64,000 nt of DNA from Diabrotica undecimpunctata (Eukaryota; Arthropoda; Insecta; Coleoptera; Chrysomelidae). The notes beneath the pieces were generated by a model. That model made no database searches. It worked only from the letters and a program-made list of their open reading frames with translations, and had not been told where the DNA came from. Each line of letters opens with the position of its first letter. Position 1 is the first letter of the stretch. The stretch spans positions 82,523,889 to 82,587,888 of the forward strand of contig NC_092808.1 in the NCBI RefSeq assembly GCF_040954645.1, in the 5' to 3' direction. Position numbers and translations under genes: made by a program. Below, piece by piece: positions 1 to 64,000 of this stretch.

Positions 1-15
1 TTCATACGCTGGGAG

Positions 16-1841
<1,826 letters not shown>

Positions 1842-1892
1842 TATATTATTAATGCGATAGCGAATGCGATTAATTGAATAATAATATAGGCA

Positions 1893-2075
1893 AAATATAA
1901 TGGCATATCTCGCTAAACAGGAAAATAAAAAACAAAACAGGTATGTCGATGGAAGGCAACCGTAAATACGTATTTCTGACTATTTGGTCGGTATCAGTTT
2001 GGTCAGAAATAGTCTGCAATACGAAATAGGGCTGCTTTCCATTGATATAACGATGATAAAGGATTACATTTTTTA
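1893..2075. repeat. Diverged copy of the 322-bp repeat family
   Basis: Contains TAATGGCATATCTCGC, a GTCGATGGAAGGCAACCGTA block and TACGTATTTCTGACTATT. These match the units at 10360-12070 (TAATGGCATGTCTCGC, ATCGATGGAAGGCAACCGTA and TACGTATTTCTGACTATT) in the same order. It is a single, more diverged copy next to the Tc1 element, showing that the family is dispersed and not confined to the intron array. Confidence 0.75.
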
Positions 2076-2100
2076 AGGGAACGTACAATTTCCCAGCTCG

Positions 2101-2880
2101 AAAAAGGGAACCTTATGCTCTGAGAGGTAATGGTTGTTACATCTCGGGGTTTTTAGGCTTAATTGAAATATTTCACATTTGTTGCCAAAAATCATAACCA
2201 AAATTTCATGCTATAGGTTTTTGAAAAGTAGGCGCTAGCAATCTAAATTTCATAAATGTATTACCACTGACACTCCACTGACATTAAAAATCGCAAGTCA
2301 ATTCAAGTGTTGTTTCTGAGAGTATGGAGATTACCTCAGGCTACAATTTTTATTTAAATTATTTCTAAGACGTTAATATTTTTGGTAAATTGATTTTTTC
2401 TGTCCCCCCCTCCTTTCTTTCGAGTAGTGGTGCCCCAAAATTGACATTTTTAGCGCAAAATTCAGCTTGTTTAATTTTTAGAGGGTCAGTCGCATTTTGT
2501 CTCTGACGACTGGAATAAACATTGTCTTTTTTATTTCATTTCTGCCTAATTTAATGTCTATTATTTCAGTAATTCTGAAATTAAAATGATCTGAGTTCTG
2601 ATCATAATTTAAATCTCTACAATATCTTTAAAAATTTGCAAATATCTAATTGGGACTCTTGTTTAATTTCATCTTATTTAATTGTCTCGTTGTGCATTAA
2701 TTTTTGTTAAACATGTACTCATTTCTACTTTCTGTATATTGTTTGTCTAGATCACATTCATGTCAACAATAACCGAAAAAATGGCTACATTCCACATGCC
2801 ATACAATTTATCAATTCGATTATATTCGTATTTAGTAAAATATTTTTTCAGAATAAAAAATACACTATGTAAAAACAGAA
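2101..2880. other. Intergenic, no gene recognised
   Basis: AT-rich sequence with no open frame or repeat I can assign. It lies downstream of the transporter's 3' end, and the gene's polyadenylation signal follows at 2890-2895. Confidence 0.6.
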
Positions 2881-2889
2881 TAAAATAAT

Positions 2890-2895
2890 TTTATT
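2890..2895 (-). promoter_or_regulatory. Candidate polyadenylation signal (AATAAA) of the transporter gene
   Basis: TTTATT on the plus strand reads AATAAA on the minus strand, about 67 bp downstream of the transporter stop codon at 2962-2964. Position and orientation suit the 3' end of that transcript. The hexamer is common in AT-rich DNA, so this is a candidate only. Confidence 0.45.
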
Positions 2896-2961
2896 TCTAT
2901 GTAAATACGTTATATTAATATTTTTAATAGATAAAAAATGCAGTACAAACTTAGTACAGTA

Positions 2962-3956
2962 TTATGGTATAAAACCTTTGTTATTATAAGATTGTTTATC
3001 ACATTTTTGCTGTTTTAAATTCTCATTAGGTAGTGAAATATTTGATACAACTTCGCCTTTTAATATCATTTGAATTTCTTCCAACGTTTTTCCCTTAGTC
3101 TCTGGTATATAACATAAAGTAAAAATTACTGTACAAAAACAAGAACAAGCAAATATAAAGAATGGTACCTGTATACCAAACGCATGCCTTAAACCATGAT
3201 AAATTTGAAGACTAATGACGCAAAATCCTACGTAGCTAAGATCAGATAACGTCATTCCAAATGCTTTAACTTTAGCCGGAAATAGTTCAGCTGTCATAAC
3301 TACGGGAACTAAGCCAATACCAAATTTAAAAGATGCTGCGTAAACTAGTACCATTGCGAGTGGTAACCAACTGAAGGATTTAGTATCTACCCCAGAATTC
3401 TTAAGTGTGAAGTAGATTCCTATAATTATAAGAGTAGTGCCAGCCATTACGCCAGAGATACAAAGTAACATTCTTCTACCAAAATTATCAATAGCTAACG
3501 AAGCGGACATTGCTGCTATAAACATAGTTGCAGAAAAAAGTATAGCTCCTGTATATGCTGGAAGGTACGTAGAACCTGCTTCTTCCAAAATAGATTGAAG
3601 ATTCATTAGCATTACGCTGATACTACTCATGTGTTGAGAACTATTTAGCATTACCATTATAATTAATGCTTTTCTATTGCTGGGTATTAAAATTAAATCT
3701 TGAAATCTACCCTTTTCACTTTTTTGACGTTCAATGGCTACAGTTATATCTCGTAATTCATCTTCAATATCGTCTCTTTTTCGAAGTTTTCTAAGCGACT
3801 GCTTAGCTTCTTCATATTTATTTTTGTATAAAAGATAATATGGCGATTCTGGCTGAAATAGGAAAATGGTTAATCCGATAAGATTTATTAGGATTCCTAA
3901 TAAGCATGGAACCCATATAGGTACGAATGGTCCAACGCAGTAGACAATTAGTATTC
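2962..3956 (-). CDS. Tret1-like facilitated sugar (trehalose) transporter, 3'-terminal exon
   Basis: Carboxy-terminal two thirds of a major-facilitator sugar porter, a 12-helix plasma-membrane protein. Insect Tret1 members move trehalose or other sugars down their gradient between haemolymph and cells. Family motifs appear in order: PESPYYL just after helix 6, a long charged central cytoplasmic loop, the FGRRML loop after helix 8, and PETKGKT after helix 12, the sugar-porter signature. Hydrophobic helices fill the rest, followed by a polar tail ending KGFIP and TAA at 2962-2964. The exon begins at 3956, after a TTTTAG acceptor (AG at 3958-3957), with the last two bases of a glycine codon. That fits the phase-1 donor at 15185 and joins LTG to ILIVYCVG, as expected in the family. 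About 331 codons lie here. Substrate is inferred from family only. No stop or frameshift is seen. Confidence 0.9.
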
Positions 3957-4003
3957 CTAAAATAAAAAAAAATAACTTTAATTACAACTAAACTTAAAGC
4001 TAA

Positions 4004-4004
4004 T

Positions 4005-4086
<82 letters not shown>
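4004..4086. repeat. (CA)n(TA)n microsatellite
   Basis: A short CA run passing into a long TA run with one break, just inside the 3' end of the transporter intron. Confidence 0.95.
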
Positions 4087-4092
<6 letters not shown>

Positions 4093-4312
4093 GATATTTA
4101 GTTTCATAAGAATTTTAATTTAAAGATAGTTTATTTTAAATTTACATTAGCTAGTTTAGATATATATATGTGTGTTTCATAGTAGATCTAATAAAGATAA
4201 TTTAAAAAAGTACTTACAAACTAATTCTTTGAGAACCGCGATAAAAACCCTATATATTATATTATTAAAAATACTCACTGCTCATCATTCAAACAAACAA
4301 TACATCATAACA

Positions 4313-4392
<80 letters not shown>
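4313..4392. repeat. (TA)n microsatellite, left flank of an LTR insertion
   Basis: TA tract that stops directly at the 5' LTR. A second TA tract (10262-10359) starts directly after the 3' LTR, so the retrotransposon appears to have inserted inside one microsatellite. Any 4-6 bp target duplication is hidden within the TA repeat. Confidence 0.93.
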
Positions 4393-4396
<4 letters not shown>

Positions 4397-5050
4397 ATGA
4401 TATGTAAAATCGAGAAAAATATTGGTTTGTTTAAAAATATTTCAAAATTCAATAGCATTAAAATAATTCAGATAAGTAGGATAATATCCAACAAACATTT
4501 CGAAGAAGGAGAGTTATTAATTTCTTGAATTACCTGTACCAAACAAAAAGTAAGCTTTGCATAAATTATTTCTTTGTTATACTTGAGTGACCCGCATAAT
4601 TTTAAGTGAAAACAAAAAGACAATTGAACGGGGTTTTCCAAAATACATTAATGCAGTGATTAGGGACAAATAGAAGAGATTTTAGATAGAGGTTTTTGTT
4701 AGTTTTTAAGAATTATAGAAAATATTATTTGTAAATAAGTTTTAGGAAATTTTATAATTATAGGTAAAAATTTGTTTGTTATCGAAATGAAAAATGGGGG
4801 AATTGTGACGAGTTTTGATTGGCGGAGATTGAAAAAGGTGGGATAAGTATGTAGGAAAAAGTTTAGAGAGATTGAGGAGGAGAGAGAAAAAGATCAGTGG
4901 GTTTCCAAGTCTGTGAGAGGAACGGTGATTGTTCTCTGGCGGTTCCTGAAATGTAGCAAGCAGTAGTGGAATGTTAGTGAGTTTTTGTGGAGTTAGTGTA
5001 TCTGACAGAGGCTGAAGCAGCAAAATATTGTAAGTCATATTTCTCTACTT

Positions 5051-5225
5051 ATATTCCAAGAGTCACTGTTCAGGCCAACGAGAGATTCAGTTTATCGTAA
5101 AGAGAAGATATTCCAAGAGTCATTGTTCAGGCCAACGAGAGATTCAGTTTATCGTAAAGAGAAGATATTCCAAGAGTCATTTTTCACTCGGGCCAATGAG
5201 AGCTTCAGTTTATCGAGAGGAGAAA
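5051..5225 (+). repeat. Three tandem 57-bp repeats inside the LTR
   Basis: Units start at 5051, 5108 and 5165, each beginning ATATTCCAAGAGTCA and containing TTCAGTTTATCG. The first two are nearly identical; the third has a short insertion and substitutions. The same triplet occurs in the 3' LTR from about 9455. Tandem repeats in LTRs often carry enhancer or insulator sites, but none is shown here. Confidence 0.85.
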
Positions 5226-5459
5226 GGCTATCATAATTTGAATGACTGTTGCTTTTGAAGGAGATCATTAAGGACGATATATTTGCAACAATCTGTTGTA
5301 AGATTGCTGATTACATAGGGAGCGGTTGAGAGGAGATAATACAGTCTACAAGGAACAAGGATTTGGACCACTCATCATCAGAGAGAGATATTTTTGTTTT
5401 CTGCAGTTTTTTTTTCTTTTATTGATAACAAAATTTTTACACGTAATTGAGAAAGGATA

Positions 5460-5467
5460 TAAATATT
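5460..5467 (+). promoter_or_regulatory. Candidate TATA box in the 5' LTR
   Basis: TATAAATA in the middle of the LTR, in the sense orientation, where a retrotransposon promoter would be expected. In DNA this AT-rich such a match alone is weak evidence. Confidence 0.3.
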
Positions 5468-5861
5468 TTGATTAGGAGAGTTAGAATAGTTTGGGATTTT
5501 GAGATTTCAATTAATATTGTTTGTACCATTAATTTTGATTGTTCACGTACGGAGAACAAAATTTTGAGAATCCTTATATGAGATTTGTTTATTGAAAACC
5601 TTTGAGTGTGAATTGTTTCATTATTTTTATTTCAATATATAGTGTTAGATCATATGTGTTTTTTATTATTCCGGTATTCTCTGGACCTTACCTTTCACAT
5701 GTAATAGCCTAGATATTGAAGCACGAATTTAACCCTGAGATAAAAGAATTAAAAATTGTGATAGAGTCATAATCATATCATTTAAATAATTTTAATTAAT
5801 CAAAAAAATTAATTAGCTAATTATTGCTTGGCGCACCAAGACTTTAAATATCACAATAACT

Positions 5862-5879
5862 GGCTTCCAAAACGTGGGG
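5862..5879 (+). other. Candidate tRNA primer-binding site
   Basis: TGGCTTCCAAAACGTGGG lies one base after the 5' LTR. It begins TGG, the complement of the CCA end of tRNAs, as minus-strand priming sites do. I could not name the tRNA. Confidence 0.5.
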
Positions 5880-6263
5880 CTTGAAAATATCGCAGCTTTA
5901 CATTTGAAGGAAGGGAAAGAGATCTGGAATAAGTACAGGTGATCCAGAGATAAAAACATATAACATTGAGGGAATTTGAATTTGAAAGTATTTTGACAAT
6001 TTTTCCAGAGAATATAAATTTGATTTATTGATTGATCGTAGTTAGTGGATATTTACTGCTATTGAATTATTTGATTTAATTTCTTTACCAATCGTACATT
6101 TGATATTTATTTTGAATTATTTGAATTTTACTGATTGCATATTTGATATTTGTCGTGAAAATTTAATACATTTGGGGAGAAATATTGTCGTGTTCTGAAA
6201 CATATAGAGTGTTGTAAAATTTCACATTTGGTGGGGACAAAAACAGTAACGAAAAGAAACAAC

Positions 6264-8246
6264 ATGTCGACCACAAGGAGTCAAAGCAAAATGCAAGAAA
6301 GGAAGGAGGATAACAGAGAAGAGGAAACAATTGTTGAAGAAGGATCGGATAATGAAGGAAATGTTACAATAGTTGAGGAAAAAAAAGAATTATCAGGAAT
6401 AGAGAAATTATTAGCAATGATGCAAATACAGACACAAACAATGAATGAAACATCAAAGAAAATGGATAGAAATCAACAAGAAACAAAACAAACAATGGAA
6501 GAAAACCAACGGGAAACAAGACAAGCAATAGAACTAAATAACAGGAATATAGAGCAGCGTTTGGAAAACTATGAACAAGAAATTAAAGGATGTGTTGAGG
6601 GGATAAAGAAAGAACTGATACAACAGATAGAAGAAATAACCATAAAGAATGCAAAACAAGAGACAGAGATAAAAGATATCCAAAATACGATGAAGGAAAT
6701 AAAGATTGTCCAGAAAAAGGAATTAGAACAGTTAGAAGAAAAATTTGAAATGGCGCTACAAGAAGACAGGAAGGACGTAGAAAGAAGATTAAAGCAAAAT
6801 GAAAAACAAATGGCAGAAATTGAACTAAGAGGGGTAGAGAGAAAAGAAGTTATCATCCATGGAACAAGCGAGGCGAAAATACAATTTGGCGGGGATATTC
6901 GGAAAACACACCCAGTACCGTTTGTTAAAAATCTGAAAACCAAATTACAACATATTAGATATTTTGACGATTGCAAAGAAACAACTAGAAACCATTTGAA
7001 AGAAGGAGCAGCGTTATGGTATGAAAGCAAGGAAGATGAGTTTGAAAATTGGACAGATTTTGAAAATAAATTTCTCAACTATTTCTGGGGGAAAAATAAA
7101 CAGAGAGAAATCAACCAAGAGCTACAGAATGGAAAATATCACGAAAAAATGGGAATATCTGAAGAAAGATATGCTTTGCAGATATATAACAATTCAAAAT
7201 ATCTAGAATACAAATATTCTACCGAACAGCTGGTAGAAATGATCAGCAGACATTTTGAGGAAACGTTGGAAGATCACGTGATTTTGAGAAACTATCAAGA
7301 TATTGATAGTTTGTGCCAATTCCTTCAATTAAAAGAAGCGAAAAGAAAAGAAATGAGAAATAGAAGACAACATGACCAATATAATGGAGCGAAAAGAAGG
7401 TATTCATCAAATTATGACCAGAGAAACCGACATCCCAGATCAACAAACGAATATAGGCCGAGAAATTACAATAATTACAATAGACAACAAAATTACGATA
7501 ACAGGAATGACACACAACAGAGAACATATGAAAATCACAACAGGAATAGAGATGCACAAAATCCTCCAAATAGGAATACTAACGAACAAAGGGACGATAG
7601 AAATAACCAGAGCTTCCAACAACAAAATAGAAGGGAGATGAATCATGTAGCAATAGGAAACGACAGACAAATTTCTAATTCTAATCTAATATTTTTAGAT
7701 GCATTTATAAAACATAAAGCGATTAAAATTGTGATTGATTCTGGATCGGAGATATCGCTAATCAATAAAAAACTAGTAAAAGAATTAAATTTGGACAGAT
7801 TTGTGTATAAGATTCCTAGGGTTGATTTAGTGGGTGCAAACAATAAAAATTTGACGACAGTAAACGAAGGCTTGGGAGTACAGATAAGAGTGGGAAACAA
7901 ATTCCATATTATGAAATGTGTGGTGATTGAAGATTTAAATCATGATATGATAGCGGGAATTGATGAATTGAGGAAAAAAGATATCACCATAAATTTTTCG
8001 GAAAATAAACTGGAAATCAGAGCAGAACCAGACAACACAGGAGAAGAAAAGCAAACAGATAGGAAAACAAATTCTGGAAGGATCAATGCACAGGAAAAAC
8101 GCAAAGAAATCGATATGACTGTAGAGGATAAACCGAAAGTACAAGAACAAGATCTAACAGAAAAGAAAAAAAAAAGGAAGAAAAAGAAGAAGAGTTCGAA
8201 AAGAAAGCAGGAAATAAGATGGAGACCAGAGAAAAACAGGAAATAG
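6264..8246 (+). CDS. Gag-protease polyprotein of the LTR retrotransposon
   Basis: Intact frame of 660 residues from ATG at 6264 (context AACAACATGT); the open frame extends upstream without another ATG. Residues about 40-195 are rich in Gln, Glu and Lys and look like a long coiled coil. About 215-360 form a Gag capsid-like segment (WYESKEDEFENWTDFE and a following helical region), matching Ty3/gypsy Gag in pattern. Residues 368-460 are Arg/Asn/Gln-rich with no CCHC zinc knuckle, so RNA binding probably rests on basic residues. A retroviral-type aspartic protease follows, with catalytic Asp492-Ser-Gly in IVIDSGSEIS and a later DMIAGID segment. The carboxyl end is a lysine run encoded by a long A-rich tract where the -1 frame is also open. 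Product: particle protein and its processing protease, acting in the cytoplasm. Confidence 0.85.
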   Translation: MSTTRSQSKMQERKEDNREEETIVEEGSDNEGNVTIVEEKKELSGIEKLLAMMQIQTQTMNETSKKMDRNQQETKQTMEENQRETRQAIELNNRNIEQRLENYEQEIKGCVEGIKKELIQQIEEITIKNAKQETEIKDIQNTMKEIKIVQKKELEQLEEKFEMALQEDRKDVERRLKQNEKQMAEIELRGVERKEVIIHGTSEAKIQFGGDIRKTHPVPFVKNLKTKLQHIRYFDDCKETTRNHLKEGAALWYESKEDEFENWTDFENKFLNYFWGKNKQREINQELQNGKYHEKMGISEERYALQIYNNSKYLEYKYSTEQLVEMISRHFEETLEDHVILRNYQDIDSLCQFLQLKEAKRKEMRNRRQHDQYNGAKRRYSSNYDQRNRHPRSTNEYRPRNYNNYNRQQNYDNRNDTQQRTYENHNRNRDAQNPPNRNTNEQRDDRNNQSFQQQNRREMNHVAIGNDRQISNSNLIFLDAFIKHKAIKIVIDSGSEISLINKKLVKELNLDRFVYKIPRVDLVGANNKNLTTVNEGLGVQIRVGNKFHIMKCVVIEDLNHDMIAGIDELRKKDITINFSENKLEIRAEPDNTGEEKQTDRKTNSGRINAQEKRKEIDMTVEDKPKVQEQDLTEKKKKRKKKKKSSKRKQEIRWRPEKNRK

Positions 8247-8701
8247 AAGGTACAGAAGAATTGTTGGCAACCGACGATAAAACAGAATGGAAGCAGGAAG
8301 AAAAAGAAGGTATTATCAGAGAAGTGAAAGGAATAGAAACATGGTGCTCGGAATACCAAAGGGAATTAGAGGATAAAAAGAAAACAGAAGAAAAAATGGC
8401 ACTGATGGACGAGAATCCAGAATTTTGTGAAGAAGTATTATGGACAGTGAACACATGTGAACAAAAGGTGGATGAAAGAAAAATAAATTGTGGAAAAAAC
8501 ATGGAGAAGGAAATAGAGAAGATTTTAGGAAACCATGGAGATTTTGTTAATAAAGTAAATCAAGTGGTTAAAAATTATGAACTTTCTTTTAAGGGAAAAT
8601 ACTTGGAAAAATTTAAAACGAAAATATATCCAATCCCGTATAAAGACAGGCAATATACGGGGTATTTTAACATTCACGACATTTGTCAGTATCATAAGTA
8701 G
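8132..8701 (+). pseudogene. Remnant of pol (N-terminal linker only), in the -1 frame of gag
   Basis: The -1 frame relative to gag is open from 8132 to TAG at 8699-8701 and overlaps the end of gag by 115 bases. The overlap includes an A-rich slippery tract near 8161-8200, so a -1 frameshift could produce a Gag-Pol fusion; the first ATG in this frame is at 8219. The product is highly charged (Glu/Lys) and then contains YLEKFKTKIYPIPYKDRQ. The FxxKxYPIPxxxR pattern is what Ty3/gypsy Pol proteins show just before the reverse transcriptase domain. About 16 residues later the frame ends, with no RT, RNase H or integrase. I infer an internal deletion that removed nearly all of pol and left its first segment. 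Confidence 0.6.
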
Positions 8702-8795
8702 ATTTTAATAACATAGTGAATAATTTGATCCTAGAAAACTTTTGTCATTTTTAAAATTTAACAAAGAGTTTTCGGCAGATCAAATGGCGGGGATT

Positions 8796-11266
<2,471 letters not shown>

Positions 11267-12070
11267 TTCCTTTTCTAACTTGGCTGCACCGTACTGAAGA
11301 CGACCAATAGTCAGAAATACGTATATACGGTTGCCTTCCATCGATATACCATTGTTGGTTTTCTGTTTTGCGAGACATGCCATTACTTTTTACTTTTATT
11401 ATTCACTCGCATTATCCTTTTTCATTTGTTTTAAACGTTTCAACGTTTGGCATTCCTTTCCCCAGGTAGCTGTAGCTTCCTCCGTGGTTGGTGTTAGTTG
11501 TTGCCCTGGAAACCATCAGGGTCTTCTAACTCTAATGCCACAAATTGGTTGCATTGCTCCTGTAGTGATCCTTTCCCAAGTTAATATGCTCCTTTTATAA
11601 CTTGGCTGCACCGTACTGAAGACGACCAATAGTCAGAAATACGTATATACGGTTGCCTTCCATCGATATACCATTTTTGGTTTTCTGTTTTGCGAGACAT
11701 GCCATTACTTTTTACTTTTATTATTCACTCGCATTATCCTTTTCCATTTGTTTTAAACGTTTCAACGTTTGGCATTCCTTTCCCCAGGTAGCTGTAGCTT
11801 CCTCCGTGGTTGGTGTTAGTTGTTGCCCTGGAAACCATCAGGGTCTTCTAGCTCTAATGCCACAAATTGGTTGCATTGCTCCTGTAGTGATCCTCTCCCA
11901 AGTTAATATGCTCCTTTTCTAACTTGGCTGCACCGTACTGAAGACGACCAATAGTCAGAAATACGTATATACGGTTGCCTTCCATCGATATACCATTTTT
12001 GGTTTTCTGTTTTGCGAGACATGCCATTACTTTTTACTTTTATTATTCACTCGCATTATCCTTTTCCATT
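11267..12070 (+). repeat. 322-bp tandem repeats, right arm in inverted orientation
   Basis: After a short unique junction (AATAACTTTCC, around 11260-11272) the same units continue reverse-complemented, again with a 322-bp period; the 89-codon frames start at 11331, 11653 and 11975. With the left arm this makes a head-to-head inverted repeat of roughly 0.8 kb per arm that runs into (TA)n at both outer ends. The last unit is cut off at TTTTCCATT by the TA tract. Confidence 0.92.
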
Positions 12071-12071
12071 T

Positions 12072-12132
<61 letters not shown>

Positions 12133-12140
12133 TATATATA
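12071..12140. repeat. (TA)n microsatellite at the right edge of the inverted array
   Basis: TA tract passing into short palindromes around 12145-12195 (ATATAACTACATATGTAGTTATAT is self-complementary). Confidence 0.93.
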
Positions 12141-12197
12141 AATACATATATAACTACATATGTAGTTATATATGTACATAACTACATATGTATATAT

Positions 12198-12345
12198 TGT
12201 TACGAAAGATTTATCCCACATAGGAAAAGTCCATTGACGAAAAAGAAGAAGTAGTTCGATGTCATCTTGAATGTTTTCGAACTACTTCTTCTTTTTCGTC
12301 AATGGACTTTTCCTATGTGGGATAAATCTTAAATCTCTCGTAACA
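12198..12345. mobile_element. 148-bp foldback element with a perfect 52-bp hairpin
   Basis: Starts TGTTACGA and ends TCGTAACA. Positions 12209-12260 and 12277-12328 are perfect reverse complements, with a loop of about 16 bases. Outside the stem the ends remain nearly symmetrical (TATTGTTACG / CGTAACAATA). This is the structure of a foldback or hairpin MITE. Its transcript would form a long perfect double-stranded stem. Confidence 0.8.
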
Positions 12346-12934
12346 ATATACATACAGGGTGGTCCTTAAGTAATTGTACAAACAGAAACCGTAGATTCGG
12401 CACTTCATAAAATAATATGATTTAAGCCAACTTGTTTTAATAAAATGTTAATATTAAGAAAGATACATGGTGTTAAAATGGAAATTTAAAATTTTGTTTT
12501 TTGTTATAACTTTTACGTTTGTAAATATTTTTAAACAAAAATTTACAACTAGATGCTTTTGAGTAGCATAAATTATATTGTTACACATACTTTAATGTAA
12601 CTGATAGAGGGCGCCACATATGTCACATGTGTGGCATAAATTTGTGCTAAACTTTTTTGCTCTTTAAGTTAGCTCTATTTGTGTTAAAAAATATTAAAGA
12701 TACATTATTTTTACAAAGAAAAGGTATACTTATTAGTAACCTCAAATTTCAACCGTTTTCGAGATAATCGCATTTTTTAAGTCAGCTGCATAATAATATT
12801 TGTGCGGTAAAGCACTGAATATCTGTAGATAAGCATAATTCATAGTTTATTCCTATTAAAACAACTCAAAGATAATAATGTTATATCACAAAATGCTTTG
12901 TTATGGCTGCTAAATGTCTTATTGGAGAAAAGAT

Positions 12935-13060
12935 TCTTCATCTTCTTCTTTAGGTGCCGTGTCCGTATTCAGGCGTTGGCCGTCATTATGTTTACAATTT
13001 CCCTTTTCTATCGCTTCTTAAGTTTCTATTCTGGCGTTGTATTACTTTTTCTCTATTGTA
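12935..13060 (-). mobile_element. RTE-type retrotransposon 3'-tail fragment
   Basis: CTTCTTCTTTAGGTGCCGTGTCCG followed by GGCGTTGGCCGTCATTATG resembles the noncoding 3' tail seen in minus orientation at 16195, 21868, 24375 and 40757 (CTTCTTCTT, then GTGCC, GGTTGG and ATCATCA-like blocks). It is very short and decayed. Confidence 0.45.
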
Positions 13061-13080
13061 AAATGCTGAAAACTTAAAAT

Positions 13081-13510
13081 ATGTGGTTTATGCAAGATGA
13101 TATACCTTCACATTCTATTGAGAAGGCAGTGAGAACATACTTAAATACAACTTTTCTGAACTTTGAATTGGTCGTGGTAGTCATATGCCTTGGCAATGTG
13201 ATATGATATTCATATAATTATTTAATTCATGAAAGTTTAATACATTATTTAACTGTTTAATACATTATTTAACCTCTGCGACAAATAAGATGTAGTTCCA
13301 CATTATACCATAAGATTTGGATATGTAGCCAAAATAATATATTCATCCATTATAAACTATAGCCACAACATAGCCCAGAATTTAATCCTCTTAATTTTAG
13401 TGTATGGGACGCACTAAATTAACGTGTTTAAAAGAATCTCATAAACATCGCAACCAACTATTGGCAAAAAATAAATACTGCAGCAGTTTTTTAAGAACCA
13501 ATGATGCTAT
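13081..13510 (+). pseudogene. Mariner-like transposase, C-terminal fragments
   Basis: A frame near 13083 gives WFMQDDIPSHS, the motif around the second catalytic Asp. Near 13370-13430 SPEFNPLNFSVWDAL corresponds to the SPDLNPLDFxVWG motif that holds the third acidic residue, here changed to Asn. INTAAVF near 13470 matches the family's tail. The pieces are in different frames with a large deletion between them, so no protein can be made. Confidence 0.6.
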
Positions 13511-13724
13511 TTAATATGAGACGTAAACGACAAAATATAATGGTATGATATGTATGTTGTCTTAGTGTTGCATTATAAAATTTGGGCTAAAAGGAATTAA
13601 GCTACACAAGGATATGTAATATTATGAAAAAAGTATATCACTTTTTATTTATCCTAGTGTTACACTCAACAGAAGGGTTTATTTCGAATCATTTGACATG
13701 AATACCACAAAAGTCATTTTTTTT

Positions 13725-14925
13725 ACATATCCTACTGTTGGTTTGAGGCGACGATATAATTTGAAAGATGTGCGCTTAGAAAATTAATTTTTATTTATTT
13801 CTAATATTAATGAATTATAATAAACAACTTGAAAGTAATCCAGTAATTAATACACCACTTTATCTTAAATGTTCGAATTGTAGCCCTTGTTATATTTGAC
13901 AGTAACCCAAACGTTGTAGAAATTCTTGTTGCACCTTGTTTATGGTTTCTTGAGAAATATTGTTTATTTCTTTACGAATTCTTGTTTTTAAGTCTTCAAT
14001 ACTTGCAGGTTTCGTTTTATAAACAGCATTCTTTAAATGAACCCACATAAAATAATCCAAAGGATTGATGTCTGGCGACCTCGCTGGCCATTCAATATGG
14101 TTTAGGTCGAACATCTACAGCATAATGCGGAGGTTGACGTACACCATTATGTTGAAACTATAAACTTTCATCAAAACCTCCACGATTAATTGTACTGGAG
14201 AATAAATTAACTAAAGTAGGTACGAGATACCACCTTAAAAACTTAAGGTATGCTGGTCCGTTTAAATTACCTTCGAAAAAGTTTACCTTTAGCGGGTACT
14301 GTATATGATGTTTCCGCATCCAGTTGAGGTTTTCTTTTGCCCAGTATCTACAATTCTGACAGTTGACCTCGCCATTTAATGTGAATGTAGCCTTATCAGA
14401 AAAAATAATATTTTGAACCAAGAGAGGGTTTCGGTGGCAGTTATCCATCATTGTTTCGCAAAATTATATTCTTTTATCTTGATCATCCTTGTTTAACTCC
14501 TGTACAAGTTTGCATCTAAAGAGGTGCCATTTTTCAACTTTTATTACTTTTTGTACCGTTGTTTTGCAAATATCGAGATCACGACTAACCTTATGAACAG
14601 AAGTGTGCGCATCTTCTTCGAGAGCAAGTAGAACATCTACTGTTGTATCATAATTTACAGAGGGACGACCTGATTTGGTATGTCTCCATACCCAATCATC
14701 ATGAGTATTTCAATTATTTGCTTTACACTCAAATTCACTTCTACTTCAAATTAATTCTAAGCAATAATACAGAACACTCACGAATTAATACAATTATCGT
14801 ACTACTTAATTGTTATTGAACGTTACTAAAAATAATTACATTTCACTAAAAACTAGTAGTAGGCTACTTTTTTATTTTCTAAGCACATATCTTTCAAATT
14901 ATATCCATTAGACCCCGAGTATTAT
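13725..14925 (-). mobile_element. Second mariner-like element, decayed, with recognisable inverted ends
   Basis: GATATAATTTGAAAGATGTG at about 13753 and its inverted partner ending near 14906 (CATATCTTTCAAATTATATC on the plus strand) face each other around a transposase relic. Similarity extends outward more weakly (CCTACTGTTGG against ATACTCGGGG). Boundaries are approximate. Confidence 0.65.
13890..14720 (-). pseudogene. Mariner-like transposase with lost catalytic Asp
   Basis: Read on the minus strand: an N-terminal helix-turn-helix part (SGRPSVNYDTTVDVLLALEE then DLDICKTTVQKVIK) at about 14690-14470, the middle part at 14451-14158 (IIFSDKATFTLNGEVN holds the first catalytic Asp), and the C-terminal part at 14114-13890 (WPARSPDINPLDYFMWVHLK, third catalytic Asp). 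Between them, at about 14157-14115, the Trp of the WFQQDG-type motif is a stop and its catalytic Asp codon is AAT (Asn). A frameshift follows near 14114. Another interruption lies near 14452. The gene is dead by several independent lesions. Confidence 0.8.
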
Positions 14926-15184
14926 ACTTTTTTGGAATCAGCTCATTTTTTTCGATCTAAAATAGTCATAAACTATTAGGTGTTACATTTAAAAAAAGAG
15001 CCGATGACGTCATCACCTTAATGTGTATCACCTTTTATAATGAAATTTTGTTGTAGAATGTAAAACATTGAATCTAAAAATCGACGTGTTTTAGATTTTT
15101 TTAAAAAGGCTTTTCATTTAGGAAATATCGAATTTAGATATAAAAAATAAAAATAAACATTTATATTTTCTTAGTTAATCCTAC

Positions 15185-15586
15185 CTGTCAACATCATGAT
15201 ATATATAAGACTTGCCAAAAATCCTCTAATTTTTTGATCAGCAATTTCGGCAATGTACATGGGAGCTGCAACGAATGCCATATCACCAGCCATTCCAGCA
15301 CAAAATCTGGCAACATAAATATATTCAATTTTAGGTGCTGTTGCCATTACAATCCAAGCCAACGCAGTCCCAGTAATTGACGTAATAAGAGATTTTTTTC
15401 TGCCTATTTTATCTACTAAGTACATTGTAGCTGGCAGACCACAGCACGCTCCAATCATTAGAACAGACTCTAGCCATTCAGCCTGCTCAGGTGTTACCTT
15501 CAGAGGCGTGTCCTCAGAGAGAAGAACTGGAATTGTTGGGGACGTCCAGCCATATTGCATGCCATCGGATATGGCCGAAATTGTTC
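15185..15586 (-). CDS. Tret1-like facilitated sugar (trehalose) transporter, internal exon
   Basis: Encodes helices 1 to 4 of the same transporter. The exon opens (after an ATTTATAG acceptor, AG at 15588-15587) with GTISAISDGMQYGWTSP, the helix-1 sequence typical of Tret1 proteins. Then come a first extracellular loop, VDKIGRKKS (the conserved loop between helices 2 and 3), VARFCAGMAGD and PMYIAEIADQKIRG, a family hallmark after helix 4. It ends in LTG at donor ACAG|GTAGGA. Both ends are phase 1. With the last exon about 464 codons are accounted for. Family members have roughly 450-550, so only a short amino-terminal exon is missing; it must lie at higher coordinates, probably beyond this window. 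No stop is seen. Confidence 0.9.
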
Positions 15587-15588
15587 CT

Positions 15589-16190
15589 ATAAATGTAAAT
15601 AAGTAAATTAAATATTTAAAATGTTTTAAGTATTATTTGTAAAGAAATATTAGGAATGTGTAATACATGGTATATACTAATGTATATGGGTAGTACACAT
15701 TGTTTTATAACGTTTGCTGATGGCATATTATGTCGAAAATAATACCATTTTTGATAATAAATTTGTGTGCACACTATGACCCAACAAACTTATTTCACTA
15801 AATAAAGTCTCACTGTGTTCTGATAAAAATTACGAAATAAACTGATATAAATGTACTTATTTTATGTTGTCTTTAATAATTTATTTCTGGAAAAATTATT
15901 ATTTTTGGGTACAAGTTTAATTGTCTCATTTCTTGAGGGCAGGTTCATTGGTAACTTGACACATTGACTGAATTTGAAAATTTTGGGTTTAAAAAAATTC
16001 TGCAAATTTTGACTTAAAATCATCATTTTTTCATCCGTAGAACAAACAGTATTAGTAGCTATATTGATGGCAGTAATTTATAAATTACCATCAAATTGGT
16101 CTGTCATCAGGTATCATCCCCTGCATCATCATCTTCATTACCACTGTATGAGATTTTTCTTCATTAAGATTTTTTATATGTATTGGACTA
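15589..16190. other. Upstream intron sequence of the transporter gene, nothing recognised
   Basis: AT-rich DNA without a supported gene. It is the beginning (gene orientation) of the intron separating the internal exon from an unseen first exon. Confidence 0.5.
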
Positions 16191-16194
16191 ATTG

Positions 16195-16370
16195 GATCTT
16201 CTTCCTGTGCCATGCTCGAGTATCGTGAGTTGACTATCAAGTTCACTATACTAACTTTGTTAACGGCAGCTTGGGAAAGAGACGAAGAAGATCTGTTAAA
16301 CCATTCCCTCAGGTTTCAAAGCCATGACGTTTTTCTTCGACCTGCCCTCTTCTTCCGTTTATCTTGCTTA
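16195..16370 (-). mobile_element. RTE-type retrotransposon 3'-end fragment
   Basis: The plus strand reads CTTCCTGTGCCATGCTCGAG then AAACCATTCCCTCAGGTTTC and AGCCATGACGTTTTTCTTCG. On the minus strand these encode the LRxxREWF-type end of an RTE reverse transcriptase followed by its short 3' tail. The same arrangement recurs at 24375 and 40757. Confidence 0.55.
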
Positions 16371-16379
16371 AATATTATT

Positions 16380-18310
16380 AAATAAGTATATTACTTGATC
16401 ATATATATTTCAATACTAATTGGGTAGGTCTACAAAAACTATATTTTTGAAAAAATAGAAACATTCAGATATAGCTTATTTATATTGAGACATAATATAT
16501 ACAAATGGTAACACAAAGACTTATACAGACCATGATTCCTAACAAATCTCATAATATGTAAAATTATGGAAAAAATGATAATCCTTAGACTCCTCTAGTA
16601 TCTTGAGCAAAATAAAGTACCAGTTCTTATACAAAATGATTGTAGTAAACATAGGTGTGGCATATTTTATACCGATAATCTAATTGACTTTAAATCAATT
16701 TTTTTTTTTATTTCTTAAAAGAAGTATTGACACATGCAGATTGCTTGATGGCTGCTTTGTTAGAAATTTGAGAGCAATCGTCATTTTTTTGGGAACAAAG
16801 AACATTGAGGCCCTTTTTTATAGTGCTAGGAAGAGAGAAATAAAATTTATTAAACTTCTTGCAAATAGCTATAATTCAAAGAGAACCTTTCCCTAAATAT
16901 AGTACAGTTATTTGCCTTTTTGCTTCCCTTTTTAAAAAATACCGTTATGTTTATATGTTTCCACCAAAAATAAAAATAAGTCGGTTCTTGTTAAGAGGAA
17001 GTTCTTTAAGTGGGGATAATCCTGTTCTAGGCGATAATTTGTGAAATTTGAGAAAAAGAGGATCACTTTTAGTTTCGTAGTCTAAGCCATTAAACTGACT
17101 TTTGGTTGCGTCGTCTAAGAGTTTGGACGTATTTCTTTCTCTGGGAATTTATCTATAAATGTGTATATACACTTCTATTGTATCTTAAATAGTTTGATCT
17201 AACACCCGAGTAAATCAAATATATATTATAAATTAACATCAGTGTTTGATACTAAAGTTGAGTACAGTTTAAATTCAGTGCGATTTAAGAGGCAATATCA
17301 TCTAGAGTTACTGTAAGTGGTCTTACGGGCTATCTGCGACAACATTTTCCTGATCGGTGGTTAAAGCTAACTACCATTGCAATAAATTCCTCTAAAGAAC
17401 AACGATTTCATCAATTGCGTTTTTCTGAACTTTCATTAACTTTCATGTCTTTTCATTATAAGCAATATTAATTACAAACATTTATTATTTAACTAACAGC
17501 TGTGCGACTAGCTTCTCGTAAACCATGTGCGATTTGGTCCTTATTTTAATTTTTGGTAAAACCGATCTTTATAATATTGTCCCTGTACTTCTGCAACTTT
17601 ATTGTAAATTAATTTATTACTATTTTGAACTTGCTATAAATTATTACTTTTATGGCCAATTATCTCTAGATAAGCTTAAAACATTAGAGAGAGATATTTA
17701 TATGATATGATTTATATGATGATTTATTTATATGTGCATGTGTCTATGTCTATAACATTGAAAGATTTTGAATTTTTTACATGTTATGGTAGATTTATTT
17801 GTATTTCTTGTTTTTGGGATTCACCCGTTTGCTGATTTAGTTATTGAATATATTTTGTTTTGTTTACCAACTGAATTTTATTTATCTACTCCCAAGTTTC
17901 CTGATAATAGAGTATCTCTGAATATTTACTAATAAAAATATTTAACTATCACGATATCTACGACCAGGAGAAAGATCAGGCTGTATATGTTTGTAGTTAA
18001 GTAGTTGGACGAAGTCCACCGAACATATTATTTATTATTTGTTTATGTAGTGTGTTGACCGCCTTTATTTATTAATTAACTGTTAATATCTTTTCTTGTA
18101 TTTGCTCTCAGAACCTAATTATCTCTCCTTATCTCTTTTCGTTTCTAAGGTTTCTTAATTTTTCCCTTTGTAACCCCAAAAAGTTAAGTGGCGCCCTTTT
18201 TCTTATCTTCTCTTATCTTTGATAATTTTACCTATCACTCTTGTTATCTACTTCTCTATCTTTTCTAATCCATTTTATCTTGTCTTATCCTTATTATTTA
18301 TTCTCAATAT
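16380..18310. other. No gene recognised
   Basis: About 1.9 kb of AT-rich sequence. Small open frames of 60-70 codons near 16684-17044 and 17525 have no recognisable motif or plausible coding character. Confidence 0.55.
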
Positions 18311-18317
18311 ACGCTAT

Positions 18318-18880
18318 ACATACGTTACGCAGATGATACTATCATCATCAAAAGTACTAAGTATATAGTTATCTCTATAAACAAAATTATACCTGAACAA
18401 GTGTTAATTAACCAACAACCAATACAACGGGTCACCAATTACTGCTATCTAGGCACAACTTTGAATGAGCAATGGGAACTCTCGACGGCGATAAAAGTAA
18501 GGTTGCGAAGGCAAGATCCGTATTTATCAAAATGAAAACGATTTTCAGTAATCACGATCTACAACTCTCAATCAAGGTCCGCTTGCTAAGATGTGAAGTT
18601 TTATCTGGCCTTTTGTACGAAGTGGAATTCTAGACCTTGTACGAGGTATTTATGGAGTGTCTTAAAGCATTTGGAACGTGGTGCTACAGACTCATACTGA
18701 GAGTCTTGGATATACAGAGCTAATAATAGCGAGGTCTCCTAACGAATGAAGATGGATCGCGAATTAAGCATAGTTATATCAACGACTACAGAACGCTTAG
18801 ATCAGCAATGATTAAAGTTAATGTAACCAGTGTACAAAAGAATGCTCCCTACGTTGAACGACTAGTGGGAGGATATTAAT
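18318..18880 (+). pseudogene. RTE-type reverse transcriptase fragment (active-site and C-terminal part)
   Basis: YIRYADDTIII at about 18319-18351 is the catalytic motif of a non-LTR reverse transcriptase. In shifted frames, TNYCYLGTTLNE, a KMKTIFSNHDLQLSIKVRLLR-type stretch and CLKAFGTWCYRLILRVLD then follow the usual order of the RTE carboxyl region. Stops and frameshifts are frequent. The YADD motif lies before the fingers/palm fragment at 18950, so these are two insertion remnants or a rearranged one. Confidence 0.7.
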
Positions 18881-18949
18881 GCAGCTTCCTGATTAATATA
18901 TCAACAACCGACTAAATATTTACAGTGTGGCAGACTGTTGAAAAAAACC

Positions 18950-19690
18950 CTTAATTTGACATCGACACCTAGCACATCTTTGTGGATTTTAAAGTCGAAC
19001 ATGACTTAGTTAATAGATATAAACTTCTCCTGGCTATGGTGGAATTCCAAATACCACTTCATCTTATTCAACTCATTGAACTTACACTCACAGGAGCAGC
19101 AAGCATGATTAGAATCCAGACCAATATTTCAAGATCCTTTCATTTAAAAAATGGACTAAGACAGTATGATGGGCTATCGTGTCTTTTATTTAACCTTCCT
19201 CTATTTAACTCTAGATAAGGTAATTATAGAGTCCCAGAAAAACACAGATCCACACTATAAGGTTTGGACACATTCATATACCTACGCAATAAGTATCCCA
19301 ATGGCTGGAGAGACAGATGGTCTCAAAAGTACTCAAAAAAATTTAAATGATCGCCTCTAAAACACTAATAAGACGTATAATAAGACCAGTGATAGCATAT
19401 GGGGCAGAAACGTGGTTACTTACACAGAACGACCAAGAACGGCTTAAACGTTTCTAATGAAAAATCCTAAGAAGAATATATGGAGGAATAAAGGAGCAAG
19501 GTTTGTAGTGAGGGCGTTGCAACTTTGAATTGTACAGAAGTTTCGGGGAACCTGACGTTGTACAATAGATCGATAGGGCATGTAATCAGGTGAGAGAAAG
19601 GTGCATCAGTCAGAACAGTTTTTGAGCAAAGAGCAACAGCATTAAAAGAGAAATTATTAAGAAATAGTTTAAATAGGAGTATAAGCACAG
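18950..19690 (+). pseudogene. RTE-type reverse transcriptase fragment (palm part plus tail)
   Basis: FVDFKVEHDLVNRYKLLLAM at about 18980 is a degenerate form of the motif with the first catalytic Asp (DFxxAYDSVNR). LTGAASMIRIQTNISRSF and LKNGLRQYDGLSCLLFN then match RTE-type enzymes closely; the normally conserved RQGDGLS has Tyr in place of Gly. A frame break follows, and the tail RRIIRPVIAYGAETWLLTQN then LRRIYGGIKEQG lies around 19370-19500. Confidence 0.75.
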
Positions 19691-19699
19691 TGTATTACT

Positions 19700-21270
19700 A
19701 AAGAATTCTTTTAAACATTAAACTCTGGTATAGGGTTGTAGGGTGGTTCGGTAGCTCAGCGGGATGTTAATAGTCACTTTATTGTGATCGATATAGTGGT
19801 ACTGGCACCGATAAATGAGTAATGTGATGAGGAATATCTACTAATAGTTCGATAACATTATTCCATTATGACGCTAGAAGCTAACGGCTGATATCATTTC
19901 TGTATTATAAAAAGAATTTTATTTAAAAAAGTTAGTAGTATGCACAGTAGTGTTAGTAGTAGAAATCGGGAGCACCGATTTGAATATTAGTGAGAGTTGG
20001 ATAAGTAATCGGAAATATTGATACCAAAAATTTGGAAATAAAACAAAGTAACATAGATACGGGATAAAACCATATCGAATAATTACAAAACAACAAAAAA
20101 AAAGGAAGGGCAATGAGGTCAAAAATAGAAAAGAAAATGATACCAGACATTTGTTATCAGTAATTAGTAATTTAGTATTAACTACTTATTATTAAGTGTC
20201 ATGACGAATACCTTATTATACTGTAATACCTACTGGTTTTGACTTAAAAAGTTTAGAATTCTTCATCAATCAAATTAGAATGAGGCAATTATGGTATCGA
20301 TTATTATCTGAAATTTTCAAGTTTTATTTTGTCGTTGTTTCTTACGGATGCACTTATTTAAACCGGATGTAGATAATTTAACAGATCTTATAACGAAAGT
20401 TCAATAATCCGTAGAGAACGCATTTGCATCATTCTAAAACGGATTTAGTTAATTCCACCAAACATTTTCAAAACAATATTTTAAATTGTATACCGAACTA
20501 GTTAATTATACTAAAAATAAAAATAATGGTGTAGTGAATAATAAATAATGTAGTATATTTAGGGTGGAAATCACTTATGGAATAAAATTATTTCTGCCCT
20601 TGTTCTAAAAAGTCATAAAAAACGCTGGGACCCGTCGACTTTTATCCATACATATGCCCTTTTTAAACGTAAATTTAAATGTACAGGGTGATTCATGCAA
20701 GCCTAGCATAGTCCCAAAGTTTTATTTTCAATGCAATATCCTGAATATTTTTGAAGCGAAGCTTTGATACTGGTATTGGAGGGTATTGCACTACTTTTAA
20801 ATAACCTATTTTGTGGCGCTATTAAATAGTTTATTTTGTGGCGCTAATTCTACTGCAGAAGCGCCGTGGTAAGGCGCTGTAAACAGTTAGAAGAGTCCAT
20901 TTACGCAATTAGGGAAGTTCGATATACAACATGTCAACGTAAACTTTTTTAATTTAAATAAAATCTATAAAGAGGATAGGTATTAACCAATAGGGGTTTT
21001 ATGTAATTCTTTAATAATATTTTTTTCGTTTCTTTGAAGCACCTATTACTTTAAATCATGTATAGATTCACCACGTGTTTATTAAAAGAACACGTGTAGT
21101 TAAAATAATATATAAATAATGAAATCACTTTATTATTCTTAAAAAACACTTTGTTTGTGCAAGATAAAGCTTACCTTGCATTTTACAAAGTTTCGTATAC
21201 AATATTGAGGTGTTAAAAGGCTCACACCACGGTCAAAAGACTTTATTTTGCCATCGGCGGTGGAGACCGT
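19700..21270. other. No gene recognised
   Basis: Contains TGTACAGGGTGATTCATGC near 20680, which resembles a mariner-type terminal motif, and a short local duplication around TATTTTGTGGCGCTA at 20800-20850. There is no partner end or transposase. A tRNA-like TAGCTCAGCGGG near 19757 lacks a B box. Confidence 0.5.
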
Positions 21271-21289
21271 GGAAACTATGTTTGGAGGT

Positions 21290-21560
21290 AATTTTGCCCA
21301 ACAATTGCAATCCAACCTTTGTCAAATGATACTGTTACCCGCAAAATTGTTGATATAGCCGAAGATGTAAAGAACCAGCTTCTTGAAGAGTTCCTGCCAA
21401 TCTTTATTGCATTCGCTTGACGAGGCAACAGACAGCACTTAAGTCGCCAATTCGAGAAATTAAATACTTGGAATCTACAACTCCGATGAGCAAACAAACA
21501 TTATATTGGATACCAGCTATGGAGTTAGTGCTTTTCATAGAAAGATAGAGCTGTGGAACA
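21290..21560 (+). pseudogene. hAT-type transposase fragment (N-terminal catalytic part)
   Basis: A plus-strand frame gives PLSNDTVTRKIVDIAEDVKN then QLLEEF. That is the LSNxTVxRRIxDMAEDVKxQL pattern found at the start of the RNase-H fold in hAT transposases of the ZBED/GTF2IRD2/KIAA1586-like group. The following LDES segment is not preserved and stops appear within 50 codons. Confidence 0.65.
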
Positions 21561-21867
21561 GAAACGTGAAACAAAAAAAAAGTAAAAATGTTTGCAAATT
21601 TAAAGGAGTGTCAAAACTGTTAGCGCAGTCTGACTATTTTGAGAAAAAGCGCATATACAAATTTCTGTCGTAATACTTGTATCTAATTATACCATGTAAA
21701 AGTTTATTTCATTTCATACATAAAATTTTTTTCATCGTCACAAAAGTATTAGTTTTTGTTACTTAATTGATACAATACGTCTTGTATAACAATTTTATTT
21801 CATTAGATTTTGTCCAATAAATTTATTTTTATTATTATTTTGTTAATTATAACCGACCATCGGTATT

Positions 21868-21955
21868 TCTTCTTAGAGTGCCGTCTCCCTACGGAGGTTG
21901 GCAATAATAATGGCTAATTTTAATTTTGAACTTGCTGCTCTAAAACCTCAATCTT
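21868..21955 (-). mobile_element. RTE-type retrotransposon 3'-tail fragment
   Basis: CTTCTTAGAGTGCCGTCTCC then ACGGAGGTTGGCAATAATAATGGC matches the tail blocks seen at 12935, 24375 and 40757. It lies between the two hAT pieces and so probably inserted into that element. Confidence 0.5.
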
Positions 21956-22289
21956 ATCAAGTGGCCTAGGTATTCCAATTTTCTTATTTATATAGTAGTG
22001 ATTAGTTCTGTTTCTTTACTTCTTTATTTGTAATTCTACAGTCCATCAGCCCAGAAGTGGTTAAATATTTTATTTTATTTTGTTTACCTAATTAATATAC
22101 TCATTCTTATAAAATTATTTAATTTATTTTAATTTATTACTTTATCTTATTTCTTTATTACTGCACTTATTGTGCAGTTTCGGCTGTAATTGATAAACTC
22201 AACAACGTCCCCATTACAAACAATCCAAAAATTGCGACCATCAAACACAAAATCTGATAACAAGTGTAATAAACAATTTAACTAGAAGA

Positions 22290-22790
22290 ATGTTTACTAC
22301 TAAATCCAGTCATAAGTCAACATTAAGCGCCTCACCAAACCGTAAGCAACAATAAGATTCTCTTCTGATTTAAAAGTACTGGAAACTGATCAGTACCCAT
22401 TGACAATCAGTAGATATAGGGAAGAAGAATTTCAAAATCTCTGCAAAAGGTTTAAGCTTAACAAAACTAAAATAACAAACTGCTTTTGAGATTATATCGA
22501 GGACAATTCACCTTCAAGAGTACCAAAAGATTTCATTCCGTTGTTGAACTGCTCTAAACTGATTCCATGTAGTTCGTTAGAATGTGAACGAGGTTTTAGT
22601 CTCATGAACCAGATAATAACTGATTTGCGAACTAGACTCTTAACCAGACATATTTCAACCTTATATTTGTAAAACTACATGGATCGAGTATAAACGAGTG
22701 GAATGTGGAACCCTATGTCAACACCTGGTTGAGGAGACAGCGCACTGCAGACGACACTAGGACACGCACGGCAAAACCTTCTCCGGAAGA
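22290..22790 (+). pseudogene. hAT-type transposase fragment (C-terminal dimerisation region)
   Basis: IPCSSLECERGFSLMNQIIT followed by DLRTRLLTRHIS matches the conserved carboxyl motif (SxxxCERGFSxMNxIxTDLRxxL) of KIAA1586/ZBED-like hAT transposases. A stop after LYL and a shift precede a tail reading NEWNVEPYVNTWLRRQRTA-like in another frame. It probably belongs with the fragment at 21290. Confidence 0.75.
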
Positions 22791-22799
22791 AAAAAATTC

Positions 22800-23850
22800 A
22801 TTTGTTCAGTTTTTGTAAATTAAATTACTTTTTAAACTCAATTTCTTAAAGTTAAAAAAAATTATTATGTTCAGATATTGTAATTTTGACCGAATGTGAA
22901 ACACTTTCCTTTGTATATTAAATACCACCTTTCGTTCTTATGTTATATTGTCATGTAAATAATAAAACTGGTTCATTATAACTTTGTGGTTTAATTGTAC
23001 AATAAATGGTTACATTTGTGTCTCCAAAACATTTAAATTATTCTATGTTGTCTTCCTTTTTCACAATTAAAATAAAATAAAAAAGCAACCAATCCATAAT
23101 TTAATATTTTTGAATTAAGCAAATGCATATACATTTTAAAATCTGCAGTCGTAACTTATATTAAAAAAAAACATAGAGTAATATTTTACTTGTAAAAAAG
23201 TTAAGAAAAGTACCTTGCGGCACTACTAATTTTGCCATGACACCACTGTTTGCTTTATGAAGATCCTTCTAATAATCAACATTAACAAAACGATAACTCT
23301 GAACTGTATCTTAGACTTACTCTAATATATATTCTTGACTTGCGCCTGTATAAAGATATTAACATGAAGAAAGTATTCCCGTTATAAAGATTATTTAGTG
23401 AGTACATTATCTTTTTTTCTCACATAGTCTAAATCTAATGTAACCGATATAATTAGATTAAATGTAGGTATAACTAAGTATGTTGTAAAATAATACTTTT
23501 GTTTTCGATCAAGGCCGAAGTGCCTGGTTTTATATATCACTTGGAATAAGCATTTTGTAATCTATTCTATTCCTATTTAATCTGAATAAGTACATAATTG
23601 GTATAAATATTTATAACATATAAATTTATATGCATTAATTGTTACCGTATATCTTACTTAACAAAATTAGCATTTGTTTAATAAGTGGCTTTACTTTTAA
23701 CAAGATAACAAAGGTGCGACTAGATTAAAAAAAGGACACAACACTATAAAGTATCTTGATAGAATACACACATATGTAAAAAGGCCTCATAGCAACGAAT
23801 GTATTCTACAAATACCCATTTTTGACAACTTTTTTCCGTCGAAACATCAA
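22800..23850. other. No gene recognised
   Basis: AT-rich DNA with short A and T runs and no repeat or coding signal I can identify. Confidence 0.5.
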
Positions 23851-24177
23851 TAAAGGTACGGTTTCGTTGCTGCGGCTTGCGACTGCGATGGACTTTAGAT
23901 AGTTTTCATGTTCGTAATAAAAAATCAACATATATATCTAAACTACTTTTACCAATATCTCGTCCTTATTTGCAATGAATTTCGCCATTTTTACTGAACG
24001 ACTGCAATTTGACTGGTTTATCTGCAGCCCAGTACTGATCGTACTGGCCTGCAAATGAACGGCGACTAGCAAAACCTATACGCGTAAATTATATAAAACC
24101 AGTGCTGCGACTGTAGTTGCAGTTGCTATTGCGACTCAATCGCAATCGAGAGCCGCACCGACTCAACCTTACCTTTA
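23851..24177. mobile_element. Non-autonomous element with about 40-bp imperfect inverted ends
   Basis: The left end TAAAGGTACGGTTTCG, continuing TGCGGCTTGCGACTGCGAT, matches the inverted right end (TAAAGGTAAGGTT, then TGCGGCTCTCGATTGCGAT) with few mismatches. Local GC content is higher than its surroundings, and there is no coding frame. Length is 327 bp. The family is unknown and the target duplication is unclear. Confidence 0.6.
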
Positions 24178-24374
24178 ACAAAGAGTTTATTTTACAATTT
24201 GTAATTTATACCAAAAAGATATTTTTAATTTAAAGATTCCACAAACAGTTAGAATAATAGTTGTATTTATGTATTGGTTATTAACGAGAAATTTAAATAT
24301 AAATTCACCTTAATTATCTTCGTCTTCTTTCGTTCTGTTTTACAAGATCAGTTTCATTATTGCATTTATTTATT

Positions 24375-25300
24375 GATTTCTTTCTTCTTCTGTTCTCATG
24401 GCGCTGTCTCCTGTCCAAGGTTGGCGATCCAAATGGCAATTGTAGTTTTGGAAACTGCTGCGCGAAAGATCTCTGTGGATCAGCGGTGAAACCATCTCCT
24501 CAGGTCTTTCAGCCACGAGTTCTGGCGTCTTCCTACTGATCTTTTGCCCTGTACTTTTTCTTCCAGTATATCTTGAAGTAATTCATATCTTTTGCCTCTC
24601 AACACATGACCCAAGTATTGCATTTTTCTCTCTTTGATTATTCTTAGTAATTCTTTTTGTTTACACATGCGACGAAGTACCTCAACATTAGTAACTCTTT
24701 GTACCCATGGAATTCTCAACATTCGTCTGTATATATACATCTCAAAGGCATCTATTCTTTTTTTATTTCAGAGTCCATTGTCGAACTTTCACAGCGATAC
24801 AGTAAAACGCAACATCTGATCATTCGGATTCTAAGCTGTAGACTAAGGTCTGATCTTATAAAAAATATTTTTATGCTCATGAATGTTTTTCTTGCTTGTT
24901 CGATTCTTGATAGGATTTCTTTTTTTGGATTACACTGACTATTGATATTTTACCAAATATTTTATGGAATTTACCTGTTCTATTATTTGACCCTTGGCCT
25001 ACACCAGTACGTTTATTGGTGTCTTTGAAAATACTAATGTTTTAGTTTTGGAAACGTTTAGATGTAAACCGAACATTTCGCTGTGGTGAACTACCGCATT
25101 TATTCTATTTTGTAGTTCTTGTGCGTTACTTGCTATTAAGACGGTATCATCAGCATATCTGATGTTGTCTATGCTGATTCCGTTAATCTTAATTCCGCCT
25201 TGGACCTCGTCTAATGCTTCTCTGAATATAGACTCTGAATACAAATTAAACAGTAGCGATGATAAGACGCAACCCTGTCTCACTCCTTATCGGGTTTGTA
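24375..25300 (-). pseudogene. RTE-type reverse transcriptase, decayed 3' half
   Basis: Minus strand: MRQGCVLSSLLFNLYSE and then NIRYADDTVLIA (about 25283-25140) are conserved reverse-transcriptase motifs, the latter the catalytic YADD. After frame breaks around 24760-24990, a segment including MYIYRRMLRIPWVQRVTN and GRRQNSWLKDLRRWF (24740-24480) is the standard RTE carboxyl region. The short 3' tail follows down to 24375, beginning TTCTTCTTCTG on the plus strand. No endonuclease domain is present, as expected of a 5'-truncated copy. Confidence 0.85.
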
Positions 25301-25429
25301 TTATTCTTTCTTGGGCTATACCAATATTAATTCACATCTTTCACACGTTTCATCTAACTATAATTTTTTTATGTATTCTTGGGTTTTGGTTTATCTTTAC
25401 TTCTATAGTTCTTTACTTCTTATAGAAAC

Positions 25430-26080
25430 TTGTCAGTCAACGGTTTTTTGGCATAGGAAATTTATTATTCCTGCACCGTATAAATACATGCTCCTATATT
25501 GGGGCATTAATTAAATTTTTCTATAATACTGCCTTTAATATATTTTAAATTTTACCCTTTTTTGTTTACTCCATTACTTCATCTATGCAGAAATTTTCAT
25601 TTCTGTATCAGGCACTATTTGTTTATTTGTATCATTTTTCAGTTGTATTGAGTCATTTGTTTCTACATATTTTATTTATTATGCTCTAATTTTACTGCAC
25701 TTATCTATTCTTATTTTCTACCATTGCACCGATGCTAGATATCTGAAAATTTTCAAAAGTTGAATTATTGTATGTTAGCATCCAAAATTACTAATTAGTT
25801 TGTGGACTAATTTTTTTTTTTAATGAACATTCGTGATTTTTTGTTTGTTTTTTCTACTAAGTTTTAATTTTTGTTTTTCGAGAGGCTGTTTTGATTGTTG
25901 CAATCTTATTTTCTTTCCGTACTTTTACTTACAACATCTTATCAACATATCATTATTCATGTAAAATTAATTCGTATATATAAAAATATACCAATAAAAC
26001 AACCAGCCAACCAATAACACAAAGGACCAATAAAAACGTGGAACAGCGATATAGCAGAGATCAAAATCTTGGCAAGAAGT
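25430..26080. other. No gene recognised
   Basis: AT-rich DNA to the left of the BEL/Pao insertion. Small frames here show no motif. Confidence 0.5.
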
Positions 26081-26085
26081 AACAC

Positions 26086-26643
26086 TGATGGAAAGGGTAA
26101 ACTTTGTTGCCAAACTATCCACATTTAAGAGAGGCGTATTTGAACACCTAATTGCTTCAAAATATTTATAAAGGACCACTGAAGCAATAAAACAATTAAG
26201 AGGTATTTTCCTTCGATTTATTTACACAATAGACTTAAGGGCTGGTTCAAACATTGACAATTATCGCAATTCTGACAGTTACATAAAGAGTTATACAAAT
26301 ATTAGCTTTACAGTGAGTGCGGGGAGGCAGTAACAGATATACATGAAATGATAAAATTGAGAGAGACCAACTATATACGTTTTAACACAAAACACCGGGT
26401 TTACAAGCGCATTTATCGCTTACGCACCATGCACATTTTCGAGATCACACACACACACGGCCTTTTCTTGCCGAGAGGCAAATTGGCACTGTCTGTCTTA
26501 AGTTACATATCGAGGGGAGGACGGGTCCCTTATGAAGGGCATCAGTCGCACACACGTTAACACGAGAGCTGCCGACCTGAGCTCACAATTTGATAAAATA
26601 ACTATACTACGATTACAATATTATACAGGTTGTTTTTACAACA
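26086..26643 (-). repeat. 3' LTR of the BEL/Pao element
   Basis: On the minus strand it starts TGTTGTAAAAACAACCTG and ends TTTCCATCA (TG...CA). It is identical to the other LTR except at the outermost base of the inner copy. No internal insertion or gap is seen. Confidence 0.93.
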
Positions 26644-26661
26644 TACTGCCCCCAGTTGAAG
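26644..26661 (-). other. Polypurine tract
   Basis: On the minus strand CTTCAACTGGGGGCAGTA directly precedes the 3' LTR. The purine-rich GGGGG core is where plus-strand DNA synthesis would be primed. Confidence 0.55.
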
Positions 26662-26774
26662 CACTAGCTTTAACATTATAAAAAGCATTAAAAAGAAAAG
26701 AGTACATAAAAAAAAAACAATATGAGTAATAGTATACAAACAACATATGAGTAAAAGTACTAAACCTAATAACA

Positions 26775-29700
26775 TTAACATAATCCTTCACTAGGAAGGG
26801 GACACAATTTTGTTATCGTGCGTTTGAAAATCCCATCCTTAGTTTTAACAGATGCAATTCTCACTCGGCCATCTTTACCCGGAAAGACATCCATCACTCG
26901 TGCCAATGACCAGTAGAGAGGAGGGAGATTATCTTCTTTAACTAACACAAGGTCATTGGGTTCTAAATTTTTGAATGGGAGAAACCATTTTGGACGATTT
27001 TGAAGTCGATTCAGATAATCAGTCGACCACCTTTTCCAAAAAAGTTGCTGGAGCTTAGAGAGATTTTGCCAGATGCTAAGTCGATTTTCCGGGATAGATG
27101 TATACTCCTGGTCGGGTAGCGAGGTGAGAGACCTTCCAATCAGGAAGTGACCAGGGGTAAGATATGTGAAATCGGAGGGATCATTAGAGAGGGCACAAAT
27201 GGGCCGAGAATTAAGTACGGCTTCAATTTGGGTAAGCACGGTACTGAATTCCTCGAATGTAATTTTGAGATTGCCCAACAATCTATAGATATGATGTTTA
27301 GCGCTCTTTATAGCGCTCTCCCAGAGTCCTCCATGATGAGGAGATCGAGGTGGTATTGTTTTCCACCGAATTTGAGAGGAGGCTAAAAATGCCTGAATAG
27401 AAGAGTTAGGTTCCTTATTTTTCAAGAAATTATAGAGTTCGAATAACTGATTTTTAGCCCCAAGAAAGTTTGTCGCATTATCAGAGAATATAGTCTGAGG
27501 GTGACCTCTTCGACTGATAAAGCGCTTGAGAGTAAGAAGAAACGCTTCTGTTGTGAGCCCACTGACTAATTCTATATGAACCGCACGTGTGGACATACAG
27601 ACAAATAGAGCTATGTATGACTTTATCAAGGGACTTTTACGAAGTTTAGAGGCCTTTATTAGAAAGGGACCACCAAAATCCAAACCTACATGAGCAAAAA
27701 CTTGAGCAGAGCATAAGCGTTCCTTAGGTAAATCAGACATGATTTGAGCTAAGGGTTTGGCATTAAACTTGAAACAAACATGACATTCGTGGACTATCCT
27801 CTTAATCTCACGTAGACCATTCAAGGGCCAATATCTGAGGCGAACTTGAGAGAGAGTATTCTGAGGACCTGCATGATGGAGCCTGAGATGTTCTTTTTTG
27901 AGAATTAGACGAACAACATGATTTTTCGAGGGGAGGAGGAGAGGATATTTTTGATCAAAGGTAACTTCGGAATACCTAAGACGTCCACCTACACGGAGCA
28001 TTTCATTTTTGTCAAGAAAAGGAGCAAATTGTAAGAGAGACTTATTAGAAATAATCTTATTGCCTTTGAGATCAGCAATTTCTGAGGAAAAACATGAGTT
28101 TTGCAATAATTTTATAATTTTCATTTCGGCATTTTGAAGTTCAGATACTTCAAGTGCACCGGATAATTTTTGAGTGCCAGACTTTGCGTTATTACCAAAT
28201 CTGAGTACATAAGCTATAGTCCTTACATATTTCGTGAAACTGGAGAACCTTTCAGAAAGCATGACAAAGAAATCAAATTGAGCACTTCGAGTGTGAAGAA
28301 CAACTTTTCTTTCTTCAGGTAATTTATTAGAATTAAACTTCGGACTATATTCAGACAAATTTAGGTCAAATGTTTGCAAAAACTGAGGACCGTGAAACCA
28401 AAGAGTGGAGTTGAGTATGTTAGAGGGCATCATTCCTCTGGAGAGGATGTCAGCAGGGTTGTCTTTAGACTTTACGTGTCTCCAATGAGAGTGAGAAGAA
28501 TTTTCTTGAATTTGAGCTACCCTGTTGGCGACAAATTGATTCCATCTGGAGTGATGTGATCTGAGCCACGCCAAAACTATCTCAGAATCGCTCCACATGT
28601 TTATAGAGGTAACAGAGGGCAATTTATCCTTTATGATATCAACCACCTTTGTGGTGAGCTTGCTAGCCAATAAAGCACCCATAAGTTCCAGCCTTGGAAG
28701 CGTTATGGTCTTTAAAGGAGCAATACGACTTTTCGAAGCAATGAGAGAGCACGAGACATTTTTTGATTTGGAGATAACCCGTATATAACAACAAGCAGCA
28801 TATGCTTTCAAACTTGCGTCAGAAAAAGAGTGAATTTCAATAGAAGAAATTTCATGACATGAGAAAAGACATCTGGGTATGCTTATGTCTTTGAGAGCAG
28901 CGAGATCAGTTATAAACTTCAACCATTCATTTAAAATATTTGAATCCACGGAGTCATTCCAATTAATTTTAGAAATCCAAATTTTTTGCATAATAATTTT
29001 AGCAAGAACAGTTACGGGATTAATGAGCCCTTGTGGATCAAAAATTTGAGCGATAATAGAGAGTACTTCCCTTTTTGTGTAATTATCCTTTATTGATAAT
29101 TGAGGTACAGAAATTGAAAATGTATCAGTACTGGGGTTCCAACAGAGACCTAAAACCTTATTAGAAGCATTCTCTGGTGAAATAATATACGCAGAGTTTG
29201 TAGAGAGAGTAGAAACATTTTCCAAAAACATTTTTGAGTTAGAGCACCATTTATGAAGAGAAATGCATGCCTTGTTGAGTAGGTCAGTTATCTCATTATG
29301 AGCCTTAAGAAGAGTTTGCGTGTCATTGGCCCCATATAGAATGTCATCTACATAGCAGCCTGTTAAGAGAGCATCGGAAGCCAATGGGGAGTTGTTTTGA
29401 TGAGTTTTAGCTAATTCCATCAAACAACGAGTACTTTGAAAGCTTGCGCTTTTTGTTCCATAAGTTACGGTTTGAAGCTCAAGACATTCGATGTCCTGTT
29501 CTGGAGAATCCCGCCAGAGGATATTCTGGAGGAATGTGTGATCAGGATGAATTTGTACCTGCCTGTACATTTTTTGTATGTCGGAAGTGAAGACATAGGT
29601 ATACAATCTAAACCGAAGGAGAATGTCGAAAAGTTCAGGCTGAAGAGTTTTTCCTTTCAACAGGATGTCATTAAGAGAATAGCCACTGTAACTTTTCATG

Positions 29701-32051
29701 GAGCCATCAAAAACCACCCGTAATTTGGTAGTTAATGATTCTTCTTTTATGACAGAGTGATGAGGTAAAAAGTATTTATTTTCTAAGTGCACATTTGTGA
29801 GAGAAAGAGGAACCTTTTTGGCATGTCCAAGAGAAACATATTCATTGATGAATGCTTTATATTGAGAGTATACATTTTCGTGTTTTAAGAGTTTATTTTC
29901 TAAACTAATAAACCTTTTCCTAGCCATATTGTAAGAATTGCCCAGCATTTTATGTGCTGTTTCAGAAATGAGAGGAAGCTTTACCTGAAACCGACCAGAA
30001 GGTAGAATTTGAGTTGTTTCAGTAAATATTTGTTCAGCCAGATCCTCAGAGGAGGAGATTTTAACAGAGGGGGTCACTTCTTCGACTTCGAAGAATTGTC
30101 GAATTATATTATCGAGCTTATCTTCCTCAGATGTGGACTGGACAAATAAAGCGACATTTGACTGTGTAGGGGACAACTGTGAGCTATAAATTCCTTTGTG
30201 AAGTGCGTAAGGAGGTAAAGAACCAAACATAATGTACCCTAAGTGTGTGTTCTGGAGAACAGGGAGTCCTTTACCTAAACGTATTAAACCATCCGATAAC
30301 AATTCGCTATATATGTCACTGGCAAGAAGAAGATCTATATTTCCAGGGACAGAGTAGGTGGGATCTGCGAGAGTGACTGTAGAGGGGATATTAAATTTAC
30401 TTCTGTTTATGGATACCTGGGGGAGTCTACAAGTTATGTTGTCTAAAATAGCACAGGAGATTTTGAAACCATTACCATTTCTTTTGTATGGAAAAATTTC
30501 TAGATCGACCATTTTGTTCGAGAATGAACTATGTTCAGAGATAGTAGAGATTTGTAACCTTTTGCTGTAAGGAGAGAGATTTAATTTTTGAACCAAATCT
30601 TTAGAGACAAATGACGACTGAGATCCACTATCTAAAATACATCTAGCGTGTATGGGTACGCCATGCTTTGAATAAATAGTGACTAGAGCGGTTGCCAGCA
30701 GAACATCCTGCTTTATTGACAGAGCAGAAAGAGAAGTCATTACATTTGACACCTGAGAGGTTTGAGATTCAGAGAGAGAGACAGAATTACTTGGACCGGC
30801 TTCACCATCAGACCAAGTGTTTTGTACATTGCGAGAGGTTGCGTGATTTTGTCGTTGAAAAGATCTACTAGAAGAAGAGCTATTTTCATGGTCATTGTGC
30901 AAGAGTGTGTGATGCCTTTTCTTGCATATACCACATAAACGTTGAGACGAACAATTTTGTGAAAAGTGTTTAGTTCCTAAACAGTTGCGACATAGTTTGT
31001 TTTCATTAACAAATTTATACTTATCCTGTAAGAAAAGATTAGCAAATTTTGTGCATGCATAAATAGTGTGTGTAGTATTATTACAAAATACGCATGTTTT
31101 GGAGTACGAGTTAGTTTTGTTATTTGCCGAAGAGAAGAGAACCGTTTTAGAGTGAGTTTTGATAACTTTTTTATCGTTATTATCTGAGGAGTTTAACTTT
31201 TCCATAATGTCACACTTTTTTTCTAAAAAATCAAAGAATTGATTTAGCGTGGGAATATCTTTTGACCCTAACTCGTATTCGAAAGACCGGTGAGTGGTAA
31301 AGTCCACTTTTTGCAAAAATATTTCTATTAATAAGAGATCCCAATGCTCGATGGGTACATTCATATTTTTTAGCGCGAGTAAGGTCTGTTTTGCGGTGAC
31401 CAAAAATTCACGTAAGGCCTTTGCATTAGTTTTGACTAAGGATGGAACTTTCAAAAGACGCTGTATAAGCAAACTAATTACGCGCGATTTGTTTTCGTAG
31501 CGATTTCGAAGAGTCTCTAACGCGATTTGGAAGTTTTCTTCTAAAACTTGGATGTTTTCTACCAACTGGAGAGGTTCGTTGCGTAGAAAAGATTTGAGAT
31601 AAACAAAGCGCTGGACGTTGTTGAGTTCCGGGTTATTAATAATTAACGTCTCGAAGAGCTGATAGAATGCACTCCATTCTGAGAAGCATCCTGAGAAAGT
31701 TTGAATTTTAATTTCTGGAAGAGTCACTTTAGCACTAGCTAAACGTGGAGAAGTGGAACTGGACTGGTGTGAAAGAGGTTGGAGCATCTCCATTCTATGT
31801 TGAAGACCTGCTAGAGTTGAGAAGTACTTTTCTTCAATTTCTTCCCTATCGCGTTCTTCAGTGTTTGCTTCGTCCAGTTCCTCAATCTGATCCATGAGGT
31901 CATCATATTTGGCGTAACAATTCGTTAGTTCAGTATGACGGAGTTGGAACTGCAAGGGATCCGTTTCTTGAGCAGAGTTATCTCTTAACCAATTAGAGAT
32001 ACGAGAGATTTTTGATTTCAACGGTTTGCGTTGTTTCTTCAATTGATCCAT
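26775..32051 (-). CDS. BEL/Pao Gag-Pol polyprotein, intact (1,758 residues)
   Basis: Single open frame from ATG at 32051 to TAG at 26775-26777. Domains: N-terminal coiled region (1-100); Gag capsid-like DUF1759 region (110-290, TFSGCFSEWSAFYQLFE); two CCHC zinc knuckles (Cys320/323-His328-Cys333 and Cys354/357-His362-Cys367) with a third Cys/His cluster near 373-385; aspartic protease with Asp474-Ser-Gly; reverse transcriptase with FTSDIQKMYRQV and catalytic YVDD at 900-903; RNase H with acidic residues Asp1078, Glu1122 and Asp1155; integrase zinc site His1388/His1392/Cys1423/Cys1426 and catalytic Asp1458, Asp1524 and Glu1578; C-terminal DUF5641-like tail. This order and the missing envelope gene are typical of BEL/Pao. 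The proteins copy genomic RNA into DNA and integrate it. All key residues are present and no stop is seen. Confidence 0.96.
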   Translation of the reverse strand: MDQLKKQRKPLKSKISRISNWLRDNSAQETDPLQFQLRHTELTNCYAKYDDLMDQIEELDEANTEERDREEIEEKYFSTLAGLQHRMEMLQPLSHQSSSTSPRLASAKVTLPEIKIQTFSGCFSEWSAFYQLFETLIINNPELNNVQRFVYLKSFLRNEPLQLVENIQVLEENFQIALETLRNRYENKSRVISLLIQRLLKVPSLVKTNAKALREFLVTAKQTLLALKNMNVPIEHWDLLLIEIFLQKVDFTTHRSFEYELGSKDIPTLNQFFDFLEKKCDIMEKLNSSDNNDKKVIKTHSKTVLFSSANNKTNSYSKTCVFCNNTTHTIYACTKFANLFLQDKYKFVNENKLCRNCLGTKHFSQNCSSQRLCGICKKRHHTLLHNDHENSSSSSRSFQRQNHATSRNVQNTWSDGEAGPSNSVSLSESQTSQVSNVMTSLSALSIKQDVLLATALVTIYSKHGVPIHARCILDSGSQSSFVSKDLVQKLNLSPYSKRLQISTISEHSSFSNKMVDLEIFPYKRNGNGFKISCAILDNITCRLPQVSINRSKFNIPSTVTLADPTYSVPGNIDLLLASDIYSELLSDGLIRLGKGLPVLQNTHLGYIMFGSLPPYALHKGIYSSQLSPTQSNVALFVQSTSEEDKLDNIIRQFFEVEEVTPSVKISSSEDLAEQIFTETTQILPSGRFQVKLPLISETAHKMLGNSYNMARKRFISLENKLLKHENVYSQYKAFINEYVSLGHAKKVPLSLTNVHLENKYFLPHHSVIKEESLTTKLRVVFDGSMKSYSGYSLNDILLKGKTLQPELFDILLRFRLYTYVFTSDIQKMYRQVQIHPDHTFLQNILWRDSPEQDIECLELQTVTYGTKSASFQSTRCLMELAKTHQNNSPLASDALLTGCYVDDILYGANDTQTLLKAHNEITDLLNKACISLHKWCSNSKMFLENVSTLSTNSAYIISPENASNKVLGLCWNPSTDTFSISVPQLSIKDNYTKREVLSIIAQIFDPQGLINPVTVLAKIIMQKIWISKINWNDSVDSNILNEWLKFITDLAALKDISIPRCLFSCHEISSIEIHSFSDASLKAYAACCYIRVISKSKNVSCSLIASKSRIAPLKTITLPRLELMGALLASKLTTKVVDIIKDKLPSVTSINMWSDSEIVLAWLRSHHSRWNQFVANRVAQIQENSSHSHWRHVKSKDNPADILSRGMMPSNILNSTLWFHGPQFLQTFDLNLSEYSPKFNSNKLPEERKVVLHTRSAQFDFFVMLSERFSSFTKYVRTIAYVLRFGNNAKSGTQKLSGALEVSELQNAEMKIIKLLQNSCFSSEIADLKGNKIISNKSLLQFAPFLDKNEMLRVGGRLRYSEVTFDQKYPLLLPSKNHVVRLILKKEHLRLHHAGPQNTLSQVRLRYWPLNGLREIKRIVHECHVCFKFNAKPLAQIMSDLPKERLCSAQVFAHVGLDFGGPFLIKASKLRKSPLIKSYIALFVCMSTRAVHIELVSGLTTEAFLLTLKRFISRRGHPQTIFSDNATNFLGAKNQLFELYNFLKNKEPNSSIQAFLASSQIRWKTIPPRSPHHGGLWESAIKSAKHHIYRLLGNLKITFEEFSTVLTQIEAVLNSRPICALSNDPSDFTYLTPGHFLIGRSLTSLPDQEYTSIPENRLSIWQNLSKLQQLFWKRWSTDYLNRLQNRPKWFLPFKNLEPNDLVLVKEDNLPPLYWSLARVMDVFPGKDGRVRIASVKTKDGIFKRTITKLCPLPSEGLC

Positions 32052-32612
32052 TGCGGTTAGAGATGTATCAAAAGCTTTGCGAGATATTTATCTATGAGAG
32101 ATACACGAGAAATAAAAAATTTTAGAGTCTAAAACACAGCTTAGTCCACCCCGTATAATAAACAAGAGTCTCAGAAAATAATGTCTGTACGAATCCTGCG
32201 AAATATAAACTCGTCCTGTATACTAATAATATGCGTTCGAACTTTTGAATGTCCCTGTACCGTGATTATAAAAATATATTTTGGAACGAACTCACCAAAT
32301 AGACATGAATCTAAAAAATCCATAAAAATCCATAGTCACATCACATGTTTCTTGTTAGCAATTTCACTTGAGATGCACCTCGAAGAGCGATAAATCTAAC
32401 ATCTAAGATTGTTGGGTGGAAACACTTCAAACACTTGCGTGGTGACGTAATGTTCCATGTGCCGTGAGATTGTTTATCTTATACGTTTTATTTTGTGAAG
32501 GGCACTCAGTAACGATATTTATTTTAATTTTTACGGGAAGAGAATTAAATAAGAGAAAATTAATTTGATTTATGAAGATAAATCGGAAGAGGAATTGCGA
32601 TAAACAATATGC

Positions 32613-32627
32613 GGTTCGAAGAGACCA
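32613..32627 (-). other. tRNA primer-binding site of the BEL/Pao element
   Basis: The minus strand reads TGGTCTCTTCGAACC. Its complement GGTTCGAAGAGACCA has the T-loop sequence and CCA end of a tRNA 3' terminus, so the primer tRNA is visible. It lies a few bases inside the 5' LTR. I did not identify the amino acid. Confidence 0.8.
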
Positions 32628-32633
32628 CAAGAT

Positions 32634-33191
32634 GGATGGAAAGGGTAAACTTTGTTGCCAAACTATCCACATTTAAGAGAGGCGTATTTGAACACCTAAT
32701 TGCTTCAAAATATTTATAAAGGACCACTGAAGCAATAAAACAATTAAGAGGTATTTTCCTTCGATTTATTTACACAATAGACTTAAGGGCTGGTTCAAAC
32801 ATTGACAATTATCGCAATTCTGACAGTTACATAAAGAGTTATACAAATATTAGCTTTACAGTGAGTGCGGGGAGGCAGTAACAGATATACATGAAATGAT
32901 AAAATTGAGAGAGACCAACTATATACGTTTTAACACAAAACACCGGGTTTACAAGCGCATTTATCGCTTACGCACCATGCACATTTTCGAGATCACACAC
33001 ACACACGGCCTTTTCTTGCCGAGAGGCAAATTGGCACTGTCTGTCTTAAGTTACATATCGAGGGGAGGACGGGTCCCTTATGAAGGGCATCAGTCGCACA
33101 CACGTTAACACGAGAGCTGCCGACCTGAGCTCACAATTTGATAAAATAACTATACTACGATTACAATATTATACAGGTTGTTTTTACAACA
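32634..33191 (-). repeat. 5' LTR of the BEL/Pao element
   Basis: 558 bp, same sequence as 26086-26643 throughout. The leader between this LTR and the gene start (32052-32633) has no other open frame of note. Confidence 0.93.
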
Positions 33192-33239
33192 AACACAATT
33201 GACAAAAAACAGAAAAAAATGGGAAACAATCATCAAAAG

Positions 33240-33425
33240 CTAGAATTATTTTCCGCGACACTTTTAAAATATTCAGATAGTTCCCCTTGGATTCATACTT
33301 TACATTCAACTTTTTTAAGAATTTTGTTAAACTTATTATCTGATTTGGTAGTCCTAGTTCTTTCATTGCTCTGAACATTTCTCTTTTATTTACAGAGTCG
33401 TAGGTTGTCTTATAGTCTATAAATA
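33240..33425 (-). pseudogene. Reverse transcriptase fragment (palm motif)
   Basis: The minus strand gives IDYKTTYDSVNKREMFRAMK then ELGLPNQIISLTK, a non-LTR reverse-transcriptase segment with the first catalytic Asp region (DYKxxYDSVNR). It fades within 60 codons, close to the BEL/Pao insertion edge. Confidence 0.7.
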
Positions 33426-33536
33426 TGTGACGGTATTGACGTTAAAGTTGAAATTAAATGTGGACTTACAGAAAAATATTACAAACATAAAATGTCAGCA
33501 AAAGTAAATCAGTCCTACCAAGAGCTAAAAAAACTG

Positions 33537-33659
<123 letters not shown>

Positions 33660-33679
33660 CGAGTTCATTGCAACTGTCG

Positions 33680-34010
33680 CCGTTTCTCGCATCCTAGCTT
33701 CCGACGCATGCAATCGTTTCAGTCACAGATAGGGGTCTACGAGCAGTCTTCTGTTCGTAGCCCCCTATATTCCGTTGGAACATTTACTTCTTGTCTCCCC
33801 GATCTTCTTGGTCTTCCCATTTTCCTGCAGTTTGTGGAAATCTACTATAACATTCTCTTTAGCCATCTTTGGTCATTCATTTTTGCATTCTATATTTTCC
33901 AGGATGTCAATGTCTATGCCCATGCGCTCCCTGATTTTAATATTCCTTACTTTATATCATCTAGTGACTTTGCAACATCTATGTTAATAATTAATCTTTA
34001 TTGCATTTTG
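33680..34010 (-). pseudogene. Probable RTE-type C-terminal tail, heavily decayed
   Basis: The minus strand in mixed frames gives RWLKRML, MGRPRRSGRQ and an ILENIECK-like stretch. These are short matches to the WPxxxxRKRGRPRKSW tail of insect RTE-type proteins. Evidence is thin and the frame changes repeatedly. Confidence 0.35.
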
Positions 34011-34059
34011 GGTACGTCTTTTTATTTATTACTCAAAGGTCTAAAGCATGTGTAGCAAT

Positions 34060-36300
34060 ACTTTTTATGATGCATCCTTATTTTTGTGATCTTTTTTATA
34101 AAAAACTGATCATCGAAGGTAAAATCAATGATAAACAATAGCGAGGAAGTTCAGTCAGATGATTGGTAGATCAAATCAGAGAAATTATTGACTATGGTCT
34201 ACACGAAACTTCCCTATTAACCCAAAACAAAGAAGAATAGATATATAGGATCCCATCTATTTAGACATGATGTCAACATACTTTCTCGAGAGTCAACGGA
34301 TAAAAGAAAAAGTTCATCAACGTACACTTATCGAAAAATACCTCGTAATTATTTTCCGGTTTGGTTCAACACTCATAAAAATAACTAATAAGAATTAAGA
34401 ATGTATAGTTAATAATAGATAATTAAAAAAAGTATTATATTTGGTATAAAACTTGAAGTTTATTTTTTTAGAAATATTTTTTTTTTGTTTTAAATATTCT
34501 CATTTTAGATTATATGCGTGCTTAAGTGAACAGGTTGTTAAAAATTGTTTATGAAATATCTCACCGCTTTAAATAAATCGTGTAAACGAGAACTATGTCT
34601 AATAACCTTGATTATTTGTACATAGGAAAGTGCATGTCAATTTATAATTCCGGAACAACTACATAATAAAAATAACGGTTCAATTAAATAAAAACTAATT
34701 TGAATTAAGTATCTAAGTTAAGTTATATGAGCCATTAACGATCCTTGATATTTTATCCTGCCAAATTTTTTTGATTATTAAAGTCATCTTTTTTTTTTAA
34801 CATAATATGTCGGTAACTCTTAAACACATATGTAAATACTAACCTGCTGTTTGTGTTAAAAAAATTTAACGTATATTTTACAGAGTCAACCCCTCAAGTT
34901 AAAATATTCAAAATCTAAAAACCATTATTTTTATATAAAAAAAGACGATGGATTAGTTAGGTACATGTATAATAAAACGACCAGATTTTTAAAAACATCT
35001 CATCATTTTTGTGCATAGTAAACAAAAGTGCTGCTGTTTTCCTAATCTAGTATGTGCACTTCGATTCTAATACGCGCTAATTCTTATAGTAATAAATTGG
35101 CTTACTAGCTTCTATACAATAAAATTATTTCTTACTGAAATTTGTTTCTGTGAATGCGACTAATATTACATCCTGTTTGGATGCATTAAAAATAAAGCTC
35201 TCCCATCTACATTGTATGTAAACCTGGTTTAAAGTAATGTGCATCTTCCAGTAAACATAACCCAGCTACTGTCACTGAATCGGAAATCAATATACGAACT
35301 CATATTAAATATGAGTTAAATATGATTAAATTTTAATCACTTATATGCATCCGGATATATAATATAAATTTGTTACAATCAAGTTTTAATTCATAAATAT
35401 AACATAAATCATTCAAAAATATGTGGCAAACGGACTAGTTTCCATGCCAAATACACTATCCTCATTATCATCATCGAATGCGACTGATATTATTAAAGGC
35501 AATGCGGTAACAGTTGCAGCTATATTCCGGCGCATCACTGACCTTGTAGGCTGTGTGTATATTTAGGAGATGCTCTGCGTTCAGTCGGTCTGGGTATTGG
35601 TAATTTAGAGCTTGAGGATATGATTTGCATTCCTTATTGTTTTGATGTACATCTTAAGTAGATGCAGATAATTTTATTTAAAATTAATGTTAAATGGATG
35701 TTTTATGATATCTACGGCCTCTCTAAATATCTCTAGACAGTGGTATCTGGTCTATTACATTATGTGGTATCTGTGTGTGTAAAATTGCAAAAATGACTTC
35801 GATCTATATAGATCAAGAATATAAAAAACATTTGTGTTATGAATACTTTTATTCAAGAAAATAACCAACAGTTAACACTAATATAGATTGTACTATAAAC
35901 TGACGAACATCGTTTGTCACAGACCGTTACTTAAACAAATAGTGCTATTATGTAAAAAGAAAAGAAAAATAAAAAAAATTTCACGGGTCTTGCTCTCGAA
36001 CTATCTAAACACTACAATATTTCGGACTAAACTAAAAGCGTTTATCCCCTGTATGGTTACTTTTAATATAAAATTAAACGAATTATATGATTGAGAAAAG
36101 CAAACTATAATATCTACCAACTTTTCGAGACATGTGACGACGAGTTAATTGAAAAACCAACGAAGAAAACCTAGGAAATCATGAGATGGGCCAAGGTAAA
36201 ATAAAGCATTCTACAAAGTGAGACACGAATAATTAGTCCAAATCCTAAAGACAAAACTAAAGATAAAAGCGACTTTCTAATAATAACAAACTTTTATTGG
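34060..36300. other. No gene recognised
   Basis: 2.2 kb of AT-rich DNA without open frames above 70 codons that carry a motif, and without obvious repeats. Confidence 0.55.
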
Positions 36301-36309
36301 AATTAAAAA

Positions 36310-36800
36310 GTATAAATTATAGCCGATAACAAATCCGGAATCCAGAAATTGAAATCTGGAGTGCAGTGGGGCAAGGATGCATTATTTCTCTATTTTATAT
36401 TCCATGTATATAGAAAATCTATTTTTAAAGTAGCACTATTATTTAAAAGTGATAAAATAATAATTAGGGGTAAAAATTTTAATAACAGAAGAGATGTAGA
36501 TGACACCGTAATTATGGAAAGCTTTGCTCAGAATAGAAGTAACAAGAACTGCTTATATAAAAATAAAAACAATTTCCTACAACAAAAAAATTAACTTCGA
36601 TTAGAATTGAGAGTAAGTGGTCTAATAATTTAGCTTTTTTCGATACTAAAATATGGATTTTAAAGCTGGACACGTAAATAAATTACAGTTATTAGAAATG
36701 TGGTGTTCCAAAAGTGTGCTTAGAATAGCATGAACGCAAAAAAAAGCACTAAAGTATTACGAGGGATGTAAAGAACATGAAATAATAACACGAAATAAAA
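36310..36800 (+). pseudogene. RTE-type reverse transcriptase fragment
   Basis: In plus-strand frames, EIEIWSAVGQGCIISLFYIP corresponds to the RxGVRQGCVLSPLLFN motif. RRDVDDTVIM is a degenerate YADD site (Tyr-Ala replaced by Asp-Val). LLEMWCSKSVLRIA corresponds to the EMWCWRRMLRI region. Stops occur throughout. Confidence 0.6.
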
Positions 36801-36839
36801 ATAAAAAAGTTAGCTATGTGAATTCTTTGTTAGCTATTA

Positions 36840-37200
36840 TCAGGCACGCCCCTTGCGACTGAGGGATGCTCTCTGGGTATTCTAAGCTAGAGAGTACCAG
36901 GGATACCTGCCGTGGAACAAAAACTGACACCTGACAGTAGGTATAGAATGAATACCCAGGAAGATTAAGAATGGTAATTTATGTTTTAGGTAACTGTCTG
37001 CGAATTTATGTTCAGAGATGGCGCTGGACGTGATAGCATGCCGAACATCGGTGGCAGGATGCTGAAGAGGCAGGCGTCTCCTATGCAACTATCTATAAAC
37101 CAACAATCACAAGTGAACAACACGAGCTCCACTCGCTAAAGGTGCTGAGCTGAAAATGGACTGTGTTTGCGAATAAAAATATAGTGCGCTTCTATTATAA
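36840..37200. other. Slightly GC-richer stretch, no gene recognised
   Basis: Contains GCACGCCCCTTGCGACTGAG and GGTGGCAGGATGCTGAAGAG. It probably belongs to the 5' part of the retrotransposon remnant that follows, but I found no motif to prove that. Confidence 0.35.
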
Positions 37201-37369
37201 GGTGATGACTATAGGTCAAAAAACAATTGTCTACTGGCAACAACTGTATGCCAAATTTTGCAAGGAAATACCCATAAATTCAAGTACCTGAACAACGAGT
37301 ACCAGATTAATACCGGGTAATTATAAGAAACAATCTTATTCCAGAGACTAGACGCGATACCATCATAAG

Positions 37370-39010
37370 CAAAGTCGAACGGGAGGTATACAACCAAGAG
37401 GCTGTTGTAGATCAAGACATCAATGAAATGCATGAACATATTCCTTATTTTGCCACATAAGAAACTTAACATCATAATACACAGGAGGATAACAACGAGT
37501 TGCACAATAATTTCGAAAGCGAAATGACACTTACCGTACAAGAGTTTAACGTAACAAACCACTAAGCAGACCACATCTCCAAGAATAGACTCTTGTAAGA
37601 AACTAGGTGCGCTGTTACAAATTCTAAAAAGTGAAATCATATCCAATTATGCCGTAGATACCCATACATTGAAATATTTGCATATGCTGACTGTGCAGCA
37701 GCAGCAATTCCTAATGTTGGGGGCATTTAAATCAAACACGATATGGGATTTTAATAATGGAAGGAGTGATAACAGAATTGCACCCTGCGAAAAGTAACTG
37801 CTAAAGAAGATTAAGTTATTACCAAGGGATATTGGACAAATACATTCGATCAATGAGAAGTAGAGAAGTAATCAAAAGAGCTGAAGAAATAATTCTGAAT
37901 ACTTTTGAATTTGCATTCAGAGAAGACGTTCTTCAAAAAACTCATTTCCAATGTAGAAAATGAAAATAAATCGTACTCAAGCCAAAAAAAATATATAAGT
38001 TTTGGGGAAAACAACTTTCAACGCCAGCTAATAGCCAAGTCGATGATAATATTTTTTTAAAGCATATACTGATGGAGTGGAACACTTAAATTCACTTTCA
38101 AATATCTGGTAAAAACAATATAAAAACTGAAGATATTCCAATTAACCGGGGCCTTTTCCAATAGGACTCGTTGAGTCCACTGTGGTTTTGTCCAGCGATG
38201 AACCCACTGTATAGCAACTAAACAGCACATACTTAAGTTTTAGCATCAAAAATAACAGTACTCTTGTGGCGAAGCTTAATCATCTGTTGAATATGGATGA
38301 TTTAAAACTAGAAAATTGTATGTACAAATAATTGGGAGTAAATCAAGCGCAAAAAATTGACTATAAACAAATGAAAACCGAACTAATTTTCGAGTTCGTA
38401 CGAAGAATAATAATTTATTCAAGGCGTTAAATTCGTACGCCTGTTTCGTGATTAGCTATCTGAGTATTATAAAGTTGTTATTCACGCAGTGCAGTAGAAA
38501 CAACAACATTATAGCAGTATCATGAGTGTGCCACTGGATAATTAAATTGCTGATTTAAGAACCTATTTTAGGACGCCCGCTGAGTCATCAACTTTACATC
38601 GCACTGTAGATGACACAACGCCGCTTTAACTGGGAAAACGAGAAATGTGCTTAAACTACCTGTCTAAGCAAGAAAAAAGGTCGACAATACAGCGTCGAAC
38701 TGTTGGTTGACATCAGAATGGGTGTTTCCCGAGACAGAAGGTTTCCTATCTCGTTCAGGACCAGGTTATTTCAACTGGAAATTACCTGAAATTTATCGTC
38801 AATTACCCTCTGATCCCAAACAAGGACAAGAAACTATACAACTTCTTACCGGGAGCTACCAGGCGTTTATCCGAACTGATTATAAAGAACGCCATGACTC
38901 AGTACTCACGCCATACTCACATACCAGCCAGTGGCACATAATAGACCAGATATCATACTAGTTAATAAGCTTGCTAATAAACTTACTACATTAATAGATG
39001 TAATTAATAG
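37370..39010 (+). pseudogene. Non-LTR retrotransposon with restriction-like endonuclease tail (R2/NeSL/R4-like), decayed
   Basis: Several plus-strand fragments occur in the order expected of one protein. IQILKSEIISNYAVDTHTL then YLHMLTVQQQQFLMLG come from the N-terminal part (about 37618-37720). RSVIKRAEEIIL follows near 37860. LNHLLNMDDLKLENC (about 38279) is the reverse-transcriptase active site, where YMDD reads NMDD. Then QDQVISTGNYLKFI (about 38757), and a zinc-finger/endonuclease region with TDYKERHDSV (about 38877) and NRPDIILVNKLANKL (38939-38985) matching the RHD and PD motifs of restriction-like endonuclease elements. The last cysteine of the finger region is changed. Frames shift repeatedly. 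Clade assignment is from motif layout only. Confidence 0.55.
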
Positions 39011-39039
39011 ATGTGACTATAATAACTAACAATAATAAT

Positions 39040-39640
39040 TTGCGTATTAAATACACCGGAAAGATTACCAAGCACAGAGATGTAAAGGGGACTCTTAGAG
39101 GGAACGTGAGCCTTATGGCTGAATCTGGAAAAAGAGACAATATCTGAGACTTTTAATAAAGTGGAAGCAATATCAAGATAGAAATGATCAGATTGATAAT
39201 ACATGAAAAGATAAATAAAGGAATAAATATTGAGAAAAAGAGGGTGTAATGGTTAAAAAATTTAAGGGACTGGTTTAAGTATATGTAAATGTTTAAACGT
39301 ATTTTAATAAAACTTTACCAAGCAACGGTAGAGTGAAGATAGTGATAATGAGATTCAACCACCAACTGGGGGATGACAGTTTAAGAAAAACAACAAAAAG
39401 AAGTATACAAAACTATTTTGACAGAAAAGAAAAGCAATTGCCACCATAATCATTGTGAAAGCCATTGCAGAACACACCGTCACACAGAAGAGCTATGGAA
39501 TTTTATATTAAGAAACTGACATATTTGTGTCAAATCAAATTGCGATTCACATATTTATAAAGAAAATTAAAATCAAATTTAGAATTTAAAGCTATCGTAT
39601 TTAATTCAAGAAAAATACATATTTAGTATAACACTAAATG
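39040..39640. other. No gene recognised
   Basis: AT-rich DNA with no supported feature. Confidence 0.5.
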
Positions 39641-39758
39641 TTATTACCATTTCTGTAGTATTAAATGTGTCCATTTAATGAATGTTATGGAAGAGGGTCT
39701 CATACGCACAATCGGTGTTAAATTGTTATATTTATTTACTAAGACAATAAATATTGTC

Positions 39759-39798
39759 GACCGGTTTCACTGTTTGCAAGTTATACAACATCATCAGG
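39759..39798 (-). ncRNA. Degenerate hammerhead-like motif
   Basis: The minus strand reads CTGATGA (39797-39791), then a 22-base spacer with possible UGUU/AACA pairing, then GAAACCGGTC (39768-39759). CTGATGA...GAAAC and a GTC cleavage triplet with a very short ACC/GGT helix resemble the minimal hammerheads of Penelope-like retroelements. Helix II does not directly abut the core and helix I is not evident, so this is at best a decayed copy. Confidence 0.25.
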
Positions 39799-39879
39799 CT
39801 CTCAAGAAACTAAAGGCTAAAATAGATGATATACGTAAGCCAATGTTTATACAACCAAAAATCAATTAAAGTGGTACTA

Positions 39880-40750
39880 AGAATATATGGGACTTAGTTA
39901 ATAATCAATTATATAGAAAAATAAAAGGTATTCAGCGATATTAAATATTAATTAATATAAAAGTGGTAGGTACAAAAGTCTAAAATTGATACAAAAATAG
40001 TTAACTATATATAACGTAAAATGTGTTTCAAAACAACCAGCTTCAGTTTGATGTTAACTGGTGTATTCGTTGCATAGTTATTTTAAATTTAATACAAAAA
40101 ATATATAATGATACTTACATATCAGTACAAGGAATTATCTCAGTTTATCATTAGTTAGATAATATTTATATTTATTTCGGAGCATACCCATACTTTCAGA
40201 CTAGTTGGATTGAGCTACTGTAAATAACCTCAGCTGTTTGTTGAGAGGGCTGAGTTTTTTGTGTCCATTTAAACTCAGACGTAGAGTAGAGGGTGTGAGG
40301 AGAGTAGAGGATTTAGACTAAAATGCTACCGAACAAAACTTTTTATAGATATGCTTAAAATTTTTTAATAGTGATTGAAACCACCCAACAGACTCCAGTG
40401 CTCAGACGAAGGCCCGAATGTACACTTGTACACGTCCTTTACAATCGTGATCAATCAGAAATCAGCCGTCCGAAAGTCACTCGGAAAGGGACTAAAAAAC
40501 ATTGCCGTGTGACTTTTTTGTTTAGTTCGGCTGAAGCCGAAAAAAATGCACCAGAAAAAAGTAATTTCAGACCACAGCTTAGAAGCCTGAAAAAGAATGT
40601 ATCATTAGGACAAATATGAGTTTCTCTTATAGTGAGCCATGTCACCCAAACGGAAGATAAAAAATTATTCATTTAAGAAGTTGGTGGTTATAAAGAGTGC
40701 TAAAAGTAACTCAAGATAAATATTTGATAAATAAACTCGATTGCTCTATT
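39880..40750. other. No gene recognised; one unassigned 82-codon frame
   Basis: A plus-strand frame at 40371-40619 (GTG start; ATTEMPT at a protein rich in Arg/Lys/Ser with QTPVLRRRPE near its start) has no recognised motif. It may be part of an unrecognised transposon leader. Confidence 0.35.
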
Positions 40751-40756
40751 GATATC

Positions 40757-41090
40757 TTCTTCTTCTTCTTGTGCCACTCCTATCGGAGATTGGAAATCAT
40801 CAAGGCTATCCTGATCTTGTTTACAGCTGACCTAAAGAGTTCATTAGTGATACAGCCAAACCACTCTCTCAAATTACGCAGCCATGACATTCTTCTACGG
40901 CCTGGATTCCGTTTTCCTTCTATTTTTCCTTGCATTATATTTTGAAGTAATGCGTATTTATGTCCTCTCATCAGGTGACCCAAATATTCGAGTTTTCTTC
41001 GTTTGATCGTTGACAAAATTTCTGGGTCTTTTCCTATCCTTCGCATTACTTCAAAGTTGGTAACTCTTTCAACCCAACTTATCTTCAGCT
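40757..41090 (-). pseudogene. RTE-type reverse transcriptase C-terminus with 3' tail
   Basis: The minus strand from about 41046 gives MRRIGKDPEILSTIKRRKLE then YLGHLMRGHKYALLQNIM and GRRRMSWLRNLREWFG. That is the typical carboxyl end of RTE-type proteins, still open for 88 codons. It is preceded by a VTNFEVM-like piece and followed by the family 3' tail ending in an AAGAAGAAGAAGA microsatellite (minus strand). A 5'-truncated insertion. Confidence 0.85.
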
Positions 41091-41099
41091 ATTGATTGA

Positions 41100-41595
41100 T
41101 ATCATATCTTGCTTATTATAAAACTTTTTTTTAATTGTAATGAAATTACTATCAGAATTATGTTCTAGTAATAATTATGTATAGTTTTGCTAATAAGTAA
41201 TTTGTATTTGTTAGTATGTATTTCATGAAAATAAATAAGACCTTGTAAAACACTTTATTTATAATTGCTATATTATAAACTTTTATTTTTTGTAGGTTTT
41301 CTTTTGGACAAATTATGATAACACGTCTTTATTATTACTTTAGACTTCATTATGTAAAATGATGAGATAAAAAATATTTAGTTAGTTATTTTATACTTAA
41401 TAAATTGTGTAGAATAATAAAAAGTCAAAATACTATATTATAGTCTTTGGTATAAACATATTTTTTAATACAAACATAATAGACAAAAATATAATAACCA
41501 GACAAATTTTTATCACTGTGCCTTCTACAACTGGCAAAGCAAACAGCTTGATGAATTACTCGACAAAGGAATCTAAAATATGCATTCCACCTGAC
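41100..41595. other. No gene recognised
   Basis: AT-rich sequence only. Confidence 0.5.
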
Positions 41596-41596
41596 G

Positions 41597-41599
<3 letters not shown>

Positions 41600-41695
<96 letters not shown>
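41600..41695. repeat. (TA)n microsatellite
   Basis: Pure TA run. Confidence 0.97.
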
Positions 41696-42068
41696 AAGTA
41701 CATGTTAGATGGTGTTAGTGCTTAGAATAAGCCTTTGTGTTTGAATAGTGACATATTGGTAAACAATAATAATATTAGCAATGAAAAAATATATAAGCAA
41801 ACTGTTAAATAGCGATAAAGAACTAGCTACGATGTACACTACTGAATGAAAAGCAGGTAAAAACCAAGAAGAATAACAAATGCATTATGTACGAAGGCAT
41901 TTTCCCAATATTGAAAAAATTGTTCAAAAACCAGAACTTTCTCGCCAAAACATTATATTATACAAGTTTTACTATTCAACCATATTATAAAAGTTGCATA
42001 ATATTAAGATAATTGCAGACAACGAGAAAAACTTTTAAAAATCCAACAAACAATTTTTTTAAACTTCG

Positions 42069-42071
<3 letters not shown>

Positions 42072-42102
<31 letters not shown>
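42072..42102. repeat. (TA)n microsatellite next to a motif cluster
   Basis: Short TA tract directly joined to ACATCTAGCGGTTAATGTAA. The same junction type occurs inverted at 52040-52072. Confidence 0.9.
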
Positions 42103-42106
<4 letters not shown>

Positions 42107-42245
42107 TAGCGGTTAATGTAAGCTCCGTTCTAAAACGGTATTATACTAACTCCAGTAGAATATACACCGTGTATTTTATTATCTAAGTAGCGCTTTATGT
42201 AGACTCCGACTAACACGTAGGATTAAGTGGACTCCACAAAAGGAT
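42103..42245. repeat. Cluster of a degenerate TTAAGTGNACTCCG motif
   Basis: TTAATGTAAGCTCCG (about 42113), TTTATGTAGACTCCG (about 42195) and ATTAAGTGGACTCCA (about 42224) are spaced copies of one short motif. A second cluster lies inverted at 51980-52071. Both abut (TA)n. Function unknown. Confidence 0.5.
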
Positions 42246-42259
42246 AAACCATTTTTGGG

Positions 42260-43050
42260 ATCCGTATTTACGATATTGCATATACTTCTAAACTCCTGCG
42301 ATGTTGCCAATAATTGTATTAGTAGTAGGTTTTCAAATTTTACAGCAGATACATTCTGGAACTTGAAATTTATTTAAATATCCATCAATTTAATCATGGA
42401 GGAATTTAAGGACTATTTGGGTAATTTATGTAGTTAAATATAAATTGTTAACCGCCATATACCTTTATTTTACTTTTTAGTTTTAATAAGCAAGGTGGTA
42501 ATTTATATTACTTTTATATATTTTCAAACATAAGAAAGTGTGTATTATAAACTTGGAAAAGCGAAAATTTCCGTTTTTATTAATAAGTATTTTTTATTAA
42601 AATGCATTGGCACTAAAACATTTAGTACATAAATGTACGTATATCAAATAGAGTAATCGTGTAACAGTTTCTGAAATTAGAAGCCCCTTCGGTAAGATTA
42701 TAAAGTTTGTTACCACAAAAAATCTACTAGCATGCACAGAGATGAGAGAGACCTACACAGAAGAAGATTTATTTTTAGCGAATGACAGGGCCATTTATGT
42801 AGCCAACCATTGGAAATACAAAATTTAAAGCTGTTGGTGTTTCGGACACGGAAAGTAAACTAAGTACAAAAAGAGGTGAAAGTAAAATGAAAAAAAAAAC
42901 TAAAATACTTATATAATATGTAGACCTGAAAGTACGCCGGAGGGTTTAAAATAAGAATTTACCTAAGGAATGAAATAAGAATTTACCTAATATAAAACAG
43001 ATCTGAAAGAGAATAAAAAACAGATCAAAGAATTAATAGAGATTAAGTAC
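42260..43050. other. No gene recognised
   Basis: AT-rich DNA. Around 42945-43000 a short duplicated AAGAATTTACCTAA segment is visible. Confidence 0.5.
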
Positions 43051-43219
43051 ATCCTTAAGTAACATATCTCAAATCCGCCTGCCGTTTTTTTGGGTAGATC
43101 GAGTAGCTCGACAGAACTGTTACCGGTTCCAAGCCCAAATAAAGGAGGAGGGGGTCTACAGCCAGTTTAGCACCCTACTAATAGACTTTAAAACCATACA
43201 GCTCATAGAAACAGAATTA

Positions 43220-43922
43220 TGCCTCGGGACAGGAATAATTTCATTACGACGACTAACGGGAGAAAGAGGACAACGAATTTGTGGTAAACGAGAAATACAC
43301 TTCGCATCGGTGCTTTGAACGTAAAGTCTCTACAAGAGAGCAGAAAATTACAAAAGAGCTTGTAGAAAAAAAAATATAGACATGTGTGCGTTAAAAGATA
43401 CAAAGAAAAAAGGAAAAGGGTCAAATTATTATAGATGACCATCTCATGATTTACAGTGGTGTTGCCAAAGAAAACAGAGCCAAAGAAGGAGTCGCTCTGT
43501 TTGTACACAAAAATTTTTTACACCAAGTATAAAAATAGTAAGTGTAAAAATTATACTGGATGTTAAACCTCTGAATGTGGTAGCAATTCACTTCCAGAGA
43601 ACAACAAAGATACCACCACAAGGGAAAACTTCTAGGAACACCTTCAGACTGTAATGAACGAGACCCCAAATGATAAATATATAATCATTATGGGTGATTT
43701 TAACGCCCGTGTTGGCAATGATTTAGTTCCAGCGATAAAACAGCGATATAACGAAAATATCAGAAATGAAAACGGAAACCTTCTAACGGACCTCTGCAGC
43801 AAAAACCAGATACGTAATAATAATACATTTTTCCCTCACAAAGAACAATACAAATACATTTTTGAAAACAGTAGAGGACAAAGATCTATTATAGACTATA
43901 TTCTGTTGAATAGAGAGCACTA
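43220..43922 (+). pseudogene. AP-type endonuclease domain of the RTE element (CFDP2-like)
   Basis: LRIGALNVKSLQESRKLQK near 43295 corresponds to LRIGTWNVRTL at the start of the exonuclease-endonuclease-phosphatase fold. IIMGDFNARVGND (43684-43722) holds the catalytic Asp-Asn pair. IDYILLNREH closes the domain (SxxDYIL pattern). At least two frameshifts and several stops lie between 43350 and 43650; the last third (43654-43923) is still open. The enzyme would nick target DNA for target-primed reverse transcription. Confidence 0.8.
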
Positions 43923-44444
43923 ACATCAGCAGAAATAGGAAGCGATCACAAATTGGTATTGTGCCGAATGAAAACACATATATGTGATAACAAAACACCG
44001 AAATACACCACAAAGATAAAAGTCGAAAGCTTACAGGATGACTCGACAAGATACCTATTCCAGAAAAGAAGAACCGAAAAAAACAGAAATACATATATCA
44101 CAGAAAGTGATGGAGTCGAAGAAAGCTGAACAATACTTAAGTCTAATATCTTAGCCTCGGCCAAGAAAGTTCTCGGTAAAAGAAATATAAGTAAAGTGAA
44201 GGAAAAATGTAAAGAAAACAAAAAAGCTTACCTGAAATACATGTCAACCAAAACACAAGAGGCATAACATAATTACAAGACAATTAGAAACGAAACACAT
44301 GCACTTATAAGAAAAATAAAAAATGCTCACTGGGAACGTTTTTCAAAAGAAATGGAACATAATTTTTCTCGTCTGCAAAAGGAAATATAGCGCTTCATCA
44401 GACGTCAAAGAACGAAGGTAAAGTAACTAATAGAACTAAAATAC

Positions 44445-45426
44445 ATGGAAAATGATACGTGGATTGACTACCTAAAAAAGCTATATACAGGAGAAGAACA
44501 AACGACGCTAGAACCGGAAACATCAGAAATTACAACATATAAAGAACTTAATATAAATGTACAGGAAGTTCGGAAAATACTTGAAAACCTGAGGAACAGA
44601 AAAGCAGCAGGTCAAGACGAGATACCAAACGAATACTGAAATATTGTGGAGCAGCAATGACAGAACAATTAACAATATTAATTAATAAAATTATAAAACA
44701 CAATAAAATGCCGGAAGAATGGAGAAGGAGCGAACTAACTCTACTATATAAAAAAGGAGATAAAAACAGACAAAAAACTACAGAGGTATAAACTTGTTAA
44801 ATACTACGCTAAAACTTACAACTAAAATTTTACAAGTGCTAATTAATCACAATATAAGTTTAGCAGATGAACAACCGGGTTTTTTAAGTGGTAGATCGTG
44901 TACAGATGCAAAATTCGTTATAAAGCAAATTACTGAGAAATCACTGAAGTATAATAGACTAGCATTTCTGTGTCTGATTGACCTAAAGAAAGCGTTTGAC
45001 AGAGTAAGACTGAAAGATGTAATCCATCTTCTGCATAATAGAAAAGCTCTCCTAAATATTATAAAAACTATCGAAAACATCGACCAAAACAACAAAATTG
45101 AAGTCAGAATAGAGGGACAACTTACAGGACCTATAGAAATAGGCAGCAGAATAAGACAAGGGGATTCGTTGAGATTGAGCCCCATGCTCTTCAATTTGAT
45201 CATGGATCAAATCATCAAAAGCGTTAACAAACGAAGAAGATACAGAATGGGAAACAAAGAAATTAAAGTACTCCGTTACGCAGATGACGCAATATTAATA
45301 GCCCAAGATGAAGATAGTCTGCAAAGATTTGTCCACAAATTTAACATAAGAGCAAAAGAATTTAATATGACAATCTCATCTCACAAAACTAAAACAATAG
45401 TAGTCAGCAAAGGACCACAGATGTAA
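44445..45426 (+). pseudogene. Reverse transcriptase domain of the RTE element
   Basis: It starts with ENLRNRKAAGQDEIPNEY (about 44585-44637), the KAxGPDxIPxE motif. After frame breaks, an open stretch from about 44794 continues with LADEQPGFLSGRSCTDAKF, LIDLKKAFDRV (first catalytic Asp), RIRQGDSLRLSPMLFNLI and YADDAILIA (catalytic YADD) to TAA at 45424. All three catalytic aspartates remain, but the upstream frameshifts and stops break the gene. A partial second copy of the KTKTIVVSKEP region occurs at 45655-45760. Confidence 0.85.
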
Positions 45427-45640
45427 AATAGAAATTGATAGCATTAGCAGAAACAAGACCCGACACAGCCACAACGCAAAGAATAATGGACGCGGCAGAG
45501 ATGAGAGTAGTGAGAAGAATTACAGGAAATACTCTGAGAAATCGAAAAGAAAATGTAACGTATAGTGTATAAATGAATGGATACAAAATAGAAAAAAAGA
45601 ATGTAATAACCACATAGGTAATGGAAATAAAATACCTGGC
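45427..45640 (+). pseudogene. C-terminal region of the RTE element
   Basis: AETRPDTATTQRIMDAAEM then RVVRRITGNTLRNR matches the TYGAETRxxTxKTxxxLxxxEMxxLRxI region, joined to the RT after a deletion. Stops follow. Confidence 0.65.
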
Positions 45641-45654
45641 ATTATGAATTTATT

Positions 45655-45760
45655 ATGACAATTTCATCTCAGAAAACTAAAACAATAGTAGTCAGCAAAG
45701 AACCAACTAGATGTAAAATAAAAATTGATGGCATCAGTATTGAACAAATAATGAAAATAA
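45655..45760 (+). pseudogene. Partial duplicate of the RTE RT segment
   Basis: ATGACAATTTCATCTCAGAA, AACAATAGTAGTCAGCAAAG and ATTGATGGCATCAG repeat 45366-45450 with few changes. It is either a second truncated insertion or a local tandem duplication. Confidence 0.7.
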
Positions 45761-45769
45761 TATACTTGA

Positions 45770-46400
45770 ACTTTATTTTACTGTCGTTTTGAAATTTTAA
45801 ACTTTCTAGTGGGTATCTTTATGTCTTTATTACCAATTGTTATTAACATGCGTTTACACAACGTTATAACGTTGTGTATTATAAAAGTATTCTATTTCTT
45901 TTTATCGTAGTAAGTCATTACTCAGACAAAATATTTTGGTGTCTTATGGTATTGGTAACTTGATTCTGTAATAAAATTCATGGCAGACGACAAGCGGTTT
46001 CATAACCACTAAACATATCTATTTCTTTATTGTTTCCGTATATACTATGTTTTACAGTTATGATATTATGTTCGGTCTAATTGTTTTAAAAACTTTGTCG
46101 CTTGTATAAGCTTTAACTTTAATAATAATTTTATAGACCTTAATCATTTAGAAGTAAATATATATATAATTTTTTTTCTGTCACTTGGTTTAAATATAGT
46201 TCTTATTATATATATATATGAGCAGAAAATAACACTTATTTCAGTTCGTACGATTTGCGGTAATTTATTTAATGTTAATTTTGGAATTTCACGTTTATAC
46301 TCAGTTTCTGTTGTTCCGCTTATTTATCTGAGAGATGTTACTTTTTTTTTCTTGTTATTATTTCTCTTTATAAGCAATTTTACTTGTTCATTGGTGGAAT
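45770..46400. other. No gene recognised
   Basis: AT-rich sequence with a small ATATATATAT tract near 46210. Confidence 0.5.
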
Positions 46401-46409
46401 AATACCTCT

Positions 46410-46625
46410 ATGGAAGGTTATCACTTCATTTTTTGCGCGATCGTCCGATACTTCTTCTGCCGATTCGTGACTTATCTCTTCCAATTTTGACGTCACGGGT
46501 CTCCTCCATTCTGCTTATGTGATTATTCCATTCTTTTTTTCTATTTTGTGTAAATTCATTTATACACTTTACGTTACATTTTCTTCTAATGTCTTCTTTC
46601 TGTTTGAGGTCAATGTACATTTGAA
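46410..46625 (-). pseudogene. RTE-type C-terminal fragment
   Basis: The minus strand gives DIRRKCNVKCINEFTQNRKK then EWNNHISRMEETRDVKIGRD and GRRSIGRSRKK. That is the carboxyl tail (DIRxxCxVxxIxxWxxxRRxEWNxHISRM...GRRSxGRPxKRW) of the RTE family at 43060-45640. Open for 64 codons, it begins with a diverged Met context and is isolated. Confidence 0.75.
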
Positions 46626-46639
46626 AATAAGTCGATAAT

Positions 46640-47215
46640 TTTCCTTGAAATATTACTTTACTTGTACGTTACTCCTTGTTAAATTAAGCCTAGTTATGCC
46701 ATAGTATTCCATAGTTTTATTCTTATTATTATATCATGTGTTTGTTCAAAATCTATAAATAACTAGTTTAATGTTTTTTTGTATTCCCAACATTTCTCAT
46801 TAACTGCCTAATTGTGAATAATTGATCAATGATTTATTTCTAATTCCACACTAATAGTCTCCTATTTGATAGTTTACCTATTCACTCAATCGTTATAGGT
46901 TTATTAGAAAAAAATCTGTATATCCTAATAATTAATATATAGCTTATACTGCTATAGTTTGTGCAGTACATTTTATCATCCCTTTTGTGTATGGGTATGC
47001 TTTTCAGCAAGTTGGTACTTGCTCTTACTTATAAATTGACAGGTTAGCTGTTTAACTGCCTATACTGAACTTTCTTCTTCATGTTGCAAATATATATAAA
47101 AATTAATAAAAACCACTCTGACATACCGTTGACTGAAATATTGGAGACCCTATATTATTCAATCAGTGGAAATACTAAGATCACACGGGCGGAATATTAT
47201 GGGTTATTTCTTGTT
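46640..47215. other. No gene recognised
   Basis: AT-rich DNA between an RTE tail and the SINE. Confidence 0.5.
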
Positions 47216-47232
47216 TCGTCATAATTTACACT

Positions 47233-47478
47233 AGTAAGTAAGTAAGTTCGTGTAACCTTCTGGCTAAGGTCTAGTGTTAGGGTTTTCAGGTCGCGCAAGC
47301 GCCCCTAACATGACTTAACGACTACTTTCGTAGCCGGGACCGACGGCTTTACGTATCCTCCGAAGCACGGTGGCAGCGCAGTTAAATTAGAAATTGAAAA
47401 TTTTGTCGGTGCCAGGATTCGAACCCGGGCCCTCCAGCTTGTTAAGCCAGTAACACAGCCACTGAGCTACGGCTGCCA
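47233..47478 (-). mobile_element. tRNA-derived SINE, full length with target duplication
   Basis: Read on the minus strand: a tRNA-like head of about 72 nt with A box TAGCTCAGTGG, an anticodon-loop-like TTAACAA and B box GGTTCGAATCC; a body with GTGCTTCGGAGGATACG, AAGCCGTCGGTCCCGGCT and GTCGTTAAGTCATG; and a TTACTTACTTAC tail. It is flanked by CATAATTTACACT (47220-47232) and CATAGTTTACACT (47479-47491), a 13-bp target duplication with one change. The acceptor stem does not pair, so it is a SINE head and not a tRNA gene. The internal boxes would drive RNA polymerase III, and mobility would rely on a LINE. Confidence 0.9.
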
Positions 47479-47499
47479 CATAGTTTACACTGAAAATAC

Positions 47500-48365
47500 T
47501 AACAAGGGAGTGCTCTCACTTCCACATGTTAAAATTGATATATAGTACCAACAGATGCTAGTTATATACCATCAGTACTAATAAAATGGAAACTATTAAA
47601 TTAATGTCAATTTCATTTAATCAAACGTACTAACCTTAAACATGGTCATTTAAGGAAACACCTCAAAAATATTGACAAAAAATTAAAAATAGCTTAAGCG
47701 TTATACAAGTAACAGAGCAGCAAAGCTCACAGCATGAGAATATTGCCTCGTACTTTTATATAGCAATTTGTTCTCACAATTTTATAGCTTTTCGAAAAAT
47801 GAACTCCGATTAGAAGATTAAAACGTCAAACAAAATGTAAAAGCCTATTCATATTTTGTGATACAAAATCTTCAATTTCGATATTGAATATTCTTAATAA
47901 ATGTATAATCTAATATTTAAGCCTGTTTATGTTTTACAGACTTGGAAAACACTAAACAGACAAATATTTATTCCTTTATGTACTAGGTTCTAAAAAAAGT
48001 GTACTCAAAACAAATAAATATTATCTACCAAGTGTTTTATTCCAGTTTCATATAAAAGCACCAGATATTAGATATGTATTATAAATTTCGTCATAGGTGC
48101 AAATTTGAGATAAAAACCAAATGATAGAGCATATAGTGAAATATAAATATCTTAGAATAGCTGTATCGAGCGAGGATAAGATAAGGTTATTGATGAGGAA
48201 AAAAAGACCTATCGCTGAGGAAGTGAAAAAGTAATTGGCAAACGCAAATGAAATATGCATTACAATCTATCATGATACACATATATTCGTACTGCAGAAA
48301 CAAGACAATTAATAAACACGTTAAGGGAATCTTAATAATAAGCAAAATTTAACTTTTAATACACA
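47500..48365. other. No gene recognised
   Basis: AT-rich DNA with no supported feature. Confidence 0.5.
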
Positions 48366-48375
48366 GAAGAAATAA

Positions 48376-49372
48376 TGATATGCAGAAGAAACACAAATTA
48401 AAAAACGTTATCCACTTATTGTACGCAAGAGAGATACCTCTAGGAAAAATCAAAACGACCGAAAATATATACCAAAATAACACAATAAAAGTAAAAGCAG
48501 AAGAAGAACCAACCGACCCTAATAAAGCTGACAATGAGATAAGACAGGGATATTTCCTGAGTCCTCTATTGTTCAACCTGATTATGGATGAAATAATAAA
48601 AAAGTAAGAATTAAAAAAAGATACCAAATGGAAGAAAAACAAATTAAAATTGCTGTGCAAACGACGCAATACTACTCTTTCAAAATGAAGATGATTTACA
48701 GCGTGTGCTGTACCAATTCCATATAACTGCCAGAAAATTTAACATGTTAATTTCCCCAAAAGAGACAAAATTCATGGATACAACAGCAAATTTACTAAGA
48801 TGTTAATTGGAGCTGAAAGGTCAGATAATAGAACAAGTGATGGAGTTTAAATATCTAGCCATCACATTATCTAGCTACGGAAAGCTCGAAACTGAAGTGG
48901 AAGATCCAGTGAATAGAGCAAACAGAGCCACAGGCTGACTAAATGAAACAATATGAAGCAATAAAACTATCGGGAAAGAAACGAAAGGCAGAATTTACAA
49001 AACAGTCATCAGACCAATGACATACGCGGCAGAAACAAAACCTGACACAGAGAGAACAAAAAGGATATTAGAAACAGCAGAGATGAAAACACTTAGAAAA
49101 ATTGATGGTAAGACACTATGGGACAGAGCTAGAAGTACAGATATACGACGTAGATGCAAGATGGAGAAGATCAAGAACTGGTTAAGAAATAGAAGAGTAG
49201 AATGGAACGATCATATAAGCCGAATGACAACAAATAGAGTAGTAAAGACGGCAAGACGGTCAACCCGTAGGAAGACGATCAGTAGGAAGATCACGAAAAC
49301 GATGGAACGGCAACTTACTGGAGGCACATTGAAAAATTAAAGTCATGTCTATATAAATAGAAGAAGAAGAAG
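48376..49372 (+). pseudogene. RTE-type reverse transcriptase, decayed C-terminal half
   Basis: LKNVIHLLYAREIPLGKIK and EIRQGYFLSPLLFNLIMDEI (48380-48607) are RT motifs; the YADD site near 48650 reads CANDAILL-like. Further on, FKYLAITLSSYGKLE, RPMTYAAETKPDTERTKR (about 49010), KTLWDRARSTDIRRRC and RVEWNDHISRM match the family tail. It ends in AGAAGAAGAAGA (49360-49372), a microsatellite tail shared with the other copies. Stops and shifts separate the pieces, though 49017-49340 is open. Confidence 0.85.
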
Positions 49373-49379
49373 ATACACA

Positions 49380-50340
49380 GGATAAACATTAAAATTGCTG
49401 CAAGAAAGATAAAATAAATCAGTCATATTAATGTAGAATAGCAGAGGACAGAGTGTTTAGAGAAAATAATGAATCAGTCATATTAATGTAGAATAGTAGA
49501 GGACAGAGTATTTGTCATAGCTTTGGACAAGTGCCCAATTAAAAAAAGAACACAGGTCGTTCAAAAAAGACGGAACTCTAAAAAGAAAATAGAATAAATT
49601 TAAAAAAATAAAAGCATAAACATGTCTTTTCCTACTTTTTTAATATTGAAAATACGTAAATAGAACATTGAATTAAAATGTAATCTTTGATAATCTGTGA
49701 TAAACCCATCACCTGAACAGTGGCACCGATATATGTAGTTGAAATTGTTTACACTTATTTTAACTGTTTATTTTGTTATTATCTAGATATGAGTTGCGAC
49801 CGATATCACAAACTTATTTATTTTTCACAAAGAGGCTCTTTAATACCTAAAATTATTACTATACAAATCTGATTCGAAATATCGTCAAAAAGTAATACAC
49901 GGCATGTAGAATTTAAATTTTTAATAAAAAGTAAAAGATTAGGCATTACTTATGGGATTCAAAGAACGCGCGTTAAGGAAGATTGAAGTACTAATAAGAT
50001 CACCGCAATCGGGCATACCCCGGGTAATGATTAATTAATTAATCGGCTAATTCTTCAGTCACCCCTTTAATATGATTTTGTCAAATTGGTCCTTTTTAGA
50101 ACCAACTGTTCTAATAACATATGTCTATAACTGTTAAGGGTATATCTAGAGATCAAGAAACTATACTTAAACTTATCAGACATATGAGCTAAACACGAAT
50201 GTAACTTATCTCTAGTGCAGGAAACACATATAGGGCCTAACCTAGGGTATTTGGTATATAGCTGATCGCTGAAAACCACATCATAGATATAGACATGCTA
50301 TTTCTGTCGCAAAAGAAGCAAAGAATAACTTAAAGTAAGA
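49380..50340. other. No gene recognised
   Basis: AT-rich DNA. A 47-bp block (CAGTCATATTAATGTAGAATAG...) occurs twice at about 49418 and 49470 as a local duplication that also includes GAGGACAGAGT. Confidence 0.5.
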
Positions 50341-50349
50341 AAGGACAAA

Positions 50350-51200
50350 ACCAGTCAGCCGAGAGAACCTTTTAACGATGTTGAGCTTGGATCCACCATC
50401 TACATATTTAATGAAAAATAATACAACTACCGACATTGAGGATCTGAGCACAAAGCTTATTACGAAATCTGGACCAAAAACACTCTACAATGGCTTATCC
50501 GCATGATGAACAACTGTATTCAAATTATGGAGATAGCCAAAATTTAGAGACAAGCCAAAGTTGTTACCTTGCTTAAACCTGGCAAAAAAAAGACGGGTAC
50601 GAAAAATATCCGGTATCAGGGGTGGTATTTTTCAATCTAAATGCCGCTTACGACACCTTAAATTACAGAATATTTCTCCAAAAACTATATGATATCCCCT
50701 TAGATAACAAGCTCACTTACATTGTCTGCGTATGCCAACATAAGAAAATATTTTTTGTATCACTCACTGGTAAGAGTAGCAGATGAAGAACGGTCTCGCT
50801 TGGGGTAGCATAAAGGCACCTACACTGTATAACATTTACACAAACAAACGATCCATACCGGTAGATACTAGGACGTCTATTATATAGACGAGACACCTAT
50901 TATTGCACAATAAAAATAAACTATGAATAAATTTTCAGCCAAAACCCCTGAAAAACTCGTGGGTGCTCCTTCAATTTCCTCAACATAGACGTTTTCAAAA
51001 TAGTTTGTATCACACCGGGTCAGTCATAGATTATTGTTTAAAACTAAAAGGTAAATTGAGGACCAGAAATATTATTCTTCGCAAGCTTGTCAGCTAAAAA
51101 TGAGGCGCACGTCCTTCCGCCCTTAAAACATAGACGCTTGTACTATATGCTTGTGCTGCCGAATATACCTTGTTAGACAAATTAACCATTCTTTCTTTTT
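50350..51200 (+). pseudogene. Jockey-type reverse transcriptase, decayed
   Basis: In changing plus-strand frames: QAKVVTLLKPGKKK (about 50546), VVFFNLNAAYDTLNYRIFLQ (about 50620) holding the first catalytic Asp region (VVFLDLTAAYDTVNHR pattern; its Asp is Asn here), an NIYTNKRSIP-like piece of the LFNIYTNDQP motif, a YRRDTYYC-like remnant where FADD should be, and KLRTRNNILRKLV plus LVLYACAAEYT near 51055-51170. This order is that of Jockey elements. It is broken in many places. Confidence 0.75.
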
Positions 51201-51209
51201 GTGCACACT

Positions 51210-51975
51210 ACTACCCATTTTAACACAAAAATATCTATTGTAGCACTTAACCATATTTATTTTGAGATAACCTTCTATCGAGATATCACATGTAGTACAC
51301 AAATAAGACCAGAACTAAAATATTAAAAAAGCTTTATACAATATATCGCAATAGATTGAATAAAATAAAAGTAGTTTTTATTAATCAGATGCTTACATAA
51401 AATGTACAAAGACACTCACGTAAACAAAATATATTATGAAATTTCTGTAATTAAAAAAAACATCAAGTTCGGCATTGAACTAATAAAATTATATTAAATG
51501 AAAAAACAGCATCTTTAAAAATACAGAAAAAATAAAATTTTCTATGCAAGCGAACATTCCATTCAATAATAAGCCCAAATCCTTTTGTATCTTCATACCT
51601 GTTTTTTAAAGAACCAGTTACATTTTAGTACGTAGTTATACCAGGTAATATGATATCCTCTGTTACACAGTGTTATGCGTATGACATTCCACTGTCTACA
51701 AACAGTAGATAAAAATAAGGAGCCCATATAAACCGTTCAGGGTATATGTTGAAAATATACGGTATAATCGCACAGTTGCCAAACTCTCAGAGCTTAGTTA
51801 AACCGATAAACGTATGGTTCAAATATACAATGAAGAAGATCTGAACGACCCCTATAATATATACACGTGAACTAAGCGATATACATTTATGATACAGGGG
51901 TATTTACGGGCTCCAAAAATTTTTTATAAATTATTAAACTCTACATGCTGATGAATCGACTGAACCAATATTACG
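51210..51975. other. No gene recognised
   Basis: AT-rich DNA with no supported feature. Confidence 0.5.
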
Positions 51976-51979
51976 GAAT

Positions 51980-52170
<191 letters not shown>

Positions 52171-52791
52171 TTTTAGAATAAAAAATATGTAAAAAACTTA
52201 AGTAAAAAACATTAATTTTCAGGGAACTAAAAAGATCATAAGATGCACTTTCAACAGTATATTATTAGTTAAATTTAATTTTAACTTTAGGTAACATTAT
52301 TAAATTGATTAAGGTTGAATTATAGTGATATTTAAAAATATAATGAAGTTACCACTCTTAAGCTTCTTAGTTGCTGTCGGTGAAATGAGAGCAACAGGTA
52401 CAAACCACGCCAACCAACGAGAAAAGACAGTGGCCTTGAGGTCAAAATATGACAGAACAGCAAGGCGTATTTAAATAGTCTACGTTGTAGCTGAATAGCC
52501 AGCCAACAGGTGAATATTGATTCAACTTCCAACTTTCTTTATTTTTCCAAGGTCCAAAGTCCAAGGTTTTTTATATACATGTACAATGACCACATGGTCT
52601 TTTGCTGTGCTAAGTTTGAGTTAATTTGTAAACTGTATTTAGTTCCAATTAATTGTTTATACAACATAATCTTATAAGGTCCGTTGTCGTAAGCTTCGTT
52701 ACATATTTAATATCATTGACTGCTACATATTTTTTTGAGGTAACACACTTTTAATAACTTTTCTATGGATGTTTGGTTTTCTATGAACGAA
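52171..52791. other. Left flank of the satellite, no gene recognised
   Basis: Unique AT-rich DNA. It does not resemble the satellite monomer; the junction lies at CTATGAACGAA|TTAAGAACGG. Confidence 0.6.
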
Positions 52792-55700
52792 TTAAGAACG
52801 GCTATGAATAACTATTCTGATGAGCTTTATTAAAGCGAAATACGTATCAATAGATACATAGACGCTTTGAACGTGAAATAAAATCTTTTCTGTCTTTTTC
52901 ATTTTCTTCGGATCTACTCTGTATGAGTACGAGAAACAAATTCGTTAGGATTTCTGCCTAGATGAATAGACATGTCGTGGAATGCAAATTTTAGATTCCC
53001 CATGTCTTCTTTAACATCTTTATCATCGTCTGGTCATGTCTTGCAATTTTTAGAAGGCTCCAGATTAAAGCAGAAATCTGAATTTGTTTCGAAACTATCT
53101 TACCGATTTTTCTATCAGATGTCGCTATTGCGTCCATAACGAAGTCATGTTATTGTTACTTCTAATAAGACAGAGAATTTTATTTTTCACGTTAAGAACG
53201 GCTATGAATAACTATTCTGATGAGCTTTATTAAAGCGAAATACGTATCAATAGATACATAGACGCTTTGAACGTGAAATAAAATCTTTTCTGTCTTTTTC
53301 ATTTTCTTCGGATCTACTCTGTATGAGTACGAGAAACAAATTCGTTAGGATTTCTGCCTAGATGAATAGACATGTCGTGGAATGCAAATTTTAGATTCCC
53401 CATGTCTTCTTTAACATCTTTATCATCGTCTGGTCATGTCTTGCAATTTTTAGAAGGCTCCAGATTAAAGCAGAAATCTGAATTTGTTTCGAAACTATCT
53501 TACCGATTTTTCTATCAGATGTCGCTATTGCGTCCATAACGAAGTCATGTTATTGTTACTTCTAATAAGACAGAGAATTTTATTTTTCACGTTAAGAACG
53601 GCTATGAATAACTATTCTGATGAGCTTTATTAAAGCGAAATACGTATCAATAGATACATAGACGCTTTGAACGTGAAATAAAATCTTTTCTGTCTTTTTC
53701 ATTTTCTTCGGATCTACTCTGTATGAGTACGAGAAACAAATTCGTTAGGATTTCTGCCTAGATGAATAGACATGTCGTGGAATGCAAATTTTAGATTCCC
53801 CATGTCTTCTTTAACATCTTTATCATCGTCTGGTCATGTCTTGCAATTTTTAGAAGGCTCCAGATTAAAGCAGAAATCTGAATTTGTTTCGAAACTATCT
53901 TACCGATTTTTCTATCAGATGTCGCTATTGCGTCCATAACGAAGTCATGTTATTGTTACTTCTAATAAGACAGAGAATTTTATTTTTCACGTTAAGAACG
54001 GCTATGAATAACTATTCTGATGAGCTTTATTAAAGCGAAATACGTATCAATAGATACATAGACGCTTTGAACGTGAAATAAAATCTTTTCTGTCTTTTTC
54101 ATTTTCTTCGGATCTACTCTGTATGAGTACGAGAAACAAATTCGTTAGGATTTCTGCCTAGATGAATAGACATGTCGTGGAATGCAAATTTTAGATTCCC
54201 CATGTCTTCTTTAACATCTTTATCATCGTCTGGTCATGTCTTGCAATTTTTAGAAGGCTCCGGATTAAAGCAGAAATCTGAATTTGTTTCGAAACTATCT
54301 TACCGATTTTTCTATCAGATGTCGCTATTGCGTCCATAACGAAGTCATGTTATTGTTACTTCTAATAAGACAGAGAATTTTATTTTTCACGTTAAGAACG
54401 GCTATGAATAACTATTCTGATGAGCTTTATTAAAGCGAAATACGTATCAATAGATACATAGACGCTTTGAACGTGAAATAAAATCTTTTCTGTCTTTTTC
54501 ATTTTCTTCGGATCTACTCTGTATGAGTACGAGAAACAAATTCGTTAGGATTTCTGCCTAGATGAATAGACATGTCGTGGAATGCAAATTTTAGATTCCC
54601 CATGTCTTCTTTAACATCTTTATCATCGTCTGGTCATGTCTTGCAATTTTTAGAAGGCTCCAGATTAAAGCAGAAATCTGAATTTGTTTCGAAACTATCT
54701 TACCGATTTTTCTATCAGATGTCGCTATTGCGTCCATAACGAAGTCATGTTATTGTTACTTCTAATAAGACAGAGAATTTTATTTTTCACGTTAAGAACG
54801 GCTATGAATAACTATTCTGATGAGCTTTATTAAAGCGAAATACGTATCAATAGATACATAGACGCTTTGAACGTGAAATAAAATCTTTTCTGTCTTTTTC
54901 ATTTTCTTCGGATCTACTCTGTATGAGTACGAGAAACAAATTCGTTAGGATTTCTGCCTAGATGAATAGACATGTCGTGGAATGCAAATTTTAGATTCCC
55001 CATGTCTTCTTTAACATCTTTATCATCGTCTGGTCATGTCTTGCAATTTTTAGAAGGCTCCAGATTAAAGCAGAAATCTGAATTTGTTTCGAAACTATCT
55101 TACCGATTTTTCTATCAGATGTCGCTATTGCGTCCATAACGAAGTCATGTTATTGTTACTTCTAATAAGACAGAGAATTTTATTTTTCACGTTAAGAACG
55201 GCTATGAATAACTATTCTGATGAGCTTTATTAAAGCGAAATACGTATCAATAGATACATAGACGCTTTGAACGTGAAATAAAATCTTTTCTGTCTTTTTC
55301 ATTTTCTTCGGATCTACTCTGTATGAGTACGAGAAACAAATTCGTTAGGATTTCTGCCTAGATGAATAGACATGTCGTGGAATGCAAATTTTAGATTCCC
55401 CATGTCTTCTTTAACATCTTTATCATCGTCTGGTCATGTCTTGCAATTTTTAGAAGGCTCCAGATTAAAGCAGAAATCTGAATTTGTTTCGAAACTATCT
55501 TACCGATTTTTCTATCAGATGTCGCTATTGCGTCCATAACGAAGTCATGTTATTGTTACTTCTAATAAGACAGAGAATTTTATTTTTCACGTTAAGAACG
55601 GCTATGAATAACTATTCTGATGAGCTTTATTAAAGCGAAATACGTATCAATAGATACATAGACGCTTTGAACGTGAAATAAAATCTTTTCTGTCTTTTTC

Positions 55701-58700
55701 ATTTTCTTCGGATCTACTCTGTATGAGTACGAGAAACAAATTCGTTAGTATTTCTGCCTAGATGAATAGACATGTCGTGGAATGCAAATTTTAGATTCCC
55801 CATGTCTTCTTTAACATCTTTATCATCGTCTGGTCATGTCTTGCAATTTTTAGAAGGCTCCAGATTAAAGCAGAAATCTGAATTTGTTTCGAAACTATCT
55901 TACCGATTTTTCTATCAGATGTCGCTATTGCGTCCATAACGAAGTCATGTTATTGTTACTTCTAATAAGACAGAGAATTTTATTTTTCGCGTTAAGAACG
56001 GCTATGAATAACTATTCTGATGAGCTTTATTAAAGCGAAATACGTATCAATAGATACATAGACGCTTTGAACGTGAAATAAAATCTTTTCTGTCTTTTTC
56101 ATCTTCTTCGGATCTACTCTGTATGAGTACGAGAAACAAATTCGTTAGGATTTCTGCCTAGATGAATAGACATGTCGTGGAATGCAAATTTTAGATTCCC
56201 CATGTCTTCTTTAACATCTTTATCATCGTCTGGTCATGTCTTGCAATTTTTAGAAGGCTCCAGATTAAAGCAGAAATCTGAATTTGTTTCGAAACTATCT
56301 TACCGATTTTTCTATCAGATGTCGCTATTGCGTCCATAACGAAGTCATGTTATTGTTACTTCTAATAAGACAGAGAATTTTATTTTTCACGTTAAGACCG
56401 GCTATGAATAACTATTCTGATGAGCTTTATTAAAGCGAAATACGTATCAATAGATACATAGACGCTTTGAACGTGAAATAAAATCTTTTCTGTCTTTTTC
56501 ATTTTCTTCGGATCTACTCTGTATGAGTACGAGAAACAAATTCGTTAGGATTTCTGCCTAGATGAATAGACATGTCGTGGAATGCAAATTTTAGATTCCC
56601 CATGTCTTCTTTAACATCTTTATCATCGTCTGGTCATGTCTTGCAATTTTTAGAAGGCTCCAGATTAAAGCAGAAATCTGAATTTGTTTCGAAACTATCT
56701 TACCGATTTTTCTATCAGATGTCGCTATTGCGTCCATAACGAAGTCATGTTATTGTTACTTCTAATAAGACAGAGAATTTTATTTTTCACGTTAAGAACG
56801 GCTATGAATAACTATTCTGATGAGCTTTATTAAAGCGAAATACGTATCAATAGATACATAGACGCTTTGAACGTGAAATAAAATCTTTTCTGTCTTTTTC
56901 ATTTTCTTCGGATCTACTCTGTATGAGTACGAGAAACAAATTCGTTAGGATTTCTGCCGAGATAAATAGACATGTCGTGGAATGCAAATTTTAGATTCCC
57001 CATGTCTTCTTTAACATCTTTATCATCGTCTGGTCATGTCTTGCAATTTTTAGAAGGCTCCAGATTAAAGCAGAAATCTGAATTTGTTTCGAAACTATCT
57101 TACCGATTTTTCTATCAGATGTCGCTATTGCGTCCATAACGAAGTCATGTTATTGTTACTTCTAATAAGACAGAGAATTTTATTTTTCACGTTAAGAACG
57201 GCTATGAATAACTATTCTGATGAGCTTTATTAAAGCGAAATACGTATCAATAGATACATAGACGCTTTGAACGTGAAATAAAATCTTTTCTGTCTTTTTC
57301 ATTTTCTTCGGATCTACTCTGTATGAGTACGAGAAACAAATTCGTTAGGATTTCTGCCTAGATGAATAGACATGTCGTGGAATGCAAATTTTAGATTCCC
57401 CATGTCTTCTTTAACATCTTTATCATCGTCTGGTCATGTCTTGCAATTTTTAGAAGGCTCCAGATTAAAGCAGAAATCTGAATTTGTTTCGAAACTATCT
57501 TACCGATTTTTCTATCAGATGTCGCTATTGCGTCCATAACGAAGTCATGTTATTGTTACTTCTAATAAGACAGAGAATTTTATTTTTCACGTTAAGAACG
57601 GCTATGAATAACTATTCTGATGAGCTTTATTAAAGCGAAATACGTATCAATAGATACATAGACGCTTTGAACGTGAAATAAAATCTTTTCTGTCTTTTTC
57701 ATTTTCTTCGGATCTACTCTGTATGAGTACGAGAAACAAATTCGTTAGGATTTCTGCCTAGATGAATAGACATGTCGTGGAATGCAAATTTTAGATTCCC
57801 CATGTCTTCTTTAACATCTTTATCATCGTCTGGTCATGTCTTGCAATTTTTAGAAGGCTCCAGATTAAAGCAGAAATCTGAATTTGTTTCGAAACTATCT
57901 TACCGATTTTTCTATCAGATGTCGCTATTGCGTCCATAACGAAGTCATGTTATTGTTACTTCTAATAAGACAGAGAATTTTATTTTTCACGTTAAGAACG
58001 GCTATGAATAACTATTCTGATGAGCTTTATTAAAGCGAAATACGTATCAATAGATACATAGACGCTTTGAACGTGAAATAAAATCTTTTCTGTCTTTTTC
58101 ATTTTCTTCGGATCTACTCTGTATGAGTACGAGAAACAAATTCGTTAGGATTTCTGCCTAGATGAATAGAAATGTCGTGGAATGCAAATTTTAGATTCCC
58201 CATGTCTTCTTTAACATCTTTATCATCGTCTGGTCATGTCTTGCAATTTTTAGAAGGCTCCAGATTAAAGCAGAAATCTGAATTTGTTTCGAAACTATCT
58301 TACCGATTTTTCTATCAGATGTCGCTATTGCGTCCATAACGAAGTCATGTTATTGTTACTTCTAATAAGACAGAGAATTTTATTTTTCACGTTAAGAACG
58401 GCTATGAATAACTATTCTGATGAGCTTTATTAAAGCGAAATACGTATCAATAGATACATAGACGCTTTGAACGTGAAATAAAATCTTTTCTGTCTTTTTC
58501 ATTTTCTTCGGATCTACTCTGTATGAGTACGAGAAACAAATTCGTTAGGATTTCTGCCTAGATGAATAGACATGTCGTGGAATGCAAATTTTAGATTCCC
58601 CATGTCTTCTTTAACATCTTTATCATCGTCTGGTCATGTCTTGCAATTTTTAGAAGGCTCCAGATTAAAGCAGAAATCTGAATTTGTTTCGAAACTATCT

Positions 58701-61700
58701 TACCGATTTTTCTATCAGATGTCGCTATTGCGTCCATAACGAAGTCATGTTATTGTTACTTCTAATAAGACAGAGAATTTTATTTTTCACGTTAAGAACG
58801 GCTATGAATAACTATTCTGATGAGCTTTATTAAAGCGAAATACGTATCAATAGATACATAGACGCTTTGAACGTGAAATAAAATCTTTTCTGTCTTTTTC
58901 ATTTTCTTCGGATCTACTCTGTATGAGTACGAGAAACAAATTCGTTAGTATTTCTGCCTAGATGAATAGACATGTCGTGGAATGCAAATTTTAGATTCCC
59001 CATGTCTTCTTTAACATCTTTATCATCGTCTGGTCATGTCTTGCAATTTTTAGAAGGCTCCAGATTAAAGCAGAAATCTGAATTTGTTTCGAAACTATCT
59101 TACCGATTTTTCTATCAGATGTCGCTATTGCGTCCATAACGAAGTCATGTTATTGTTACTTCTAATAAGACAGAGAATTTTATTTTTCACGTTAAGAACG
59201 GCTATGAATAACTATTCTGATGAGCTTTATTAAAGCGAAATACGTATCAATGGATACATAGACGCTTTGAACGTGAAATAAAATCTTTTCTGTCTTTTTC
59301 ATTTTCTTCGGATCTACTCTGTATGAGTACGAGAAACAAATTCGTTAGGATTTCTGCCTAGATGAATAGACATGTCGTGGAATGCAAATTTTAGATTCCC
59401 CATGTCTTCTTTAACATCTTTATCATCGTCTGGTCATGTCTTGCAATTTTTAGAAGGCTCCAGATTAAAGCAGAAATCTGAATTTGTTTCGAAACTATCT
59501 TACCGATTTTTCTATCAGATGTCGCTATTGCGTCCATAACGAAGTCATGTTATTGTTACTTCTAATAAGACAGAGAATTTTATTTTTCACGTTAAGAACG
59601 GCTATGAATAACTATTCTGATGAGCTTTATTAAAGCGAAATACGTATCAATAGATACATAGACGCTTTGAACGTGAAATAAAATCTTTTCTGTCTTTTTC
59701 ATTTTCTTCGGATCTACTCTGTATGAGTACGAGAAACAAATTCGTTAGGATTTCTGCCTAGATGAATAGACATGTCGTGGAATGCAAATTTTAGATTCCC
59801 CATGTCTTCTTTAACATCTTTATCATCGTCTGGTCATGTCTTGCAATTTTTAGAAGGCTCCAGATTAAAGCAGAAATCTGAATTTGTTTCGAAACTATCT
59901 TACCGATTTTTCTATCAGATGTCGCTATTGCGTCCATAACGAAGTCATGTTATTGTTACTTCTAATAAGACAGAGAATTTTATTTTTCACGTTAAGAACG
60001 GCTATGAATAACTATTCTGATGAGCTTTATTAAAGCGAAATACGTATCAATAGATACATAGACGCTTTGAACGTGAAATAAAATCTTTTCTGTCTTTTTC
60101 ATTTTCTTCGGATCTACTCTGTATGAGTACGAGAAACAAATTCGTTAGGATTTCTGCCTAGATGAATAGACATGTCGTGGAATGCAAATTTTAGATTCCC
60201 CATGTCTTCTTTAACATCTTTATCATCGTCTGGTCATGTCTTGCAATTTTTAGAAGGCTCCAGATTAAAGCAGAAATCTGAATTTGTTTCGAAACTATCT
60301 TACCGATTTTTCTATCAGATGTCGCTATTGCGTCCATAACGAAGTCATGTTATTGTTACTTCTAATAAGACAGAGAATTTTATTTTTCACGTTAAGAACG
60401 GCTATGAATAACTATTCTGATGAGCTTTATTAAAGCGAAATACGTATCAATAGATACATAGACGCTTTGAACGTGAAATAAAATCTTTTCTGTCTTTTTC
60501 ATTTTCTTCGGATCTACTCTGTATGAGTACGAGAAACAAATTCGTTAAGATTTCTGCCTAGATGAATAGACATGTCGTGGAATGCAAATTTTAGATTCCC
60601 CATGTCTTCTTTAACATCTTTATCATCGTCTGGTCATGTCTTGCAATTTTTAGAAGGCTCCAGATTAAAGCAGAAATCTGAATTTGTTTCGAAACTATCT
60701 TACCGATTTTTCTATCAGATGTCGCTATTGCGTCCATAACGAAGTCATGTTATTGTTACTTCTAATAAGACAGAGAATTTTATTTTTCACGTTAAGAACG
60801 GCTATGAATAACTATTCTGATGAGCTTTATTAAAGCGAAATACGTATCAATAGATACATAGACGCTTTGAACGTGAAATAAAATCTTTTCTGTCTTTTTC
60901 ATTTTCTTCGGATCTACTCTGTATGAGTACGAGAAACAAATTCGTTAGGATTTCTGCCTAGATGAATAGACATGTCGTGGAATGCAAATTTTAGATTCCC
61001 CATGTCTTCTTTAACATCTTTATCATCGTCTGGTCATGTCTTGCAATTTTTAGAAGGCTCCAGATTAAAGCAGAAATCTGAATTTGTTTCGAAACTATCT
61101 TACCGATTTTTCTATCAGATGTCGCTATTGCGTCCATAACGAAGTCATGTTATTGTTACTTCTAATAAGACAGAGAATTTTATTTTTCACGTTAAGAACG
61201 GCTATGAATAACTATTCTGATGAGCTTTATTAAAGCGAAATACGTATCAATAGATACATAGACGCTTTGAACGTGAAATAAAATCTTTTCTGTCTTTTTC
61301 ATTTTCTTCGGATCTACTCTGTATGAGTACGAGAAACAAATTCGTTAGGATTTCTGCCTAGATGAATAGACATGTCGTGGAATGCAAATTTTAGATTCCC
61401 CATGTCTTCTTTAACATCTTTATCATCGTCTGGTCATGTCTTGCAATTTTTAGAAGGCTCCAGATTAAAGCAGAAATCTGAATTTGTTTCGAAACTATCT
61501 TACCGATTTTTCTATCAGATGTCGCTATTGCGTCCATAACGAAGTCATGTTATTGTTACTTCTAATAAGACAGAGAATTTTATTTTTCACGTTAAGAACG
61601 GCTATGAATAACTATTCTGATGAGCTTTATTAAAGCGAAATACGTATCAATAGATACATAGACGCTTTGAACGTGAAATAAAATCTTTTCTGTCTTTTTC

Positions 61701-62902
61701 ATTTTCTTCGGATCTACTCTGTATGAGTACGAGAAACAAATTCGTTAGGATTTCTGCCTAGATGAATAGACATGTCGTGGAATGCAAATTTTAGATTCCC
61801 CATGTCTTCTTTAACATCTTTATCATCGTCTGGTCATGTCTTGCAATTTTTAGAAGGCTCCAGATTAAAGCAGAAATCTGAATTTGTTTCGAAACTATCT
61901 TACCGATTTTTCTATCAGATGTCGCTATTGCGTCCATAACGAAGTCATGTTATTGTTACTTCTAATAAGACAGAGAATTTTATTTTTCACGTTAAGAACG
62001 GCTATGAATAACTATTCTGATGAGCTTTATTAAAGCGAAATACGTATCAATAGATACATAGACGCTTTGAACGTGAAATAAAATCTTTTCTGTCTTTTTC
62101 ATTTTCTTCGGATCTACTCTGTATGAGTACGAGAAACAAATTCGTTAGGATTTCTGCCTAGATGAATAGACATGTCGTGGAATGCAAATTTTAGATTCCC
62201 CATGTCTTCTTTAACATCTTTATCATCGTCTGGTCATGTCTTGCAATTTTTAGAAGGCTCCAGATTAAAGCAGAAATCTGAATTTGTTTCGAAACTATCT
62301 TACCGATTTTTCTATCAGATGTCGCTATTGCGTCCATAACGAAGTCATGTTATTGTTACTTCTAATAAGACAGAGAATTTTATTTTTCACGTTAAGAACG
62401 GCTATGAATAACTATTCTGATGAGCTTTATTAAAGCGAAATACGTATCAATAGATACATAGACGCTTTGAACGTGAAATAAAATCTTTTCTGTCTTTTTC
62501 ATTTTCTTCGGATCTACTCTGTATGAGTACGAGAAACAAATTCGTTAGGATTTCTGCCTAGATGAATAGACATGTCGTGGAATGCAAATTTTAGATTCCC
62601 CATGTCTTCTTTAACATCTTTATCATCGTCTGGTCATGTCTTGCAATTTTTAGAAGGCTCCAGATTAAAGCAGAAATCTGAATTTGTTTCGAAACTATCT
62701 TACCGATTTTTCTATCAGATGTCGCTATTGCGTCCATAACGAAGTCATGTTATTGTTACTTCTAATAAGACAGAGAATTTTATTTTTCACGTTAAGAACG
62801 GCTATGAATAACTATTCTGATGAGCTTTATTAAAGCGAAATACGTATCAATAGATACATAGACGCTTTGAACGTGAAATAAAATCTTTTCTGTCTTTTTC
62901 AT
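52792..62902 (+). repeat. 400-bp satellite array, 25 complete copies plus a partial
   Basis: TTAAGAACGGCTATGAATAA recurs at exactly 400-bp intervals from 52792 to 62792, giving 25 whole monomers and a final piece of 111 bp. Reading along the array I found only about eleven single-base variants (54262, 55749, 55989, 56103, 56398, 56959, 56964, 58171, 58949, 59252, 60548), so copies are more than 99.9% alike and no indel is seen. Monomers have no long open frame. Each starts with a hammerhead-like RNA motif. The array begins and ends within or just past that motif, giving 26 motif copies. Confidence 0.97.
53185..53278 (+). ncRNA. Hammerhead-ribozyme-like motif of the satellite (representative copy; repeated every 400 bp)
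   Basis: Conserved core CTGATGA (53217-53223), a perfect helix II GCTTT/AAAGC with loop ATT (53224-53236), then GAAA (53237-53240). A stem-loop GTATC-AATA-GATAC (53244-53257) forms most of helix III and leads to ATA|GAC, so the predicted cleavage is after the A at 53260 (an NUH triplet, AUA). An outer helix TTTCACGTT (53185-53193) / AACGTGAAA (53270-53278) plus weaker pairing AAGAACGGC/GACGCTTTG closes the structure as helix I. Odd points: a 14-nt unpaired insert before CTGATGA and a two-base bulge or mismatch in helix III. Hammerheads in satellite DNA are known from salamanders, schistosomes and cave crickets, where they cut multimeric transcripts into monomers. Activity here is inferred only. 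Confidence 0.6.
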
Positions 62903-63014
62903 AAATTTTTAGTCTTTATTTCTAACATACATCCAGTTGAAGAGCTTCAATTGGAGTCCAAGTTTAAAAAGTTCACAAAATTACATATTTGATAACTGTC
63001 ATAACAGACCATCT

Positions 63015-63460
63015 AGATTCAGACATAGAAATAAAATAGTATAGCTATGACTAAAACTACGTCTATGAAAGTGAAGACATTTCTTTGCAATAATCATCTC
63101 AGTTTAAAACTAAGACAAAGAATGGTAAAGTGCTATATTTGCTCTATACTTTTGTATGGAACAGAAGTGTGGACACTAAAAGTATCAAATATGAACGGAA
63201 TTGCAGCATTGGAAATGTAGATTTATAGACAGATGCTGAAGATACCTTGGACAACAAAAGAAACAACTAATGAAGAAGTACTAGGGAGAGTCAACAAGGA
63301 GAATTACCGAAGACTGTTAAACACCGGAAAATTCCTGGCAATCCTTAATGGTAATATAGAAGGTCGTACAGGTGTAAGCAAAAAACAGATTTCTTGGTTA
63401 AAAACATTCGTGAATGGTGTTCGCCAACGTTGGATAAGAAGAAGAAGGAATTAAACTTAG
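63015..63460 (+). pseudogene. RTE-type reverse transcriptase C-terminus
   Basis: Plus-strand frame: LSLKLRQRMVKCYICSILLY then GTEVWTLKVSNMNGIAALEM, a stop, IYRQMLKIPWTTKETTNEEV and SKKQISWLKTFVNGV. This is the usual order of the RTE carboxyl region (RxRxxKCYVxSxLLYGxExWTL ... EMWxYRRMLxIPW). Only one in-frame stop breaks the part read, so it is younger than most copies here. It lies just right of the satellite. Confidence 0.85.
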
Positions 63461-63639
63461 TAAGTGATAATAATATTAAAGAGAAAGTAAAGGAACAAGA
63501 GGCAAATGAAAGCAGAGCACCTGTTTGCCTTAACGACACAATATGGAGAAATATACACTTAAAACAAAAACAAAAGCGCAAATATACAAGTCTAATCTAT
63601 CTATCTAATTTACCATAACATATACAACAGAAATAAGAT

Positions 63640-63850
63640 TAGATATAAGCACGACAAGAAGATATTTTAAAAACAAATAAAATCGGAATCCTAAGAAGAA
63701 TAACCGAAAACACACTAATAGATAAAACAAGGAGTTAAGAGATCTATACTGAATAAAAAACATTAATGAATGTGGGCCAGGAAGCAAAACAGACGATCCA
63801 TAACAGTCGAATGGCAGAGAACAGAGTAATTAGGATAGTTAATTGGCATT
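63640..63850 (+). pseudogene. Second RTE-type C-terminal fragment
   Basis: KIGILRRITENTLIDKTRS and HNSRMAENRVIRIVN resemble the LRxIxGxTLxDRxRS and HISRMxxxRVVKxxR segments of the family at 48376-49372. It has several stops. Confidence 0.55.
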
Positions 63851-64000
63851 ACCAGGCAAGTTGTTTAAATAAAAAAGAAGCAGACAATGAAAGAATTTTG
63901 ATGGTTATTTCTGGTGTACTTCTGTTTGTTATTTGATACAGTTTTTATATTTGAATCGGTCATTTCGAAAACAACGTAAGTCCATATTTGGGGTAAAATG
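63851..64000. other. Window end, nothing recognised
   Basis: No feature seen in the last 150 bases. Confidence 0.5.

Follow-up and report, generated by a model that had tools for sequence, protein, structure and literature searches.

Hammerhead-bearing repeats dispersed in the genome of Diabrotica undecimpunctata: retrozyme insertions probably copied from RNA circles by target-primed reverse transcription

A 10-kb tandem array in Diabrotica undecimpunctata, every unit of which bears a hammerhead-like motif, raises the question of whether it is an ordinary satellite with a ribozyme as passenger or a retroelement and, in the latter case, how its RNA returns to DNA. For metazoan non-LTR retrozymes this return is unsettled: RNA circles have been shown, whereas the copying of a primed circle into tandem cDNA, with Penelope-like elements (PLEs) as likely helpers, is put forward in the available text of the 2020 work as a proposal (Cervera & de la Pena 2020, PMC7229834). 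The locus was analysed within a stretch of 64,000 nucleotides (the window; NC_092808.1, positions 82,523,889 to 82,587,888), together with related loci in the genome.

TRF delimited a tandem array with a period of 400, 25.3 copies and 99% matches, and comparison of the copies agreed with the description, in an earlier note on this DNA, of a 400-bp satellite with 25 complete copies. The count of 26 motif copies was likewise confirmed, as CTGATGAGCTTTATTAAAGCGAAA occurs 26 times in the array at a spacing of exactly 400 bp. An outer helix, TTTCACGTT/AACGTGAAA, had also been claimed for each motif; it is present, except that the first of the 26 lacks the 5' strand because the array begins inside that motif. 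The array contains 11 mismatches to the majority unit in 10,111 bases (a divergence of 0.11%), and 16 of the 25 complete units are identical. With position 1 of the unit set at the first base 3' of the predicted cut, the array runs from unit position 344 on its 5' side to unit position 54 (62902) on its 3' side.

52792..62902, plus strand: putative retrozyme array of family A, 25.3 copies of a 400-bp unit in a single orientation (TRF and comparison of copies and variants)

Each unit carries what is, by sequence, a canonical type I hammerhead; this is what the motif noticed earlier in every monomer turned out to be, both by descriptor and by constrained energy. Its parts in one example unit are:

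53185..53278, plus strand: complete type I hammerhead, recurring at 400-bp intervals; outer part of helix I formed by 53185-53193 with 53270-53278
53202-53206 with 53257-53261, plus strand: inner helix I, CTATG/CATAG
53212..53253, plus strand: catalytic part (descriptor, fold scoring and covariation)
53212-53216 with 53249-53253, plus strand: helix I, CTATT with AATAG
53217-53223, 53224-53236 and 53237-53239, plus strand: core CTGATGA, helix II and GAA, respectively
53240-53247, plus strand: helix III and palindromic loop, ATACGTAT, followed by C17 at 53248

Helix I pairs CUAUU with AAUAG, helix II pairs GCUUU with AAAGC, and helix III is 2 bp long with the palindromic loop ACGU; the core elements CUGANGA and GAA, linked through helix II, are exact in all 26 array copies, and there is an internal loop in helix I (AUA/AAUAA) as well as an AUU loop on helix II, candidates for loop 1-loop 2 tertiary contacts. 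The cut is predicted at AUC|AAUAG (53248|53249), where five Watson-Crick pairs of helix I are followed by CAUAG/CUAUG and then by the 9-bp outer helix. The cleavage site put forward earlier, AUA|GAC, leaves 2 bp of helix I against these five pairs, and the accompanying GTATC/GATAC helix III gives a pairing of -12.3 kcal/mol compared with -15.8 kcal/mol for the type I model. The last pair of that hairpin forms in 28 of 60 locus-haplotypes and is lost in 32; the other four are retained (in 57-59 of the 60) because they are located in almost invariant letters. As the site and the hairpin fail on helix I, energy and variation, the motif is not the distinct ribozyme variant that had been suggested, and the 14-nt insert placed ahead of the core becomes unnecessary under canonical type I pairing. 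A type III arrangement, taken from the alignment of a weak Rfam match, was not adopted, as inspection revealed no helix I hairpin between a UH and the core. According to the available text of PMC7229834, amphibian satellite hammerheads are alike in having a short helix III and a palindromic loop able to pair between two copies, whereas the 2-bp length found here is that stated for invertebrate motifs, in contrast to the amphibian ones. A paired (double) hammerhead is predicted at -47.5 kcal/mol as against -31.6 kcal/mol for two single ones; the best predicted fold of such a pair is a different structure (-54.4 kcal/mol).

The strict type I descriptor matched 26 times on the plus strand of the window, always in the array, and never on the minus strand, so that by this descriptor the window contains no minus-strand ribozyme. 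Outside the array it found nothing on either strand of the window, and a scan of one strand of 40 Mb of simulated DNA was likewise empty; the motif is therefore not a product of chance. The native constrained energy was reached by none of 3000 shuffles in which the flanks were shuffled and the core and helix II kept fixed; a weaker criterion, asking only for helix I of at least 5 bp and helix III of at least 2 bp, was satisfied in 884 of 20,000 shuffles. The predicted minimum-energy fold differs from the hammerhead (-23.9 kcal/mol versus -19.3 kcal/mol with the hammerhead imposed), and helix II is present in about 13% of the predicted ensemble. With 120 nt of upstream sequence, truncated transcripts were predicted to form helix II at up to 88% but helix I at less than 3%, and they yielded no proof of a co-transcriptional preference for the hammerhead.

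The array does not stand alone. The family A core pattern gave 1632 + 1630 genome matches (at least 3262), and two further families with units of 322 bp (B) and 386 bp (C) have the helix III of family A; the family B pattern gave 1283 + 1250 matches and a 14-nt helix II pattern, found mainly in family C, 1442 + 1527, with none for the reversed-pattern control in each case. Between families A and C no BLAST match was obtained at E<=0.01, and by eye they have only short stretches in common. Family B also has copies in the window, which in addition contains a relic related to family C:

10355..11259, minus strand: family B left arm, 322-bp unit, three hammerheads on the minus strand; begins against an (AT)n tract
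11268..12071, plus strand: family B right arm with three plus-strand hammerheads, lying head-to-head to the left arm
1880..1998, minus strand: family B relic, 81% identity over 119 aligned bases, hammerhead core broken
41503..41601, strand not assigned: family C-related relic, 81% identity over 99 aligned bases; adjoins an (AT)n tract

With units of 400, 322 and 386 bp, each bearing a type I hammerhead, the three families fit the description of metazoan non-LTR retrozymes as tandem repeats of about 150-450 bp. They agree in two further respects with these retrozymes, whose GC content is under 50% and whose target duplications exceed 4 bp: GC was 33.5%, and such duplications were found at the sampled loci, though not clearly at the window array. 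Viral and prokaryote genome contigs, collections not built for insect DNA and so silent on distribution, contained no relatives, and no beetle retrozyme appears by title among the openly licensed papers found on hammerhead ribozymes and beetles.

Comparison of genome copies showed that helices I and II change in a compensatory manner. Of 12 pairs, 6 differ on both sides between families A and B, and 6 do so when five variants drawn from the three families are compared. Among 60 locus-haplotypes each of the five helix I pairs formed in 53-59, and at pair 3 both partners change (A-U in 12, G-C in 44); A15.1-U16.1 was A-U in 59, and H17 was C (25) or A (35), never G. Helix II changes are compensated between families, family B having a mismatch at the helix II base, and core position 7 reads A, G, C or T among 70 cores counted. 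Dolichopoda pDo500 is alike, being an insect satellite whose repeats carry a hammerhead with compensatory changes in stems I and II, a likeness drawn from its description in the available part of PMC2837043, where no analysis of dispersed insertions appears. A check against Rfam covariance models, as suggested in the earlier note, gave no hammerhead above cut-off in the window, an outcome listed in that note among those that would refute its reading; the best score (RF00008, 18.5 bits against a cut-off of 48.5) is a score rather than a biochemical feature and is uncalibrated on known relatives. Nor did any Rfam hammerhead exceed its cut-off when 20 genome loci, taken from the three families and the one PLE described below, were scored. 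On the strength of the sequence comparisons, we weighed the compensatory changes above this negative outcome. The curated Rfam thresholds miss all three families in every locus tried, though the patterns match at least 8764 places in the genome.

The link to retrozymes proposed earlier was supported by the finding of type I hammerhead units in dispersed insertions with target duplications. In a sample of 44 family A clusters, AT-rich target duplications of 12-13 bp were usual; the longest direct repeat was at least 10 bp at 34 of the 44 loci, compared with 0.85% of cross-locus pairings, and repeats of at least 8 bp, some of them not flush with the junction, were present at 39. In most of the loci unit sequence extends to the duplicated target, which leaves no room for LTRs. 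The outer ends fell almost exclusively (65 of 67) into two narrow bands, P1 and P2, which were defined after inspection of the end table and make up 12% of the unit; other ends were scattered, with 11 of 67 inside the bands.

53302..53305 in one unit, plus strand: P1, putative reverse-transcription start, unit positions 54-57, end of CTTTTTCATTT (outer-end analysis)
53506..53510 in one unit, plus strand: P2, putative second start, unit positions 258-262, CTTACCGATTT (opposite arm of two-armed genomic insertions)

P1 and P2, about 204 nt apart, were divided one per side in nearly every two-armed insertion (22 of 23 head-to-head with one end in P1 and the other in P2); 21 of the 44 insertions were one-armed by BLAST. 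The orientation of neighbouring copies was strongly biased, with 14 divergent and no convergent pairs among the 44 family A clusters, 8 and none among 87 family B clusters, and 10 and one among 67 family C clusters, the lone convergent pair lying 4.3 kb apart with different cores. Where complete units were present on both arms (five insertions), they were identical or nearly so: identical in L015 (3 units), L020 (5), L027 (5) and L029 (6, all of 401 nt), and with two private changes in L041 (7 complete units across the arms). Between L015, L032 and the window array, however, the average difference is just 0.9-1.5 bases, and homogeneity therefore distinguishes some insertions, not these. The right end of the window array lands in the P1 band, and no clear target duplication was found there (longest shared stretch 6 bp). 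This array is a one-armed, unusually long case without recognisable target duplication, and later expansion at the DNA level may have contributed part of its length.

Judged from domain matches, PLEs are present in the genome. GIY-YIG was matched by 73 among 150 scored of 6686 candidates, and the one PLE ORF checked scored 29.0 bits for RVT_1 (just under the cut-off of 29.6) and 27.6 bits for GIY-YIG (cut-off 22.6); it sits between 370-bp inverted arms bearing a hammerhead-like motif. The sequence CTTTTYCATTT, ending at a start site, is common to families A and B; it is absent from the window's background sequence (103,500 bases over the two strands) and from the one PLE examined. A PLE protein studied in vitro cleaved both strands of the target, extended them and began synthesis at internal positions on the RNA (PMC11167929). 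PLEs and the retrozymes described here have in common head-to-head inverted copies, AT-rich targets, target duplications (8-10 bp in PLEs), two internal RNA start sites and a hammerhead motif, and the optional 3' 'tail' on one PLE arm is comparable to the family B insertion in the window, whose outer ends lie at unit positions 74 and 102, 28 nt apart (PMC11167929; PMC3846280, from the available part of the latter). Head-to-head copies, target duplication, fixed internal starts and an AT-rich target were all found in family A, and PLE-type insertion features also in families B and C (few loci). Unlike PLEs, the retrozymes here have no coding sequence and carry a complete type I hammerhead rather than a minimal one; and unlike family A, the in vitro PLE study saw no strand difference (PMC11167929).

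The best explanation, with a probability of roughly 0.78, takes the window array to be a non-LTR retrozyme of the metazoan kind, a non-coding retroelement, the circle of which is copied by PLE-type target-primed reverse transcription. The observed part of this explanation comprises the comparative structure, covariation, ends, duplications, orientation bias, homogeneity within insertions and presence of PLEs. Transcripts would be cut to 400-nt monomers at AUC|AAUAG, as structure and covariation suggest, and the monomers would be closed into circles by a host ligase, by analogy with the published family. The circle would then serve as template, a PLE enzyme probably carrying out the target-primed reverse transcription, with the first target 3' end beginning cDNA at about unit position 56 (P1) and the second, if used, at about 260 (P2). 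Each cDNA may lap the circle several times before the two meet in the middle, and the outcome would be head-to-head arrays of one unit sequence flanked by 12-13-bp target duplications.

Head-to-head arrays could also arise if a single target-primed cDNA folded back and copied itself, as was proposed for rotifer Penelope elements from their palindromic junctions, head-to-head being the commonest arrangement observed there (PMC3846280, available part). Inner ends at most 40 nt apart on the unit in 10 of 23 centre junctions (20% expected) fit this idea, and hairpin-aided joining would give the same. However, the second arm would then be expected to finish at P1, whereas 22 of 23 two-sided insertions end in P1 and P2, and we consider self-priming unlikely. 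About equally doubtful is the alternative that a multimeric transcript left uncut, and not a circle, was copied. Arrays do cross the cleavage point without a scar, and an already uniform source array would also give uniform units, but some variants are fixed across both arms of one insertion and absent elsewhere (the six 401-nt units of L029); these fit one-unit templates, because a multimer transcribed from a heterogeneous source array would bring several variants with it.

That the motif is an old, inactive passenger of an ordinary satellite, multiplied at the DNA level by unequal crossing-over or excised circles, would suit the window array itself, whose 25 units at 0.11% divergence appear homogenised, as well as the lack of an Rfam match and a minimum-energy fold other than the hammerhead. 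Dispersed insertions with 12-13-bp target duplications and two fixed end positions, the absence of convergent pairs in 44 clusters and the compensatory changes nevertheless make it improbable. An integrated viroid-like or hepatitis-delta-like circular RNA agent is more improbable still, by a wide margin: the unit is small and ribozyme-bearing, and the 400-nt circle folds more stably than its shuffles (z about -4.4; none of 100 equally low), yet the other strand has no hammerhead, the longest stop-free stretch round the circle is 57 codons, and there are thousands of dispersed genomic copies, of which the sampled ones mostly have target duplications.

The retrozyme reading would place these elements in an established kind, that of the metazoan retrozymes; on the sequence evidence, what appears to be new, compared with those of PMC7229834, is the frequent head-to-head arrangement of insertions, together with two fixed positions on the circle at which copying starts and the descent of each insertion from one founder unit. 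The main text of PMC7229834 has no mention of head-to-head, inverted, opposite orientation or insertion site; the openly licensed literature contained no retrozyme paper on head-to-head arrangement, and for retrozymes and target-primed reverse transcription only LTR elements by title. We put at about even odds the proposition that, in animals generally, a retrozyme inserts when one RNA circle is reverse-transcribed by target priming from both target strands, each with its own start site. Genome structure alone predicts two start sites, one per strand, duplications of 12-13 bp and a single founder unit per insertion. If the proposition is true, the circle made by the ribozyme would itself be the intermediate of genomic insertion, and there would be genomic evidence for PLE enzymes mobilising retrozymes.

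The array at 52792-62902 bears out the 400-bp period and 26 motif copies that the earlier note had described for it: it holds 25.3 copies (a number that depends on the assembly) with a period of 400 bp, and 26 hammerhead cores at exact 400-bp steps. Compared with its majority sequence it shows 11 differences in 10,111 bases, and its ten variants comprise nine confined to single units and one common to units 8 and 16. Three of them fall in the hammerhead and, judged by inspection, break no pair of the model described below; A398G and A61G convert A-U to G-U, and A7C alters a position that was already mismatched (numbering from the first base after the predicted cut, 53248|53249). Directly to the right of the array, at about 63000-63450, the sequence by eye resembles the C-terminal region of a LINE. 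The other features of the window were as follows.

Other features of the window
501-893, + strand, Tc1/mariner-type transposase-like fragment, helix-turn-helix part (every match under the curated cut-off)
2962-3657, - strand, sugar transporter exon (Sugar_tr), with trehalose-transporter-like beetle proteins among the matches
6228-8246, + strand, 672-aa ORF with a retropepsin-like domain, between two 57-bp tandem repeats
15171-15560, - strand, sugar transporter exon (Sugar_tr)
26775-32051, - strand, BEL/Pao polyprotein, uninterrupted over 1758 aa (DUF1759, Peptidase_A17 and integrase parts)
44794-45426, + strand, LINE-type reverse transcriptase piece (RVT_1)

The best named matches of the ORF at 2962-3657 were from Ignelater and Callosobruchus (52% identity), Agrilus (47%) and Photinus (41%), with others up to 76%, which makes a beetle host probable. 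The stretch 5051-9618, in which the 57-bp tandem repeat occurs twice, 4.4 kb apart with equal TRF score and consensus, is probably an LTR element with both LTRs.

In each 400-bp unit (family A) the core, CUGAUGAG...CGAAA, encloses helix II, GCUUU/AAAGC. Reading helix III as A15.1-U16.1 plus one U-A pair, capped by ACGU, places the predicted cut at AUC|AAUAG. Helix I is then predicted to form between AAUAG and CUAUU upstream of the core; beyond it lie an internal loop (AUA/AAUAA), the CUAUG/CAUAG helix, some short pairs and a 9-bp helix, UUUCACGUU/AACGUGAAA. The GTATC/GATAC helix III and AUA|GAC cut proposed earlier had to be given up, as just two helix I pairs remain and the pairing reaches -12.3 kcal/mol, versus -15.8 for the AUC|AAUAG model. 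A strict descriptor matched the latter placement in 26/26 copies, with no match elsewhere in the window or in 40 Mb of simulated sequence, and none of 3000 flank shuffles equalled its constrained energy. Two results count against the hammerhead model: the unconstrained minimum-energy fold is a different one (-23.9 kcal/mol, 4.6 below the best hammerhead-imposed fold), and the Rfam models did not recognise the family A hammerhead in the window. The covariance-model check suggested in the earlier note likewise gave nothing above the Rfam cut-offs in 20 loci covering families A, B and C (described below) and a Penelope-like element (PLE). Because AUACGUAU is self-complementary, two copies could form a common 8-bp helix III; this form is predicted at -47.5 vs -31.6 for two single copies, the best fold of two copies being a different structure at -54.4. 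Palindromic loops of this type have been described in other repeat-type hammerheads (PMC3088659).

Variation within family A was assessed in 100 hammerhead copies from 44 loci, collapsed to 60 locus-haplotypes that are related by ancestry and so do not represent independent events; since the core and helix II were fixed by the search pattern, their conservation is uninformative in this set. The five pairs of helix I are present in 59, 58, 57, 58 and 53 of the 60, pair 3 being G-C in 44 and A-U in 12, and the two helix III pairs form in 59 and 58. TACGTAT, which lies outside the search pattern, is intact in 57/60, and H17 is A in 35 and C in 25. Each pair of the second helix, CTATG/CATAG, is formed in 52-55/60, with both-sided standard changes absent. 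Four pairs of the hairpin originally taken for helix III are kept in 57-59, and the last is lost in 32/60.

A second family (B), of 322-bp repeats at 10355-12071, bears CUGAAGA-CGACCAAUAGUCA-GAAA-UACGUAUA|UACGGU with ACCGUA upstream, giving six helix I pairs and a helix III as in family A, while helix II is mismatched (C.A) at its base. A basal helix II mismatch has likewise been reported for an axolotl hammerhead (PMC7229834). Run on one strand of 20 Mb of simulated sequence, the relaxed descriptor that detects the family B motif matched 3 times. Families A and B align without gaps across 52 nt, with standard pairs in 22/24 cells (91.7%), falling to 20.8-37.5% when partners were shifted by 1-3 columns; both-sided change occurs at 6/12 pairs, a value equalled by 7/500 shuffles. 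The best stretch that they share is GAAATACGTAT (E 0.053). In the window's family B insertion the outer ends map to unit positions 74 and 102, with (AT)n on either side; at three further, less clean loci one end could be read, at 74, 108 and 96 respectively, each adjoining AT repeats. To the right of the window insertion, at about 12215-12320, there is a long hairpin, near-perfect by eye, which is possibly a small inverted-repeat transposon.

Searches of the 1.74-Gb assembly to which the window belongs gave 1632+1630 matches to the family A core (up to 2 mismatches), 1283+1250 to the family B core (up to 3) and 1442+1527 to a 14-nt helix II pattern, and none to the reversed-pattern control of any of the three. 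Nearly all of the 100 listed matches to the 14-nt pattern belong to a third, 386-bp family (C); at two of its loci helix I reads CCGUU/AACGG or AGCGG. When five variants drawn from the three families were compared, both-sided change was present at six of the ten pairs of helices I and II; restricted to helix I, helix III and the basal pair of helix II, the comparison had 97.5% of its 40 cells paired. Of the 100 family C places listed, C1:45563403-45566909 has the longest array, with at least 10 units of 386 bp on one strand.

The arrangement of the insertions was analysed in 44 family A clusters, a sample made up of every cluster within the first 100 places listed (exact core matches, first 70 Mb of C1). 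By core orientation 19 were single, 11 one-way tandem, 14 minus-then-plus and none plus-then-minus. The corresponding clusters of family B (87) included 8 divergent, 3 one-way and no convergent, and those of family C (67, clustered at 5 kb) 10 divergent, 7 one-way and 1 convergent, the members of this sole convergent pair being 4.3 kb apart with unlike cores. When the unit was mapped onto the loci, 23/44 had a two-armed structure. Outer ends lay at unit positions 45-66 (P1) or 245-270 (P2), which we infer to be reverse-transcription start sites, in 65/67 cases, the two bands being 12% of the unit and drawn after inspection of the ends; the opposite ends of these arms were scattered (11/67 within the bands). 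One P1 end and one P2 end were present in 22/23 two-armed loci, the exception, L048, having ends at 53 and 241. This tally is best given as 21/22, L010 and L011 being counted as one insertion, with identical ends, an identical 13-bp repeat and flanks alike for 45 bp on either side. The 21 one-armed loci ended at P1 in 18, P2 in 2 and elsewhere in 1, and by eye two scored as such (L017, L043) have a short P2-like-ending piece beside the flank. Target duplications were measured as the longest direct repeat shared by junction windows that reach 30 bases outward and 8 inward; they were at least 8 bp in 39/44 loci and at least 10 bp in 34/44, compared with 7.1% and 0.85% of mismatched left-right pairings; 27 of the 44 were 12 or 13 bp, the repeats being mostly AT-rich, and one insertion (L051) sits within an AT repeat. 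A target duplication and ends of two distinct kinds are also visible by eye at two family C loci.

At least two complete units are present at eight loci, counting the window. Both-arm units were identical in L015 (3 units), L020 (5), L027 (5) and L029 (6, each 401 nt with three identical changes); private changes numbered two in L041 (7 units), one in L032 (2, one arm), two in L042 (2, one arm) and nine, plus one shared, among the 25 complete one-arm units of the window array. Young insertions differ from one another at 3-12 positions; the exceptions are L015, L032 and the window array, with a mean mutual difference of 0.9-1.5. A one-unit circle lapped repeatedly from both sides would give this uniformity within insertions; it could also stem from a source array that was itself uniform or from conversion inside the insertion.

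The best candidate for the mobiliser is PLE-type machinery, on the basis of PLE behaviour elsewhere and the presence of PLEs in this genome. The anole PLE protein cuts and extends both target strands, preferring AT-rich sites, and its cDNA begins at two internal RNA sites with a genomic 'tail' between them (PMC11167929); for rotifer Penelopes, head-to-head is described as the most frequent inverted arrangement, and lengths of 8, 9 and 10 bp are among the target duplications given (PMC3846280). In the present genome the PLE locus L055 (C1:6638200-6642400) has an ORF with GIY-YIG and RVT_1 (just below the cut-off), bounded by 370-bp inverted head-to-head arms that are 99% complementary. Each arm carries a hammerhead-like motif, and AT repeats lie on both flanks. 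The motif CTTTTYCATTT is common to the otherwise unlike families A and B and ends at a putative start site (A 56, B 102); it is absent from L055 and does not occur in the 103,500 bases of the window that served as background. Self-priming is a live alternative for part of the insertion process, because at 10/23 centre junctions, against 20% expected, the inner ends lie no more than 40 nt apart on the unit.

Metazoan non-LTR retrozymes have been reported in insects among others in the 2020 paper (PMC7229834), whose main text makes no mention of head-to-head, inverted or opposite orientation or of the insertion site. Among the papers covered, mostly non-subscription ones, so that an earlier description is possible, none paired 'retrozyme' with 'head-to-head'. 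The family A element itself belongs to the metazoan non-LTR retrozymes. What is new against the literature examined is its insertion architecture, with a pair of fixed putative start sites, each used on one strand, and single-founder arrays lying head-to-head.
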